Source of the DNA: Sphingomonadaceae bacterium
GTDB lineage: Bacteria; Pseudomonadota; Alphaproteobacteria; Sphingomonadales; Sphingomonadaceae
Assembly (NCBI GenBank): GCA_025362895.1
Contig: JANYFA010000035.1
Coordinates: forward strand, 1 to 54,439
Direction: 5' to 3'
DNA length: 54,439 bases
Position numbers and translations under genes: made by a program. The notes beneath the pieces are model-generated. The model worked only from the letters and a program-made list of their open reading frames with translations. It did no database searches and had not been told where the DNA came from. Positions 1-54,439 of this stretch are shown in pieces. The first letter of the stretch is position 1, and every line of letters begins with the position of its first letter.

Positions 1-447
1 CAACTCTTCGAGCGCCGAAGCTGTCTCCGCCGGATGCGCGAGGAGATCGGGGCGGTGGATCTGCCACAAGTCGATTCGCTCGGTGCCGAGGCGCTTGAGC
101 GAGGCGTCGACCGCCTGGGCGATGTAGCCCGGCGACGAATCGTAGGGCACCCCCATGCGGATACCGCCCTTCGATGCGAGCACCATCCGGTCGCGCAATT
201 CGGGGGCGTCGGCGAATACCCGGCCAAGCAGAACCTCGCTCGCGCCGAACGGCTCGTCATTGTCGGGGCCGTATATGTCGGCAGTATCGAACAGGGTGAT
301 GCCCGCCGCAAACGCCGCCTCGACGCGGTCGCGGGCGGCCCGAACATCGTCACCGGCGAAGCGCCACATTCCCCATGCCAGGGGTGAGATGAGCATCCCG
401 GACTTGCCGAGTAGGCGGGGTTCAGGCGAGAGGATGATTTCGGTCAT
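1..447 (-). CDS. Aldo/keto reductase, N-terminal part (cut by the window edge)
   Basis: The first 149 codons of an aldo/keto reductase are read on the minus strand; the C-terminal half lies outside the window. I see the AKR tetrad in order: Asp54 and Tyr59 in LFDTADIYG, Lys93 in VLASKGG and His131 in QIHRPD. The family reduces aldehydes, ketones or sugars with NAD(P)H in the cytoplasm on a TIM barrel. The chosen ATG at 447 gives a normal AKR beginning. The gene is divergent from the Gfo/Idh/MocA oxidoreductase with only 38 bp between the starts, so they probably share a promoter region. Together with the TonB receptor and hexuronate-type permease next door, a role in sugar or sugar-acid catabolism is likely. 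The substrate cannot be read from the sequence. Confidence 0.85.
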   Translation of the reverse strand, partial: MTEIILSPEPRLLGKSGMLISPLAWGMWRFAGDDVRAARDRVEAAFAAGITLFDTADIYGPDNDEPFGASEVLLGRVFADAPELRDRMVLASKGGIRMGVPYDSSPGYIAQAVDASLKRLGTERIDLWQIHRPDLLAHPAETASALEEL

Positions 448-485
448 CGCGCATCTTTGGCACAAGGATAGAGACTTTGGGAGAT

Positions 486-1556
486 ATGATCCGCTGGGGC
501 GTCGTCGGCACCGGCATGATGGCGATCGAACACATCGCCAACCTTATGCTGACGCCCGGCAGCGTCATCACCGCTCTCGTCGACCCTGAGCCGGCCTCGA
601 TCGCCCGCGCCCGGGCCGCAGTCCGTGGTGATGTCCGGGTCTTCGAGTCGCCCGCCGCCCTCGCCTCGAGCGGCACCGTCGATGCCGTCCTCGTCGCGTC
701 GCCGAACTTCACCCATCACGATGTGCTTCAGCCGCTTCTCGATGCGCGCCTCAACATCCTGTGCGAAAAGCCCCTCGCGACGACGCTGGCCGACGCTCGC
801 GACATCGCAGCGCGCGTCGCGGGCTACGACAAGGTGTTCTGGACCGGCATGGAATATCGTTTCATGCCCCCGGCAGCGGCGTTCATCACGCAGGTTCATG
901 GCGGCAAGGTCGGGCAGATCAAGATGCTATCGATCCGCGAGCATCGCTTCCCGTTCCTCGTCAAGGTCGGCGACTGGAACCGGTTCAACGCCAATACCGG
1001 CGGCACTATGGTCGAGAAATGCTGCCACTTCTTCGATTTGATGCGCGTCATCGTCGATAGTGAACCGGTCCGAGTGTTCTGCAGCGGCGGCGTCGACGTC
1101 AACCACGCCGACGAACGTTACGGCGGGCGCGCGCCCGATATTATCGACAATAGCTTTACCACCGTCGATTTCGCCAACGGCGTTCGCGCGCTCCTGGACC
1201 TGTCGATGTTCGCCGACGGTGCGGAGAACCAGGAGGAGATCGTCGCGGTCGGCGACAAGGCGCGGCTCGACGTGCTGATCCCGGCGGGCGACCTCGTGTT
1301 CCATCCGCGTGTCGGCTTCCGCAACCCCAAGCAGGTCGAGCGCACCCACGTCGCGGTCGACCCCGCCGCCCTCGCCGCCGGACAGCATCATGGCGCGACG
1401 TTCTACCAACACGCCGCCTTCGCCGCCGCCGTTCGTGGTGACGGGCCGGTGGTGGTCACCGCCGACGACGGCCTGCGCGCGGTGGCGATGGGGCTGGCAG
1501 CGGAAACGAGCGCGCGCGAGCAGCGGGTCGTGGCGATGAGCGAATTGGGGTTGTAA
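486..1556 (+). CDS. Gfo/Idh/MocA family NAD(P)-dependent oxidoreductase
   Basis: A 356-residue protein of the usual family length. The N-terminal Rossmann fold shows GVVGTGMMA (GxGxxA) within the first 15 residues, and EKPLATT in the middle is the family's EKP motif with the catalytic-region lysine. The C-terminal half is the alpha/beta substrate domain. The family oxidises or reduces sugars, inositols and sugar acids with NAD(P). An upstream in-frame TTG at 477 exists, but the ATG at 486 lies directly before the Rossmann strand and has GGGAG just upstream, although closely spaced. Neighbours are an aldo/keto reductase, a TonB receptor and an MFS permease, so I infer a cytoplasmic step in use of an imported saccharide. 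Exact substrate unknown. Confidence 0.88.
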   Translation: MIRWGVVGTGMMAIEHIANLMLTPGSVITALVDPEPASIARARAAVRGDVRVFESPAALASSGTVDAVLVASPNFTHHDVLQPLLDARLNILCEKPLATTLADARDIAARVAGYDKVFWTGMEYRFMPPAAAFITQVHGGKVGQIKMLSIREHRFPFLVKVGDWNRFNANTGGTMVEKCCHFFDLMRVIVDSEPVRVFCSGGVDVNHADERYGGRAPDIIDNSFTTVDFANGVRALLDLSMFADGAENQEEIVAVGDKARLDVLIPAGDLVFHPRVGFRNPKQVERTHVAVDPAALAAGQHHGATFYQHAAFAAAVRGDGPVVVTADDGLRAVAMGLAAETSAREQRVVAMSELGL

Positions 1557-1569
1557 CAACCCTCTCTAA

Positions 1570-1595
1570 GTCATGCTGGGGCAGGTCGGCATGAC
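1570..1595 (+). terminator. Hairpin after the Gfo/Idh/MocA gene
   Basis: A perfect 7-bp inverted repeat, GTCATGC and GCATGAC, with a 12-nt loop lies 14 bp after the oxidoreductase stop codon. A second small dyad (CCCAA-AC-TTGGG) follows. There is no clear T tract, so this may stabilise the mRNA end rather than act as a classical terminator. Confidence 0.4.
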
Positions 1596-1756
1596 GTCCC
1601 AAACTTGGGTGTGACACTTTAGCGACACGCTCGCCCTGAAGATTGGCTTTCCCGCCACAGCGAATTGCTTTCGCGGCGGCTTCGGGCCATTGCGCCCCAC
1701 GAACGGTCAGTTTGGCAAGGCGCTCGCCCAGCCGCCGATCATGGGGAGGATCACCA

Positions 1757-4165
1757 ATGTCGCTACGCCCGCTGCTGCTTGCCGGAACGATGCTGTTCGC
1801 CACGCCGACGTTTGCCCAGACCCCGCCCGTCGTGCTGGCGACTGCCGACGACGCCCCCGCCGACATCGTCGTCACCGCGCAGAAGCGGTCGGAGAGGCTG
1901 CAGGACGTGCCGCTCGCGGTTTCGGTTGTCAGCGGCGACACTCTCGCGGCGCAGGGCAAGGTCAGCCTCGAAGGCGCACAATATCTTGTTCCCTCGCTTA
2001 ACTTTTTGAAGTCAGGGACGACGCTCAACCAGTCGCTGTTCCTGCGCGGCGTCGGCACCGCGACCTTCTCGATCGCCGGTGAGCCGTCGGTATCGACCGT
2101 TCTCGACGGCGTCGTCTTCAGCCGTGCCGGTGAGGCGTTCAGCGACCTCGTCGATATCGAGCGCCTCGAAGTCCTGCGTGGTCCGCAGGGAACGCTGTTC
2201 GGTAAAAACGCCAGCGCCGGCGTCATCAACATCGTCTCGAAGAAGCCCGGCAACACCCTTGGCGGGACGGTCGAAGGCGGTTTCTTCGGCGGCAAAGGCA
2301 ACGAATATCGTGCCCGCGCCGCGATCGACCTGCCACTCGGTGACAAGATTCGCAGCCGTCTGACCGGCTTTTACGACAAATATGACGGCAACATCTTCAA
2401 CGTCGCGCCGACGGTCAACCATCGCGTCAACGGCTTCAAGCACTACGGCTTCCGCGGCATCGTCGAGGGCGACGTCAACGAGGCGGTCAAGCTGACCTTC
2501 ATCGCCGATTACCACAAGAACAACGACGATTGCTGTGCCGAAGTGATCGCCGGCGTCCCGTTGCTCGGTGTCGGTGTCGTCAACACGACCAACCTTGCGA
2601 CCCTGCAGACGGTGCTGCCGCCGTTGCTCGGCAAGGACACGCGGTCGGTCAATCAGAACCGCGTCACCCACACGAACGAAACGGGCTATGGCTTTTCGCT
2701 TCAGGCCGACGTCGATGCCGGACCGGTGACGTTCACGTCGATTACGGCGTATCGTAACTACAAGAACACCGAAATCCGCGACGGCGATTTCCTGCCGCAG
2801 GCATATATCGGCTTCAATCAGCTCCACGATTTTGGCCCGCAAACGGGTGAGACTTATAGTCAGGAACTCCGTCTGACGTCGCCTTCGAAGGGGTTCTTTA
2901 CATACGTTGCCGGCTTCTACTTCTCGAACGCCAAGTCGGAGCGCATCTTTACGCGCGCCGACCAGGTCTGCACGCTCGCCGCCGGTGCGGTGCTGCCAAC
3001 GGGCGTCTTCACGCCGTGCACCAGCCCGCTGGCGAACCCCTCGACGTTCCCGACCGGTACCGCCGACTTCGGGTCGAACTTTCGTAACATTGCGCTGTTC
3101 GGCCAGGGTACCATGCATCTGACGCCGCGCTTCCGGCTGATCGGCGGCCTCCGCTTCTCGGTCGACCAACTGGATGTGTTCCACAGCCGCGTCACAACCC
3201 TCGCGGGTCCGGGCATCAACCCGAATTTCGATTCGGGCGTTTACAATAACGGTCTGACGGGGCCGAACGGCGCAGGCGTCACGGTGTTCATCCCCGGTCC
3301 GTCGAACGGTGTCCCGTTCCGCGGGCGAGCAAAGAACACGAACTTCTCCGGCAAGGCGGGCGTACAGTTCGATCTCGCCGATACGAGCGTCGCTTATGCC
3401 ACCTACTCGCGAGGCTATAAGGGACCGGCGTTCAACACCTTCTTCAATCTGACCGCGAGCGGGACGAACGTCATCGCGCCGGAAACGAGCGACGCTTATG
3501 AAGCGGGCCTGAAGAACACGTTCTTCGACAACAAGCTGACCCTCAACCTGGCGGCTTATTACGCCAAGTATCACAACTTCCAGGCGAACAATCCCGATGT
3601 TGCCGGTGGCGTCGTCGTCAGCCGCTTCACCAACGCCGGTGAAATCTCGACCCGCGGTGCCGAGATCGACGTGCTTTACCGGCCGGTGCGCGACCTCAGC
3701 TTCTCGGGTGGCATCGCGTACACCGATGCCCATGTCGATCAGTTCCGCGCGCCGCCCGTCCTGCCGGGGCAGCCGTTGCCGGCGTTCATCCCGTCGGGGA
3801 CTTCGCTTGGCTTCGCACCGAAATGGAAGGGTGACCTCGGTATAGACTATCGTATCCGCACAGGCGGGTCGGTCGATATCCGCGTCGGGGCACAGGGATC
3901 GTATCAGTCGAGCGAACTTTCGATCTTCGATCCCAGTCCGATCCTGCGCTCGGCCGGCACGATCGGTGCCTATGGCCTGATCAACCTGACCGCCGCAGTC
4001 GTCGATGTGAAGGACCGTTTCACTATTACCGGCACCGTCCGCAACGTCGCCAACCAGCACTTCGCGGCCGCGATTGCCAACGGCGGCCCGCTGGGATCGT
4101 ATCGCTACCAAATCCCGCGTGATGCCGATCGCTATTACGGCATCACGGGCAAATTCAACTTCTAA
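1757..4165 (+). CDS. TonB-dependent receptor (DIVVTAQKR-plug type)
   Basis: An 802-residue outer-membrane receptor that moves a bulky ligand inward using TonB energy. The start at 1757 has a strong GGGGAGGA six bases upstream and opens with a signal peptide ending in FAQ; an earlier in-frame start at 1643 would bury that signal. After the signal comes a plug with DIVVTAQKRSE and VPLAVSV, and LRGPQGTLFGKNASAG, which is typical of the sphingomonad sub-family; the rest is the 22-stranded barrel ending in aromatic KFNF. It sits between a Gfo/Idh/MocA oxidoreductase and a hexuronate-type permease, so a glycan, glycoside or sugar acid is the probable ligand. This is inference from context only. Confidence 0.92.
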   Translation: MSLRPLLLAGTMLFATPTFAQTPPVVLATADDAPADIVVTAQKRSERLQDVPLAVSVVSGDTLAAQGKVSLEGAQYLVPSLNFLKSGTTLNQSLFLRGVGTATFSIAGEPSVSTVLDGVVFSRAGEAFSDLVDIERLEVLRGPQGTLFGKNASAGVINIVSKKPGNTLGGTVEGGFFGGKGNEYRARAAIDLPLGDKIRSRLTGFYDKYDGNIFNVAPTVNHRVNGFKHYGFRGIVEGDVNEAVKLTFIADYHKNNDDCCAEVIAGVPLLGVGVVNTTNLATLQTVLPPLLGKDTRSVNQNRVTHTNETGYGFSLQADVDAGPVTFTSITAYRNYKNTEIRDGDFLPQAYIGFNQLHDFGPQTGETYSQELRLTSPSKGFFTYVAGFYFSNAKSERIFTRADQVCTLAAGAVLPTGVFTPCTSPLANPSTFPTGTADFGSNFRNIALFGQGTMHLTPRFRLIGGLRFSVDQLDVFHSRVTTLAGPGINPNFDSGVYNNGLTGPNGAGVTVFIPGPSNGVPFRGRAKNTNFSGKAGVQFDLADTSVAYATYSRGYKGPAFNTFFNLTASGTNVIAPETSDAYEAGLKNTFFDNKLTLNLAAYYAKYHNFQANNPDVAGGVVVSRFTNAGEISTRGAEIDVLYRPVRDLSFSGGIAYTDAHVDQFRAPPVLPGQPLPAFIPSGTSLGFAPKWKGDLGIDYRIRTGGSVDIRVGAQGSYQSSELSIFDPSPILRSAGTIGAYGLINLTAAVVDVKDRFTITGTVRNVANQHFAAAIANGGPLGSYRYQIPRDADRYYGITGKFNF

Positions 4166-4181
4166 TCCGATACGCTTTCCC

Positions 4182-4199
4182 TCCCCCCGAAAGGGGGGG
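4182..4199. terminator. Hairpin between convergent TonB receptor and MFS genes
   Basis: Six C, the tetraloop GAAA, then seven G form a very stable stem-loop in the 40-bp gap between two convergent genes. It probably ends transcription from both sides, although no T tract follows. Confidence 0.55.
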
Positions 4200-4205
4200 A
4201 TGGAT

Positions 4206-5417
4206 TCAGGCGTGCTCCGCCCTAATCACCGGCACGCACAGCTGGATCCACGCCAGCGCGACCAGGTACGCACCGGCAACGATACCCAGCATCGGCCAAT
4301 AACCATGTCCATGAGCTAAGCTCCAGCCGGCAAAGGCGATCATTGCCGCCCCCGACAGATTGCCCGCGACCGCGCCGACACCGACGACCGTCGCAACCCG
4401 CGCGACCGGCACCGCATCCGCCGCTAGGCCGAAGACGTTGGTCGAAAAGCCCTGATGCGCGAACAGCCCGATGCCGATGATAACCGCCGCCATCCACGGC
4501 CCCGGCGCGACAATCGCCAACGGTAGCGGCAAGATCAACAGCGCGTAGAACAGCATCGACGTCTTGCGTGCGCGATTCATGTTCCAGCCGCGCGCAAGAA
4601 GTGCGGGAAAGACAAGCCCAGAGGATAGCGCCCCCGCAGCGGCAAAACTGTACGCCAGCGCGGTCGGGCCGCCGAGGGTGCTCTGCGTCATGTGAAACAC
4701 TTTTGCGAAGAAGTCGGGGAGGAAGAATAACAGGAAGAACCAGCCGAGATCGCTGAACAGCTTCGCCCCAACGATCGCCCATGTCCGCCGGTCGGCGAAG
4801 AGCGCGGTCCAATCTGTTGGCGCGCGCGCGTCAGGCTCAGGTCCGTCGATCGGAACCAGCCCGCGCGTCCCGGCGATCCAGGCGATTACCCAGATGAACC
4901 CCAACCCCCCGGTGACGATGAACGCCGCCCGCCAGCCAAAAGCGAGCGCGAACGGCGGGATCAGCAACGGCGTGACGATAGCGCCGATATTGGGCGCGGT
5001 GTTGCCCAGCCCCAGAGCAAACGATCGCTGCTCGACGGGTAAATACGTCGCCGCTGATTTCACCGCCGCCGGCGTGCCTACCGTTTCGGCGGCGGCGAGA
5101 ACGACACGCGCGGCGATGAACTGGCTGACCGTCGCGGCGAAGGCGTGGGCGATGCCCGCCGCGCTCCACACGCCGACTCCCCAACCGAGCGCGCGGCGCA
5201 CCCCGACGCGGTCGACGAACCAGCCGATGAAGGCATAGGTGACCGCCGCCGTGACCTGGAACGCGGTGCCAATCTTCGCGAAATCGGTATCGCTCCACCC
5301 GAACCGCGCCTCCAGCGTCGGCTTGAGCAGTGCCAGCACCTGACGATCGACATAGTTCAGCGCAATCGCGACGAATAACAGCGCGATCAGCAGCGAGCGG
5401 CGCCGTGCAGCGTCCAT
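4206..5417 (-). CDS. MFS transporter, ACS/hexuronate-permease type
   Basis: A 403-residue inner-membrane carrier with about 12 hydrophobic segments. The N-terminal LNYVDRQVLALLKP is the hallmark of the anion:cation symporter (ACS) branch, which includes ExuT-type hexuronate and galactonate permeases. The loop between helices 2 and 3 has the MFS signature DRVGVRRALG. The protein probably imports a sugar acid or other organic anion with protons. It is convergent with the TonB receptor (hairpin between them) and divergent from the binding-protein gene at 5515. Linkage with oxidoreductases and a TonB receptor supports a saccharide-uptake role; the substrate is inferred. Confidence 0.85.
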   Translation of the reverse strand: MDAARRRSLLIALLFVAIALNYVDRQVLALLKPTLEARFGWSDTDFAKIGTAFQVTAAVTYAFIGWFVDRVGVRRALGWGVGVWSAAGIAHAFAATVSQFIAARVVLAAAETVGTPAAVKSAATYLPVEQRSFALGLGNTAPNIGAIVTPLLIPPFALAFGWRAAFIVTGGLGFIWVIAWIAGTRGLVPIDGPEPDARAPTDWTALFADRRTWAIVGAKLFSDLGWFFLLFFLPDFFAKVFHMTQSTLGGPTALAYSFAAAGALSSGLVFPALLARGWNMNRARKTSMLFYALLILPLPLAIVAPGPWMAAVIIGIGLFAHQGFSTNVFGLAADAVPVARVATVVGVGAVAGNLSGAAMIAFAGWSLAHGHGYWPMLGIVAGAYLVALAWIQLCVPVIRAEHA

Positions 5418-5514
5418 ATCCTGTCCCCCAATTCGCGATGACAGTGGCGGCGGCGCGGCAGGCGGTCAATCGGGCGGGGGTTCGCGGACGCACGCGGGTA
5501 GGTTAGGATCATAT

Positions 5515-6438
5515 ATGGTCACACGCCGCTCCTTGCTCGTCGCCGCCGCTGCGCTCCCGTTCGCCGGCTGCGAGCGCCAGCCAGAGCTGCGGATCGGCTA
5601 CCAAACCAACGGACTTCTCCTCGCCGCCAAGGGGCGCGGCTCGGTCGAGGCGGCGCTCGTCGGACGCGCCACGGTGACATGGCGCGACTTTCCCTCCGGG
5701 CCGCCGCTGCTCGAAGCGATGAGCCTCGGTGACATCGATCTCGGCGGCGCGGGCGACACCCCGCCGATCGCCGCGCAGGCGGCAGGTGCACGCGTCGTTT
5801 ATGTTGCCGCACAGCCAGTCAGCGGCAGCGCGGCCGCGATCATCGTACCCAAGGGATCGTCGCGGCGCACCGCCGCCGATCTAAAGGGGGCAAAGCTCGC
5901 CTACACTCGCGCATCGTCGGCAGAGCTGTTTGTCCGTGCGGCATTGGCGACGGCCGGGCTTGATACGGCAGACATCGCGCCCGTTAATCTGACACCGACC
6001 CAAGCCGCAACCGCGTTTGCCGCGGGGGCGGTCGATGCGTGGGCGATCTGGGACCCGTTTTTAGCGCACGCGGAGGTGGAGCTCGGAGCGCGTGCGATCG
6101 TGGGAGGGCTCGGTCTGGCGCGCAGCACATCGTTCATCCTGGCGAACGCGGGCACCGTCACGGCGCACCCCGATCTGGTCGTCGCAGCGCTTGATACGCT
6201 CGCCGCGACCGCAGATTGGGCAGCGGCGCACCGCGACGCGCTGGGGCCGCTCATCGCCCGCGTAGGGAGCCTGTCCCCCGCCGTTGCCGCCCGGATCGCG
6301 GCGCGCCAGGATCTTGGCCTCATCAGGCTCAACCCGACGATCATCGCCGCGCAGCAGGGCATCGCCGACGCTCTCCACGCCGATGGCCAATTGCCGGCCG
6401 TCAACGTCGCCCGAGCGATGTGGCCCGGCTGGCATTGA
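5515..6438 (+). CDS. Orphan SsuA/TauA-like substrate-binding lipoprotein
   Basis: A 307-residue periplasmic binding protein of the aliphatic sulfonate/nitrate/taurine (SsuA, NMT1) type. It begins with a twin-arginine-like MVTRRSLL and a lipobox ending PFAGC at about residue 19, so it is probably an anchored lipoprotein. The pattern LEAMSLGDIDLGGAGDTPP, and later AVDAWAIWDPF, match the SsuA fold and ligand pocket region. Such proteins normally work with an SsuB ATPase and SsuC permease, but none is adjacent: upstream is a divergent MFS gene, downstream an esterase. It may therefore use transporter parts encoded elsewhere. The ligand is not determinable; sulfonate is the family default. Confidence 0.82.
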   Translation: MVTRRSLLVAAAALPFAGCERQPELRIGYQTNGLLLAAKGRGSVEAALVGRATVTWRDFPSGPPLLEAMSLGDIDLGGAGDTPPIAAQAAGARVVYVAAQPVSGSAAAIIVPKGSSRRTAADLKGAKLAYTRASSAELFVRAALATAGLDTADIAPVNLTPTQAATAFAAGAVDAWAIWDPFLAHAEVELGARAIVGGLGLARSTSFILANAGTVTAHPDLVVAALDTLAATADWAAAHRDALGPLIARVGSLSPAVAARIAARQDLGLIRLNPTIIAAQQGIADALHADGQLPAVNVARAMWPGWH

Positions 6439-6506
6439 TGCCCTTCCAGCATCGCAAGGCGTCAGATAATTTGATCGCTGAGGTCACCAAAGTCGGGTTC
6501 GCGCAT

Positions 6507-6525
6507 TATGTTGCATCGCAACATA
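6507..6525. promoter_or_regulatory. Perfect palindrome upstream of the PHB-depolymerase-like gene
   Basis: The sequence TATGTTGC-ATC-GCAACATA is a perfect 8-bp inverted repeat with a 3-bp centre, 12 bp before the esterase start codon. Its core TTGC-N3-GCAA resembles the TGC-N3-GCA sites bound by the polyhydroxyalkanoate regulator PhaR in alphaproteobacteria. I infer an operator. A related copy lies at 36968-36984. Confidence 0.5.
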
Positions 6526-6537
6526 GATTGGACTGCC

Positions 6538-7659
6538 ATGTCTCGCCCCTCTGCCGCGACCTTGCGGCGCCCTGTACGGCGCCCCGTCATCGCTGATCCC
6601 CTCGTCGAGACGACGGTGCCATTCGCTAACCCTGGCGGGTTGCGGATGTTGACATTCGTCCCCGACCGATTGGCTCCCGGGGCGCCGCTCGTCGTTGTCC
6701 TTCACGGCTGCACGCAGACCGCCGGCGGTTACGACCTCGCTGCCGGTTGGTCGGCGTTGGCTACTACGCACGGCTTCGCTTTGCTCTATCCCGAGCAAAT
6801 GCGTGCCAACAACGCCAACGGCTGCTTCAACTGGTTCGAGGTGGGCGATACGCGGCGCGGCGTCGGCGAGGTCGCGTCGATCGCGGCGGCCGTGAAGGCA
6901 GTGGTCGGCCACCACAAACTCGACCCCAACCGGGTGTTCGTGACCGGCCTGTCGGCGGGTGGGGCGATGGCCAATTCCTGCCTCGCCGCCTATCCGGACG
7001 TTTTCGCCGGGGGGGCGGTGATCGCCGGGCTGCCAGCCGGTGCAGCGTCAGGGATGGGCGAAGCCTTCGCGGCGATGTCAAACCCCACCGCGCTGAGCAG
7101 CAGCGCACTCGGTGACAGGGTGCGCGCGGCATCGACCTTCGACGGGCCATGGCCGGTCGTCACTGTGTGGCACGGCAGCGCCGATCGGACCGTCAACCCC
7201 GGCAATGGTATCGCCACCGCCGAGCAATGGGCCGACGTCCACGGTGCCGTGGCAGTATCCGGCGAAGATCATACGGTCTGGCGCAACGCTGCGGGCGTCG
7301 CTGTCGTCGAATTCGTCGAGGTCGAGGGCATGGGTCACGGCACCCCGATCGACAGCCGCAACGGCGGTACGCCGGCGCCGTTTATGCTCGACGTCGGTAT
7401 CGGGTCGAGCGCGCGTATCATTGCCTTCTGGGGCATTGCGGAGAGCGTCGTTAGACCGCAACAATCAGCGACGCCGTCACCACCGGATGACAAACCGACC
7501 ACCGGACCGCGTCGCAGCCTCAGTGGACGGGTCGACGTCGGCAAGGTCATCGCCGATGCGCTGCGGGCCGCAGGCATCCATTTTCGCGGCCGGATCGATC
7601 GCATCGTGCAGTTCAACCGCCTGACCGTCCGCTACCTTTTCCTGGTCGGCGTCCATTGA
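6538..7659 (+). CDS. PHB depolymerase family esterase (LpqC-like alpha/beta hydrolase)
   Basis: A 373-residue serine hydrolase. LHGCTQTAGGYD gives the oxyanion-hole region, GLSAGG is the nucleophile elbow with the catalytic Ser, WHGSADRTV carries the likely Asp, and GMGHGTPID the His: the complete triad of the PHB depolymerase (esterase_phb) family. No convincing signal peptide is present. I chose ATG 6538 rather than ATG 6508 because 6508 lies inside a perfect palindrome that looks like an operator. The C-terminal 60 residues beyond the hydrolase core are of unknown role. The family cleaves short-chain hydroxyalkanoate or other esters; true PHB activity is not proven. The next gene starts on its stop codon, so translation is probably coupled. 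Confidence 0.85.
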   Translation: MSRPSAATLRRPVRRPVIADPLVETTVPFANPGGLRMLTFVPDRLAPGAPLVVVLHGCTQTAGGYDLAAGWSALATTHGFALLYPEQMRANNANGCFNWFEVGDTRRGVGEVASIAAAVKAVVGHHKLDPNRVFVTGLSAGGAMANSCLAAYPDVFAGGAVIAGLPAGAASGMGEAFAAMSNPTALSSSALGDRVRAASTFDGPWPVVTVWHGSADRTVNPGNGIATAEQWADVHGAVAVSGEDHTVWRNAAGVAVVEFVEVEGMGHGTPIDSRNGGTPAPFMLDVGIGSSARIIAFWGIAESVVRPQQSATPSPPDDKPTTGPRRSLSGRVDVGKVIADALRAAGIHFRGRIDRIVQFNRLTVRYLFLVGVH

Positions 7660-8492
7660 CCTTCGATCGCTTCATTGCCGTCGATTGGACCGGAGCTGTA
7701 GGTGAACGCCATCGCGCGATCGCCGTCGCCGAATGCGACGCTGGCGACGGCGCGCCTGCGCTCGTTCGCCCGGGCCACCGCTGGTCACGCAGCGAGGTGT
7801 TTGCGTGGGTCGAAGCAATTGCTGCGCGCGGTGAGCGGGCACTGATCGGCTTCGACTTCTCGTTCAGCCTGCCGTTCAGCGACGCCGACGGCTTCTTTCC
7901 CGGCGACGCCAGCCCGGCTGACGCCGCTACGCTGTGGGTGGAGGTCGATCAGATTGCGGCTGCTGACCCGCACGACGCTGCCCACACCTATATCGCGCAC
8001 CGCCGCCAGCATTTCTGGCTTGGGGCGGCGGACGGGCCGAAGGCACCCCGCGCGCGGCTACGTGCCGTCGAGCAGGTGTGGGCGTCCAAGCGGCGGGGGA
8101 CGGCATCGTCAGTCTTCGCCCTCGTTGGGGCCGCTCAGTGCGGCAAGGCGAGCCTGTCCGGAATGCGACTGCTCGCGCGGACGCACATACCCGTGTGGCC
8201 GTTCGCTCCTGTTCCGACGACGGGGCCAGTAATCGTCGAAATCTATTGCCGCACCTTCGCCGCCGACGCCGGGGTACGGGGCAAGATCCGCGACCGGGTA
8301 ACGCTCGACGCTGCTCTCGCTCGCCTGGGCAGTGCGCCTGCCGCAGTCCCCGACGCGTTCGCCGACCACATCGGCGACGCGCTGATCTCCGCCGCTGGAA
8401 TGCGCATCGCGGCTGCCGATCGCACGACATGGACGCCCGCCGGGCTCGACGCGGTGCGGACGACCGAAGGCTGGACTTTCGGCGTGGCGTGA
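7656..8492 (+). CDS. Unknown protein, RNase H-like (DUF429-like) fold suspected
   Basis: A 278-residue soluble protein I cannot name firmly. It opens with FIAVDWTGA and continues with ALIGFDFSFSLPF at about residue 65; acidic residues after hydrophobic strands in this spacing resemble the RNase H-like fold of DUF429 proteins, whose function is unknown. The C-terminal FADHIGDALISAA would supply a later helix with an acidic residue. No ATG fits: the frame starts at a TTG that overlaps the esterase stop in TTGA, which indicates translational coupling. The gene leads into the crcB-rluC operon 31 bp downstream. Function remains open. Confidence 0.65.
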   Translation: MTFDRFIAVDWTGAVGERHRAIAVAECDAGDGAPALVRPGHRWSRSEVFAWVEAIAARGERALIGFDFSFSLPFSDADGFFPGDASPADAATLWVEVDQIAAADPHDAAHTYIAHRRQHFWLGAADGPKAPRARLRAVEQVWASKRRGTASSVFALVGAAQCGKASLSGMRLLARTHIPVWPFAPVPTTGPVIVEIYCRTFAADAGVRGKIRDRVTLDAALARLGSAPAAVPDAFADHIGDALISAAGMRIAAADRTTWTPAGLDAVRTTEGWTFGVA

Positions 8493-8523
8493 ACGGCCCG
8501 CCTCGGCTAGACAGTCGCCTCTG

Positions 8524-8925
8524 ATGAACGTCCCTGATCCCACTCTGTCACCGTTGCCTCCGCTTCTCCTTGTCATGCTCGGGGGCGCAGTCGGCGCGGG
8601 CTTGCGCTACCTCGTCGGCGAATGGACGCTGATGGTCGCCGGTCCGGGCCTGCCGTTCGGGACATGGACGGTCAACATTTTTGGTGGCCTGGCCATGGGG
8701 CTGGTTACCGGCATTGTTGCACGATCGGGGGCTGGCGGCGAGGCGTTGCGCCTGCTGCTGGCAGTTGGCGTTCTCGGTGGCTTCACGACCTTTTCCGCGT
8801 TTAGTCTTGAACTGGTGACGATGATCGTGCGGGGCGACGCCGTCCTCGCCGCCGCATATGCGGTGTCTTCAGTAGCAGGCAGCGCGGTTGCGTTGTACGT
8901 CGGCATCCTTCTGGTGCGGCCATGA
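8524..8925 (+). CDS. crcB: Fluoride exporter CrcB/FluC
   Basis: A 133-residue protein with four hydrophobic segments, the normal length of the Fluc fluoride channel, which works as a dual-topology dimer in the inner membrane. I see GGAVGAGLRYLVGEW in the first helix, GTWTVNIFGG in the second, and GGFTTFSAFSLE in the broken third helix with the phenylalanines that line the fluoride pore. No fluoride riboswitch consensus is visible in the 31 bp upstream. Its ATGA stop overlap with the pseudouridine synthase gene shows it is part of an operon; crcB next to rluC is common in alphaproteobacteria. Confidence 0.95.
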   Translation: MNVPDPTLSPLPPLLLVMLGGAVGAGLRYLVGEWTLMVAGPGLPFGTWTVNIFGGLAMGLVTGIVARSGAGGEALRLLLAVGVLGGFTTFSAFSLELVTMIVRGDAVLAAAYAVSSVAGSAVALYVGILLVRP

Positions 8926-9998
8926 CGCGAACGTTCACCGTCGAGCCCGACGACGCAGACATTCGCCTCGATCGCTGGTTCAAGCGTCATCTGCCCGATG
9001 TGAGCTTCAACGTCGTGTCGCGTTGGGCGCGGACGGGAATGCTCAAACTCGACGGGCGGAAGACCGACCCCGGTGACCGACTGGTGCCGGGCCAGACGAT
9101 CACCGTGCCGCCGGCAGAAGCGACGCCGGTATCGACCGTGCCTGGGGATGCGCCGCGCCGCCCGCTCAGCGCGGCTGAGATCGAATACGCGCAGAGCCTG
9201 GTTATCCACCGCGACAAGGCGGCCATCGTCATCAACAAGCCCGCCGGGCTGGCGACTCAGGGTGGCACCGGCACGACGACCCACGTCGACGGCTTGCTCG
9301 ACGCGCTGGCCTTCGGTTTCCCCCAACGCCCCAAGCTTGTTCACCGCCTCGACAAGGACACGAGCGGTGTCCTTCTCCTCGCCCGCACCGCGCGAGCTGC
9401 CGCGTTTTTCTCCAAGGCGTTCGCCGGACGGACCGCGCGTAAGGTGTATTGGGCGCTCAACATCGGGATGCCCGAGCCAACCGAGGGCGAGATCGACGCC
9501 GCGCTCGCCAAGCAACCGGGCAGCGGCGGCGAGAAGATGCACGTCGATCCGGCGGCCGGACTCAACGCGAAGACACTTTACCGCGTGCTCGACCACGCTG
9601 CGACGCAGGCTAGCTGGATTGAGTTCCAGCCGCTGACCGGGCGGACGCATCAGATCCGGGTTCATGCCAATGCCCTCGGCCACCCGATCGTCGGCGACGC
9701 CAAATACGGCGGGCGCGACGCTTTCCTGACCGGCGGGATCAGCCGCAAGATGCACCTTCACGCCCGGCGACTGATCGTCGAACACCCCGATGGCGGTACC
9801 CTCGACATCGCCGCCGATCTGCCGACGCATATGACCGACAGCTTTGCGATGCTGGGCTTCGACCTGTCCCTCGGCAACGTCCCCCTTGATGAAATCCGTT
9901 TCAGCGACACGCCTGAGGGCCAGGCCAAGGCCGAATCTGCTGCTGCCAAGTCCCGCCGTAAGGCCCACCGTGGCGAACGCCGCTCGCGGGGGGGCTGA
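8922..9998 (+). CDS. rluC: RluA-family 23S rRNA pseudouridine synthase (RluC-like)
   Basis: A 358-residue enzyme that isomerises uridines to pseudouridine, most probably in 23S rRNA. The N-terminal 80 residues form an S4-like RNA-binding domain (DIRLDRWFKRHLP, VSRWARTGMLKLDG). The catalytic domain contains HRLDKDTSGVLLLAR with the essential Asp, and GRTHQIRVH near residue 245 is the conserved uridine-binding motif. A basic tail (KSRRKAHRGERRSR) ends the protein. It overlaps crcB by 4 bp and is followed directly by a GTG-started gene. RluC rather than RluD is suggested by the crcB neighbourhood but not proven. Confidence 0.92.
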   Translation: MTRTFTVEPDDADIRLDRWFKRHLPDVSFNVVSRWARTGMLKLDGRKTDPGDRLVPGQTITVPPAEATPVSTVPGDAPRRPLSAAEIEYAQSLVIHRDKAAIVINKPAGLATQGGTGTTTHVDGLLDALAFGFPQRPKLVHRLDKDTSGVLLLARTARAAAFFSKAFAGRTARKVYWALNIGMPEPTEGEIDAALAKQPGSGGEKMHVDPAAGLNAKTLYRVLDHAATQASWIEFQPLTGRTHQIRVHANALGHPIVGDAKYGGRDAFLTGGISRKMHLHARRLIVEHPDGGTLDIAADLPTHMTDSFAMLGFDLSLGNVPLDEIRFSDTPEGQAKAESAAAKSRRKAHRGERRSRGG

Positions 9999-9999
9999 G

Positions 10000-10596
10000 G
10001 TGCACCCTGCGGCGGCTTTCCGCTGGACCGAGCCCGCCGCCATGCTCGCCTTTGTCGGCGCCGTCGGCTTCGCTCGTATCTTCCTGACGACCTCCGACGG
10101 GCCGCGCGTTGCCCACGCCTTGGCAATCGTCATTGGCGATGCGATCCGCTTCCACCTCGCCAATGGCAATGCTTTGGTCTCGCACGTAGACGGCGCGACC
10201 GCCCTGCTCCTCTCCGAGGGGCCCAATGCTTATATCAGCGCCAACTGGTACACTGACGTCAGCGCGACCGTGCCGACTTGGAACTACGTCGCGGTCGAGT
10301 GCGAAGGCGTGGTGCGCCGCCTCGACCACACGGCGCTCGTCGATCTTCTCGATCGCTCGGCGGCAACGCTCGAACCCCGCGTCGGTGAGGACTGGACCCG
10401 CGCCAAGATGGAGCCGCCGCGCTTCGACGCGAGCACGCGCGCGATCACCGCCTTCGAATTGATGCCGAAAACATGGCGCGGCACCGCCAAACTCAGTCAG
10501 AACAAACCCGCCGCCGAAGCCGAGCGACTGATCGCCGGGATGACCCGCGTCGGCGCGACGGCGATGGCGGGTGCGATGCAGTCGGCGCGCGAGTGA
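10000..10596 (+). CDS. PaiB-like FMN-binding negative transcriptional regulator family protein
   Basis: A 198-residue protein of the PaiB/FMN_bind_2 family with a split-barrel flavin fold. The start is taken as the GTG right after the rluC stop, because it gives the typical beginning (V)HPAAAFRWTEPAAMLAFV; an earlier start at 9844 would overlap rluC deeply. Family features visible are the N-terminal PxxFR block and the LIAGMTRVGA end. Bacillus PaiB represses sporulation and protease genes; in proteobacteria its role is unclear, and a haem-utilisation or flavin-redox role has also been suggested for relatives. Here it sits within an rRNA-modification and ATP-synthase-assembly operon and overlaps the next gene in GTGA. 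Confidence 0.85.
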   Translation: MHPAAAFRWTEPAAMLAFVGAVGFARIFLTTSDGPRVAHALAIVIGDAIRFHLANGNALVSHVDGATALLLSEGPNAYISANWYTDVSATVPTWNYVAVECEGVVRRLDHTALVDLLDRSAATLEPRVGEDWTRAKMEPPRFDASTRAITAFELMPKTWRGTAKLSQNKPAAEAERLIAGMTRVGATAMAGAMQSARE

Positions 10597-11243
10597 AGCT
10601 CGCCGTGTTCGATTGCGATGGGACGCTGGTCGATAGCCAGGTCAACATCATCCGTGCGATGCGCGATGCCTTTGCCCGCGTCGGGATCCCTGCCCCCAAC
10701 GACCACGCGATCCGCCACGTTGTCGGTCTCAACCTTGTCGAGACGATGGTGACATTGTTGCCCGACGCCGACGCCGACCTTCACGCCGCGCTCGCCGACG
10801 AATATCGCGGCGCGTACCACCGGCTGCGCGCGGCCGGGGCCCTTGTGGTCGAGCCGCTTTACCCCGGCATCCGCGAGACGATCGTCGCGCTGGAGACCGC
10901 TGGTTGGGCACTCGGCGTCGCCACCGGCAAGTCTGATCGTGGCCTCGCGCTAATCCTCGCGCACCACGAGCTTACCCATCATTTCGTCACGCTCCAGACA
11001 GCCGATCGCCACCCGTCAAAGCCGCACCCGGCAATGCTCGAGCGCGCCATGGCCGATGCGGGGGCCGCCCCGACCGACACTGTGATGATCGGCGACACCG
11101 CCTACGACATGGCGATGGGTGTTGCGGCGGGGGTGCGGGCGATCGGTGTCGACTGGGGTTACCATGATACGTCAACACTCCTTAACACAGGTGCCGAAGC
11201 CGTGGTCGGCGATACCGGCGCGCTCCTGAAGCTGATCGCATGA
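10593..11243 (+). CDS. HAD-family phosphatase (phosphoglycolate phosphatase-like)
   Basis: A 216-residue haloacid-dehalogenase hydrolase. Motif I is FDCDGTLVDSQ at the N-terminus with the nucleophilic Asp, motif II TGKSDRG, motif III the Lys in SKPHP, and motif IV IGDTAYDM with the Mg-binding acids. The alpha-helical cap between residues 15 and 80 is of the type found in Gph and pyrophosphatase PpaX. The GTG at 10593 overlaps the previous stop in GTGA and places motif I at residue 6, which is normal. The substrate may be phosphoglycolate or another small phosphate ester. It overlaps the ATP12 gene by 4 bp, as often seen in alphaproteobacteria. Confidence 0.9.
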   Translation: MKLAVFDCDGTLVDSQVNIIRAMRDAFARVGIPAPNDHAIRHVVGLNLVETMVTLLPDADADLHAALADEYRGAYHRLRAAGALVVEPLYPGIRETIVALETAGWALGVATGKSDRGLALILAHHELTHHFVTLQTADRHPSKPHPAMLERAMADAGAAPTDTVMIGDTAYDMAMGVAAGVRAIGVDWGYHDTSTLLNTGAEAVVGDTGALLKLIA

Positions 11244-11938
11244 AGCGCTTCTATCGCGATGTGGCCACGGCGCGCGTCGCTGATGCGTGGCACGTCACCC
11301 TCGACGGCAAGCCCGTTCGCTCGCCCGCGCGTGTCTCCCTCGCCTTGCCGGCCGCAGCGTTCGCCGACGCCGTCGCGGCCGAATGGGACGCTCAGACCGA
11401 GACGCTCAAGCCTGCAACGATGCCGCTGACGGGATTCGCCTACGCCGCGATCGACCGGGTCATCCCCGACGTCCCCGCCTTCGCCGCCGGGCTGGCCGCG
11501 TTCGCCGAGACCGAACTGCTCTGCTACCGCGCCGACAGGCCACCGGCCCTCGTCGCGCGGCAAGCTGCCGAATGGGATCCGCTCCTGACCTGGGCACGCA
11601 GGCGCTACGACATTGATTTCGTTGTCACCACGAGCATCGTCCACGCCGCCCAGCCGTCCGCGACGCTGGCCCGGCTGGCGACCGCCTTCACCGCCTTCGA
11701 TGCCTTTCGTCTCGCCGTGCTGCACCCGGTGGTAACGATCTGCGGCTCGGCGGTAATCGGCCTCGCGATCGCTGAACGGCATCTCGATGCCGCCGGCGCA
11801 TGGACGGCGGGGCAGCTCGACGAACTATGGCAAGCCGAGCAATGGGGCACCGACCCGCTCGCGGCGGCGGCGGCCACTGAGCGGCAGGCCGCGCTGAACA
11901 CGGCGGTGCGGTTGCTCGACCTGCTCCAGGCCTGCTAG
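11240..11938 (+). CDS. ATP12-family F1-ATPase assembly chaperone
   Basis: A 232-residue cytoplasmic protein related to mitochondrial ATP12, which binds the F1 alpha subunit before F1 assembly. I see the N-terminal KRFYRDV and [13 protein letters not shown] blocks, [18 protein letters not shown], then [10 protein letters not shown] and QAAEWDPLL, and C-terminal [11 protein letters not shown], all diagnostic for the family. The length matches bacterial ATP12 proteins. It starts inside the stop of the HAD gene and ends the crcB-rluC operon; pccB starts 23 bp later and may be cotranscribed. The family is nearly confined to alphaproteobacteria and mitochondria, supporting the taxonomic call. Confidence 0.93.
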
Positions 11939-11961
11939 ACTGCGCGAGACAAGGGGATAAC

Positions 11962-13488
11962 ATGCTCGAAGCATTGGTTGAACTCGAACGCCGTCGCGAC
12001 GCGGCGCGCGCCGGCGGTGGACCAAAGCGGGTCGCGGCGCAGCACGCCAAGGGGCGACTGACCGCGCGCGAACGGCTCGATATCCTGCTCGATCCGGACA
12101 GTTTCGAGGAGCTCGATATGTACGTCGAGCACAATGCAACCGAATTTGGCATGGCCGAGACGCGCATTCCCGGCGACGGCGTCGTCACCGGCAGCGGCAC
12201 GATCAGCGGGCGGCTGGTGTTCGTGTTCAGCCAGGACTTCACCGTCTTCGGCGGATCACTGTCGGAGCGCCACGCGCAAAAGATTTGCAAGATCATGGAC
12301 ATGGCGATGAAGGTCGGCGCGCCGGTCATCGGTCTCAACGACAGCGGTGGCGCCCGTATTCAGGAAGGCGTCGCGTCGCTGGGCGGCTATGCCGAGGTGT
12401 TTCAACGTAATGTCTTAGCCAGCGGCGTCATCCCCCAGATTTCATTGATTATGGGGCCGTGCGCCGGGGGAGCCGTCTATTCCCCGGCGATGACCGACTT
12501 CATCTTCATGGTGAAGGACAGCAGCTATATGTTCGTCACCGGTCCCGACGTCGTTAAAACCGTAACGAATGAAGTGGTTACGCAGGAAGAGCTCGGCGGC
12601 GCGATCACGCACACGACGCGCTCGGGCGTCGCCGACCTCGCGCTCGAGGACGATGTCGAAGCGTTGCTGCGGACGCGCGTCTTCTTCGATTTTCTCCCCT
12701 GCGACAACCGCGCCGGGGTACCGTTCCGCCCGTCGGCCGATCCCGCCGACCGCATCGAGCCGGGCCTCGACACCCTCGTCCCGGCGTCGGCGACGCAGCC
12801 GTATGACATGCATGAACTCATCGCGAAGGTCGCCGACGAGGGCGATTTTTTCGAACTGCAACCCGCCCATGCCGCCAACATCATCACCGGCTTCGCCCGC
12901 ATCGAAGGGTCGACCGTCGGCATCGTCGCCAATCAACCGCTTGTTCTTGCTGGCTGTCTTGATATTGCCGCGTCGAAAAAGGCGGCCCGCTTCGTCCGCT
13001 TCTGCGATGCGTTCAGCATTCCGATCGTCACCTTCGTTGATGTCCCGGGCTTCCTCCCCGGCGTCGCGCAGGAGCATAATGGGATCATCAAGAACGGCGC
13101 CAAACTGCTGTTCGCTTATGCCGAAGCGACCGTCCCGAAAATCACCGTCATCACCCGCAAGGCGTATGGCGGGGCGTATGACGTCATGGCGTCGAAGCAT
13201 TTGCGCGGCGACCTCAACTACGCCTGGCCGACCGGCGAGATCGCGGTGATGGGGGCCAAGGGCGCGGTCGAGATCATCTTCCGTGGTAAAAGCCCCGCAG
13301 AAATCGTTGAAAAGACAAAGGAATACGAGGCGCGCTTCGCCAACCCGTTCGTCGCGGCGAGCATGGGCTTCATCGACGAAGTCATCATGCCAAATTCAAC
13401 CCGCCGCCGGATCGCCCTCGGGCTGAGCAAGCTGAAAACGAAGAAGCTCGAAAACCCTTGGAAAAAGCACGATAATATACCCCTCTAG
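11962..13488 (+). CDS. pccB: Acyl-CoA (propionyl-CoA) carboxylase beta subunit
   Basis: A 508-residue carboxyltransferase subunit. Together with the biotin-carrying subunit at 14070 it turns propionyl-CoA into methylmalonyl-CoA in odd-chain fatty acid, valine and isoleucine breakdown. Visible landmarks are [22 protein letters not shown], the first oxyanion hole region [19 protein letters not shown] and [10 protein letters not shown], and in the second crotonase half [10 protein letters not shown] and [13 protein letters not shown]. The ATG has AAGGGGA seven bases upstream. The C-terminal KKHDNIPL is the usual PccB end. Acetyl-CoA carboxylation by the same complex cannot be excluded. A long spacer separates it from pccA. 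Confidence 0.95.
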
Positions 13489-13497
13489 CGGGGCCGG

Positions 13498-13538
13498 CGC
13501 TTAGCGGAGGAATGTCCTTCGCGTTCGTCTGCTAAGCG
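13498..13538. repeat. Inverted repeat just after pccB
   Basis: CGCTTAGC and GCTAAGCG form a perfect 8-bp inverted repeat with a 25-bp loop, beginning 10 bp after the pccB stop. The right part overlaps a second dyad (CGTTCGT ... ACGAACG). It may be a transcript end structure for pccB or part of a larger noncoding RNA fold. Confidence 0.4.
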
Positions 13539-13597
13539 TGGATTCCCGCGACGAACGGCCGGCGGGTCGGCGAGCCTTCATTGCCGAACCCGTCCGA

Positions 13598-13635
13598 CCC
13601 CGGTGTGCCGGGGCAGGCTCGCGGCTTTGCCGCGA
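13598..13635. terminator. Two adjacent GC hairpins in the pccB-pccA spacer
   Basis: CCCCGG-TGTG-CCGGGG and, five bases further, TCGCGGC-TTT-GCCGCGA are perfect, compact stem-loops. They are followed by two copies of CGTTAAC. No T tract follows. They could terminate pccB transcription or be a small intergenic repeat element. The rest of the 581-bp spacer shows no convincing intact gene: only a probable fragment at its right side (see 13822-13966), and the pccA ribosome site. Confidence 0.4.
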
Positions 13636-13821
13636 CGCCCTTCCGTTAACGTCTTCGTTAACAATCCTCGTGCACCGGCTCGCTTCCCGCCGTGGCCATC
13701 CCGCAGTATCGGCTATGCGCGGTTACGTAGCGCATGCCTGTGCCGCCGATGGTCAACATTGGTCACGCATATCGCCGTATTCGACCGCGCGCGCACTGCG
13801 GCGCAGCCCGCTTAGACGCAG

Positions 13822-13966
13822 TCACGGCGGCACCGGGTGACTGATAATCGCGACGGAGCCAGCGCACAAATCCCGCCGCCTCGGCGCAACGTTCGGCGTT
13901 GAACGCGACAAGGCGAGCAACAATTTCCGTCGGCGTCAGCCGCCCGGCCTCGTGGTCGTTGCCCCA
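13822..13966 (-). pseudogene. Probable remnant of an MmeI-like DNA methyltransferase/restriction enzyme tail
   Basis: About 45 codons on the minus strand read like true protein: from WGNDHEAG through LTPTEIVARLVAFNAERC to GFVRWLRRDYQSPG. This resembles, from memory, the region near the C-terminus of MmeI-like type IIL enzymes, where LALNxERAxEEARGxxRWLRPxYQ is recurrent. The frame before WGND and after QSPG turns into unrelated, biased sequence, and no start, methyltransferase motifs or nuclease domain exist nearby. I therefore call it a decayed fragment in the pccB-pccA spacer. Open frames of 129 and 164 residues that cover this area differ in frame and are not credible as whole genes. Confidence 0.4.
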
Positions 13967-14069
13967 GCCATTTCGCCATAGGATCGTCGACGTTCGTGTG
14001 ATGCCAGTCCAGCGCGATTGACGCGCGCGGTGCGAGCGGCTTGATAGCACATAACAGGAGAGCCGCCGC

Positions 14070-16085
14070 GTGTTCAGTAAGATACTCATCGCCAACCGCG
14101 GCGAAATCGCGTGCCGGGTCATCCGCTCGGCGAGGAAGATGGGGATCGCCACCGTCGCGGTCTATTCCGACGCCGATGCCGGGGCGCTCCATGTCCAAAT
14201 GGCCGACGAGGCGGTGCGGCTGGGGCCACCCCCGGCGGCGGAAAGCTATCTGCTCGGCGATGCCATCGTCGCGGCGTGTGTCGCGACCGGCGCACAAGCC
14301 GTCCATCCCGGATACGGTTTCCTGAGCGAGCGGGCGTGGTTCCCGGAGGCGCTGGCGGCCAAGGGCATCGCCTTCATCGGCCCCCCGGCGAGCGCGATCG
14401 CGGCGATGGGCGACAAGATCGAATCAAAGAAACTCGCCAAGGCGGCGGGGGTGTCGGTCGTGCCGGGGTTCGTCGGCGAGATCGACGATACCGACCACGC
14501 GGTGCAGATCGCCGGCGAAATCGGCTATCCGGTGATGATGAAGGCGTCGGCCGGCGGCGGCGGCAAGGGGATGCGGCTGGCGTGGTCCGAAGCCGACGTC
14601 CGCGACGGTTTCGAGGCGACCAAGCGCGAGGGGCTCGCGAGCTTTGGCGACGACCGCGTGTTCATCGAGAAGTTCATCGAGCAGCCGCGCCACATCGAAA
14701 TCCAGGTGCTCAGCGACGCGCACGGCAACATCGTCTATTTGAACGAGCGCGACTGCTCGATCCAGCGGCGACACCAGAAAATCGTCGAGGAGGCCCCCTC
14801 CCCCTTCGTTACTCCCGAGATGCGCCGGGCGATGGGCGAGCAGGCGGTCGCGCTGGCGCGGGGCGTCGGCTATACCAGCGCGGGGACGGTCGAGTTTATC
14901 GCCGGGGCCGACCGCAGCTTCTACTTCCTCGAGATGAACACGCGCCTCCAGGTCGAGCATCCGGTGACCGAGGCGATCACCGGGATCGACCTCGTCGAGG
15001 CCATGATCCGCGTCGCGGCGGGCGATCCGCTCGGCTTTACGCAGGCCGACGTTCGCCTCGACGGCCATGCGATCGAGACGCGGATTTACGCCGAGGATCC
15101 GTACCGCGGATTCCTGCCAAGCATCGGGCGGCTGCGGACGTACCGCCCGCCCGAGACCTTAGGCGTCCGCGTCGATACCGGCGTCGTCGAGGGCAGCGAG
15201 ATCAGCCGCTTCTACGATCCGATGATCGCCAAGCTGATCACCCACGCGCCGACGCGCGCAGAAGCAATTGCCAAGCAGAGCGAAGCGCTCGACCGCTATC
15301 TGATCCGCGGCATCGGCCACAACATCGACTTTCTCGGCGCGGTGATGGCGCACCCGCGTTTCGTCGCGGGGGAGCAGGTGACGACGGCGTTCATCGCCGA
15401 GGAATATCCCGACGGGTTCCGGGGTGCCCCGCCTTCGACCGCAGGGACGACGTCCATGATCGCCGCCGCCGCCGTGATGAACGCGATCGAAGTCGAACGC
15501 GCGCAGTTGATCGATGGTCAGCTTGGCGGCCACGGCGCGGTGTTCGGGTCCGAATGGGTCGTCGAGCTGGACGGCGCCCGGGTCCCGGTCGACGTGCTGG
15601 CGACCGGCGATGCGTTCGAACTGCTGGTCGGATCGGCGGGCGATGCGGCCGAAGTCCGCGTCACGACCGACTGGCGCGTCGGCGAGCCGCTGTTCATCGC
15701 GCGGGTCGAGACGATTGGCGAGGATGCCGTGGTCGACATCGCGGTCGCGGTCGACAGGCGGGCCGTCGGCTACCGGCTAAACACCGGCGGGCGCGCTGCC
15801 GATGTCCGCGTCCTGACCCCGCGTGCGGCCGAACTCGCCGGCCACATGCTCGTCAAGGTGCCGCCCGACCTGTCGCGCTTTGTCGTCTCGCCGATGCCGG
15901 GGCTGTTGGTGTCGCTCCTGGTCGCCCCCGGTGACACGGTCGAAGCGGGGCAAGCGGTCGCGACGATCGAGGCGATGAAGATGGAAAACATCCTCCGCGC
16001 CGAAAAAAGTGCGACCGTAAAAGAGGTGCGGGCAAAGGTTGGCGACAGCCTCGCGGTCGATGCCGTGATTGTCGAGTTCGCGTGA
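14070..16085 (+). CDS. pccA: Acyl-CoA (propionyl-CoA) carboxylase alpha subunit, biotin carboxylase plus BCCP
   Basis: A 671-residue subunit that carboxylates biotin with ATP and bicarbonate and carries the biotin. The biotin carboxylase part begins FSKILIANRGEIACRVIR; ATP-binding residues lie in KASAGGGGKGMR and the conserved EMNTRLQVEHPVTE is near residue 290. The C-terminal biotinyl domain has EAMKMEN with the acceptor Lys637. The linker between residues 450 and 590 is the BT-type domain that binds PccB. The start is GTG at 14070 with AGGAG nine bases before. It pairs with pccB, from which it is separated by a 581-bp spacer containing hairpins and a gene fragment. Confidence 0.95.
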   Translation: MFSKILIANRGEIACRVIRSARKMGIATVAVYSDADAGALHVQMADEAVRLGPPPAAESYLLGDAIVAACVATGAQAVHPGYGFLSERAWFPEALAAKGIAFIGPPASAIAAMGDKIESKKLAKAAGVSVVPGFVGEIDDTDHAVQIAGEIGYPVMMKASAGGGGKGMRLAWSEADVRDGFEATKREGLASFGDDRVFIEKFIEQPRHIEIQVLSDAHGNIVYLNERDCSIQRRHQKIVEEAPSPFVTPEMRRAMGEQAVALARGVGYTSAGTVEFIAGADRSFYFLEMNTRLQVEHPVTEAITGIDLVEAMIRVAAGDPLGFTQADVRLDGHAIETRIYAEDPYRGFLPSIGRLRTYRPPETLGVRVDTGVVEGSEISRFYDPMIAKLITHAPTRAEAIAKQSEALDRYLIRGIGHNIDFLGAVMAHPRFVAGEQVTTAFIAEEYPDGFRGAPPSTAGTTSMIAAAAVMNAIEVERAQLIDGQLGGHGAVFGSEWVVELDGARVPVDVLATGDAFELLVGSAGDAAEVRVTTDWRVGEPLFIARVETIGEDAVVDIAVAVDRRAVGYRLNTGGRAADVRVLTPRAAELAGHMLVKVPPDLSRFVVSPMPGLLVSLLVAPGDTVEAGQAVATIEAMKMENILRAEKSATVKEVRAKVGDSLAVDAVIVEFA

Positions 16086-16094
16086 GTCGAAGCG

Positions 16095-16117
16095 CCGGGG
16101 CGTGACGTTCACCCCGG
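16095..16117. terminator. Hairpin between convergent pccA and ada
   Basis: CCGGGG and CCCCGG flank an 11-nt centre that itself contains GTGA-CGT-TCAC, giving a long stem in the 46-bp gap between convergent stop codons. It probably serves as a two-way terminator; no T tract is present. Confidence 0.5.
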
Positions 16118-16131
16118 TCGCCAGCGTCTCC

Positions 16132-17214
16132 TTACCGACCTTGGAGCGCCCCCTCGTGCTTTAACAACCAAGCCTTCCGCCCCACGCCTCCAGCATAGCC
16201 CGTCAGCTTGCCGTTGGCGCCGATCACCCGGTGGCATGGAACGACGATGCCGATCGGGTTCGCGCCGCTGGCCAGCCCGACCGCGCGCGCGGCACCAGGT
16301 TTGCCGAGACTTGCGGCGAGGGCACCGTAGCCGGTCGTCGTGCCCACCGGGATCGCTCGCAACGCCGCCCAGACCGCCCGCTGGAAATCGCTCCCGCCCG
16401 TGGCGACCGGAACGGTATCGAGCGCGGTCAGGTCGCCGTTGAAATAGGCGTCGAGAGCAGCAGCGATACTCGGCGGCAGTGGACCTTCGGTCAAGGTCAC
16501 CACGCCGTAGCGACGCGCGAGGAGGGTCCGCATCCGTTCGTCAAAATCGGCGAAATCGAGCGCGCGGAGAGTATCGCCTTCGGTGACGACGAGCAGTTCG
16601 GCTTCCGGCGCGGCGTAACGTGACAAGGTCAGGTGCATCGAGTATCCTTTGGAAACACGGGCGCGCCGGGTGGCGGGCGCTTCGCCGTGGACGGCGCGGT
16701 AGAGTTCGTTGAAGCGGCGGACGCTGCCGAAGCCGCTGGCGAGCGCGACCTCGCTCATCGGCAGGCGGTCCTCATCGATCAGGACGTTCGCGGCAGCGAG
16801 CCGTCTGGCCTGCGCGACGGCGACCGGCGGTGCGCCGAGGTGCTTGCCGAACAATCGCCGAACCTGCCGCTCACCCAACCCGAGCCTGTCGCCGAGCGCA
16901 TCGACCTTCGTCGCGTCGAGCCCCCCGGCGTCGATGAGGGCGAGCGCGCGGCGGACACTCGCCGCCGTTCCGGCCCACGCTGCACTGCCCGGTGCCGCGT
17001 CGGGGCGGCACCGCTTGCACGCGCGATAGCCGGCGGCGACCGCCTCAGCCGCCGTCGCGACGAAGGTGACATTTTTCGCGAACGACGTCCGCGCCGGGCA
17101 CACCGGGCGGCAGTAGATGCCGGACGTGCGGACGCAGACGAAGAAGCGGCCATCGGCGGCGGGATCGCGAACGGCAATCGCAGCGTAACAGGTGGCATGG
17201 TCGGGCATCGTCAT
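16132..17214 (-). CDS. ada: Ada: methylphosphotriester sensor, AraC-type activator and O6-methylguanine methyltransferase
   Basis: A 360-residue three-domain protein. Residues 1-75 form the zinc domain with Cys35 in SGIYCRP (the expected methylphosphotriester acceptor), Cys39 and CKRC near residue 66. An AraC-type helix-turn-helix follows (VALASGFGSVRRFNELYR, about 155-175). The C-terminal third is the Ogt domain with VVPCHRVIG, whose Cys takes the methyl group from O6-methylguanine, and the start of its helix-turn-helix FQRAVWAALRAIPVGTTTGYG. Methylation of the N-terminal Cys turns Ada into an activator of repair genes. It lies 60 bp downstream of the RND gene on the same strand and may be read from that transcript as well as its own promoter. 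Confidence 0.94.
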   Translation of the reverse strand: MTMPDHATCYAAIAVRDPAADGRFFVCVRTSGIYCRPVCPARTSFAKNVTFVATAAEAVAAGYRACKRCRPDAAPGSAAWAGTAASVRRALALIDAGGLDATKVDALGDRLGLGERQVRRLFGKHLGAPPVAVAQARRLAAANVLIDEDRLPMSEVALASGFGSVRRFNELYRAVHGEAPATRRARVSKGYSMHLTLSRYAAPEAELLVVTEGDTLRALDFADFDERMRTLLARRYGVVTLTEGPLPPSIAAALDAYFNGDLTALDTVPVATGGSDFQRAVWAALRAIPVGTTTGYGALAASLGKPGAARAVGLASGANPIGIVVPCHRVIGANGKLTGYAGGVGRKAWLLKHEGALQGR

Positions 17215-17274
17215 GGTGCCACCCTACGCCGCTGTGACCCCGTCGTCTGGCGGTTTTCGGACGCTGCCGCCGAG

Positions 17275-20200
17275 CTACCGGCGGGGGCGCTTGCCGAGAA
17301 CGAGCAGAAGCGCGGGCAGCAACATGACAATCAACACCGCACCGACGCCAAGGCCGAAGATGATCGCGGTCGCCAGCGGTTTTTGCAGCCCTGAACCACG
17401 ACCGAGGCCGAGCGCCAACGGCAGCAGCGTCAGGATTGCAATCAGCGCCGACATCAGGATCGGGCGGAGCCGGGCGCGACCAGCGGCAAGCAGCGATGGA
17501 ACCGTAATCGCGGCATCGGCCTCGAACTCGGCGAGGAAGAAGATCGCCAACTCAGTGAGCATCCCGACGACCATTGTCAGCCCCATGAGGGCCGAGATGT
17601 CGAGTTCGATACCGGTCAGCCACAGGCCGCCAAGGACCGCGCACGCCGACAGCAGGACCGTCGCGATGACAGCAAGGGTAAAAACCCAGCGTTCGAAAAG
17701 GAACGTCAGCAACAGCGCCGCGAGCAGCAATGCCGCCGCAAACACCCCGGCGAGGTCGGAGAACGACTTCTGTTGTTGCTCGTACAGGCCGCCATATTCG
17801 ACCCGGACGCCGACAGGGAGGTGGAGCGCCGCCACCTTGGCCTGAACCGCCTTAACCGCGCTGCCGAGGTCGCGGTTTTCGAGCCGCGCCGTGACGGGCA
17901 GGAACGGGGCCAGGTTCTCCCGCGTGATCTGGCGCTGACCGGCGGCGATGCCGATCCGCGCAACCTGCCCCAGCGCGACCGTCCGGCCGTCGGCGGCACG
18001 CAGCGGGAGGGCCGCCAGCACATCGGTCCGCTGCCGCTGATCGCGCGGGAGACGGACACGAACGTCGATCACATCCTCGCCGGCGCGAACCTGCGTGGCG
18101 ATACTGCCCTCGATTTCAGCCGTCACCTGCTTGGCGACCGCATCGGGGTCGAGGCCCGCGAGCGACGCCGCGCCACGATCGACATCGATCGTCACGGCAT
18201 CGCCGGCGACCCGAAGGCCGTTGTTGACCTCGACGACGCCGGGGATCGTGGCGATGCCGCTGGCAACCTGGCGCGCGGCGGCGACCAGTTGCTCGGCGTC
18301 GTCGCCGAATAGCTTCACCTCGATCGGCTGCGGCACCGCCGTCAGGTCGCCGATCAAATCCTCCATCAGTTGCGCGGTCTCGATACGGAGCCCGGGCACC
18401 TGCGCGGCGACCTTGGCGGCAACCTCGCTCATCACCTCTTCGATGTTGCGACGGCTGCCCGTCTTGAGGCGGATGAACATATCACCCTCGTCCGGCTCGG
18501 TCAGGCCACCGCCGAGCTGGACGCCGGTGCGCCGCGAATAACTGCTGACTTCGGGCGTTGCGCGAACGATCGCCTCGACCTGACGCAGCAGGCGATCGGT
18601 GTCGCCCAGCGCCGCGCCGGGCTTCGCCTTGTAGTCGAGGATAAAGCCGCCCTCGTCCATCTTCGGCATGAAGCCCGACTGGACGTGAAACCATGAAAAT
18701 GCGCCGACACCCGCGAGGATCAGGGCGGCGACGCCAACGAACAACCCCGGGCGAGCGAGCAACCGCGCGGTGAGCGATGCGTAACGGCGCGTGATGCCGC
18801 CGGTGAAGCGCTCGGCGCGCTCGGCAGCTTCCGCGTCTTTGATCGTCAGCCAACCGTCGGCAATGAGTGGAAGGACGTAGCGGGCGTAGACTAGGCTGAC
18901 GCCGAGCGCCGCCACCATCGTCACCGCCAACGCCTTGAAGAAGCCGCCCGTGACGCCGCTGATGAAGGCGAGCGGCAAGAATACGACGATCGTCGCCAGG
19001 GTCGAGCCGAACAAGGGCCGCGCCATCTCGCGCGCGGCGGCGAGCATCGACGGGCGCTCGGCGGCGGTCGCTCGTCCCTCCGGGCCGTGCGCTTCCTGCA
19101 GGCGTCGGACAAGATGCTCGAGCATGACAACGGCGTCGTCGACGACGAGCCCGACCGCCGCCGCCATGCCGCCGAGCGTCATCATGTTGAAGCTCATACC
19201 GAACGCGAGCAGCGCAAGGCACGTCGCCGCCAGAACGGCAGGCAGCAGGCTGGCGGTGATGACCATCAATCGCCAGCTGCGGAGAAAGGCGAACAGAACC
19301 AACCCGGCCAGTACCGCGCCGAGGAGGATCGCGTCGCGCACCGACGTCGCTGCATCGCTGACCAGTTCCGATTGGTCGTAGAACGGGCTGACCTTGACGT
19401 CGCTCGGCAGTCCGGCGCCGCGCAACTTCGCCTGGACGGCGGCGACGAGGGCAATCGCGTCGGCGGTCGGCGTCTGGCGGACGTTGATCAGGACGGCGTC
19501 AGTGCCGTTCGCCGTTACTCGGGTATACACCGGGGCCGACGCGCGGCGAACCGTTGCCACCTGTCCAAGGGTGACGACCCCGGCCCCGCCGGTGGTCCCC
19601 GCCTTGATCGGCACGGCGGCGATATCGGCCTCGCTGACAAGGCGGTTCTCGACAAGCGACAGATAGAGGCGGTGGCGGTCCTCGATCCGCCCGACGGCGG
19701 TGACGCTGTTCGAGGCGGCGAGTGCGGCAGCAAGATCGGCGCTGGTCAGGCCGAGCGCGCGGAGCCGGGCCGGATCGGCCTCGACCTCGATCTCGGGGGT
19801 CCCGCCGCCCAGAACGTCGACTCCCGCAACACCGGGCACCGTCGATAACAAAGGCCGCAGCTTGAGCCGGGCAATGCGTTGCAACTCGGTGCCGCTCCGC
19901 TGCGTCGACGTCAGCGACAGGCCATAGACCGGGAAGATCGTCGGGTCTGAGCGGCGGACGCTGAAGCGGGTTCCCGGCGGCAGATCGGGCAGGATCGTCG
20001 CCAGCGCGCCCTGCGTCGCCTGCGTTGCAGCGACCATGTCGTCACCCCAGGCGAAGGTCAGCGAGACCTCGGCGGTACCGCGACTGGTCGTCGACCGGAT
20101 CTGGCTGACCCCGGGAATCTGGCGCAGCGCGATCTCCGCCGGACGTGTGACTGCCGCCGCCATCTGGCCGATGTCGCGGTCACCCGCGTCGATCGCGACG

Positions 20201-20358
20201 ACGACGCGCGGATAATCGATATGCGGGAACAGTGTCACCGGCAACTTCGACGCGGCGATCAACCCCGCCAGCGTGACCAGCGCGACGAGCAGCCAGATCG
20301 ACCGCGCGTGTCGACGCAGCGCGGGTAGGCGACTAGCGGCGTCGGGCACTGGCGTCAC
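17275..20358 (-). CDS. RND efflux pump, inner-membrane permease
   Basis: A 1027-residue proton-driven exporter with the RND layout: one helix, a large periplasmic loop, six helices, a second loop and five helices. The N-terminal SKLPVTLFPHIDYPRV is typical. Helix 4 reads GLVVDDAVVMLEH, with two adjacent acids as in the HAE-type (drug/hydrophobe) group rather than the single Asp pattern of heavy-metal pumps. The GTG start overlaps the adaptor stop in GTGA. With the adaptor and outer-membrane factor upstream it completes a tripartite pump. It is the last gene of a co-directional run that starts with a two-component system, so export of a compound linked with the upstream TonB receptor is conceivable. 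Confidence 0.93.
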   Translation of the reverse strand: MTPVPDAASRLPALRRHARSIWLLVALVTLAGLIAASKLPVTLFPHIDYPRVVVAIDAGDRDIGQMAAAVTRPAEIALRQIPGVSQIRSTTSRGTAEVSLTFAWGDDMVAATQATQGALATILPDLPPGTRFSVRRSDPTIFPVYGLSLTSTQRSGTELQRIARLKLRPLLSTVPGVAGVDVLGGGTPEIEVEADPARLRALGLTSADLAAALAASNSVTAVGRIEDRHRLYLSLVENRLVSEADIAAVPIKAGTTGGAGVVTLGQVATVRRASAPVYTRVTANGTDAVLINVRQTPTADAIALVAAVQAKLRGAGLPSDVKVSPFYDQSELVSDAATSVRDAILLGAVLAGLVLFAFLRSWRLMVITASLLPAVLAATCLALLAFGMSFNMMTLGGMAAAVGLVVDDAVVMLEHLVRRLQEAHGPEGRATAAERPSMLAAAREMARPLFGSTLATIVVFLPLAFISGVTGGFFKALAVTMVAALGVSLVYARYVLPLIADGWLTIKDAEAAERAERFTGGITRRYASLTARLLARPGLFVGVAALILAGVGAFSWFHVQSGFMPKMDEGGFILDYKAKPGAALGDTDRLLRQVEAIVRATPEVSSYSRRTGVQLGGGLTEPDEGDMFIRLKTGSRRNIEEVMSEVAAKVAAQVPGLRIETAQLMEDLIGDLTAVPQPIEVKLFGDDAEQLVAAARQVASGIATIPGVVEVNNGLRVAGDAVTIDVDRGAASLAGLDPDAVAKQVTAEIEGSIATQVRAGEDVIDVRVRLPRDQRQRTDVLAALPLRAADGRTVALGQVARIGIAAGQRQITRENLAPFLPVTARLENRDLGSAVKAVQAKVAALHLPVGVRVEYGGLYEQQQKSFSDLAGVFAAALLLAALLLTFLFERWVFTLAVIATVLLSACAVLGGLWLTGIELDISALMGLTMVVGMLTELAIFFLAEFEADAAITVPSLLAAGRARLRPILMSALIAILTLLPLALGLGRGSGLQKPLATAIIFGLGVGAVLIVMLLPALLLVLGKRPRR

Positions 20359-21389
20359 CTCGCCGCTTCCCGAACCTTCATCCCATCGGTAAGCGCTGTA
20401 CCGCCCGTAACGACGACGTGTTCGCCCGCGGCAAGGCCACTCGTGATGGCGACGCTATCGCCGCTCGAATTTCCCGGAACCACGTCGCGCGATGTGGCGA
20501 CCCCGCCATTGACGACGAACACATAGCTGCGACCACCGTCGTCGAGCAGCGCCGCGTAGGGCACGACGACCCCATTGACCGCGCCACCGCCGACCGCAAC
20601 GTCGGCGCGCAACGCTTCACCCGGCCCGACGCGACTGCCACCGGTCAGGCGGGCGAACACAGACGCCAGCCGCGTTGTCGCGTCGACCTGGGGATCGACA
20701 CCCGCGACCACGGCGGGGATCGTGGCATTGCTGCCCGGCAGCGTCACACGAAGGGGCTGGCCAGCATGTATCTGACTGGCGAGCGCGGGATCGATGCCGA
20801 AACGCGCGCGGGTTTGCCCCTGCGTCGCCAAGGTCGCCACCGCGACGCCGGCCGCAACGATATCGCCGGGTCGCGCAGTCAGCGCCTGCACGGTCCCCGC
20901 AGCAGGCGCGCGCAGCGTTAGCGACGCGGCGCCCTGAGCCGCCGCCGACTGGGTCGCGGCCGCGGCCGATGCCGCCGTGCGCGACGTCTCGACATCGGCA
21001 TCGCTCATCAGGCCGTCGGCGCGCATGCGCTTGGCGCGGGCCAGTGCGAGGTTGGCGGCAGTGGCCTCGGTCGCCGCTTTGGTCGCATCGAGCCGGGTCG
21101 TCGGCGTCGGCGCGAGGATGGCGACCACCTGACCGGCGTGAACCGCGGTGCCGGTCGGCGCGAGGATCTGCGTCAATCGGGCCTCAACCTCGATTGCCAG
21201 CGCGCGTTCGGACCCCGGTCCCGCCTCCGCTCCGCCGTATAATGCCACCATCCGGGCCGCCGCGCCGGTTGTCGCGATCGCCGTCCGCACGTTCGCGACC
21301 GGGTCGGCGGCTTTGTCCTCGGCAGGCGGCGCGGAGCAGGCGGCGAGCAGAACGGCCGTCCCGCCCAACAAAAGCGTCAAGCGGATCAT
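20355..21389 (-). CDS. RND efflux periplasmic adaptor (membrane fusion lipoprotein)
   Basis: A 344-residue adaptor that joins the RND permease to the outer-membrane channel. The start ATG at 21389 forms ATGA with the stop of the preceding gene; the ATG nine bases earlier is less likely. The signal peptide ends in the lipobox LLAACSAPP, so Cys17 is probably lipidated. Then come the barrel-sandwich half (VEARLTQILAPTGTAVHAGQVVAIL), an alpha-helical hairpin rich in Ala, the second half (LRAPAAGTVQALTARPGDIV) and beta-barrel and membrane-proximal domains. It overlaps the RND permease gene by 4 bp. Substrate unknown. Confidence 0.93.
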   Translation of the reverse strand: MIRLTLLLGGTAVLLAACSAPPAEDKAADPVANVRTAIATTGAAARMVALYGGAEAGPGSERALAIEVEARLTQILAPTGTAVHAGQVVAILAPTPTTRLDATKAATEATAANLALARAKRMRADGLMSDADVETSRTAASAAAATQSAAAQGAASLTLRAPAAGTVQALTARPGDIVAAGVAVATLATQGQTRARFGIDPALASQIHAGQPLRVTLPGSNATIPAVVAGVDPQVDATTRLASVFARLTGGSRVGPGEALRADVAVGGGAVNGVVVPYAALLDDGGRSYVFVVNGGVATSRDVVPGNSSGDSVAITSGLAAGEHVVVTGGTALTDGMKVREAAR

Positions 21390-22753
21390 CGGGGCCATCC
21401 TTCGCGTAACGTGCCGGTCAGCAGCTCGAGGGCGATCGTCTGCTCGGCGATCGTCTGGTCGAGCGTAACGAGCGCAAGGTCGCGGTCGCGGACCGCCTGC
21501 GTTGCCGCATCGCCGGTCGACCGGGGCAGGTCACCGCGCGCACTCGCCCGCACCATGGCTTCGGCATAATGGCGCAGGGGCGGCAGCGCGGCGAGGAGCG
21601 CAGCGCGCTGCCGCTGCGATGTCGCGACGTTCATGACGGCGTCGGTGATATCGGCGCGCGTCGCGAACAATCGTGCCTCATATTCGGCCCTGAGCTGGGC
21701 CCGCGTCGCAGTCGCGATGGCGATGCCGCCACGATTGCGGTTCCACAGCGGCAGGGTGAATCCGACCTGCGGTCCCAGCGTTCGGTTATTCGCCGTGTCG
21801 CGGACGCCCGACAGCGCCAGCGACAGCGTCGGAAATTGCTCTAGCACCTGCTTGTTCGTCTCGGCTTCCTGCGCCTGATACCCCGCGCGGAGTGCCGCCA
21901 GATCAAGCCGCCGGTCGAGTGCGAGCGCCACCAGCGCGGCAGCGGGGGGCAACGGCGCGGTGGCGGGCGGTGGCGCCAGCCGCAGGACCGTTGCCGGGGG
22001 CAGACCGAGCTGTTTATTGAGGTCGCCGCGCGCCGCGATGAGGGCAGTTTCGGCCGTTCGTCCTTTATCGGCGGCATCGAGCGCAGCCTGTCGCCGGAGA
22101 TCGAGCTCGGACCCGGCGAGGTCGCCGCGCCCGGCGGCCCGCAGCACGGCGTCGAGCGCCTTCGCCGCCTGCGTTGCACTGGCAGCGGTCAAGTCCGTCG
22201 CCGCGGTCAGCGCCGCGATGCGAACACCGAGGAGGCGCGCCTGCCCCGCCGCCTGCCACTCCGCCCACGCGAGGTCGAGGCGGACCTGATCTTTCGTCGC
22301 CGCCTGCGCCTGCCGCGTTACCCGGCGCAGGCGAAGCTGGTTGAGGTCGAACGCGATCTGGCCGGTAAAGCCGTTGAAGGGATCGGGGCCGCCAATTCGC
22401 TTGTCGAACCCGAACTGGAGCGTCGGATCGGGCAGCAGGCGTGCCGAAAAAGCCTGCGCGTCGGTGACGCCACTTTTGGCCCGCAGCGCCTTGAGCTCCG
22501 GGCTTTCAATGACCGTGATAACGGCGAGCGCGTTGAGTGTGAGCGGCGCGCCAAGATCGATCGGCTGCGCGGTGAGGTACGGCCGGTCGATTTTAGTGGC
22601 TGCTACCGACAGCGCGGTGACGTCGGGGACGGCAAACAGCGTAGCCGGCGCGTGCGGCGGATCGGCGGCATAATGCGCGCACCCGCTCGCCGCCCCGGCC
22701 AACAGCAGGGCGGCGACGCAGGGACGATGACGGGCCGACGGAACGAAAGACAT
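21386..22753 (-). CDS. TolC/OprM-type outer-membrane efflux lipoprotein
   Basis: A 455-residue outer-membrane factor. The signal sequence leads to AASGCAHY, a plausible lipobox with lipidated Cys at about residue 25. Two OEP repeats of alternating Ala-rich coiled coil follow: the first near LNALAVITVIESPELKALRA, the second after VALALDRRLDLAALRAGY, with GPQVGFTLPLWNRNRGGIA marking the conserved beta-strand start of the second repeat. It forms a trimeric channel for the adjacent adaptor and permease. Only 20 bp separate its ATG from the end of the TonB receptor gene upstream, so both are probably on one transcript. Confidence 0.92.
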   Translation of the reverse strand: MSFVPSARHRPCVAALLLAGAASGCAHYAADPPHAPATLFAVPDVTALSVAATKIDRPYLTAQPIDLGAPLTLNALAVITVIESPELKALRAKSGVTDAQAFSARLLPDPTLQFGFDKRIGGPDPFNGFTGQIAFDLNQLRLRRVTRQAQAATKDQVRLDLAWAEWQAAGQARLLGVRIAALTAATDLTAASATQAAKALDAVLRAAGRGDLAGSELDLRRQAALDAADKGRTAETALIAARGDLNKQLGLPPATVLRLAPPPATAPLPPAAALVALALDRRLDLAALRAGYQAQEAETNKQVLEQFPTLSLALSGVRDTANNRTLGPQVGFTLPLWNRNRGGIAIATATRAQLRAEYEARLFATRADITDAVMNVATSQRQRAALLAALPPLRHYAEAMVRASARGDLPRSTGDAATQAVRDRDLALVTLDQTIAEQTIALELLTGTLREGWPR

Positions 22754-22773
22754 TGTACCGACGGCCTCGACTC

Positions 22774-25700
22774 TCAGAACTTCACCGATGCCTGCACATA
22801 GACCAAGCGCCCGAGCGGCGAATAGGTCGAAACGTCGGCAGTATTGTCGGTGTAGGCCGCGCTAGGCGTGAACACGTTGGTCGACACCGGCGGCATCCGG
22901 TCGAACAGGTCGTTCGCGCCGACCGCGAGGCTGAAGCCATTCGGATGCCCGTCGCGATCACGGACCTGATACGCGACGCGGAGATCGAACGTCGTGTACG
23001 GCTTGATCCGCCCAGCGAAGGCGGTCGCCGGGGTCTTCGCCGAATTAGTCTCGTAGGTGATGCCGCCCGCACCAAGGTCACGGACCGCCGAAACATAGGT
23101 ATTGCCGAGAATGACATCGAAGTTGCCCATCGACCAGTCGAGCGTCGTGTATGAGCGGAACTTCGGCAACACGCCTTGAACCCCGGTGCCGCCGTTGGTC
23201 GCGGTGCCGGCATATTCGTAGAACTTCTGCGACGGAATCGCCTGAAACCTGTAACTGATGAAATACGCCATCGCTGAGGTCACCGCGAAACTGCCCCAGC
23301 CGTGGGTCGGGACCGAATAATCGATCGTCGCGTTGACCGTCTTGACCCTGATCCCTCCGAGATTGGTGAACCGGTCGATCGCATAGACATTGTTATAGTT
23401 TGCCGGGTCGGCGGCGAGATAGGCGCGCAAATCGCCGGGGTTGGCGAACGGCGTCGCTCCCGGCGATCCCGGGAAGTTGCCCTTGGCGATGTTGCCCGCG
23501 AAGATCGACGCCGCCCCATTTTGGTTGACATCGAGGAAGATGTTGCTGAAGCCGATGCCACCGGGAAAGCCCGCCTCCTTGATGAAGCTGTAGTCCGCCT
23601 CAATCCGCAAACGCGGGATGAAGGCGGGCTTAAACACGCCGCCGATCGAATAGCTTTGCGCCTTGGCCGGTTTAAGCCCCGGATTGACGCCGTCCTGGAC
23701 GGGCGTCAGGCCTGCGGCCAGACCTGGGAAGGCGGCGGGGACGATACCCGGCCCTGCAAGGCGGTTATTGATCGGGCCATACTCCTGATAGAGCGGCGGT
23801 GCGGTGAACGAGCGCGAATAGGTCCCGCGCAGCGTGAACGCCTTGTCGATCGGCTGCCAGAAAAAGCCGATCTTCGGCACGGTCGAATTGCCCGCGTCGC
23901 TATAATGTTCGTGACGGATCGCGCCGATCAGGTCGAATTCGTGGAAGCCGGGAATATCGAAACCGTCGCCGGTGATCGGGACCCGCGCTTCGCCATAGAC
24001 CGAAGTGATGCGGCGTCCGCCGGGCGTCGCCGAGCCGGCGGCGGCGGTCGAACACGCGACGGGGAACGGATCGGCCGACTGACCACCGATCCACGTCGAC
24101 GGGTTCGAGACGAATGCGCCGCCGCTGTTGCAGTAATTGGGGTCGGCGTGGACGAAGCCATTGGTATCGGTGTGGCCGGTCAGTGATTCCTTGCGCGTCC
24201 CCGCTCCGATGGCGACGCTCAGTCTGCCTGCGGGCAAGGTGATCAGACTGCCGGTGACCTTGCCATCGAACGAATCGAGCTGACTGGTGGCGTGGAGATT
24301 TTCGGTGCCGAATAAATAGCCGAGCGTCGTTGCGTTCGGCGTCCGCGACAGAGGGTCGAGCGCGGGCACGAGGACCAACGGGCTGGCGAGCGAAAAGGCC
24401 GAATAAACCTGGCTGAATGCGCCTCCCGGCGTCGCGACCCCGGCAGCGTTGAACCCACCGGCGATCGAGCGCGCGACGTTCGGCTGATAGATCACGTTCT
24501 TCTGCGACTGATCGAGGACGTTGACGCTGTGGACGTAAGCGGCTTCGTAATTCCACGACGGCCCGAGGAATTCGAGCTTGCCCTTCAGCCCGGCAGTGAT
24601 GCGGAAACTGTCGTTGCGGTTATAATATTGCTTCAGGTTGGCGGGGCTGCCGAAGGTAACGCCGCCGAGTGTGCCAGTGATGGGGTTGAACGGTGATCCC
24701 TGTGGCAGGCTGACGCCCGTCGCCACCGGCCGGAACTGCGTGAAGCTCTTGTTCTCGGCAACCTGAGCGTCGGCGAAGAACACGACCGCGTCGCCGATAA
24801 TGTCGGCCGTGACGCTGCCGGCAAGTGCCTTTTGCTTTTGCTGAAGCAGGATGGTCTGGAAACGCGACAGGTCATAAGTGCCGCCGACCCCGGTTCCTGC
24901 AACCCCGTTATTGCTCTGCGCCGTCGGGGGCACGGTCTGCGGGGCAACCGTCGTCGGCGTGTTGATATACGTGCCGTTGGCAACTAGCGCGGCGAAGTTC
25001 GGCGCGGTCGCGGCGAGCCCGGTCGGGTTGCTCGACGATGCGCTCGTCAGCCCGGGTGCGAGCACGCCGAACAGACCGCCCGTCACCACCGCACCGGGGA
25101 CGGCTGTCGATGTGCTGTAGAACGGCGAGGTGAACGCGCGCTGGTTCTGATACAACGGGTCGGAGTTGACGAGACTACCCGACAACGTGACGTTCAGCCC
25201 CTTGGCGAGGTTGTGGCCGAGAGTGAACGACAGGCTGTTCTCGCGGTAGCCGCCCTTGGCAAAGCCGTAGCGACCGTCGATCTGCGCGCCTTCATAGTCG
25301 TGCTTGAGGATGAAGTTGATGACGCCGCCGACCGCATCCGAGCCGTAGATCGCCGACGCGCCATCGGTCAGCACCTCCACCCGCTCTATCGCGCCGGCGG
25401 GAATCTGCGACAGATCGACGAAGACTTTGCCGCCAAGTCCCGCGATCGCGTTGACCGCCGCACGGCGGCCGTTGATCAGGACAAGCGTATCGAGGTTGCG
25501 GAGCTGCGCCTGGCTGCCACCGGCGGTGTTCTGGTTGGTGTTGTTGGCATTGCTGTTGCCCGTGTTGCTCCGTCCGGCGAACGACGGGATCTGCTTGCGA
25601 ACGAGTTCGAGGACATTGTTGTTGACCCCTCCCTTCTCGATCGCATCGGCGCCGATGATGCTGACCGGAACCGCGACCTGATCGGGCGAAGTCGGCAAAG

Positions 25701-25863
25701 ACGATCCAGTAATGACGATCTCCGCCGCTTCGTCGGCGTCGGCGGCTGCCGCCGTGCGGGCCGGGGCTAGCTGAGAAAATGCCGGGGCCGCACTGGTGAG
25801 CGCCACCGCCGCGCTCGAGAGCATGAGCATCGTGCGGATTGTCGAGTTTACGGTGATCATCAT
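22774..25863 (-). CDS. TonB-dependent receptor within the kinase-pump cluster
   Basis: A 1029-residue outer-membrane receptor. A signal peptide ending APAFSQ is followed by a low-complexity linker, a TonB-box-like region EIVITGSS and a plug with LDTLVLINGRRAA and VEVLTDGASAIYGSDAVGGVINF, typical of the long sphingomonad and xanthomonad receptors. An Asn/Thr-rich segment (residues 90-115) lies before the plug core. The barrel ends in VQASVKF. GGGGAGAGAA stands before the double ATG start. It lies 51 bp downstream of a YncE-like propeller gene and 20 bp upstream of a TolC-type gene. TonB receptor plus YncE is a known pairing (yncD/yncE of E. coli). Ligand unknown. Confidence 0.93.
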   Translation of the reverse strand: MMITVNSTIRTMLMLSSAAVALTSAAPAFSQLAPARTAAAADADEAAEIVITGSSLPTSPDQVAVPVSIIGADAIEKGGVNNNVLELVRKQIPSFAGRSNTGNSNANNTNQNTAGGSQAQLRNLDTLVLINGRRAAVNAIAGLGGKVFVDLSQIPAGAIERVEVLTDGASAIYGSDAVGGVINFILKHDYEGAQIDGRYGFAKGGYRENSLSFTLGHNLAKGLNVTLSGSLVNSDPLYQNQRAFTSPFYSTSTAVPGAVVTGGLFGVLAPGLTSASSSNPTGLAATAPNFAALVANGTYINTPTTVAPQTVPPTAQSNNGVAGTGVGGTYDLSRFQTILLQQKQKALAGSVTADIIGDAVVFFADAQVAENKSFTQFRPVATGVSLPQGSPFNPITGTLGGVTFGSPANLKQYYNRNDSFRITAGLKGKLEFLGPSWNYEAAYVHSVNVLDQSQKNVIYQPNVARSIAGGFNAAGVATPGGAFSQVYSAFSLASPLVLVPALDPLSRTPNATTLGYLFGTENLHATSQLDSFDGKVTGSLITLPAGRLSVAIGAGTRKESLTGHTDTNGFVHADPNYCNSGGAFVSNPSTWIGGQSADPFPVACSTAAAGSATPGGRRITSVYGEARVPITGDGFDIPGFHEFDLIGAIRHEHYSDAGNSTVPKIGFFWQPIDKAFTLRGTYSRSFTAPPLYQEYGPINNRLAGPGIVPAAFPGLAAGLTPVQDGVNPGLKPAKAQSYSIGGVFKPAFIPRLRIEADYSFIKEAGFPGGIGFSNIFLDVNQNGAASIFAGNIAKGNFPGSPGATPFANPGDLRAYLAADPANYNNVYAIDRFTNLGGIRVKTVNATIDYSVPTHGWGSFAVTSAMAYFISYRFQAIPSQKFYEYAGTATNGGTGVQGVLPKFRSYTTLDWSMGNFDVILGNTYVSAVRDLGAGGITYETNSAKTPATAFAGRIKPYTTFDLRVAYQVRDRDGHPNGFSLAVGANDLFDRMPPVSTNVFTPSAAYTDNTADVSTYSPLGRLVYVQASVKF

Positions 25864-25875
25864 TTCTCTCCCCTG

Positions 25876-25905
25876 ATGCCGGCGAGTTTATGCCCCGTCC
25901 GGCAT
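25876..25905 (-). repeat. Inverted repeat between YncE-like and TonB receptor genes
   Basis: ATGCCGG and CCGGCAT are 7-bp perfect arms around a 16-nt loop, placed inside the 51-bp gap of a probable operon and just upstream of the receptor ribosome site. It may set the relative amount of receptor mRNA by attenuation or processing. Confidence 0.4.
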
Positions 25906-25914
25906 GATTTGGTG

Positions 25915-26916
25915 TCAACGTGGCGTCACATCGTACCTTAGCACTTTGGCCATCGCCTTCGTTTCGCCTGGCGATGCAGCGACCCACAGGTGGTGGCGAG
26001 CGGGATCGAGGATCGCCGTCTTCGCCCCGACCAGGCTCGCTACCCGAGCGGCTTCGTGATATTTATCGGCGCTGTCCTGCTCGACGACGCCGATGTATCC
26101 CTCGCCGCCGGTCGCGTAGATGCGACGGTTCGCGGCGTCCCATATAACCTGATCGGTCCGTGCCGGCGCATCGAACATCGCGACCGTCGCGCCGGTATCG
26201 GCATTGATCACGACCAGTTTGCCCGGCTTGCGGCTGACGATGAACAGCCGGTGCGTCTTTGGATCATACGCGGCGCAGGCGTTCTGCTCGGCGGCGATGA
26301 ATGGCCATGTCTTGGCGACCTTGCCCGTCTTCGTGTCGACGACAGCAATCTTGTTTTTGTCGGTGATGTTGATCCACAACATCGAACCGATCGCCATCGC
26401 CTCGACATGGTCGGCGTCGAAATGGACCGACTTGAGCACCTTGCCGGTTGCGGGATAGATCTCGATCAGATTGCTGTCGGGTTGGGGCACGTCTTTGCCG
26501 CCGGTCACGACCCATAGATGGCCCGTGGCGGCGTCATAGCCCGTCGAATCCGCGCCCTTGGCGAGCTTGTAGCTGCGCTTGGTCTTGAGCGTCGCGGCAT
26601 CGAGCACTGGCGACGGCTTGTCGCCGTCGATCACCAGGAGTTCGTTGGCGCCCGCCATGTAGTGGAGTGAGTGCGGTACGCCGAACCCCTTGAGGCGCGT
26701 TTTGATTTTGCCGGTAACGAGGTCGAGCGCTTCGAGTTCGGCACTTTCCTCGCCGGCGAGGAACAGCGTCTTATCCTTCTCGTCGATCGCAAAATGGTCG
26801 AAGTCGCCGGTGTAGCCCGGCAGATTGGTGCTGCCCGTCAGCGTCAACGGGGCCGCAGCCGCGGATGTAGTTAGCGCCAGCACGGCGACCCCGGTCAACA
26901 GCAGGCGCACGATCAT
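25915..26916 (-). CDS. YncE-like secreted beta-propeller protein (first copy)
   Basis: A 333-residue periplasmic protein predicted as a seven-bladed YVTN/YncE-type propeller. The signal peptide MIVRLLLTGVAVLALTTSAAAAP is followed by repeats of about 40 residues with patterns such as DKTLFLAGEESAELEALDLVTGK, AATGHLWVVTGG, THRLFIVSRKPGKLVVINADTG and NRRIYATGGEGYIGVVEQD. The start at 26916 is chosen because GGAG lies six bases upstream; for the in-frame ATG at 26922 it would touch the codon. Such propellers bind ligands or proteins and are not usually enzymes. It sits between the two-part secreted protein and the TonB receptor. A second YncE-like gene lies at 30115, beyond the two-component genes. 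Confidence 0.85.
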   Translation of the reverse strand: MIVRLLLTGVAVLALTTSAAAAPLTLTGSTNLPGYTGDFDHFAIDEKDKTLFLAGEESAELEALDLVTGKIKTRLKGFGVPHSLHYMAGANELLVIDGDKPSPVLDAATLKTKRSYKLAKGADSTGYDAATGHLWVVTGGKDVPQPDSNLIEIYPATGKVLKSVHFDADHVEAMAIGSMLWINITDKNKIAVVDTKTGKVAKTWPFIAAEQNACAAYDPKTHRLFIVSRKPGKLVVINADTGATVAMFDAPARTDQVIWDAANRRIYATGGEGYIGVVEQDSADKYHEAARVASLVGAKTAILDPARHHLWVAASPGETKAMAKVLRYDVTPR

Positions 26917-26932
26917 CGTCATCTCCGGAAAT

Positions 26933-27775
26933 TTATTTCGCACGGGCGAACAGGGCGGCGTTGTCAGGAATGGCGCTCGCGAGCTCGTCGCGGATGGCCA
27001 GGCCACGGCGGTGGATTGCTTCCTTGTCGTCGCTCGCCTTGAACGGGAAAACGAGGCCAAGCGCCCCAATCCGAACGCCATGAGCGTCGAGGAGTGGTAG
27101 TTCGGTCTCGAAGCGGTCGTTGTCGCCAAGCTCGAGGTTGGTCGACCCCTTGTCGATAACGCGGAGGTCGTCTTCGTCCGCCGCCTTGCCGAACCGCCCG
27201 ATGTTGGAGCCGATGACGACATTGCGCTTGGCCCCGGGCGGGGTCGCATGGACCATCATGACAAGCAGGTCAGGGTGCCGGGCGACGGTCTTCATCGTGA
27301 GCGTCTGCGCGTAGGTGTCAGGGCCAAAGCCTTTGTCGAACGGCCAGGCGTCGGCAGCATTCTTTGCGCTCAGCGTCGCCTTCGCGAGGTCGGACTGGAC
27401 AGCGGCCGCCGTCGCGGCGTTGGGGGCACCCGCGGTTTTGAATTTGATCTCGATGGTCCCAAGGCGGTGCCCGGAACTACTATTGAACGCCTCGCGTACC
27501 GTCGAGCCGACGACACCATCGGGTGCGGGATGCGTGACCGCTGTCATCACGCTGGCGATGCGCGCGGTCGACCCGAGCACAATCAGGCCGTCGCCCTTCT
27601 CGCGCTTGCTTTCAACGGTGATTGCCGCAATCGCGGGATATTTAGCCTTGGTCGCGACGATCAGGTGCTGAACATAGGTATGCCCACCGACCACCGGCGG
27701 TGTCTCATCGTCGGCCAGCGCGGCGCCAGGTACGAAGGCCGCAACGACCGCTGCGATCGCCCGAAGATAACGCAT
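26933..27775 (-). CDS. Secreted protein with two similar Cache/PAS-like halves, function unknown
   Basis: A 280-residue protein with signal peptide (cleavage near GAALADDE) and strong GGGAGG six bases before the ATG. I do not recognise a named family. The mature part looks duplicated: an N-terminal half with YPAIAAITVES, GLIVLGSTAR and LGTIEIKFK, and a C-terminal half with HPDLLVMMVHA, NVVIGSNIGR and IGALGLVFPFK, in the same order and spacing. The motif GKAADEDDLRVID lies in the second half. Order and lengths recall the PAS-like folds of periplasmic sensor (Cache) domains, so ligand binding is possible. It lies directly downstream of the sensor kinase and 16 bp before a YncE-like gene, and may be an accessory sensor for that kinase. 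Confidence 0.7.
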   Translation of the reverse strand: MRYLRAIAAVVAAFVPGAALADDETPPVVGGHTYVQHLIVATKAKYPAIAAITVESKREKGDGLIVLGSTARIASVMTAVTHPAPDGVVGSTVREAFNSSSGHRLGTIEIKFKTAGAPNAATAAAVQSDLAKATLSAKNAADAWPFDKGFGPDTYAQTLTMKTVARHPDLLVMMVHATPPGAKRNVVIGSNIGRFGKAADEDDLRVIDKGSTNLELGDNDRFETELPLLDAHGVRIGALGLVFPFKASDDKEAIHRRGLAIRDELASAIPDNAALFARAK

Positions 27776-27895
27776 CGAAAACCTCCCGGTGCCGCATTGG
27801 CGGCTTATGTCTGTTCAGTGGCGGCACTAGCTGACACCTGCCTTGCGCGAAGTTAAATTGCTTTTCAGGTAGGCCGATACGGTCGCTCGCGCGAC

Positions 27896-29278
27896 TTAAG
27901 CCTCGAGATCGCTGGCGGTGACTAGGGCTGCGACGCGCGGCAGTTCGACGATGATCGCCAGGCCGCGCAGCCGTCGCGCGGGTTCCGCCCAAATCCGACC
28001 GCCGTGAAGTCGGACGATGCTGCGCGAGATGGTCAGGCCAAGGCCCGTCCCGCGCGGCGTATCGACCCCGCCGAGGCGGACGAAGCGTTCGAACATACGG
28101 TCGAGTTCCGCTACCGCCACGCCAGCGCCGTCATCCTCGATCCTGACTTGCCATACCGACCCCGCGAAGTGCGCGGTTAGACAGACCCGGCCGCCGCGCG
28201 GCGTGGCCTTAAACGCATTGGTCACGACGTTGAGCAGGACCTGGCGCAGCCAGCCGAATTCCATACCCACCGACCCCGCGTCGCTCGCCACAAAAGTGAA
28301 TACATGCCCCGAATCGTCGGCCAGAACGCCGGCGTCATGCGCGAAACTTTCGAGGAACCCGCTGGGATCGACGGGCTTCAAATCAAATACAATCGCGTCG
28401 GCATCGGCCCGCGACAGAAACAGCATCTGGTCAATAAAGCGGTTGAGCCGGGCGATCTCGTCGACCTGCTCGATTGCCGCGTCGGCGTGCGGTCCGCCGC
28501 CATCACGCAATATCTCCTCCGCGTGCAGCCGGATGAGGGAGAGCGGCGTCTTCAACTCGTGACTAACCTCCTCGCTGAAACGGCGCATCTGGACGAACGC
28601 GCTTTCGAGCCGGTCAAACGTGCGGTTCAACAATTCGGCAAGGTCACTCACTTCGTCGCGGACATCGCCGACCGGAATCCGTTCGCTCAGATTGTCGGAG
28701 CCAATTCGGTCGGCGGTGTCGCGAATTGCCCGCATCGGGCGCAACACGAGGCGGCTGAGGCCGAGACCGATTGCGATGCTCGCCAGCAGCATGGAGGCGA
28801 TAAGGGCGGCGCTGGTCTCGCCATAGGCGCGGATCGAACTGTCAACCGCGCGCGCCGACGTCGCCACCGTTACATCATAGGGCGGCAGCAGGAATTCGTT
28901 GACCCGCAACGACCCTAGGTCGGGGGTGAAAGCGTCGAACTTACGCTGGCCCTTGACGTCGGGGATGCGCTGGCCGTGGAGGTTCGACGAGTTGAACAGA
29001 TATTCGTCGGTCTTCGGATAGTGAATGCTGATCAGGAACAGCACCGACTCGTACTGATTGACTCCGGACAAGCGCCGCTCCAGCGAACCGCGCGACAGCG
29101 TCGCATAATCGTCACCGATATGTGCCTTCAATTGCCGGAACTCGGCTGCGTTGAGCTCATCGAGACCATGCGTCAGCTGGGTATCGAGCAGGACGCCACC
29201 AATCAGGCTGAGGATCGCGAAGGTGATGGTCGCCGCGAAAGCGTACCAGAATGTCAGGCGCGCGCCGATGCTTCTCAC
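27896..29278 (-). CDS. Sensor histidine kinase (OmpR-partner, CusS-like)
   Basis: A 460-residue membrane kinase. Helix 1 is at about residues 8-30, a periplasmic domain of roughly 130 residues follows, and helix 2 lies near 165-185. Next is a HAMP segment (LRPMRAIRDTADRIG), the dimerisation box FSEEVSHELKTPLSLIR with the phospho-accepting His, and an ATPase domain with N box VLNVVTNAFKATPRGG, DDGAGV and RGTGLGLTISRSI. The GTG start overlaps the regulator stop in GTGA, so the pair is cotranscribed. The architecture matches heavy-metal type (CusS) kinases, but the periplasmic domain is not informative enough to name the signal. Confidence 0.93.
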   Translation of the reverse strand: MRSIGARLTFWYAFAATITFAILSLIGGVLLDTQLTHGLDELNAAEFRQLKAHIGDDYATLSRGSLERRLSGVNQYESVLFLISIHYPKTDEYLFNSSNLHGQRIPDVKGQRKFDAFTPDLGSLRVNEFLLPPYDVTVATSARAVDSSIRAYGETSAALIASMLLASIAIGLGLSRLVLRPMRAIRDTADRIGSDNLSERIPVGDVRDEVSDLAELLNRTFDRLESAFVQMRRFSEEVSHELKTPLSLIRLHAEEILRDGGGPHADAAIEQVDEIARLNRFIDQMLFLSRADADAIVFDLKPVDPSGFLESFAHDAGVLADDSGHVFTFVASDAGSVGMEFGWLRQVLLNVVTNAFKATPRGGRVCLTAHFAGSVWQVRIEDDGAGVAVAELDRMFERFVRLGGVDTPRGTGLGLTISRSIVRLHGGRIWAEPARRLRGLAIIVELPRVAALVTASDLEA

Positions 29279-29946
29279 AGCAACTGGTAACCGATCCCGC
29301 GGACCGTCTTGAACACGGGCACCGACGTGAGCACGGCGATCTTGGCGCGAAGGCGGCTCATGTAGACGTCGAGGAGGTTGGTATCGACGTCGAAGTGTGA
29401 ATCCCAGATCTTCTCCGCGATCAGCGAGCGCGTCAGCACCCGCCCGGCGTTCTGGACGAAAATCGTCATCAGAGCATATTCACGCGCCGTCAGATCGAGT
29501 TGCTTGCCGTCGACGCGAACGACATGGGCGAGCAGATCGAGGGTGATGCCATTATGTTCGTAGACGGTCTGTTTGCGCGCCGCCTGTCGCCGCAGCAGGG
29601 CGCGCATCCGTGCCAGCAGCTCGTCCATCCCGAACGGCTTGGGCAGATAATCGTCTGCCCCGAGATCGAGCCCCGCGACGCGGTCCTGACGACTGTCGCG
29701 CGCGCTCAGGATCAGAACCGGCTCGATGAACCCCGCCGCGCGCCAGTCGCGGATGAGGTCGAGGCCATCGCCGTCGGGCAGGCCAAGGTCGAGGATGACG
29801 AGGTCATACGCCGTTTCGGCGATCGCGTCGGACGCAGCAGCACAGTTGGTCACCCAGCGAACGATATGCGCGTGCTGCGCCAATCCCTGCTGAAGGAAGC
29901 GGCCCAACTTCTCCTCGTCTTCGACCACCAATAGTTTCAATGTCAT
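29275..29946 (-). CDS. OmpR/PhoB-family response regulator (CusR-like)
   Basis: A 223-residue regulator. The receiver shows LLVVEDEEKL, the phospho-acceptor Asp in VILDLGLPDGDG, the Thr/Ser position in LILSARD and Lys in YLPKPF. The winged helix contains LTAREYALM, then IAEKIWDSHFDVDTNLLDVYMSRLRAKI and VFKTVRGIGYQL, closest to the metal-type CusR/CopR group. Such regulators bind direct repeats with about 11-bp period; exactly such repeats lie at 30028-30054 in the divergent promoter and at 33902-33928. It probably activates both directions as well as its own operon. Confidence 0.94.
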   Translation of the reverse strand: MTLKLLVVEDEEKLGRFLQQGLAQHAHIVRWVTNCAAASDAIAETAYDLVILDLGLPDGDGLDLIRDWRAAGFIEPVLILSARDSRQDRVAGLDLGADDYLPKPFGMDELLARMRALLRRQAARKQTVYEHNGITLDLLAHVVRVDGKQLDLTAREYALMTIFVQNAGRVLTRSLIAEKIWDSHFDVDTNLLDVYMSRLRAKIAVLTSVPVFKTVRGIGYQLL

Positions 29947-29979
29947 TCCCGCAGTCGTTTCGCCGACGCCGCCATGATC

Positions 29980-30012
29980 CGCCTGTCGATCGACCCCGTC
30001 AATCGACAGGCG
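29980..30012. promoter_or_regulatory. 11-bp inverted repeat in the divergent regulatory region
   Basis: CGCCTGTCGAT and ATCGACAGGCG are perfect 11-bp arms around an 11-nt centre, 34 bp before the response-regulator start codon. In RNA of the minus strand it would be a strong 5' leader hairpin; in DNA it could be a dimeric operator. It is distinct from the GTCAG direct repeats nearby. Confidence 0.55.
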
Positions 30013-30027
30013 ATGCCTGAAAATCCT

Positions 30028-30054
30028 GTCAGAAAGCCGTTAGGCTGACTTCAG
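30028..30054. promoter_or_regulatory. Three direct half-sites with 11-bp period (probable regulator box)
   Basis: GTCAG at 30028, GTTAG at 30039 and TTCAG at 30050 follow one another with exact 11-bp steps in the promoter region between the response regulator (minus) and the second YncE-like gene (plus). One helical turn per step on a single DNA face is how OmpR-family dimers bind. GTCAGAAAGC is shared with the site at 33902-33928. Confidence 0.6.
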
Positions 30055-30114
30055 GATCGGCGTCGATACGCCCGATCAAGCGGCGTTGACCGCGCGGATA
30101 CAGGGGAGAAGCGT

Positions 30115-31149
30115 GTGCGTCGGTTGCTCAGCATCATCATTGCGGTCGGCGTCGGCGCGGCGGCCAGCCCGGTCTATCGCCTCCAGTCCGAACAACCCCT
30201 CAAGGGCCGGTCGCCGGGTTGGGATTATGTAGCCTTCGAGGCCGGGCGCAATCGACTGTTCCTTGGGCGCCGCACTGCCGGTGTGACGGTAGTCGATGCC
30301 GCCACGGGAAGTGTTTCCGCCACAATTGCCGACAGCATCGGCGCCAACGTCGCGTTGCCGGTCCCGACGCTGGGACGTGGCTATACCGCCAACGGCGACG
30401 GATCGACGACGATCTTCGCCCTCGACACGCTGAAATCCATTTCGCGGGTGAAGGTCGGCGAGGCGGTCGATGCGGTGTTCTTCGACGCCGTCACGGGACT
30501 GCTTGTCTTCACCGATGGCGACCACAAGCGCCTGATCCTGTTCGACCCTAAAACCAACGCGGTTGCGGGGTCCATTGCCGTACCCGCCGAAGAGCTCGAA
30601 GGCGCAGTCGCGACCGGTGACGGGGGGCTGTGGGTCAACGAACGCGACCGCGACCGGATCGCGCACGTCGACCTTAAGACGCGGACCCTCGTCGCCGACT
30701 ATCCTCTGCCCGGTTGCAGTCAGCCAACGGGGCTTGCCTTCGATGGGGCGTCCAAGCGGCTGTTCGTCGGCTGCAAGGGCACCGCGCCAGTCCTTGCCGT
30801 CGTCAATGCCAAATCCGGCTACGTCGTCGCCCGCGTCGGAATCGGGCGCGGCAATGACGGCGTCGTCTGGGATGCCGGTCGCAAGCGTATTTTCACCGCA
30901 AACGGGATCGACGGCAACATTGTCATGATCGACCAGAGCGGCCCCGACAATTACCGCTTCGCCGGTGCTTTCACAACTCGCCCGATCGCACGAACGCTTG
31001 TTGAGGACCCCGCCACGGGACGCATTTTCACGATGACCGCGAGCGGAATCGTCGACCCCAGCCGCCCCCGTAACCTGAAGGCGGGGGCGTTTTATCCTAA
31101 CCGCTACCTCGACGATTCGTTCGTGTTACTAACCTACGCGCCGCAATAA
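30115..31149 (+). CDS. YncE-like secreted beta-propeller protein (second copy)
   Basis: A 344-residue protein with a short N-terminal hydrophobic segment (LLSIIIAVGVGAAASP) and then propeller-type repeats: NRLFLGRRTAGVTVVDAATG, GLLVFTDGDHKRLILFDPKTN, KRLFVGCKGTAPVLAVVNAKSG and KRIFTANGIDGNIVMIDQ. The start is GTG at 30115 with GGGGAG six bases upstream. It is transcribed away from the two-component genes and is followed 15 bp later by a citrate/malate-type transporter, so the two form an operon behind the GTCAG repeats. It is related in plan to the protein at 25915 but clearly diverged. Probable periplasmic location; ligand unknown. Confidence 0.82.
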   Translation: MRRLLSIIIAVGVGAAASPVYRLQSEQPLKGRSPGWDYVAFEAGRNRLFLGRRTAGVTVVDAATGSVSATIADSIGANVALPVPTLGRGYTANGDGSTTIFALDTLKSISRVKVGEAVDAVFFDAVTGLLVFTDGDHKRLILFDPKTNAVAGSIAVPAEELEGAVATGDGGLWVNERDRDRIAHVDLKTRTLVADYPLPGCSQPTGLAFDGASKRLFVGCKGTAPVLAVVNAKSGYVVARVGIGRGNDGVVWDAGRKRIFTANGIDGNIVMIDQSGPDNYRFAGAFTTRPIARTLVEDPATGRIFTMTASGIVDPSRPRNLKAGAFYPNRYLDDSFVLLTYAPQ

Positions 31150-31164
31150 CCGGGGGGTTCGACC

Positions 31165-32478
31165 GTGACAATTCAGGATGCCACACTCGACGCCGTGCCG
31201 CCGCGCCGCCAGCTCATCGACTGGTCGATCGGCATCGTGCCTATCGCCGTGGCGCTCGTCATCATCGCCATCATCGCCGCCTATGTCGCGCAGGGAAAGG
31301 TGCCCGCCGACCTGACGACGGCGATCCCGGTCCTCGCCCTTGGCGGGTTCGCCTGTGCGGAGATCGGCAAACGCCTTCCCGGCCTGCGCCGGATCGGGGC
31401 GGCAGCGATCTTCGCGACCTTCATCCCGTCGTACCTTGTCTACATACACGCTATCCCCAAGCCGCTTGAAACGGCGATCAAGACGTTCACCGATCAGAGC
31501 AATTTCCTATACCTGTTCATCGCCGCAATCATCGTCGGGTCGATTCTTGGCATGGACCGACGCGTTCTTATCGGCGGCTTCGTCAAGATCTTCGTACCGA
31601 TTTTTACCGGGTCGATCGTTGCCGTCGTCGTTGGCTGCGCGACGGGTATGGCGCTGGGCTTCGATCTGCCGACCGTCGCGTTCAAGATTGTCGTTCCTGT
31701 CCTTGGTGGCGGCGTCGGCGAAGGGGCGATCCCGCTGTCGATCGGCTATGCCGCACTCCATGGCGGCGATCAGGGCGCTCTCTTGGCCGAGATTCTTCCC
31801 GCCGTGATGTTTGGTAGTCTGACCGCCATCCTGCTCGCGGGCGGCCTTAGCCTGCTCGGAAGGTGGCGCCCGTCGCTGACGGGAAATGGGGCGCTCCAGC
31901 CGGGTGAGATCGATGAGCCACTCGACCATGGACAGCTGCGCCTCATTCCCGACCTGTCGACGATCGGTGCCGCCTTGGTGCTGGCGATGACGCTGTTCAT
32001 GGCGGGCGCGCTGCTCCAGAAGCTGACCAACTTTCCGGCACCCGTGACGATGCTGTTTCTGACCGTCGCGCTCAAACTGTCGCGCTTCGTGTCACCGCGT
32101 CTCGAGCAGGGAGCCTTCCGCAACTATCAGTTCGCCGCGACGCTACTAACCTATCCGTTGCTGTTCGCGATCGGCGTGTCGAAGACGCCGTGGGACAAAT
32201 TGATGAGTGCCTTCAACGCGCCCGAGCTCATCACCATCGTCGTTACCGTCGTCGCGCTGACTGCAACCGGCTTCTTTGTCGGTCGGCTGGTCAACATCTA
32301 CCCCGTCGAGGCGGGGATCATCGCGGCGTGTCGGGCGAGCCAGGGCGGAACCGGCGACGTCGCCATCCTGTCGGCGTGCGACCGGATGCAGATGATGCCG
32401 TTCGCGCAGGTCGCGACACGGATCGGCGGGGCGCTGACGGTGACGATCGCCCTCGCCGCCTACGCCCGATACGGCTAG
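31165..32478 (+). CDS. 2-hydroxycarboxylate transporter (CitS/MaeN type)
   Basis: A 437-residue inner-membrane carrier of the 2HCT family, which imports citrate, malate or lactate with Na+ or H+. The two re-entrant loop signatures are clear: GGGVGEGAIPLSIGY near residue 180 and SQGGTGDVAILSACDRMQMMPFAQVATRIGG near the C-terminus; the Arg of the latter binds the carboxylate in CitS. The number of hydrophobic segments (about 11) fits. The start is GTG with a G run upstream. It is in an operon with the second YncE-like propeller and probably controlled by the divergent two-component system. Which carboxylate is carried cannot be seen. Confidence 0.92.
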   Translation: MTIQDATLDAVPPRRQLIDWSIGIVPIAVALVIIAIIAAYVAQGKVPADLTTAIPVLALGGFACAEIGKRLPGLRRIGAAAIFATFIPSYLVYIHAIPKPLETAIKTFTDQSNFLYLFIAAIIVGSILGMDRRVLIGGFVKIFVPIFTGSIVAVVVGCATGMALGFDLPTVAFKIVVPVLGGGVGEGAIPLSIGYAALHGGDQGALLAEILPAVMFGSLTAILLAGGLSLLGRWRPSLTGNGALQPGEIDEPLDHGQLRLIPDLSTIGAALVLAMTLFMAGALLQKLTNFPAPVTMLFLTVALKLSRFVSPRLEQGAFRNYQFAATLLTYPLLFAIGVSKTPWDKLMSAFNAPELITIVVTVVALTATGFFVGRLVNIYPVEAGIIAACRASQGGTGDVAILSACDRMQMMPFAQVATRIGGALTVTIALAAYARYG

Positions 32479-32510
32479 CCGATGACGGACACGTCGACAA
32501 ACGCTCAGGC

Positions 32511-33056
32511 CTACTGACCGCGCGGCAGCATCCGCTTGAGCACTCCGTCGCGCAGGAAATAATGGTGGATCAGCGCGGCGCTCGCATGGAGTCCGGCGAG
32601 GATCAGGATCAGCGTCGCGCCGAGCCCGTGCCACGTCGTTACTCGGTTCGACAAAAGGTGCCGCGCGTCTTTGTCCCAAGTCCCCCATTTGGGCAGGTGG
32701 CCAAAGCCGAACATGTCGTCACCGCGCAGCATCTCGTTGAAGACACCGAGCCCGACGACGACGATGAGCACCGCGTACAGCGTCAGGTGCATCGCCTGCG
32801 ACACCAAAGCGTCGAGCGTCTTCGCCTGCGCTAGCCGCCTTCCACCACTCGCCCGCCACACCACGCGCCACGCGAGGGCGAGGGCGAGCAGCGAACCGAG
32901 GACGACATGGACGGCGCGGGCATCGACGCGCGGCGGCCCCTTGGCGAACCAGTCGATGGTATGCCCGCTCGCCCATTGCGCGACGACGAGCAGCGCGACG
33001 GTCCAGTGGAGGGCGATCGTCCGCGCATCATAGCGCGTCGCGGCGAGGCTCGTCAT
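32511..33056 (-). CDS. Cytochrome b561-type membrane protein
   Basis: A 181-residue four-helix protein of the bacterial cytochrome b561 (CybB-like) family. Haem-ligating His candidates are in TIALHWTVALLV (helix 1), ARAVHVVLGS (helix 2), TWHGLGATLIL and LHASAALIHHYF (last helices); GLGVFNEML follows helix 3. The ATG at 33056 overlaps the ThuA-like stop in ATGA, hence one operon; the longer start is less likely. These proteins pass electrons from quinol or ascorbate-like donors across the membrane, and some reduce ferric compounds or superoxide. The linked GTCAG box suggests control by the two-component system. Confidence 0.9.
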   Translation of the reverse strand: MTSLAATRYDARTIALHWTVALLVVAQWASGHTIDWFAKGPPRVDARAVHVVLGSLLALALAWRVVWRASGGRRLAQAKTLDALVSQAMHLTLYAVLIVVVGLGVFNEMLRGDDMFGFGHLPKWGTWDKDARHLLSNRVTTWHGLGATLILILAGLHASAALIHHYFLRDGVLKRMLPRGQ

Positions 33057-33853
33057 GGTGCGGTCACCGCCCACAAGACGGCGGCGCGAAAAAGCGCGCG
33101 ACCCTCGGGACGCAGCGCTTCGAACGTATCCTGCCAGACGAAGAAGCTGACGCGCCGAGCCGGGGCGAGGGCCTCGCCGGCCATTGTCGCGCCGCGCTCA
33201 TACGCGAAGATCGCGGCCTTGTCCGGCTCGCCGCGCAACGTCGCGATCGTGACGGCACCAAGGCCCGGCTTGCCCCAGTTCATCTTGAAATGCTCGTCGG
33301 TCAGGACGTTCTGGACCCCTGCCGCCAACCCCGCCGCGAGCGGGTGCGGCGCGTTGACGATGGTGACGAACCTTTGGTCGTCGTCGGTGCCATAGTCGCG
33401 GTGGTTCTTTTGTCCGGCCATCGCCAGGTCGCCGAGAATATCGTTCTCGAACGTGATCAGCGGGATCGGCGTCTCGCGGTACTTGTTGGCGACGTCGAGC
33501 GCGTCGACCGTTTCGGACACAATGATCAGGTCTTGACCCGCCGTTTCGGTGGAGGGCGCGTGTTCGTCGGCCTCACGAACATGGAAGCCGAGGCCGTGGA
33601 GCCAGTCGACCACGGCCAGGTCGTTGCGCCGCCAGGTCTCCAGCGTCATGACGCGCTTGGGGTCGAGCGGCGTTGCGGCACGCGCACTCTCAAGCTTGGT
33701 CCGGTTAAAGACGTACAGAACCGACTTGCCGCGCGCCCCACTGGCATCGACCGTCGCCGCGTGACCCCGACAGGGCGCGAGGAGCAGCATCGCCGTCACG
33801 GTGGCCAGGATCGCTCCCGGCACCGTCGTCAGCCGACCTGTTGCCACTGCCAT
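33053..33853 (-). CDS. Secreted ThuA/GATase-like protein, function unknown
   Basis: A 266-residue exported protein. The ATG at 33853 follows GAGGGG and gives a signal peptide ending near GHAATVD; a start at 33919 would lie in the regulatory repeats. The mature part has the glutamine-amidotransferase-like layout: KSVLYVFNR, VDWLHGLGFHVREAD, DLIIVSETV, PLITFENDILGDLAMAG, a phrase APHPLAAGL and C-terminal APARRVSFFVWQDTFEAL. Similar stretches occur in large secreted proteins of unknown role and in ThuA-type proteins. No catalytic Cys-His-Glu triad is evident, so a binding role is possible. It overlaps cytochrome b561 by 4 bp. Confidence 0.65.
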   Translation of the reverse strand: MAVATGRLTTVPGAILATVTAMLLLAPCRGHAATVDASGARGKSVLYVFNRTKLESARAATPLDPKRVMTLETWRRNDLAVVDWLHGLGFHVREADEHAPSTETAGQDLIIVSETVDALDVANKYRETPIPLITFENDILGDLAMAGQKNHRDYGTDDDQRFVTIVNAPHPLAAGLAAGVQNVLTDEHFKMNWGKPGLGAVTIATLRGEPDKAAIFAYERGATMAGEALAPARRVSFFVWQDTFEALRPEGRALFRAAVLWAVTAP

Positions 33854-33870
33854 CGCATGCACCCCTCGGG

Positions 33871-33888
33871 CCGGGCACCGTTGCCCGG
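33871..33888 (-). repeat. 5' leader hairpin of the ThuA-like gene
   Basis: CCGGGCA-CCGT-TGCCCGG is a perfect 7-bp stem with a 4-nt loop, 18-35 bp upstream of the ThuA-like start codon and next to its ribosome site. It could hold back translation or stabilise the mRNA. Confidence 0.4.
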
Positions 33889-33901
33889 ATAGCGAAGGTT
33901 T

Positions 33902-33928
33902 AAAACCGCTTTCTGACAATTGGCTGAC
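33902..33928 (-). promoter_or_regulatory. GTCAG direct repeats with 11-bp period upstream of ThuA-like/b561 operon
   Basis: On the minus strand GTCAG (33928-33924) and GTCAG (33917-33913) are exactly 11 bp apart, followed 11 bp on by the weaker GTTTT (33906-33902). The stretch GTCAGAAAGC is identical with the site at 30028. I infer a second binding site for the CusR-like regulator encoded at 29275-29946. Confidence 0.55.
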
Positions 33929-33982
33929 GGCCCGCCGATCGAAACCTTGCGTCGTATTGGCGCTCAGCGACCGACCCCGTAT

Positions 33983-34006
33983 CGCCGCCGCCCGAAGGCG
34001 ACGGCG
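33983..34006 (-). terminator. UUCG-tetraloop hairpin after the TonB receptor gene
   Basis: Read on the minus strand, a stem of about 10 bp closes the tetraloop TTCG, starting 12 bp after the receptor stop codon. UUCG loops on GC stems are exceptionally stable. There is no T tract, but position and stability suggest a transcript end. Confidence 0.55.
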
Positions 34007-34018
34007 GCAAGGGCGGAC

Positions 34019-36898
34019 TTAAAGCTTCACGCCGAGGCGGAGATAGCCGAACTGCCCGGGCACATCATAGGTTGTCGGGTCGTAGTTCGGCCCGGTGCAG
34101 CTGTAGCAGGCGGGCGGGTTCTTGTTGAACACGTTGTTGACGCCGACCGTGATGTCGACCCGGTGCTGCAGCGCGCTCGGCGAGACGGTCAGGCGAACGT
34201 CACCATAAAAGGTGTCGCCCAGACGATTGCCCGGCTTGCTCGACGTCTCAACGACATGGTCGATATAACGCCCCGTGAACGACGCATCGATATCACCGAA
34301 TGCCCAGTCGATGACGCCCGTGCCCTTGAACCGCGGGTATGACTGATCGGGGAAGCCGCGCGTCGTACCCTTATAGTTCGTTGTCGTGAAGCCGACCGTC
34401 GCGGGGAACGTCTCGGTGTACTTGAGCAGATAATTGCCGTTGAGCGACAGACCGACCGTTCCGAAACCAGCCTTGGGCGACCGGTAGTTGACCGTGAGGT
34501 CGATGCCGCGCGTGCGGATCCCGCCGATGTTCTGAAGCACGGCGTTGATCCGCGAGATCGCGCCGCTGCCCGACCGGATGATCGCCGCGCAGCTCAGCGG
34601 ATCGCCGGAGTTGGCGCAGCGGGTCAGCGTTAATTGAGCGTCGGTCGGCGCAATCGCGTTGGTGATGCGAATGTCATAATAATTGCCTTCGACGCTGAAC
34701 GCGCTGGCGAAGCCGCTGGTCCGTGCCCACGCCGGCGAATAAACCGCGCCGAAGAGCAAGGTATACGACTTCTCCGGGCGGAGCTTGGCATTGCCGCCGG
34801 TCAGGACGCCGAGCTGGCCACCATTTGGCTCGGCATAGCTGCCGTTCGCGGGAACACCGTTTGCGGTGCAGTTGGCGCGCACGGTTGCGGAGGTGCGATA
34901 CGGCGACCCGGCGACGTTGGTGCACGGATCGTCGATCGGTGCGTCGGCGCGTGACGCGGCCCCGAACAGTTCGCCGATCGCCGGCGCGCGGAAGCCGGTG
35001 GCATAGCTGCCGCGCAGCAGGATATCGGCGACGGGCTTCCACAGGACCGAGCCGGTGTACGTCGTGCTGTTGAACCCGGTCGAGTAGTCGGCGTACCGCA
35101 CCGTCCCGTCGAGCGCGAGCGAGTAGAAGAACGGGGTGTCCTTGAGCAGCGGGACGCTCAACTCGCCATAGACCTCGTTGGTGCTGTAATGGCCCGATGC
35201 CGGCTGCGACGGGATATCCGCCCCCAGCCCGGCGGCGATGACCGGATCGGGATTATAGCTGCCGTACTGATAGCGATGCTCGTAACCGACCGCGACGCCG
35301 ACCGGGCCCGCGGGCAGGTCGAACAGGTCGCCGTTGACGTTCGCCGTATAGTCGAACAGTTCCTGGCGGCTGCGATCCTGCTCGGTGAAGCCGACATAGG
35401 CCAGCATCGCCGGGGGGATCGACCCGACGCCGCCAAAGATGTTGAACGGCACGCACGCCCCGGTGCACAGGGCGACCGGGCCGAGCGCCTGCTTCAGCCG
35501 CGCGGCGTTGATATTGCCGGTGAATTGCTGATGGGCATCGTTGTAGCCGAGGCTGGCGTTGGCATCCCAGTAGAACTTGTGCGTGCCGAGCAGGAACGAC
35601 CCGTCGAGCGTCGCGGTCGCGCTCATCGTGTCGACCTGCTGCGTGTAGGTCCGCTGACCGGCTTCGACGAGGCGACGGCGGACGGTGCTGTAGTTCGCCG
35701 GGGCATCGCCGGGGTTGCCCGCCGACAGCGTCCCGAACGGGTTATACGGGTTCGACCCATCGATCGTGATCGTGTCGAGCAGATTGCCGTTCCCGGCGTC
35801 GGGGCCGATGAACAGCGGCAGGAACGCCGCCTGATTCTGCGAATTACGGCGGTTATATTCGGCCTTCACGCGCAGATTGATCGTCGATGTGACTTCCTGC
35901 TTGGCGCTGATGAACGCCCCGTACCGCTCCGATGGGGTCAGGAAATAGTTGAACGGCGCGAAGTTGAACCGCGCTGCCGACGTGAAGCGGGTGAAGTCAC
36001 CCGCAACGAGGGTTGGGTCGTAGACCGGGGTGCGCCCGATGACCGGCGCGCGCAGCGTCAGGGACTGACCGTTAACGTCATAACGCCCGAGTGGCGGCGC
36101 GCTGCTGCACCCGCCGATCGGGTCGGTGCAGCTTGTCTGGAACGGGTTGGGGAATTGCGACGTCGACCGGTTGCGGGTCCGCACCGCCTCCTGCTTCACG
36201 TAACTGCCGCCGAACACGATCGACGTCGTCGGCAGCTTTACGCCGTAGCTGGCGTTATAATCCTGAGTGTGACCGTCGCCCTGGCGGAAGGTGCCGAACT
36301 GCGCCGAGGCAACGAGGCCCTGTTGCGCTGTCTTGGTGATGATGTTGACGACGCCGGCGAGCGCGTCGGAGCCGTACAGCGGCGACTGGCCCGACTGCAG
36401 GACCTCGATACGCTCGATCGAGCTGGTCGGGATGGTGTTGAGGTCGACCGTCGACGGGATGCCGCTCGCGCTCGTGCCGTTGACGAAGCGGATGCCGTCG
36501 ACCAGCACCAGCGTCCGCTTGGCAGTCAGGTAGCGCAAGTCGATTTCAGCCGACCCGGCCCCGACGCCGCCGCCATCGAGCGGGTTGCCGATGTTGCCGC
36601 TGTTGTTGACCTTCGAATTCAAACCGCCGCTCGCACTCGGGAGGCGTTGGAGAATATCGGCGACCGCCGACAGGCCGGTACGCTGGATCGCCTCGGCATC
36701 GATGACGACGACCGGACTTTCCTGCGCGAGCGGATCGCGGCGGATGCGGCTGCCGGTAACGATGATTTCTTCGACACCGGGCGTCTCGGCGATGCTGGCC
36801 GCAGCCGGGGTGGTCACTGCCTGCGCCGCGACCGTAGCGGGGGCGAGCACCACCATCGCGCCCATCGCGCCGCCCAGAAGCAAAGCCTTGGTTGTCAT
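34019..36898 (-). CDS. TonB-dependent receptor (RTLVLVDGIR type)
   Basis: A 959-residue outer-membrane receptor. A signal peptide ending ATVAAQ is followed by EEIIVTGSRIRRD, then a plug with DLRYLTAKRTLVLVDGIRFV and VEVLQSGQSPLYGSDALAGVVNIITK. The barrel contains RGSYATGFRAPAIGELFG, typical of the family, and ends GYLRLGVKL with a C-terminal hydrophobic residue. Cys pairs in the extracellular-loop regions (SCTDPIGGCS, LCTGACVP) may form disulfides. A TTGC-N3-GCAA palindrome lies 70-85 bp upstream of the start. It follows another TonB receptor gene on the same strand with a 148-bp gap. Ligand unknown. Confidence 0.93.
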   Translation of the reverse strand: MTTKALLLGGAMGAMVVLAPATVAAQAVTTPAAASIAETPGVEEIIVTGSRIRRDPLAQESPVVVIDAEAIQRTGLSAVADILQRLPSASGGLNSKVNNSGNIGNPLDGGGVGAGSAEIDLRYLTAKRTLVLVDGIRFVNGTSASGIPSTVDLNTIPTSSIERIEVLQSGQSPLYGSDALAGVVNIITKTAQQGLVASAQFGTFRQGDGHTQDYNASYGVKLPTTSIVFGGSYVKQEAVRTRNRSTSQFPNPFQTSCTDPIGGCSSAPPLGRYDVNGQSLTLRAPVIGRTPVYDPTLVAGDFTRFTSAARFNFAPFNYFLTPSERYGAFISAKQEVTSTINLRVKAEYNRRNSQNQAAFLPLFIGPDAGNGNLLDTITIDGSNPYNPFGTLSAGNPGDAPANYSTVRRRLVEAGQRTYTQQVDTMSATATLDGSFLLGTHKFYWDANASLGYNDAHQQFTGNINAARLKQALGPVALCTGACVPFNIFGGVGSIPPAMLAYVGFTEQDRSRQELFDYTANVNGDLFDLPAGPVGVAVGYEHRYQYGSYNPDPVIAAGLGADIPSQPASGHYSTNEVYGELSVPLLKDTPFFYSLALDGTVRYADYSTGFNSTTYTGSVLWKPVADILLRGSYATGFRAPAIGELFGAASRADAPIDDPCTNVAGSPYRTSATVRANCTANGVPANGSYAEPNGGQLGVLTGGNAKLRPEKSYTLLFGAVYSPAWARTSGFASAFSVEGNYYDIRITNAIAPTDAQLTLTRCANSGDPLSCAAIIRSGSGAISRINAVLQNIGGIRTRGIDLTVNYRSPKAGFGTVGLSLNGNYLLKYTETFPATVGFTTTNYKGTTRGFPDQSYPRFKGTGVIDWAFGDIDASFTGRYIDHVVETSSKPGNRLGDTFYGDVRLTVSPSALQHRVDITVGVNNVFNKNPPACYSCTGPNYDPTTYDVPGQFGYLRLGVKL

Positions 36899-36967
36899 CT
36901 TAATTCCCGCTGATCGTCAACACGATGAGAGTGTTACGACTTTGCAGCTAGGAGACAATTAACACGC

Positions 36968-36984
36968 TATGTTGCAGCGCAATA
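36968..36984. promoter_or_regulatory. TTGC-N3-GCAA palindrome upstream of a TonB receptor
   Basis: TATGTTGC-AGC-GCAATA shares its left arm TATGTTGC and right core GCAA with the palindrome at 6507-6525, where the esterase gene starts. The two are far apart but may bind the same regulator. It lies in the 148-bp gap before the receptor gene at 34019-36898, which otherwise shows only AT-rich promoter-like sequence. Confidence 0.45.
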
Positions 36985-37046
36985 AAGTCACCTGATGTCA
37001 CATATCTGCAACACAAGCGCACGGCACAGACGATGGTCACGCCCGT

Positions 37047-39566
37047 CTAGAAATTATGCCCCAACCGCAGGCCGATCGTGCGCGGCGTGTTGGCGACGAC
37101 ATAGGGCCGCTGAAAACACGTCCCGCATTCCTGGTAACGCGAGAGCTGTGCACGCTTGTCGAAGGCGTTTTCGACGACGATCTCCGCCGACAGGAACGGC
37201 CAGTTGACGCCGAACGCGAAGTCAAAGGTCGTGTACGCCGCCAGCCGCCCGAGACCTGCCGCCGGGTTGTAGGGATTCCCGGTTCCCGGCGCGAACGACA
37301 GCGTGCGAATATCCGACGACGCCGAGCTCGAATGGACGACGACCGCTTGGATATGTCCCTTGGCGGTGTCGGTCAGCGACGCTTCGTACCGTGCGGTGCC
37401 GTTGATCTTGAACTGCGGCGTGATCGGCAGGCGGGTGCCCGACGCCGACTGGATATAGTTCGCCTGACCCTGCGGCCCGGCGTTGGCGCAGGTCGCACTG
37501 GTGTCCTCATAGGCGCACAGGACCCGGCGGGTCTTAGCGTCGGTATACGCCCCCGCCGCGACAAAGGTCAGGCCCGGCGCAGTGGTCCAGTTGACGTCGA
37601 CCTCGACGCCCTTGATCCGCGCGCTGGGACCGTTGTGGATTTCGGTGAAACTGTTCTGGCCGAGGAAGGCGAACTGGAACTTCTCCCACTCCTGCTGGAA
37701 CACCGCGCCGTTGACCTTGAGGCTCCGGTCGAACCAGCTCGTCTTGAAGCCGATCTCGTAATTCTGGAGGAAGTCGCTGGCATAGGGCGACAGTCCGGCG
37801 CGCCGGTTGATGCCCCCGGGGCGATACCCGCGGCTGACGGTGCCGTAGAGCAGGTGATCGCCGTCGATCTTCCACGTCAGGTTGGCCTTGTACGTGAAGC
37901 CGGTGTCGCTCGCATCCTTGGGAACGATCTTGCCCCCCTGGAACGTGCCGAGGTTGGTGCAGAAACTGCCCGGCACATTCGCCGGAAGCAACTTGCCCGT
38001 CGGATTGTCGCGCAGTGTCGCGCCCGTCGACGTGAAGCAGCCCGCGACGCCAGTCCGCGAGCTGCCGGCGGCATTGTACGGCGGACCGTTCGGATCGCGC
38101 CCGAAGCCAAAGAAGCCGATCAACGTGTTGTCGTATTTGAAATAGCGCCCGCCGCCGGTGAAGGTGACGGTCGGCAGGATGTCGTAGCTCGCCTCGCCGA
38201 ACACGGCGTAGTCGCGGTCGGTGCGATCCTGCTGCGTCAGCCACAGCGTCCCCGGGCGCCCGTTGACCGACAGGTTCGCGGCAAGGTTGGCGACCTGATA
38301 ATCCTGATGGATCAGGTGAGTCTGAAGCTGATAAAACAGTCCGCCGACAACGCGAAAACGGTTGTTGACCGGCGACGCGAAGCGCAGCTCCTGACTGAGC
38401 TTGGTGAAGTGATCGTTGCCGACGATCGTCTGCGACGGGTCGATGTGCTTGCCGGCATTGTCCTGAAAATAGAAATACTGGGCGATGCCCCCGGCCCCGG
38501 CGTAAAGCGAATCATATTGCTCGGCATAATCGGTATAGTCGGCAGAGCTGTGGATGACGCGGTCGAGGTACGCCCCGGCATACGTCAGGTCGAAGTTGCC
38601 GACCTTGCCCGTCACCGTCAGCGCCGCTTGGACGAAGCGGTCGCGGTAATATTCCGGCGCAAAGTGCTGAACCTTCAGGTCACCGAGGCGCGGGTCGAAG
38701 CCGAAGCCGCCGTGGTTGACCTGGCTTTGACCGAATACCGCAGGCTCGACGGTCCAGTTGTCGTCGAGGTCGATCTTGAGCGCGGCACGCCCACCGATAA
38801 GGTCGACGTCGTTATAGTTGTTCTTGACGAAAGCCTTGTTATTTCTAGTAACGGCGACGCCGTTGCTGTCGGGCAGAAACGTCCGGCTACCGGCGATATT
38901 ATCGATATAGCCCGCGTTCTTCTGGTACCAGCCGACCGCGCGCGCGGCGACCCGGTCGCTGACCGGCACGTTGACGAAGCCCTCGATCTTGCCGCCGACG
39001 CCGCCGTGCGCGACGGTGTTGAGCTCCGCGTTCACCGCCCCCGACAACTGGCCGATTACCGGCTTGTTGGTGATGATCCGGATCGTGCCCGCTTCCGACG
39101 ACGCCCCGTACAGCGTCCCCTGCGGTCCGGCGAGCGCCTCGATGCGGGCGATGTCGTAAATATGGACGTCGAGGGTGCCGCCGATCGTCGTGACCGGCTG
39201 TTCGTCGAGATAGACGCCGACCGACGGCAGCGGTCCCGAATGGTTGCCGTCGCCGCCGCTGACGACGCCGCGGATATAGACTTCGGTCTGGCCGGGCTGT
39301 GTCGTCTGGAATGCGACGCTGGGAAGGAATTTGGAGAAATCGTTGAAATTGCCGACGTTGAGTTGATCGAGCTTCTTCGTTCCCAGAACCTGAATGCTGA
39401 TCGGGACGTTCTGAAGATTCTCCGACCGCTTTTGAGCGGTAACGACGATTTCGTCGAGGGCAGGCGCGGGGCTGGCGTCGGCAACGACCTGTGCCATCGC
39501 CGCAACAGGCAGCACGCTCGACGCGAGCAATGCCACGATAATCTTCGACCCGAGCCCGTACTGCAT
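37047..39566 (-). CDS. TonB-dependent receptor (DEIVVTAQKR type)
   Basis: An 839-residue outer-membrane receptor similar in plan to the one at 1757. The ATG at 39566 gives the signal peptide ending AAMAQ; the longer open frame to 39653 adds 29 unlikely residues. The plug has DEIVVTAQKRSENLQNVPISIQV and IEALAGPQGTLYGASSEAGTIRIITNKP. SRGYRPGGINRRAG is the conserved mid-barrel motif, and the chain ends in LGHNF with terminal Phe. It lies 105 bp downstream of the TPR-sulfotransferase gene on the same strand; such sulfotransferases are frequently linked with TonB receptors in sphingomonads and caulobacters. Ligand unknown. Confidence 0.93.
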   Translation of the reverse strand: MQYGLGSKIIVALLASSVLPVAAMAQVVADASPAPALDEIVVTAQKRSENLQNVPISIQVLGTKKLDQLNVGNFNDFSKFLPSVAFQTTQPGQTEVYIRGVVSGGDGNHSGPLPSVGVYLDEQPVTTIGGTLDVHIYDIARIEALAGPQGTLYGASSEAGTIRIITNKPVIGQLSGAVNAELNTVAHGGVGGKIEGFVNVPVSDRVAARAVGWYQKNAGYIDNIAGSRTFLPDSNGVAVTRNNKAFVKNNYNDVDLIGGRAALKIDLDDNWTVEPAVFGQSQVNHGGFGFDPRLGDLKVQHFAPEYYRDRFVQAALTVTGKVGNFDLTYAGAYLDRVIHSSADYTDYAEQYDSLYAGAGGIAQYFYFQDNAGKHIDPSQTIVGNDHFTKLSQELRFASPVNNRFRVVGGLFYQLQTHLIHQDYQVANLAANLSVNGRPGTLWLTQQDRTDRDYAVFGEASYDILPTVTFTGGGRYFKYDNTLIGFFGFGRDPNGPPYNAAGSSRTGVAGCFTSTGATLRDNPTGKLLPANVPGSFCTNLGTFQGGKIVPKDASDTGFTYKANLTWKIDGDHLLYGTVSRGYRPGGINRRAGLSPYASDFLQNYEIGFKTSWFDRSLKVNGAVFQQEWEKFQFAFLGQNSFTEIHNGPSARIKGVEVDVNWTTAPGLTFVAAGAYTDAKTRRVLCAYEDTSATCANAGPQGQANYIQSASGTRLPITPQFKINGTARYEASLTDTAKGHIQAVVVHSSSASSDIRTLSFAPGTGNPYNPAAGLGRLAAYTTFDFAFGVNWPFLSAEIVVENAFDKRAQLSRYQECGTCFQRPYVVANTPRTIGLRLGHNF

Positions 39567-39671
39567 CGTTTCATTTCCTGAAAGCATTGCACGCTCGGTC
39601 GGTATCACCCAACTGTCAAGAAGCGTGGCGGCATTGCTGCCATTGCTCGGCATCTCTGTGGCATTTGGGTG

Positions 39672-41381
39672 TCAGTCGCGCCCGAACGCGGGGCCGAGGG
39701 CGTCGCGCAGCGGGCCGAGCCACGCATCGTAAGCGCGCCACGCATCGGTCCCATCGGTGAAAATCGGCCGGCGGACCTGTTCCGAACTCGGCGTCCGGAC
39801 AGCGCGGTCGGTTTCCCAGAAGCGCAGGCACGCGGGATCGAACGGCAGGCCGCAGTGGGCGAGAAGAGCGCGGATCGTCGCCTCGGTTTCGGCCACCATC
39901 GCCTCGTGATCGACGCGGTGGACCGCTCCGGGCGCGACCGCATCGAAGTGCGCCATCAGCGCGGCATAGTCGCGGTAATAGTGCCCGAAGTCGGCGAGGC
40001 CGTAGCTGAACCCCTGCCCGCGCGCGAAATGCTGGGTGAAGTTGGACCAGCCGCACGCGAGCGGATGCCGCCGCGCGTCGATGATCGTCGCGTTCGGCAA
40101 GATCAACCGGATCAGCCCGACGTGGAGCCAATTGTTCGGCAATTTGTCGATGAAGCGCGGGCGCCCCGTCTTGCGCTGCGGGGCGGTGCGATCGAGGTAA
40201 TCGCGGCCCAGCGCCGCAAGGTCGGACGGCGAAAGGTCGGCCAGCACCTCCGGATACGCCGTTGCCCCCTTCGCCGACGTCCGCGCGCCGACGCCCCACG
40301 CGATCGCGGGCAGGTCGGGCAACTCGGTCGTCCCCTCGACCTGCGGGTGGCTGCTGAGAATTTGCTCGATGAGGGTCGATCCCGAGCGCGGCATCCCAAC
40401 GATGAAGATCGGATCGGGAGCGGGGTCGCCGCCCGGTGTCGCGAGGCGACCGGCGGAAAAAAAGGCGCGGGCGCGATCGACGGCACGGGTGGTTTCGGCG
40501 GGGTCGTAGCGAAGCTGGGCGGCGCGAAGGCGGTTACCCTCGGCATAATGGCCGAACGCGGCGGCGGCGGCGCCGGTATCGGCGCGCGCCTTGCCGATGG
40601 CGAACTCGAGGTGAAGGCGGTCGTCGGCGGCGATCGGCTCGTTCAGCGCCGCGGTCATCGCCGCAACATCGCCCGCGGCAAAGCGCGTGGTCTTCAGGTT
40701 GGCGAGGCTCCACCACGCCTCGCCGAGTGTCGGCGCCTGCGTGATCGCCTTGCGGTACGCGGTGATCGCTTCCGCCGTCCGCCCGACCGTCTTGAGCGCA
40801 TGGCCATAGCTCATCCACCCCTTCGGCTGGGCGGGGAAATCGGCGAGGAGCGTCCGATACGCCTCGAGGCTGGCAGCGAAGTCCCCCAACCGGGCGAGCG
40901 CGGCGGCGCGCAGGTTGCGATAGCTCGGGTTGGCGGCGTCGTCGACGAGTAGCCGCTCGACCTCGGCCAGCGCATCGGTCGAGCGCGAGCGACGGTGGAG
41001 AATGGTCGCAAGGTTGAACCGGGCCTCGGGGAACGACGGTGCCAGATCGAGCGCGCGGCGCAGCAACGTCTCGGCATCGGCGTAGCGTCCCAGCCGCCCG
41101 GCGAGTTCGGCGAGCATCCGCATCGCCGCCACATCGGTCGGGTGCGCCTTCAGCCGGGGGCGCAGCAGCCGCTCGGCGACCGCGATCCGTCCGTCGGACA
41201 ACGCCGCCGCCGCCGCCATCAGGTCGGCATCGCCCACCCCTGCCGCGACCGCCGCACAGTGCGCCGCGTCGCCGCCGACGCGATCACCCGCCGCGATCAG
41301 CCTGTCGCCGCGCGCCTGCCATTTGGCGGAAGACAGCCGTGGACCGGGACCGTCCGGAGACAGCGGCGGGAGCGGGATCAC
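39672..41381 (-). CDS. TPR-repeat sulfotransferase family protein
   Basis: A 569-residue protein. Residues about 55-260 hold tetratricopeptide repeats (AERLLRPRLKAHPTDVAA, AETLLRRALDLAPSFPEA, YRTLLADFPAQPKGW, YRKAITQAPTLGEAW). The C-terminal half is a sulfotransferase: FIVGMPRSGSTLIEQ is the PAPS 5'-phosphosulfate loop, FIDKLPNNWLHVG follows, and IIDARRHPLACGWSNF contains the 3'-phosphate-binding Arg region. The family resembles tyrosylprotein sulfotransferase and may modify a surface protein or small molecule. The frame begins with GTG at 41381, which has no good ribosome site; a leader ORF with strong ribosome site and a hairpin lie just upstream. TonB receptor genes follow. Confidence 0.9.
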   Translation of the reverse strand: MIPLPPLSPDGPGPRLSSAKWQARGDRLIAAGDRVGGDAAHCAAVAAGVGDADLMAAAAALSDGRIAVAERLLRPRLKAHPTDVAAMRMLAELAGRLGRYADAETLLRRALDLAPSFPEARFNLATILHRRSRSTDALAEVERLLVDDAANPSYRNLRAAALARLGDFAASLEAYRTLLADFPAQPKGWMSYGHALKTVGRTAEAITAYRKAITQAPTLGEAWWSLANLKTTRFAAGDVAAMTAALNEPIAADDRLHLEFAIGKARADTGAAAAAFGHYAEGNRLRAAQLRYDPAETTRAVDRARAFFSAGRLATPGGDPAPDPIFIVGMPRSGSTLIEQILSSHPQVEGTTELPDLPAIAWGVGARTSAKGATAYPEVLADLSPSDLAALGRDYLDRTAPQRKTGRPRFIDKLPNNWLHVGLIRLILPNATIIDARRHPLACGWSNFTQHFARGQGFSYGLADFGHYYRDYAALMAHFDAVAPGAVHRVDHEAMVAETEATIRALLAHCGLPFDPACLRFWETDRAVRTPSSEQVRRPIFTDGTDAWRAYDAWLGPLRDALGPAFGRD

Positions 41382-41395
41382 GACGTGGGCAAGCG

Positions 41396-41446
41396 GCTTA
41401 AGGTCACGGAATTGTCGCGGAACAGGCTGGATCGTTGACCTTAAGC
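41396..41446 (-). promoter_or_regulatory. 11-bp inverted repeat before the sulfotransferase start
   Basis: GCTTAAGGTCA (41396-41406) and TGACCTTAAGC (41436-41446) are perfect 11-bp arms with a 29-nt loop. In the minus-strand mRNA the second arm begins with the stop codon of the leader ORF and ends 14 nt before the sulfotransferase GTG. The layout resembles translational attenuators. Confidence 0.55.
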
Positions 41447-41505
41447 GCGGATCGCGGGTCGCGGCGGCGAATGCCTGAACATATCGTCGGTACCAGCACG
41501 CTCAT
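41404..41505 (-). CDS. 33-codon leader ORF upstream of the sulfotransferase
   Basis: On the minus strand an ATG at 41505 has GGGGAG five bases upstream, the best ribosome site in the area, and opens 33 codons starting MSVLVPTICSG and ending DPACSATIP. It is too short to be a known protein. Its TGA lies inside the downstream arm of an 11-bp inverted repeat, 22 bp before the GTG of the sulfotransferase gene, whose own ribosome site is poor. I infer a leader peptide or coupling ORF. A CATAAT box lies about 30 bp upstream of the ATG. Confidence 0.45.
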   Translation of the reverse strand: MSVLVPTICSGIRRRDPRSALKVNDPACSATIP

Positions 41506-41636
41506 TTCATCTCCCCAATCGCACCCGGATTATGCCACGAACCGAACTCTGTAGGACAGCGCGTTTTCTTGCGCGGTCGCCGCCGTTGCCACTCCCCCTC
41601 CCGACACGCTACGTTCGCACCATCAACCGGGGAACA

Positions 41637-43022
41637 ATGATGCGCCGCGCGCTTACCATCGGCCTTGCCGCGCTGCTTCCCATGGCAGTGTCCGCCGCAC
41701 CGCACCCGCAGGCCGAAGCGTCGGCGCTCGACCTGGCGACCCGAGCCATCGCCCTGCGCTCGGTACGCGGGCCGGGGAATGCGACACCGCAGGTAGCCGC
41801 ACTGTACAAAGCGGCGCTTGTCGCGGGCGGCTTTGCCGATGGCGACGTGACGATCACCCCGGTCGATGACACCGCCTATCTGATCGCCACCTGGCGCGGG
41901 TCCGATGCCACGCTCAAGCCGCTCGTCATCTCGGGCCATATGGACGTCGTCGAGGCAAAAGCGGCCGACTGGACCCGCGACCCGTTCGTGCCCGTCGTCG
42001 AGAACGGCTACCTCTACGGGCGCGGCGCGACCGACATGAAGCTCGACGGCACAGTCGCCATCGCCGCGCTCGTCGAACTGCGCCGCGAAGGCTATCGCCC
42101 GCGCCGGTCGATCGTCATCGAATTTTCGGGCGACGAAGAGACGGTGATGAAAACCTCGGGCCTGATCGCCGAAAAGCTGTCCAACGCCGACCTCGTCCTC
42201 AACATCGACGGTGGCGGCGGAACGCTCGACGAGAAGACCGGCAAACCGCTGTACTGGACGTGGCAGGGGGCGGAAAAGACCTACGCCGATTTTGAGATGA
42301 CGGTCACCAACCCGGGCGGCCATTCGTCCGCGCCGCGAAATGACAACGCCATTGTCCAGCTGTCGCGCGCGCTTGCCCGGATCGGGGCGTATCACTTCAC
42401 GCCCGAGGTCAACGACCTGACCCGCGCCTATTTTGTCCAAGCGGCAAAGTACGAGGACCCGCAGACCGGAGCCGCGATGCGCGCCTTCGCCGCCAACCCC
42501 GCCGACGCGGCAGCAATTGCGACGCTCACCGCGAATTACGAAACGGTCGGCGCGATCGGGACGACATGTGTCGCCACGATGGTCAGTGGCGGCCACGCGA
42601 TCAACGCCCTGCCGCAGCGCGCGACGGCGAACATCAACTGCCGGATCTTCCCCGGCCATCAACCGGCGGCGATCATGGCGGAGTTGAAAAGCGTTGCCGC
42701 CGAGCCGGCGGTCGCGTCCACCGATGTCACCGAAGGCGCGGTGCCAAACGACGCCTCCCCGCTGCGTCCCGACTTCGTCGCGGCGGTAACGTCGGCGCTC
42801 GGCACTGTGTATCCCGGCGTCCCCGTCTTTCCGTCGCAAGCGTCGGGAGCGAGCGATTCGATGTGGTTTCGCTACCATCACGTCCCGAGCTATGGCGCGA
42901 GCCCAATGTTCATCAAGGGGTCGGACGACTTCGCCCACGGTCTCAACGAGCGCGAGCCGGTTGCCAACATCGCGCCGGCGATCATCTATTACCTGTCGGT
43001 TTTCCGCGACCTGTCGCGGTGA
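41637..43022 (+). CDS. Secreted M20-family zinc metallopeptidase
   Basis: A 461-residue exported carboxypeptidase-like enzyme. The ATG at 41637 follows GGGGA and starts the signal peptide MMRRALTIGLAALLPMAVSAAP; an in-frame ATG at 41532 would bury it. Zinc ligands are visible: His and following Asp in SGHMDVVEA, Asp in GRGATDMKLDG, the general-base Glu pair in FSGDEET, Asp in NIDGGGG and the last His in DFAHGLNER. NPGGHSSAPR starts the dimerisation (lid) domain. Such enzymes remove C-terminal amino acids or hydrolyse amides of amino acids. The stop overlaps the Rieske start in GTGA, making a three-gene operon. Confidence 0.92.
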   Translation: MMRRALTIGLAALLPMAVSAAPHPQAEASALDLATRAIALRSVRGPGNATPQVAALYKAALVAGGFADGDVTITPVDDTAYLIATWRGSDATLKPLVISGHMDVVEAKAADWTRDPFVPVVENGYLYGRGATDMKLDGTVAIAALVELRREGYRPRRSIVIEFSGDEETVMKTSGLIAEKLSNADLVLNIDGGGGTLDEKTGKPLYWTWQGAEKTYADFEMTVTNPGGHSSAPRNDNAIVQLSRALARIGAYHFTPEVNDLTRAYFVQAAKYEDPQTGAAMRAFAANPADAAAIATLTANYETVGAIGTTCVATMVSGGHAINALPQRATANINCRIFPGHQPAAIMAELKSVAAEPAVASTDVTEGAVPNDASPLRPDFVAAVTSALGTVYPGVPVFPSQASGASDSMWFRYHHVPSYGASPMFIKGSDDFAHGLNEREPVANIAPAIIYYLSVFRDLSR

Positions 43023-44248
43023 GCAGCGCGCCCGGCCCTGCCCCTGATTGGGACCGAGGCGCCGGAACGGGGCACGACCCCGGCGCCGGAACGGGGCACG
43101 ACCCCGATGCCGACTGGAGCTTGCCGGGTTGGACATACACCGATGCGGACTTCTTCGCCGCCGAGATGGATGCCGTCATCCGCCCATCGTGGCAGATCGT
43201 CTGCCACGTCAGCGACGTCGCGCGGCCCGGCGACTTCCACACGATCGACTATCTGGGTGAAAGCATCGTCGTCGTGCGCGGCGACGACGGCAAGGTCCGC
43301 GCCTTCGCCAATGTTTGCCGCCACCGCGCGATGCGTCTCGTCGCGGGGCTGCGTGGCTGCGCGCGCAAGATCGTCTGCCCGTATCACGCCTGGACGTATG
43401 AGACCGACGGACGGCTGAGCGGGGTGCCGATGCGCGGCGACTATCCGGCACTGCGGCTGGAAGACAACGGCCTCGCACCGGTCGATGTCGACATCTGGCG
43501 GGGTTTCGTCTTCGTCCGGCTGAGCGGCGACGGGCCGTCGGTTGCGACGATGATGGCCCCCTATGACGCCGAGGTCGCGCCTTATGCTCTCGACGACGTG
43601 CGGACGATCAGCCCGGCACGGCTGCGCGAGCGCGCGGTGAACTGGAAGAACGTCGGCGATAATTATTCGGACAATCTCCACATTCCCGTCGCGCACGACG
43701 GGCTGACGCGGCTGTTCGGCAAATCATATGCGATCGCCGCCGAGCCGTGGGTCGACAGAATGTCGGGCGAACTGGCCGACGCGCCGTCTACCAACCGATG
43801 GGAGCGTTTCTATCAGGCGCACCTGCCCCCTGCCCCCCACCTGCCGGCGACGAACCAGCGGCGGTGGCTGTATTTCAAATTATGGCCGAACATGGCGTTC
43901 GACCTGTACCCCGACCAGATCGATTTCATGCAGTGGCTGCCGTTGACGCCGACGACCAGCGTTCTGCGTGAAATGGCGTTCGCCCTGCCCGACGGCCGGC
44001 GCGAGATGAAGCTTGTCCGCTACGCCAATTCGCGGATCAACCGCGTCGTGAACGCCGAGGATACCTTCCTGATCGAGCGGGTCCAGGCGGGGATGGCGTC
44101 GCGCAGCTATTCCGTCGGGCCGCTCGCGGCGAGCGAGGTTTGCCTCCGCAGCTTCGCCCGCAAGATCCGCGCGGCAGTACCCGAAGCGCGACGCCACCGC
44201 GCCCCGCCGTCCGGGTGGAACCAGCGCGCACCGAGGAATTTACGATGA
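43019..44248 (+). CDS. Rieske-type ring-hydroxylating/demethylating oxygenase, alpha subunit
   Basis: A 409-residue oxygenase. The Rieske cluster is bound by Cys100-x-His102 and Cys120-x2-His123 (NVCRHRAM, VCPYHAW). The catalytic domain shows NWKNVGDNYSDNLHIPVAH with the bridging Asp and two iron His, and EDTFLIERVQAG near the C-terminus with the third iron ligand region, as in betaine/carnitine-type oxygenases. GTG 43019 overlaps the M20 stop; no later start fits. The N-terminus carries two copies of GAGTGHDP from a 24-bp duplication. No reductase gene is adjacent; the electron donor must be encoded elsewhere. The product overlaps the FAD oxidoreductase by 4 bp. Substrate unknown, possibly an N-methylated or aromatic amino compound released by the M20 enzyme. 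Confidence 0.88.
   Translation: MSSAPGPAPDWDRGAGTGHDPGAGTGHDPDADWSLPGWTYTDADFFAAEMDAVIRPSWQIVCHVSDVARPGDFHTIDYLGESIVVVRGDDGKVRAFANVCRHRAMRLVAGLRGCARKIVCPYHAWTYETDGRLSGVPMRGDYPALRLEDNGLAPVDVDIWRGFVFVRLSGDGPSVATMMAPYDAEVAPYALDDVRTISPARLRERAVNWKNVGDNYSDNLHIPVAHDGLTRLFGKSYAIAAEPWVDRMSGELADAPSTNRWERFYQAHLPPAPHLPATNQRRWLYFKLWPNMAFDLYPDQIDFMQWLPLTPTTSVLREMAFALPDGRREMKLVRYANSRINRVVNAEDTFLIERVQAGMASRSYSVGPLAASEVCLRSFARKIRAAVPEARRHRAPPSGWNQRAPRNLR
43058..43105 (+). repeat. Exact 24-bp tandem duplication in the Rieske gene
   Basis: Positions 43058-43081 and 43082-43105 are identical 24-bp units, each coding for GAGTGHDP, in the unstructured N-terminus of the oxygenase. Being in frame and exact, it looks recent and may vary in copy number. 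Confidence 0.85.
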
Positions 44249-45864
44249 CCAAGGCCTATGACGCGCTCATCATCGGCGGCGGTCACAACGGGCTGGTGTG
44301 CGCCTTTTACCTTGCCCGAGCAGGGATGAAGGTCCGCATTCTCGAGCGCCGTGGCGTGGTTGGCGGGGCGGCGGTGACCGAGGAATTCGCGCCGGGTTTT
44401 CGTAATTCGACCGCGAGCTACACGGTTAGCCTCCTGCGGCCGCGGGTGATCACGGACATGCGCCTCCACGAACGCGGCTGGCGGATCGTCGAGCGGACGA
44501 TTTCGAACTTCTTCCCGCACCCCGACGGCTACCTCAAACTCGGCGGCGGCACGGCGCGGACGCAGGCCGAATTCGCGCGTTTCTCGGCACGCGATGCAGC
44601 GACGTTCCCGGCCTATGAAGTCGCCCTCGAGCGCGTCGCCGAGGTGCTGCGTGACTTGTCGCTCAAGACGCCGCCGAACGCCGATGGCGGTATCCGCGCA
44701 CTCCTCGCCGCCGCCGCGCAAGGTCGCCGCGTCGCGGGCATGGGGGTAGCGGCGCAGCGCGATGTCCTCGCCCTGTTCGTCAAGTCGGCGCGCGACTTCC
44801 TCGACGGCTGGTATGAGAATGATTTCGTCAAGGCAGCGTTCGGCTTCGACGCCGTCGTCGGCAATTACGCCAGCCCCGACACGCCGGGGTCGGCGTATGT
44901 CCTGCTCCATCACGTCTTCGGCGAGATCAACGGCAAGAAAGGCGCGTGGGGCCATAGCGTCGGCGGCATGGGCTCGATCACCCAATATATGGCCGAGGCC
45001 TGCGTCGAACTGGGCGTCGAGATCAGCCTCGAAGCGCCGGTGGCCAAAGTGCTGGTGGACGGCGGCAAAGTCGGCGGCGTCCGGCTCGAAAGCGGCGAGG
45101 AGATCGCCGCGCCGATCGTCGCCACCAATGTCGGCCCGGCGCTGTTGTTCCGCCAGCTCGTCGATCGCAGCGATCAGCCGCCCGATTTCGCGCGGGCGAT
45201 CGACGGCTTCAAGACCGGGTCGGGCACCTTCCGGATGAACGTCGCACTGAGCGAACTACCCGATTTCGCCGTCCTTCGCGGCAAGGAACGCGCCGAACAC
45301 CATACCGCCGGGATCATCATCGCGCCGACGCTCGACTATATGGACCGCGCCTATACCGACGCGAAGGCGTTCGGCTGGTCGAAAGCGCCGATCGTCGAAA
45401 TGAAACTGCCGACCACGGTCGACGACAGCCTCGCCCCGCCGGGACGGCATATCGCCAGCCTGTTCTGCCAGCAGTTCGCGCCGGTCTTACCCGACGGCCA
45501 GTCGTGGGACGATGTTCGCGAAGGCGTCGCCGACCACATCATCGACACCGTCACCGCGCACGCACCCAATTTCAAGGCGGCGGTGATCGCCCGGCAGATC
45601 CACTCGCCGCTCGATCTCGAACGCAAATTCGGGTTGATCGGCGGCGACATCTTCCACGGACAGATGGGCCTCGACCAGCTATGGGCGGCGCGCCCCGTGC
45701 TCGGCCACGGCGACCACCGGATGCCGGTCGCGGGCCTGTATCTGTGCGGATCGGGAAGCCATCCCGGCGGCGGCGTTACCGGCGCGCCGGGCCACAACGC
45801 GGCGCACGAAATCCTGCGCGACCGCAGCGTGCTAGGCCGCCTGTTTCCGCGCCGCGCCGCGTAG
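44245..45864 (+). CDS. FAD-dependent oxidoreductase, PYROXD2/phytoene-desaturase-like
   Basis: A 539-residue flavoprotein. ATG 44245 overlaps the Rieske stop in ATGA and has GAGG upstream. The N-terminal dinucleotide fold is ALIIGGGHNGLVCAFYLARAG with LERRGVVGGAAVTEEF after it; the C-terminal FAD block is GLYLCGSGSHPGGGVTGAPGHNAA, both diagnostic for the phytoene desaturase/PYROXD2 group. No carotenoid genes are nearby, so carotenoid work is unlikely. Within the M20-Rieske-FAD operon it may oxidise an amine or dehydrogenate a product of the oxygenase. The last 33 bp overlap the convergent permease gene. Confidence 0.9.
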   Translation: MTKAYDALIIGGGHNGLVCAFYLARAGMKVRILERRGVVGGAAVTEEFAPGFRNSTASYTVSLLRPRVITDMRLHERGWRIVERTISNFFPHPDGYLKLGGGTARTQAEFARFSARDAATFPAYEVALERVAEVLRDLSLKTPPNADGGIRALLAAAAQGRRVAGMGVAAQRDVLALFVKSARDFLDGWYENDFVKAAFGFDAVVGNYASPDTPGSAYVLLHHVFGEINGKKGAWGHSVGGMGSITQYMAEACVELGVEISLEAPVAKVLVDGGKVGGVRLESGEEIAAPIVATNVGPALLFRQLVDRSDQPPDFARAIDGFKTGSGTFRMNVALSELPDFAVLRGKERAEHHTAGIIIAPTLDYMDRAYTDAKAFGWSKAPIVEMKLPTTVDDSLAPPGRHIASLFCQQFAPVLPDGQSWDDVREGVADHIIDTVTAHAPNFKAAVIARQIHSPLDLERKFGLIGGDIFHGQMGLDQLWAARPVLGHGDHRMPVAGLYLCGSGSHPGGGVTGAPGHNAAHEILRDRSVLGRLFPRRAA

Positions 45865-47139
45865 CGCATAGACCGGCGGCGCGGTTAGCATCAGGACGAC
45901 GCTGAGGCCTGCCGCCTCCGCCCCGGCCCCCCAGAAGGCGACGGCCGTGAACGCAAGCCCCCCCCTCGCCGTCACCACCGCGACGCGCCGGGCGAGCGCG
46001 GCAACGAGGATCGCGACGTACAGCCACAGCGTCGCGCACGTCGATAGCAGCATCGCAGCGGTGAACATCCCGCCCAGCGAGCGGCTGGCGTTGACGAGGA
46101 CCAGCGCACTCGCCAGTGCCGATGACAGCAGCAGGACGCGGACCGGAACGTCGCGCGCCGACGTGCGGGCGAACCACCGGGGCAGCAACCCGGCGCGCGC
46201 CATTCCGAGCGGCAGCTCGCCTTGGATCAGCACCCACCCGTTCAACGCCCCGATCGCGGCGATTGCGGCGAAGAGCGCCACCCCAAACGCGGCCGCCTCC
46301 CCCCAGAAGGTCGCGACGAACAGCGCAAACGGCGCGGGCGAGGCGGCGACGGCGCGCGGCGGCAGCAACAGTACGATGGCCGAACAAACGATGAGGTACA
46401 GCACCCCCGTTACCACCGTCCCCGCCATCGTCGCGCGGAGCACGGTTCGCGCCGCATCGCGCACGCGGCCCGCGACAATGCCCGCCGCTTCGAAGCCGAC
46501 GAGGGCGAACAGCGTGAGCGTCACCGCGCTCGCCAGCCCGGTGACCAGACCGCGTGGCGACGGGAGTGGCGACAGCGTCACCGGCACGCTCCGTCCGACG
46601 CCAGCGGCAATCGCCACGACGGCAAGCAGCGGCAACAGCTTGAGGACCGTCGTCACCACCTGAAACTCACCTGCCCGCCGCGCACCGGCGAGATTTAGCG
46701 CGGTCAGCACCCAGATCAGCCCGACCGCGACCAGCGCGCCGGTCACCGGCGTCGCGGCGACTGGCGGGTAAAGCGCCGCAAGATAGCTCGTCGCGGCGAT
46801 GGCGATGGCGGCATTCGCCGACCACACGGCCACCCAATAACTCCAGCCGACGAGAACGCCGGGCAGCGGTCCGATGACAGCGGCGGTGACCGCGATCGCA
46901 CCGCTGACGTCGGGCATCGTCGCCGCCAGCCGCGACAGCGTCCAGCCGATCGCCAGCGTCCCCGCGATGCTGACCACCCACGCCACGACCCCGGTCCAAC
47001 CGTACGGCGCGAGCGCCGACGGGACGAGGAACACCCCCGACCCGATCATTCCGCCGACGACGAGCGCGGTCGCCGTCCAGAACCCGAACGGACGGCGGCT
47101 ATTGTCAGCCGCCGACGTGAAATCTGCGTCGGTCACCAT
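45832..47139 (-). CDS. APC-superfamily amino acid permease
   Basis: A 435-residue carrier with about 12 hydrophobic segments. The first helix has FGFWTATALVVGGMIGSGVFLVP, the classical APC signature whose GSG loop binds the amino acid; ALVGFEAAGIVAGRVRDAARTVLRA in helix 6 is the second hallmark. The ATG at 47139 is preferred to 47172 because it starts right before the first helix with a short polar tail. It is convergent with, and overlaps by 33 bp, the FAD oxidoreductase gene of the M20 operon, so it may import amino acids or amines released by the secreted peptidase. Specificity is not visible. Confidence 0.9.
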   Translation of the reverse strand: MVTDADFTSAADNSRRPFGFWTATALVVGGMIGSGVFLVPSALAPYGWTGVVAWVVSIAGTLAIGWTLSRLAATMPDVSGAIAVTAAVIGPLPGVLVGWSYWVAVWSANAAIAIAATSYLAALYPPVAATPVTGALVAVGLIWVLTALNLAGARRAGEFQVVTTVLKLLPLLAVVAIAAGVGRSVPVTLSPLPSPRGLVTGLASAVTLTLFALVGFEAAGIVAGRVRDAARTVLRATMAGTVVTGVLYLIVCSAIVLLLPPRAVAASPAPFALFVATFWGEAAAFGVALFAAIAAIGALNGWVLIQGELPLGMARAGLLPRWFARTSARDVPVRVLLLSSALASALVLVNASRSLGGMFTAAMLLSTCATLWLYVAILVAALARRVAVVTARGGLAFTAVAFWGAGAEAAGLSVVLMLTAPPVYALRGAARKQAA

Positions 47140-47270
47140 GACAACTGAGCACGGGCACGGCGGCAAGACCAAACGCGGCGTAGCGTAACTTTACCGCGAC
47201 CAAAAATTTGGGCGATTGCCTACATATGCGGTCGGGATACGTTATCACCGTAACAACAAGGAGGGCTGGC

Positions 47271-48287
47271 GTGCGCGCAATCATCGGACTCGGGTTGTTG
47301 CTGAGCATCTTCGCGATGACGGCCCCGCTCCACGCTGCCAGCGGTGCGAGTTCGACGACGATCCTCAACGTCAGCTACGATCCGACACGCGAGCTGTACA
47401 AGGACATCGACGCCGCCTTTGCCGCGCAGTGGAAGGCGCAGACCGCCGGCAGTATCGTCATCAACCAATCCCACGGCGGCTCGGGCAAGCAGGCGCGCAG
47501 CGTTATCGACGGCCTTGAGGCCGACGTCGTCACCCTCGCCCTCGCCTATGATATCGACGAGATCGCCGACAAGGCGAAGCTGCTCCCAGCGACGTGGCAA
47601 AAGCGCCTGCCGAACAATTCGACGCCTTATTATTCGACGATCGTGTTCCTCGTCCGCAAGGGCAATCCGAAGGGTATCCACGACTGGAACGACCTCGTGA
47701 AGCCGGGCGTCGCGGTCATCACGCCGAACCCCAAGTCGAGCGGCGGCGCCCGATGGAACTATCTCGCGGCGTGGGGCTATGCGACCAAGACCTATGGCGC
47801 GGCCAAGGCGCAGGATTTTGTGACCAAGCTCTACCACAATGTCCCCGTCCTCGATTCCGGGGCGCGCGGATCGACGACAACCTTTGTCCAACGCGGTCAG
47901 GGCGACGTGCTGCTCGCGTGGGAAAACGAGGCGTATCTCGCGACCCACGAAGCGGGCGGTGACGCCTTTGAAATCATCACCCCGTCGGTCAGCATCCTCG
48001 CCGAACCGCCGGTCGCCATCGTCGACAAAAACGTCGCCAAGCACGGCACCGCCACGGTGGCCGAGGCGTATCTTCGCTTCCTCTACACGCCGCAAGGGCA
48101 GGAGATCGTCGCCAAGGACTTCTACCGCCCGCGCGACCCCGTCGTCGCCGCGAAATACGCCGCGCAGTTCAAGCCGCTGCAAATGTTCACGATCGACCGC
48201 AACTTCGGTGGGTGGCAGCGCGCCCAAAAGGCGCACTTCGCCGACGGCGGCATCTTCGACCAGATTTTCGCATCGGCCAAGAACTGA
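47271..48287 (+). CDS. sbp: Periplasmic sulfate-binding protein
   Basis: A 338-residue binding protein of the sulfate ABC importer. GTG 47271 has AAGGAGG five bases upstream; the ATG at 47208 lacks one and adds 21 odd residues. The signal peptide ends PLHAAS. Family motifs: [15 protein letters not shown] near the start, [18 protein letters not shown] (sulfate-binding loop), [32 protein letters not shown] and [13 protein letters not shown]. The upstream 98 bp contain GATA-CGT-TATC, a small palindrome that might be an operator, though no certain CysB site is seen. It is the first gene of sbp-cysT-cysW-cysA. Confidence 0.94.
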
Positions 48288-49156
48288 CCGACCGGCGGGC
48301 CTCCGTCGCGACAGCGAGCCGTAGTGCAATCTCTTTCGGCTGGCGCCCACGTTCGATCATTCCGGGGTTCGGGCTGACGTTGGGCTTCACCGTTTTCTAT
48401 TTGTGTGTCGTCGTCCTGATTCCGCTATCGGCGATCTTCATCAAGACGGCGGGGCTCGGCTTCGACCAGTTCATCGCCGTTGCCCTGTCGCGGCGCGCGT
48501 TGCTCGCCTACCGTCTCAGCTTCGGCGCTGCCGCCGTCGCAGCGGCGATCAACAGCGTCTTCGGTTTGCTGGTGGCGTGGGTCCTCGTCCGCTACGATTT
48601 CGCGGGCAAGCGCATCGTGTCGGCGCTCGTCGACCTGCCGTTCGCCCTGCCGACGGCGGTCGCGGGTATCGCCCTGACTGCGCTCTACGCCCCGACCGGG
48701 TGGATCGGCGGCCTGCTCCCGGTCAAGGTCGCCTTCGAACCGCTCGGCGTCGTTGTCGCGCTGACCTTCATTGGCCTGCCGTTCGTCGTCCGCACCGTCG
48801 AACCCGTCCTCGCCGACCTCGGCCACGATGTCGAGGAAGCCGCCGCGAGCCTGGGCGCGGGCCGCCGCCAGACCTTCACCCGTGTCATTCTGCCCGCCGT
48901 CGCGCCCGCGCTCGTCACCGGCTTCGCTCTCGCCTTTGCGCGCGGCGTCGGGGAATATGGCTCGGTGATCTTCATCGCGGGCAACCTGCCGTACCGGTCG
49001 GAGATCGCGCCGCTGCTGATCGTTCAACAGCTCGAACAATATAATTACGCCGGAGCGACGGCAATCGCGGCAACGATGTTGACGGCGTCGTTCGCCGTGC
49101 TGCTGGCGATCAACCTGCTCCAGGCGTGGGACCGTCGCCGGATGGCGGCGCTATGA
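48284..49156 (+). CDS. cysT: Sulfate ABC transporter permease CysT (CysU)
   Basis: About 290 residues with six helices. [23 protein letters not shown] is the standard CysT beginning and the EAA loop reads [35 protein letters not shown] is also characteristic. The start is uncertain: no ATG or GTG lies between the sbp stop and the first helix. A CTG at 48284 overlaps the sbp stop as CTGA and gives normal length; a GTG at 48212 would overlap sbp by 76 bp; a TTG at 48380 would cut into helix 1. I annotate the CTG because other genes here start in NTGA overlaps. It forms the membrane channel with CysW. Confidence 0.9.
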
Positions 49157-49983
49157 GCACTCGAGAACCGCGGTGGCTGCGATGGACCCTGATCGTGGTC
49201 GCTCTCGCGTTCCTGATCGTCAATCTTGCCCTGCCCCTCGCGGCGGTCTTCGCCGGGGCGTTCGCCAAGGGCCTCGCCGCCTATCGCACCGCGATCGTCG
49301 AGCACGACGCGGTCGCCGCGATGAAGCTGACGCTGACCGTCGCCGCGATCGCCGTGCCCCTCAACATCGTTTTCGGCGTCGCCGCATCGTGGGCGGTCGC
49401 GAAGTTCGATTTTCCGGGCAAGAGCATCCTCATCAGCCTGATCGACCTGCCGCTGTCGGTGTCGCCAGTCGTATCGGGGCTGATCTACGTCCTGCTGTTC
49501 GGGCTGCAGGGGTGGGGCGGCGAGTGGCTGCGCGACCACGATATCAAGCTGATCTTCGCCGTGCCCGGCATCGTTTTGGCCACCATGTTCGTCACCTTCC
49601 CGTTCGTCGCGCGCGAGTTGATCCCGCTGATGCTCGAACAGGGCCGGACCGACGAGGAGGCGGCGCGGTCATTGGGTGCAAGCGGCTGGCAGACTTTCGC
49701 GCGCGTGACCTTGCCCAACATCCGCTGGGGCCTGCTGTACGGTGTGCTCCTATGCAACGCCCGCGCGATGGGCGAATTCGGCGCGGTCTCCGTCGTCAGC
49801 GGGCATATTCGCGGGCTGACCAACACCCTGCCGCTCCATATCGAGATTCTATATAACGAATATAATTATGTCGCCGCCTTCGCCGTCGCTTCACTTCTCG
49901 CCGGTCTCGCGCTGGTGACCCTCGTCGCCAAGTCGGCGCTCGAATGGCGTTTCGGTGACCAGATTGCGGGCGGCGGCCATTGA
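49153..49983 (+). CDS. cysW: Sulfate ABC transporter permease CysW
   Basis: A 276-residue second permease of the sulfate importer. ATG 49153 overlaps the cysT stop in ATGA. Six helices are evident; the EAA-type coupling loop is [22 protein letters not shown] and [25 protein letters not shown] is the family hallmark near residue 220. It contacts CysA through this loop. The operon order sbp-cysT-cysW-cysA is the usual one. Confidence 0.95.
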
Positions 49984-49999
49984 TCGCCGTGGTGGAGCC

Positions 50000-51031
50000 A
50001 TGACCGTCGCGGTCGCCGACCTGACGAAGCGGTTCCGCGATCACCTCGCGCTCGACAGCGTTACGCTCGACGTCCGCCCGGGGGAGTTTCTCGCGCTCCT
50101 CGGGCCGTCGGGGTCGGGCAAGACGACGCTGCTCCGCATCATCGGCGGGCTCGACTTTCCCGACGCTGGCACGGTCAGCTTCGCGGGCGAGGATGTCGCC
50201 GGCCGCCCCGCGCGCGACCGCCGCGTCGGCTTCGTCTTTCAGAATTACGCCTTGTTCCGGCATATGCGCGTCGCCGACAACATCGCCTTCGGCCTGACCG
50301 TCAAGCCGCGCAGTCAGCGCCCGGGTGCCATGGCCATTGCCGCGCGTGTCGATGAACTCCTCGCGTTGGTCCAGCTCCCCGGCCTCGGTCGCCGCTATCC
50401 CGCGCAACTGTCGGGTGGGCAGCGCCAGCGCGTCGCCCTTGCCCGCGCGCTGGCCGTCGATCCCGCCGTCCTCCTCCTCGACGAGCCGTTCGGCGCCCTC
50501 GACGCGAAGGTGCGGAACGACCTCCGCCGCTGGTTACGCGGGGTCCACGCCCAGATGGGGCTGACGTCGATCTTCGTGACCCACGACCAGGACGAGGCGC
50601 TCGACCTCGCCGACCGCGTCGCGGTGATGAACAATGGCCGGATCGAGCAGGTCGACACCCCTGATGCCGTTTATAACCGCCCGGCGACCGCCTTTGTTGC
50701 CGACTTTATCGGCAATGCGACGCGCTTCGATTGCCGCCTGAGCGACGGCGCCGTCGAGCTTGCCGGGGTTCGCCTGCCGAACACCGCTCCGCCTGCACCC
50801 GATGGCCCCGGCGTCGCCTTTGTCCGCCCGCACGAGTTTGCAATCGCCTCCGCCGGCACGCCGGGGCTCGCCGCCACCGTTCGCCGCGTCACCCATACCG
50901 CCGCCATGGCAAACGTCGAGGCGGTGCTGGCCGACGGGCGCGTCGTCGACATTGCGACGGCGACGGTCGCGGTCGACGCGGGGGCGGCGATCACGCTCGT
51001 ACCGACAGTCGTCCGCGCTTATCCGGCCTGA
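50000..51031 (+). CDS. cysA: Sulfate/thiosulfate ABC transporter ATPase CysA
   Basis: A 343-residue cytoplasmic ATPase. Walker A is GPSGSGKTT, the Q loop [12 protein letters not shown], the signature [15 protein letters not shown], Walker [13 protein letters not shown], and the switch His is in FVTHDQDEA. The C-terminal hundred residues form a TOBE-like regulatory domain ([10 protein letters not shown]), as in CysA, which may sense sulfur status. The ATG at 50000 has GGTGGAG upstream; the frame to 49955 overlaps cysW. Its last 13 bp overlap the convergent mtnP gene. Confidence 0.95.
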
Positions 51032-51918
51032 TCGCCGGGCGACGCTTTTTCCGCCGCGAAAACTCGCCGCGCCACGGCGTCGAGCCGCGCGAGTGCGACG
51101 GGATCGCGCGCTGCGGGGGCGGTAATCAGGGCATGGTCGAGCACAGTGTCGAGCGGTGACGGCGTCCGTTCGGGCGGCAGCGCGGCTATGAAGTGTTCGA
51201 TCAGCGCGCGGGCAATCGCCCCGTTCGCCGCCATCTGGGCAAGGATCGCGCTGACCTCGACAAACGCCGCCGTCTCGCGCCAGCAGTCATAGTCGGTGAC
51301 CATGCCGACGAGAGCATAAGGCAGCTCCGCCTCGCGCGCGAGGCGCGCCTCGGGCATCGCCGTCATGCCGATAACATCGGCCCCCCATTGCTGGAACAAC
51401 CGGCTTTCGGCACGGGTCGAGAATTGTGGCCCTTCCATCGCAAGATACGTCGCCCCTTCGGCCAGCCGTCCTCCGGCGGCCGTCACGGCGGCGCCAGCGA
51501 ACGCCGACAGGCGGGAACAGACGGGCTCGGCCATTGACACATGGGCGACCATGCCCGTCCCGAAGAAGCTCGCCGGGCGCGCGACGGTGCGGTCGATGAA
51601 TTGGTCGACGACGACAAAACGCCCCGGCTCGAGTTCCTCGCGCAGGCTGCCGATCGACGAGATAGCAAGAATGTCGGTGCATCCCGACCGCTTCAAGGCA
51701 TCGATATTGGCGCGGGCGTTGACCTCGCGGGGCGGGATGCGGTGGCCCCGCCCGTGACGCGGCAGAAAGCGCACGTCGATGGCGCCGATGCGCCCGTGGA
51801 GGATCGCGTCCGATGGTTCCCCCCACGGCGTCGCCACCGTCCGCCACTCGGCATCGGCCAGCGCCTCGATCGCGTACAGCCCCGACCCGCCGATAATTCC
51901 GATCGTCCACCGCGTCAT
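51019..51918 (-). CDS. mtnP: S-methyl-5'-thioadenosine phosphorylase
   Basis: A 299-residue purine-nucleoside phosphorylase-type enzyme that splits methylthioadenosine, a by-product of polyamine synthesis, into adenine and methylthioribose-1-phosphate. Residues seen: [13 protein letters not shown] with the phosphate-binding Ser, [31 protein letters not shown] and MTDYDCWRE with the base-binding Asp. The length is usual for MTAP. GGAGG lies upstream of the ATG. It is convergent with the sulfate operon; a sulfur-metabolic link is suggestive but may be chance. A guanosine/inosine-specific relative cannot be fully excluded, but TDYDCW supports MTAP. Confidence 0.93.
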
Positions 51919-51957
51919 CGCCGCCTCCGCTTCGCCGCGAGACTGGTGCGTAGAGCA

Positions 51958-51980
51958 TTTTCGACTGGTCGGATCGAAAA
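51958..51980 (-). terminator. Possible hairpin after terC
   Basis: TTTTCGA and TCGAAAA form a 7-bp AT-rich inverted repeat with a 9-nt loop, five bases beyond the terC stop codon. The stem is weak and only its own T run could serve as tract. Confidence 0.3.
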
Positions 51981-51984
51981 AGAG

Positions 51985-52620
51985 CTAGCCGATCAGCCGC
52001 CCGACGTGCGGCATCACCTGATGCGTGCCCGCCACGATCATCGATCCCGCCACATAGACAATCACGATCAGGCCGATGTACGCGATCCAGTGGTGACGTT
52101 CGATGATCTTGGCGATGTAACTCGCGGCGACCGCCATCAGCGTCACCGACAGCGCCAACCCGATCAACAGAACGGTCGGATGGTCACGCGCCGCGCCGGC
52201 GACGGCAAGGACGTTGTCGAGGCTCATCGACAGGTCGGCAATAGCCACCTGCACGATCGCCTGCATCATAGTTTTCGCCGGTTTCGGCGGCGCGTCGACC
52301 GCCGCATGGCCGACCCGGCCGCGCCGCAGCTCGCGGAACAGCTTCCACGCGACCCACAGCAGAAGCAATCCCCCGGCAAGCGTCAGCCCGACGATTTGCA
52401 GCAGCCGCGTCGCCAGCAGCGCAAAGCCAATCAGAAACACCAGCGCCATCGCCACGCCGATCGACAGCACCCGCTTGCGCTGGGCGGGCGGCAGGCCAGC
52501 GGCGAGGGTGCCGAGAATGATTACGTTGTCGCCGGCCAACATGAGGTCGATCATCAACACCTGACCAAGGGCGGATAGCCCCCCCGGCGTCAGAATTTCA
52601 GCGAAATTGAGTATCGGCAT
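51985..52620 (-). CDS. TerC-family integral membrane protein
   Basis: A 211-residue protein with seven hydrophobic segments, of the TerC/YjbE group. The two conserved acidic motifs within helices are LAGDNVIILG near residue 30 and LSMSLDNVLAVAG near residue 130; the family is thought to handle metal ions such as manganese and to aid metal loading of exported proteins. It lies nine bases after the YceD gene on the same strand and may be in its operon, though no good ribosome site precedes its ATG. Confidence 0.92.
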   Translation of the reverse strand: MPILNFAEILTPGGLSALGQVLMIDLMLAGDNVIILGTLAAGLPPAQRKRVLSIGVAMALVFLIGFALLATRLLQIVGLTLAGGLLLLWVAWKLFRELRRGRVGHAAVDAPPKPAKTMMQAIVQVAIADLSMSLDNVLAVAGAARDHPTVLLIGLALSVTLMAVAASYIAKIIERHHWIAYIGLIVIVYVAGSMIVAGTHQVMPHVGRLIG

Positions 52621-52629
52621 GGGTGTGGT

Positions 52630-53178
52630 CTAGCGGTCGCGGCGCAGTGCGGCAAACGGATTGGCGCGCGCCTTGTCGGCAGCCGCCATCGCGGCGGCGT
52701 CGGCCTCGGAGATGACGAAGCGTGCGGCGGCGGCCCGACCATCGGCGGGCGCACGCGGATACGGATCGAGGGCGAGACCGAGCGATTGCGCCATCGCCTC
52801 GCCCAGGTCGAGGGCATCGCCGTCGAGCGGCAGAACGTCGAGGTCGGTTCCCGTCAGCTCGATATCGGCGTCGGCAGGCGTAGCGCCCGAGGTGGCGGCA
52901 TCGCTGAAGCGCAGGTCGATCTCCTCCGCCAGCGCAAACGCGACCGGCTCTGACGAAAAGACGCAGGCCTGCGCGCCGTGCGCCGTCAGCGTTCCCGTCA
53001 CCCGGATGCCCGCCGCGTCACGAACCACGCTCAGATTTGCCGCCAGATCGGCGAGCGCAAGAATATCGAACCGCTTTGCCAGCGCCGCGCATTCATCCGC
53101 GGTCGCGATGACAACCTCGCGCCGCGGGATGATGCCGATTTCACTGGCCCGGGCGATGCGCGATAGTTCGGGCGTCAC
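52630..53178 (-). CDS. YceD family protein (DUF177)
   Basis: A 182-residue protein of the YceD/DUF177 family, linked with 23S rRNA or ribosomal-protein L32 expression in several bacteria. Seen are ELSRIARASEIG at the start, CAALAKRFDILAL, IRVTGTLTAHGAQACVFSSEPV with the single conserved Cys, and the acidic DLGEAMAQSLGLALDPYPRAP, which is the most conserved family block. The GTG at 53178 overlaps the UQCC stop in GTGA; an upstream ATG at 53256 is unlikely. The C-terminus NPFAALRR is typical. Usually plsX and rpmF follow; here terC does. Confidence 0.92.
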   Translation of the reverse strand: MTPELSRIARASEIGIIPRREVVIATADECAALAKRFDILALADLAANLSVVRDAAGIRVTGTLTAHGAQACVFSSEPVAFALAEEIDLRFSDAATSGATPADADIELTGTDLDVLPLDGDALDLGEAMAQSLGLALDPYPRAPADGRAAAARFVISEADAAAMAAADKARANPFAALRRDR

Positions 53179-53693
53179 AAGCTGCCTGCGTCGAGGTCGG
53201 CACGGGGTAGCGACGCGATGCGCGCCGCGAGCGATCGGACCCGACGCGCCGCCCAATCGACCGCAGCCGGATCGACAGCGACCCCCCGATACAGATTGCG
53301 GGCGAGGGCGTCGCCAAGGTCTTCGCCGCCGCCCAGTGCGTCGCGATAGGCGCCCAACCGCCCCCCGAGCGCCGACACCATCTTCCCGACCTGCTTGCCG
53401 ACCGTCGGATCGCCGATACCAAGTTCGCGCAAACTACCGTCCATGTCGGCGATGAAGCGTTCGGTCAGGTCGGCCGAGAACTGTCGCGCCCCCCCGGCGT
53501 CGCCCTCCGATTCGAGTCGGAGGAGGACCAGGGCGAGGACCAAGGCGACGGCATCGAACCGGCCATCGACGGTGTCGGGGACGCTCCCGGCCATATACCA
53601 ATCGGGCTGGCGCGCCTCGACAACGATGGCGCGGTAGAGGGCATCACCGGGCAAAGCCGGCGTCGGGCGGAAGAGTCGGGCGAGGAGAGACAT
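53175..53693 (-). CDS. CBP3/UQCC-family ubiquinol-cytochrome c chaperone
   Basis: A 172-residue protein of the alphaproteobacterial/mitochondrial CBP3 family, which helps cytochrome b of complex III assemble. Visible blocks are LYRAIVVEARQPDWY, VDGRFDAVALVLALVLLRL, FIADMDGSLRELGIGDPTVGKQVGKM and FGGRLGAY-like GGRLGAYRDAL. The ATG at 53693 is supported by the typical MSLLARLF beginning; the track to 53801 runs into the bamE promoter. It overlaps YceD by 4 bp and is divergent from bamE, an arrangement widespread in alphaproteobacteria. Confidence 0.93.
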   Translation of the reverse strand: MSLLARLFRPTPALPGDALYRAIVVEARQPDWYMAGSVPDTVDGRFDAVALVLALVLLRLESEGDAGGARQFSADLTERFIADMDGSLRELGIGDPTVGKQVGKMVSALGGRLGAYRDALGGGEDLGDALARNLYRGVAVDPAAVDWAARRVRSLAARIASLPRADLDAGSL

Positions 53694-53772
53694 GGCAGCC
53701 TTGTCGGAATGGTCGGTTATCGCATATTGAGACGATGGCCCGTCGGCGCAACGCCCGGGTGCAGGAGTGCCG

Positions 53773-54255
53773 ATGCGTCCTTTTCCCCTCTTCGCGATCA
53801 CCGCTCTCCTCGTTGCTGGCGGTTGTTCGACGATTCGCCAGAACCAGGGCTATATTATCGACGGGCCGCTGCTCGCGTCGGTCCAGCCGGGCGTCGACAA
53901 CAAGAATTCGGTCGAAAAGACGCTGGGCCGCCCGACCTTTGCCGGGCAGTTCAACAGCAATGATTGGTATTACGTCTCGCGCAACACGCGCCAGATCGCC
54001 TTTCTCCAGCCCAAGGCGATCAGCCAGTCGATTACCAAGATCAGTTTCGACGCCAAGGGCAATGTGACCAAGATCGACACACGCGGCCTCGAACAGGTCG
54101 CCAGTATCCATCCGGTGCGTGACAAGACGCCGACGCTGGGCCGCAACACCGGCCTTCTTGAGGACATCTTCGGCGGCGTTGGCGCCCTCGGCTCCGGTAC
54201 CCAGACGAACGACTCGGCGGGCGGAACCAGGACCGGCCGCGACGGACCGAAATAG
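53773..54255 (+). CDS. bamE: Outer-membrane assembly lipoprotein BamE (SmpA/OmlA)
   Basis: A 160-residue lipoprotein of the BAM complex, which inserts beta-barrels such as the TonB receptors in this window. ATG 53773 has AGGAG five bases upstream; a GTG six bases earlier overlaps that site. The signal ends LLVAGGCSTI with lipidated Cys. The core shows GVDNKNSVEKTLGRPTFAGQF, WYYVSRNTRQIAF and ITKISFDAKGNV, all conserved. The tail after residue 110 is longer than in enterobacteria, with TPTLGRNTGLLEDIFGG typical of alphaproteobacteria. Divergent from the UQCC gene. Confidence 0.95.
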   Translation: MRPFPLFAITALLVAGGCSTIRQNQGYIIDGPLLASVQPGVDNKNSVEKTLGRPTFAGQFNSNDWYYVSRNTRQIAFLQPKAISQSITKISFDAKGNVTKIDTRGLEQVASIHPVRDKTPTLGRNTGLLEDIFGGVGALGSGTQTNDSAGGTRTGRDGPK

Positions 54256-54323
54256 GACCAATGCCTACGGGACTGAGCGCGGGTACGGCACGATCAACGA
54301 AGCGATGCTCGGCTGATAAACGC

Positions 54324-54398
54324 TGGCTGGGGCGGCAGGATTCGAACCTGCGGATGCCGGTACCAAAAACCGGTGCCTTACCACTTGGCGACGCCCCA
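54324..54398 (-). tRNA. tRNA-Gln (anticodon TTG)
   Basis: On the minus strand a 75-nt cloverleaf is complete. The acceptor TGGGGCG pairs with CGCCCCA, discriminator G is followed by an encoded CCA, the D arm has GCCAAGTGGTAAGGC, the anticodon stem CCGGT/ACCGG holds loop TTTTGGT with TTG, and the T arm has GGTTCGAATCC. It reads CAA glutamine codons. It is convergent with bamE with 68 bp between. Confidence 0.96.
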
Positions 54399-54439
54399 GT
54401 GGCGGCGGTCAGCGGCTTCTACGCGCTGGGACGCGCATG

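Follow-up and report, generated by a model that had tools for sequence, protein, structure and literature searches.

A conserved Polymorphobacter gene cassette joining a two-component system, a tandem sensor-fold protein, a YncE-like propeller, a TonB receptor and an RND pump, and its possible link to citrate-type acids

The window analysed here is a stretch of 54,439 nucleotides from a Sphingomonadaceae bacterium (assembly GCA_025362895.1, contig JANYFA010000035.1). From 29946 down to 17275 its minus strand carries eight genes, whose order and gaps, reported in a first-pass annotation, were confirmed by re-reading the ORFs from the sequence (Table 1). They encode a response regulator, a histidine kinase, a secreted protein of two similar halves, a YncE-like propeller, a TonB-dependent receptor and the three parts of an RND pump. 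A gene of the 2-hydroxycarboxylate transporter (2HCT) family (31165-32478, PF03390), which the annotation had not used, lies on the divergent side. Gene families were assigned with Pfam and NCBIfam. The propeller was taken to start at the ATG at 26916, seen by eye behind GGAG, in place of the longer mechanical ORF from 27249; the adaptor start was taken at 21389, the mechanical ORF starting at 21398.

Table 1. Genes and predicted sites of the cassette and its neighbours in the window
Feature	Position	Strand	Remarks
RND permease	17275..20358	-	GTG start; overlap 4 bp; ACR_tran 674 bits, cut-off 28
RND periplasmic adaptor	20355..21389	-	ATGA overlap 4 bp; TIGR01730 148.2 bits, cut-off 94.9
Outer-membrane factor, lipobox-like N-terminus (by eye)	21386..22753	-	20-bp gap; OEP 56.7 bits, cut-off 22
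TonB-dependent receptor	22774..25863	-	51-bp gap after propeller; Plug 56.5 bits, cut-off 23.9
YncE-like beta-propeller, secreted (N-terminus by eye)	25915..26916	-	16-bp gap after two-half gene
Secreted protein of two halves, each an SD domain (about 30-145, 147-280)	26933..27775	-	120-bp gap after kinase
Operator-like site, weaker, upstream of two-half gene	27852..27869		matrix scan
Histidine kinase, HAMP + HisKA + HATPase	27896..29278	-	GTG start; overlap 4 bp with regulator
OmpR-type response regulator	29275..29946	-	Response_reg + Trans_reg_C
Divergent intergenic region, predicted regulator operator	29947..30114		sites 30027-30044 and 30038-30055
Second YncE-like propeller, divergent from regulator	30115..31149	+	Pfam/NCBIfam; 79-80% identical in L035, L045, L046
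2-hydroxycarboxylate (citrate-type) transporter	31165..32478	+	PF03390 446.5 bits, cut-off 26.2
Cytochrome b561, neighbour kept in congeners	32511..33074	-	PF01292 79.3 bits; 63-66% identical
ThuA-like protein (by reading only)	33053..33919	-	no Pfam match at E<=0.01; 79-82% identity to congeners
Second TonB receptor, neighbour	34019..36898	-	Plug and barrel

The receptor belongs to the TonB-dependent family, its Plug domain scoring over the cut-off, and the ACR_tran permease, RND adaptor and OEP protein, all over theirs, form a general RND tripartite pump. The propeller of the eight-gene run is a remote YncE relative: it aligns with the solved YncE (3vgz) at E 3.7e-8 over 87 residues, and its scores stay below the YncE cut-offs (PF21783, 23.1 vs 27.1 bits; NF052280, 32 vs 400 bits). 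Likewise, the 2HCT protein falls short of CitS (TIGR00783, 412.1 vs 549.05 bits; NF047943, 210.1 vs 600 bits).

The eight-gene order is not unique to the window. It is found again in three further Polymorphobacter records, L045 (NZ_CP081849.1), L046 (NZ_CP080242.1) and L035 (genome G327), two of which are plasmids of 0.84-0.91 Mb, and the arrangement is therefore more than chance. The encoded proteins are 73-94% identical between the window and these records over their aligned parts; in L046 a transposase gene interrupts the TonB gene. All three records interpose a gene with a single SD domain on the opposite strand between the kinase and the two-half protein, so that the window alone of the four has an uninterrupted run, and the cassette is probably made of two transcription units, with the kinase separated from the rest. 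The expectation of a single transcript for the whole run is thus not sustained. Among five same-genus genomes the propeller is present in three (G000, G327 and G366); G408 and G436, which are 88% and 95% complete and split into 330 and 430 contigs, gave no such propeller at E<=1e-15.

The two-half protein consists of two copies of a secreted domain of ~130 residues, here called SD, behind a signal peptide read by eye; it has no Pfam or NCBIfam match at E<=0.01. AlphaFold2 modelled it with a pLDDT of 85.5 for the whole protein and 94.6 for domain 2. The best E-values of a first fold search had poor superpositions, and a search with domain 2 alone was cleaner, matching the model to the GAF-type fold of 4g3w (Z 13.3, rmsd 2.1, 115 of 134 aligned). 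SD is predicted to be a sensor fold of the GAF/Cache type in tandem, which is a fold and not a function. GAF domains lead its structural matches, with CitA at Foldseek rank 25. The best 50 VIA-align matches listed include residues 68-175 of WalK, its extracellular sensor part (Z 8.6-8.7); CitA and DcuS are absent among these 50, which does not exclude them. By sequence, the CitA/DcuS sensors appear, weakly, to be nearest to SD: they make up the six best matches of an SD profile against 177,635 PDB sequences, at E-values (0.06-0.28) that are not significant alone. The arginine that has a binding role in CitA and DcuS finds no same-column counterpart in SD when the SD-PDB alignments are read by eye. 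The sCache_3_2 family is matched at E<=1 by nine of 28 two-domain SD members (best 7.2e-5), the window protein having no sCache match, and at E<=0.01 sCache_3_2 and sCache_3_3 each match one of 66 single-domain rows. SD is a candidate Cache member.

One pattern scan across the genome contigs of 84,980 species yielded 73 loci with SD homologues, and four plasmid records carry them as well. When five locus pairs lying on one contig were merged, 79 loci gave 74 contigs, and counting in six frames found SD in 73 of them, four being Polymorphobacter; L121 had no SD at E<=1e-4. SD is rare (3/296 and 1/398 in two genome samples, with the window's genome counted in each), as is 2HCT, which occurs in 21/398 Pseudomonadota and in one of 246 Sphingomonadales genomes, the window's own. 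A YncE-like propeller is present in 57 of the 73 SD contigs and a kinase like the window's in 37. PstS-like and NMT1-type seeds are matched in 47 and 22, respectively. A transporter of the 2HCT, CitMHS, DctA or TctC family, all carboxylate carriers by their model names, is found in 18/73 contigs (14/69 without Polymorphobacter), with 14 contigs for 2HCT, four for TctC and two each for CitMHS and DctA; the other 55 have none of these within the DNA examined. The CitMHS proteins exceed their cut-off (551 and 370.4 bits against 259.7), and one DctA exceeds its own (629.4 bits against 513). Counting ATP-citrate-lyase-like genes as well gives 22/73. Such a gene is present in G366 and not in the other four genomes queried (G000, G327, G339 and G380); it was considered as a part of the window's system and rejected, being not found in G000 (76.6% complete).

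SD occurs on its own, as a fusion with YncE-like propellers, and joined to TonB receptors at their N-terminal side; a two-component system is often close by. Sixteen six-frame SD frames of the 73 contigs are fused to a TonB receptor. Among 111 SD ORFs called by a positional-GC gene caller, which missed the SD genes of 8/79 loci (7/74 contigs), that of the window being one, eight are fused to a propeller and 39 lie directly upstream of one.

Kinases encoded next to SD genes in L049, L052 and L073 share 50-54% identity with that of the window. The suggestion that the two-half protein is a periplasmic sensor partner gains support and is reasonable, because the protein has a signal peptide and a predicted tandem sensor-type fold and its homologues recur beside a similar kinase. 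A putative operator was sought with a matrix from sites at eight loci of other taxa; these had been chosen by eye, and two of the eight sites are identical. At the divergent promoter, two predicted sites 11 bp apart form a repeat (30027-30055) that ranks first of 54,422 positions, and none of 300 column-permuted matrices did as well. The site upstream of the two-half gene ranks 12th, with 12/300 permuted matrices as good, and one upstream of the SD operon is unsupported in L045 (94/300) and L035 (93/300); at the SD operon the case for an operator is weak. Outside the matrix, L049 and L050 rank first at the regulator/SD region, equalled by 29/300 and 17/300 permuted matrices, and no site with a high score was seen in L088, L090 and L101. 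Shared 7-mers at the loci mix TTTCAGG with G+C-rich words.

The first-pass annotation had proposed one ligand class: a metal complex, a redox cofactor or a toxic organic acid. The organic acid has the most support from the neighbourhood, through the divergent 2HCT gene; a metal has little and a redox cofactor none. Import and export of a single ligand class may be managed together. Our leading interpretation, which we hold at somewhat short of an even chance, is an envelope system that senses and takes up a citrate-type polycarboxylate, either alone or chelated to a metal. It is favoured by the recurrence of SD near four carboxylate-transporter families, the weak CitA/DcuS similarity, the SD fusions and the repeat at the divergent promoter; against it weigh the 55 SD contigs with none of these transporters, the PstS-like and NMT1-type matches, the GAF domains ranking above CitA, the arginine lacking in SD, the few SD contigs with a pump and the weak operator signal at the SD operon. 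The ligand would cross the outer membrane via the TonB receptor and be bound in the periplasm by the tandem SD protein, acting as a free-standing sensor-fold domain, with or beside the YncE-like propeller. Ligand-loaded SD protein would signal to the histidine kinase, as is the case for BctC and BctE in Bordetella. Next, the response regulator would turn on the divergent propeller and the 2HCT symporter, which would carry the acid into the cytoplasm, and perhaps also the SD-propeller-TonB-pump operon, whose RND pump would expel excess acid or an unwanted companion. A wider proposal, on the doubtful side, makes SD a family not described before, whose periplasmic sensor-fold domains, whether free or fused, would be the hub of a new kind of cell-surface signalling; a histidine kinase would be coupled straight to an outer-membrane transporter, with neither STN domain nor sigma factor.

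Metal or metal-chelate homeostasis is unlikely; here a Cus-like two-component system would detect a metal, which would enter as a chelate through the TonB receptor and be exported by the pump. Heavy-metal models are the best NCBIfam matches of regulator (TIGR01387, 216.2 bits) and kinase (TIGR01386, 188.6 bits), and the permease scores 445.6 bits with the CusA/CzcA model TIGR00914, but the curated cut-offs are 279.2, 292.55 and 701.45 bits, so that the CusR/CusS-type assignment made at first is not upheld and the permease is not placed among heavy-metal RND proteins. PepSY-ferredoxin-reductase-like genes near 13/73 SD contigs and cytochrome b561 near 7/73 would suit a metal; the carboxylate transporters would go unexplained unless a citrate-type chelate carries the metal.

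It is also rather improbable that the locus holds two independent modules, a sensing and uptake cassette and then an unrelated general efflux pump. The permease is 89-90% identical in congeners and 73-75% in the Sphingomonas loci L088, L090 and L091, and the pump occurs in 10/73 SD contigs. Independence is favoured by pump orthologues (61-75% identical) in 11 same-family genomes outside the genus, one of which adjoins an SD gene, by the regulator and kinase genes that adjoin the pumps of G380, G039 and G110, and by 33 of the 37 SD contigs with a window-type kinase, where a pump of this type was not found within the DNA examined. On these counts the pump was rejected as the core of the cassette. 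However, the pump is also near SD genes in L088, L090, L091, L092, L111 and L119, together with 2HCT in L090 and L091; in L101 and L073 SD is succeeded by outer-membrane factor and adaptor as far as the examined DNA reaches; 2HCT directly precedes the OMF-adaptor-RND genes in G339, without SD; and in the window the pump genes overlap by 4 bp and lie 20 bp from the TonB gene. The pump is best read as an optional, mainly alphaproteobacterial partner.

An aromatic or fungal/lichen acid, another organic acid or a phosphate ester as the ligand, in place of citrate, is decidedly unlikely. Such a ligand would fit the aromatic-acid-type MFS genes near SD in 6/73 contigs (the one scanned scored 168.3 bits with TIGR00895, below 418.55), the PstS-like genes, a Rieske oxygenase-like ORF elsewhere in the window, presumed such from its motif, and the lichen isolates among relatives carrying the cassette. 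The regulators PobR and PcaR are among the SD fold matches, but share only the GAF-type fold, and the recurrence of carboxylate-carrier families near SD speaks for citrate-type ligands. Uptake of PQQ or another redox cofactor, as with PqqU (YncD) and YncE, is highly improbable: a YncE-like propeller adjoins a TonB receptor, but is under both YncE cut-offs, and the receptor's 17 PDB matches at E<=1e-3 include no chain named PqqU or YncD, by distant homology or a missing chain possibly, though that structure is solved (6V81, according to an excerpt of PMC12124388).

SD would represent a rare, patchily spread protein family, giving YncE-type propellers a partner that recurs and a ligand class open to testing. 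TonB receptors in which tandem sensor-type domains replace the usual signalling domain would newly report outer-membrane cargo to a two-component system. A link to citrate-type acids would bear on the use of organic acids and metal chelates by soil, plant-associated and lichen bacteria.

In a literature search of incomplete coverage no described system with this gene set was found, in agreement with the first-pass annotation. Several systems share parts of it. The sensor kinases CitA and DcuS detect carboxylates with a periplasmic Cache domain, to which the C-terminal half of the SD domain has a weak profile similarity. Unlike this domain, which lies within the kinase, SD is secreted on its own, as a tandem, or joined to a propeller or TonB receptor, and GAF folds rank higher. 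YncD (PqqU) and YncE of Escherichia coli pair a TonB receptor with a propeller, as does the window, where the propeller is remote, the receptor has no chain named YncD or PqqU among its 17 PDB matches, and a sensor protein, two-component system, symporter and pump are added. In FecA-type surface signalling the TonB receptor has an N-terminal periplasmic STN domain and acts with a sigma/anti-sigma pair; SD-TonB fusions also carry an N-terminal periplasmic domain, but this is SD instead of STN, and a two-component system lies nearby in place of the sigma pair. CusRS-CusCFBA resembles the window in having a two-component system near an RND tripartite pump; it differs in the family cut-offs that the window proteins miss and in having no counterpart of the TonB receptor, propeller, SD or 2HCT. 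In BctDE-BctCBA of Bordetella pertussis the periplasmic citrate-binding BctC serves both transport and signalling to the kinase BctE (excerpt of PMC5812351). That excerpt names no TonB receptor, propeller or RND pump, and BctC is a TTT binding protein, whereas SD is predicted to be a GAF/Cache-type domain. The two are alike in combining a two-component system with a free periplasmic protein, which in Bordetella binds citrate.

The eight genes of the cassette and all seven gaps between them, as laid out in the first-pass annotation, agree with the ORFs re-read from the window sequence; the starts of the propeller and the adaptor were refined (Table). Pfam or NCBIfam assigned a general family to seven of the eight genes, the propeller remotely at best, and the two-half protein had zero matches at E<=0.01 in either collection. 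The eight-gene order, for which a search for conservation had been proposed, recurs in three further Polymorphobacter records. Regulator-kinase-SD-propeller-TonB-OMF-adaptor-RND (SD, the secreted domain of the two-half protein; OMF, outer-membrane factor) is kept on two large plasmids of lichen isolates, NZ_CP081849.1 (Polymorphobacter megasporae, length 906,785) and NZ_CP080242.1, and in genome G327, a third copy outside the window. The divergent propeller and 2-hydroxycarboxylate transporter (2HCT) on the cassette's other side are also kept in all three. No propeller like that of the cassette was found in 2 of 5 same-genus genomes sampled, both fragmented assemblies. The observed gene run is confirmed, and it is conserved within the genus where present. 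The window's own genome comprises 2.08 Mb in 160 contigs and is 76.6% complete.

In the corresponding loci (L035 from G327, and L045 and L046 on the two plasmids), a single-SD gene lies on the opposite strand between the kinase and the two-half gene, divergent from the latter. Transcription there is therefore probably divided into one unit with the kinase and another running from SD to the pump. This gene is missing from the window, where 120 bp are left. In L046, a transposase gene interrupts the TonB receptor gene of the cassette, the remaining genes of which are annotated whole. Propellers also occur at loci in which SD was not found. One, in the window's own genome (L044), adjoins TonB-like and phosphoesterase-like ORFs, both read by eye. 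Genome G426 carries four propeller genes in tandem at one place and two to three at another (L037 and L038), each near regulator and kinase matches; ORFs at these places were judged TonB-like by eye alone, and none of the window seeds matches them.

Coordinates of the features described in the text
Record	Feature	Coordinates	Remark
Window, minus strand	Eight-gene cassette	29946-17275	
Window, minus strand	Two-half protein	26933-27775	
Window, minus strand	Propeller, refined start	26916	Window ORF reading
Window, minus strand	Adaptor, refined start	21389	Window ORF reading
Window	Propeller-2	30115-31149	
Window	2HCT	31165-32478	
L046 (NZ_CP080242.1, Polymorphobacter sp. PAMC 29334)	TonB receptor gene split by transposase gene	15862-20771	
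L044 (G000 contig C65)	Further propeller and adjoining ORFs	822-6049	
L045 (Polymorphobacter)	ATP-citrate-lyase-like enzyme	1659-5650	Two genes
L047 (Paraburkholderia)	ATP-citrate-lyase-like enzyme	18960-22617	Two genes
L047	TonB receptor with two N-terminal-side SD domains	13542-16457	SD ahead of plug
L048	TonB receptor with two N-terminal-side SD domains	2123-5041	
L085	TctC-like/LuxR-type ORF	7592-9076	Single ORF

The SD domain is the most interesting part of the initial idea. The two-half protein is a tandem of SD domains, ~130 residues each, following a signal peptide read by eye. A profile built from seven copies found at least 73 SD loci in a single scan of species genomes, a lower bound because one peptide pattern was used; their titles span Alpha-, Beta- and Gammaproteobacteria, one Deltaproteobacterium, Verrucomicrobia and Eremiobacterota. 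SD is rare: it was found in 3/296 Sphingomonadales genomes with the window protein as query and in 1/398 Pseudomonadota genomes, the window's own genome counted in both. The AlphaFold2 models of SD are confident. In structural comparison, a GAF domain matched best (Z 13.3, rmsd 2.1, 115 aligned), and CitA came at rank 25 of the Foldseek list. Among proteins of solved structure, DcuS and CitA come closest in sequence (E 0.06-0.28). The sCache_3_2 model matched 9 of the 28 two-domain relatives at E<=1 but not the two-half protein of the window; at E<=0.01, it matched one of the 66 single domains. On the models, we call SD a putative GAF/Cache-type sensor fold, as a label for the fold rather than family membership.

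Genes were called in 79 loci (the 73 scan loci, the window, L035 and L045-L048). Because the gene caller missed some SD genes, SD was recounted in six frames and found in 73 of 74 contigs, same-contig loci being merged. Four of the 73 are Polymorphobacter and therefore the counts are not independent. A propeller is present in 57 contigs and a kinase seed match in 48 (>300 bits in 37). Other neighbors are PstS-like (47), NMT1-type (22), PepSY (13), cytochrome b561 (7), aromatic-acid-type MFS (6) and RND proteins (14 at any score, 10 at >900 bits). The 111 SD ORFs that were called include 8 that form a fusion with a propeller and 39 located directly upstream of one. SD is also fused to TonB receptors (16 SD frames, 15 contigs), two of these on plasmid records carrying the annotation TonB-dependent receptor; L047 and L048 contain receptors with two such domains. 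L063 has a run of seven PstS-like genes followed by two SD genes and a propeller, and L105, L106 and L112 each have several more PstS-like genes.

At least one of four carboxylate-transporter families (2HCT, 14; TctC, 4; DctA, 2; CitMHS, 2) lies near SD in 18/73 contigs, or 14/69 without Polymorphobacter; none of the four was found in the DNA fetched for the other 55. Two CitMHS and one DctA exceed curated cut-offs. The weak CitA/DcuS similarity of SD points, like these transporters, to a carboxylate ligand, against which the 55 contigs speak. 2HCT was found in 1/246 Sphingomonadales, the window's own genome, yet it is present at SD loci whose titles name Sphingomonas, Novosphingobium or Sphingomonadales. 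2HCT does not need SD: it lies with the pump in G339, where the 12 kb examined showed no SD, and it is present in 20 other Pseudomonadota. An ATP-citrate-lyase-like enzyme occurs in 5/73 contigs; in L045 and L047 it is encoded by two genes and its second subunit has ~900 residues, and a citrate-binding domain scored 54 vs 26.8 bits. In the L085 ORF, a TctC-like domain (39 vs 27 bits) is joined by a weak DNA-binding match of LuxR type (20.6, cut-off 23.5 not reached); ORFs resembling it by seed match occur in L091 and L100.

Of 199 genomes of the same family, 14 carry pump orthologues with at least 61% identity; three of the 14 belong to this genus, counting the window's own genome. The 11 outside the genus were examined over 5.8-19.5 kb each. 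The pump is accompanied by SD in one (G310, with a contig as long as that of L119); by 2HCT and a propeller fragment in one (G339, SD being absent from the 12 kb examined); by a propeller in G380 and G376; and by regulator and kinase genes in G380, G039 and G110. It also lies near SD genes in the Sphingomonas-titled L088, L090 and L091 (73-75% identity) and in L092, L111 and L119. Since it mostly occurs without SD among the 11, the pump is an optional partner of the SD cassette. The initial interpretation, joint management of import and export of one ligand class, is supported in part, the pump link being its weakest element; the six-frame recount left this assessment as it was.

In other taxa, the divergent regulator/SD regions contain a repeat of the TTTCAGG type, its period being 11 bp. 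Eight such sites, picked by eye, gave an operator matrix; 300 column-permuted matrices served as control, and the counts in parentheses are those ranking the region as well. The window's regulator/propeller-2 intergenic region ranked 1 of 54,422 positions at 11.6 bits (0/300), and the region upstream of SD ranked 12 (12/300). The regulator regions of L035 and L045 ranked 1 (5/300) and 5 (4/300); their SD regions were without support (93/300 and 94/300). The best L045 site is upstream of a second TonB gene (10/300). L049 and L050 both ranked 1 (29/300 and 17/300), and the matrix found no high-scoring site in L088, L090 or L101. These matches suggest a regulatory site but do not prove one.

We infer the ligand, best read so far as a citrate-type polycarboxylate, the contacts and the pump cargo. 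The TonB receptor would be the point of ligand entry, and SD may act as a binding protein that signals to the kinase. There is a precedent for this logic in the Bct system, in which, according to PMC5812351, the kinase BctE receives its signal from BctC, a free periplasmic citrate-binding protein; the role proposed here for SD would be alike.
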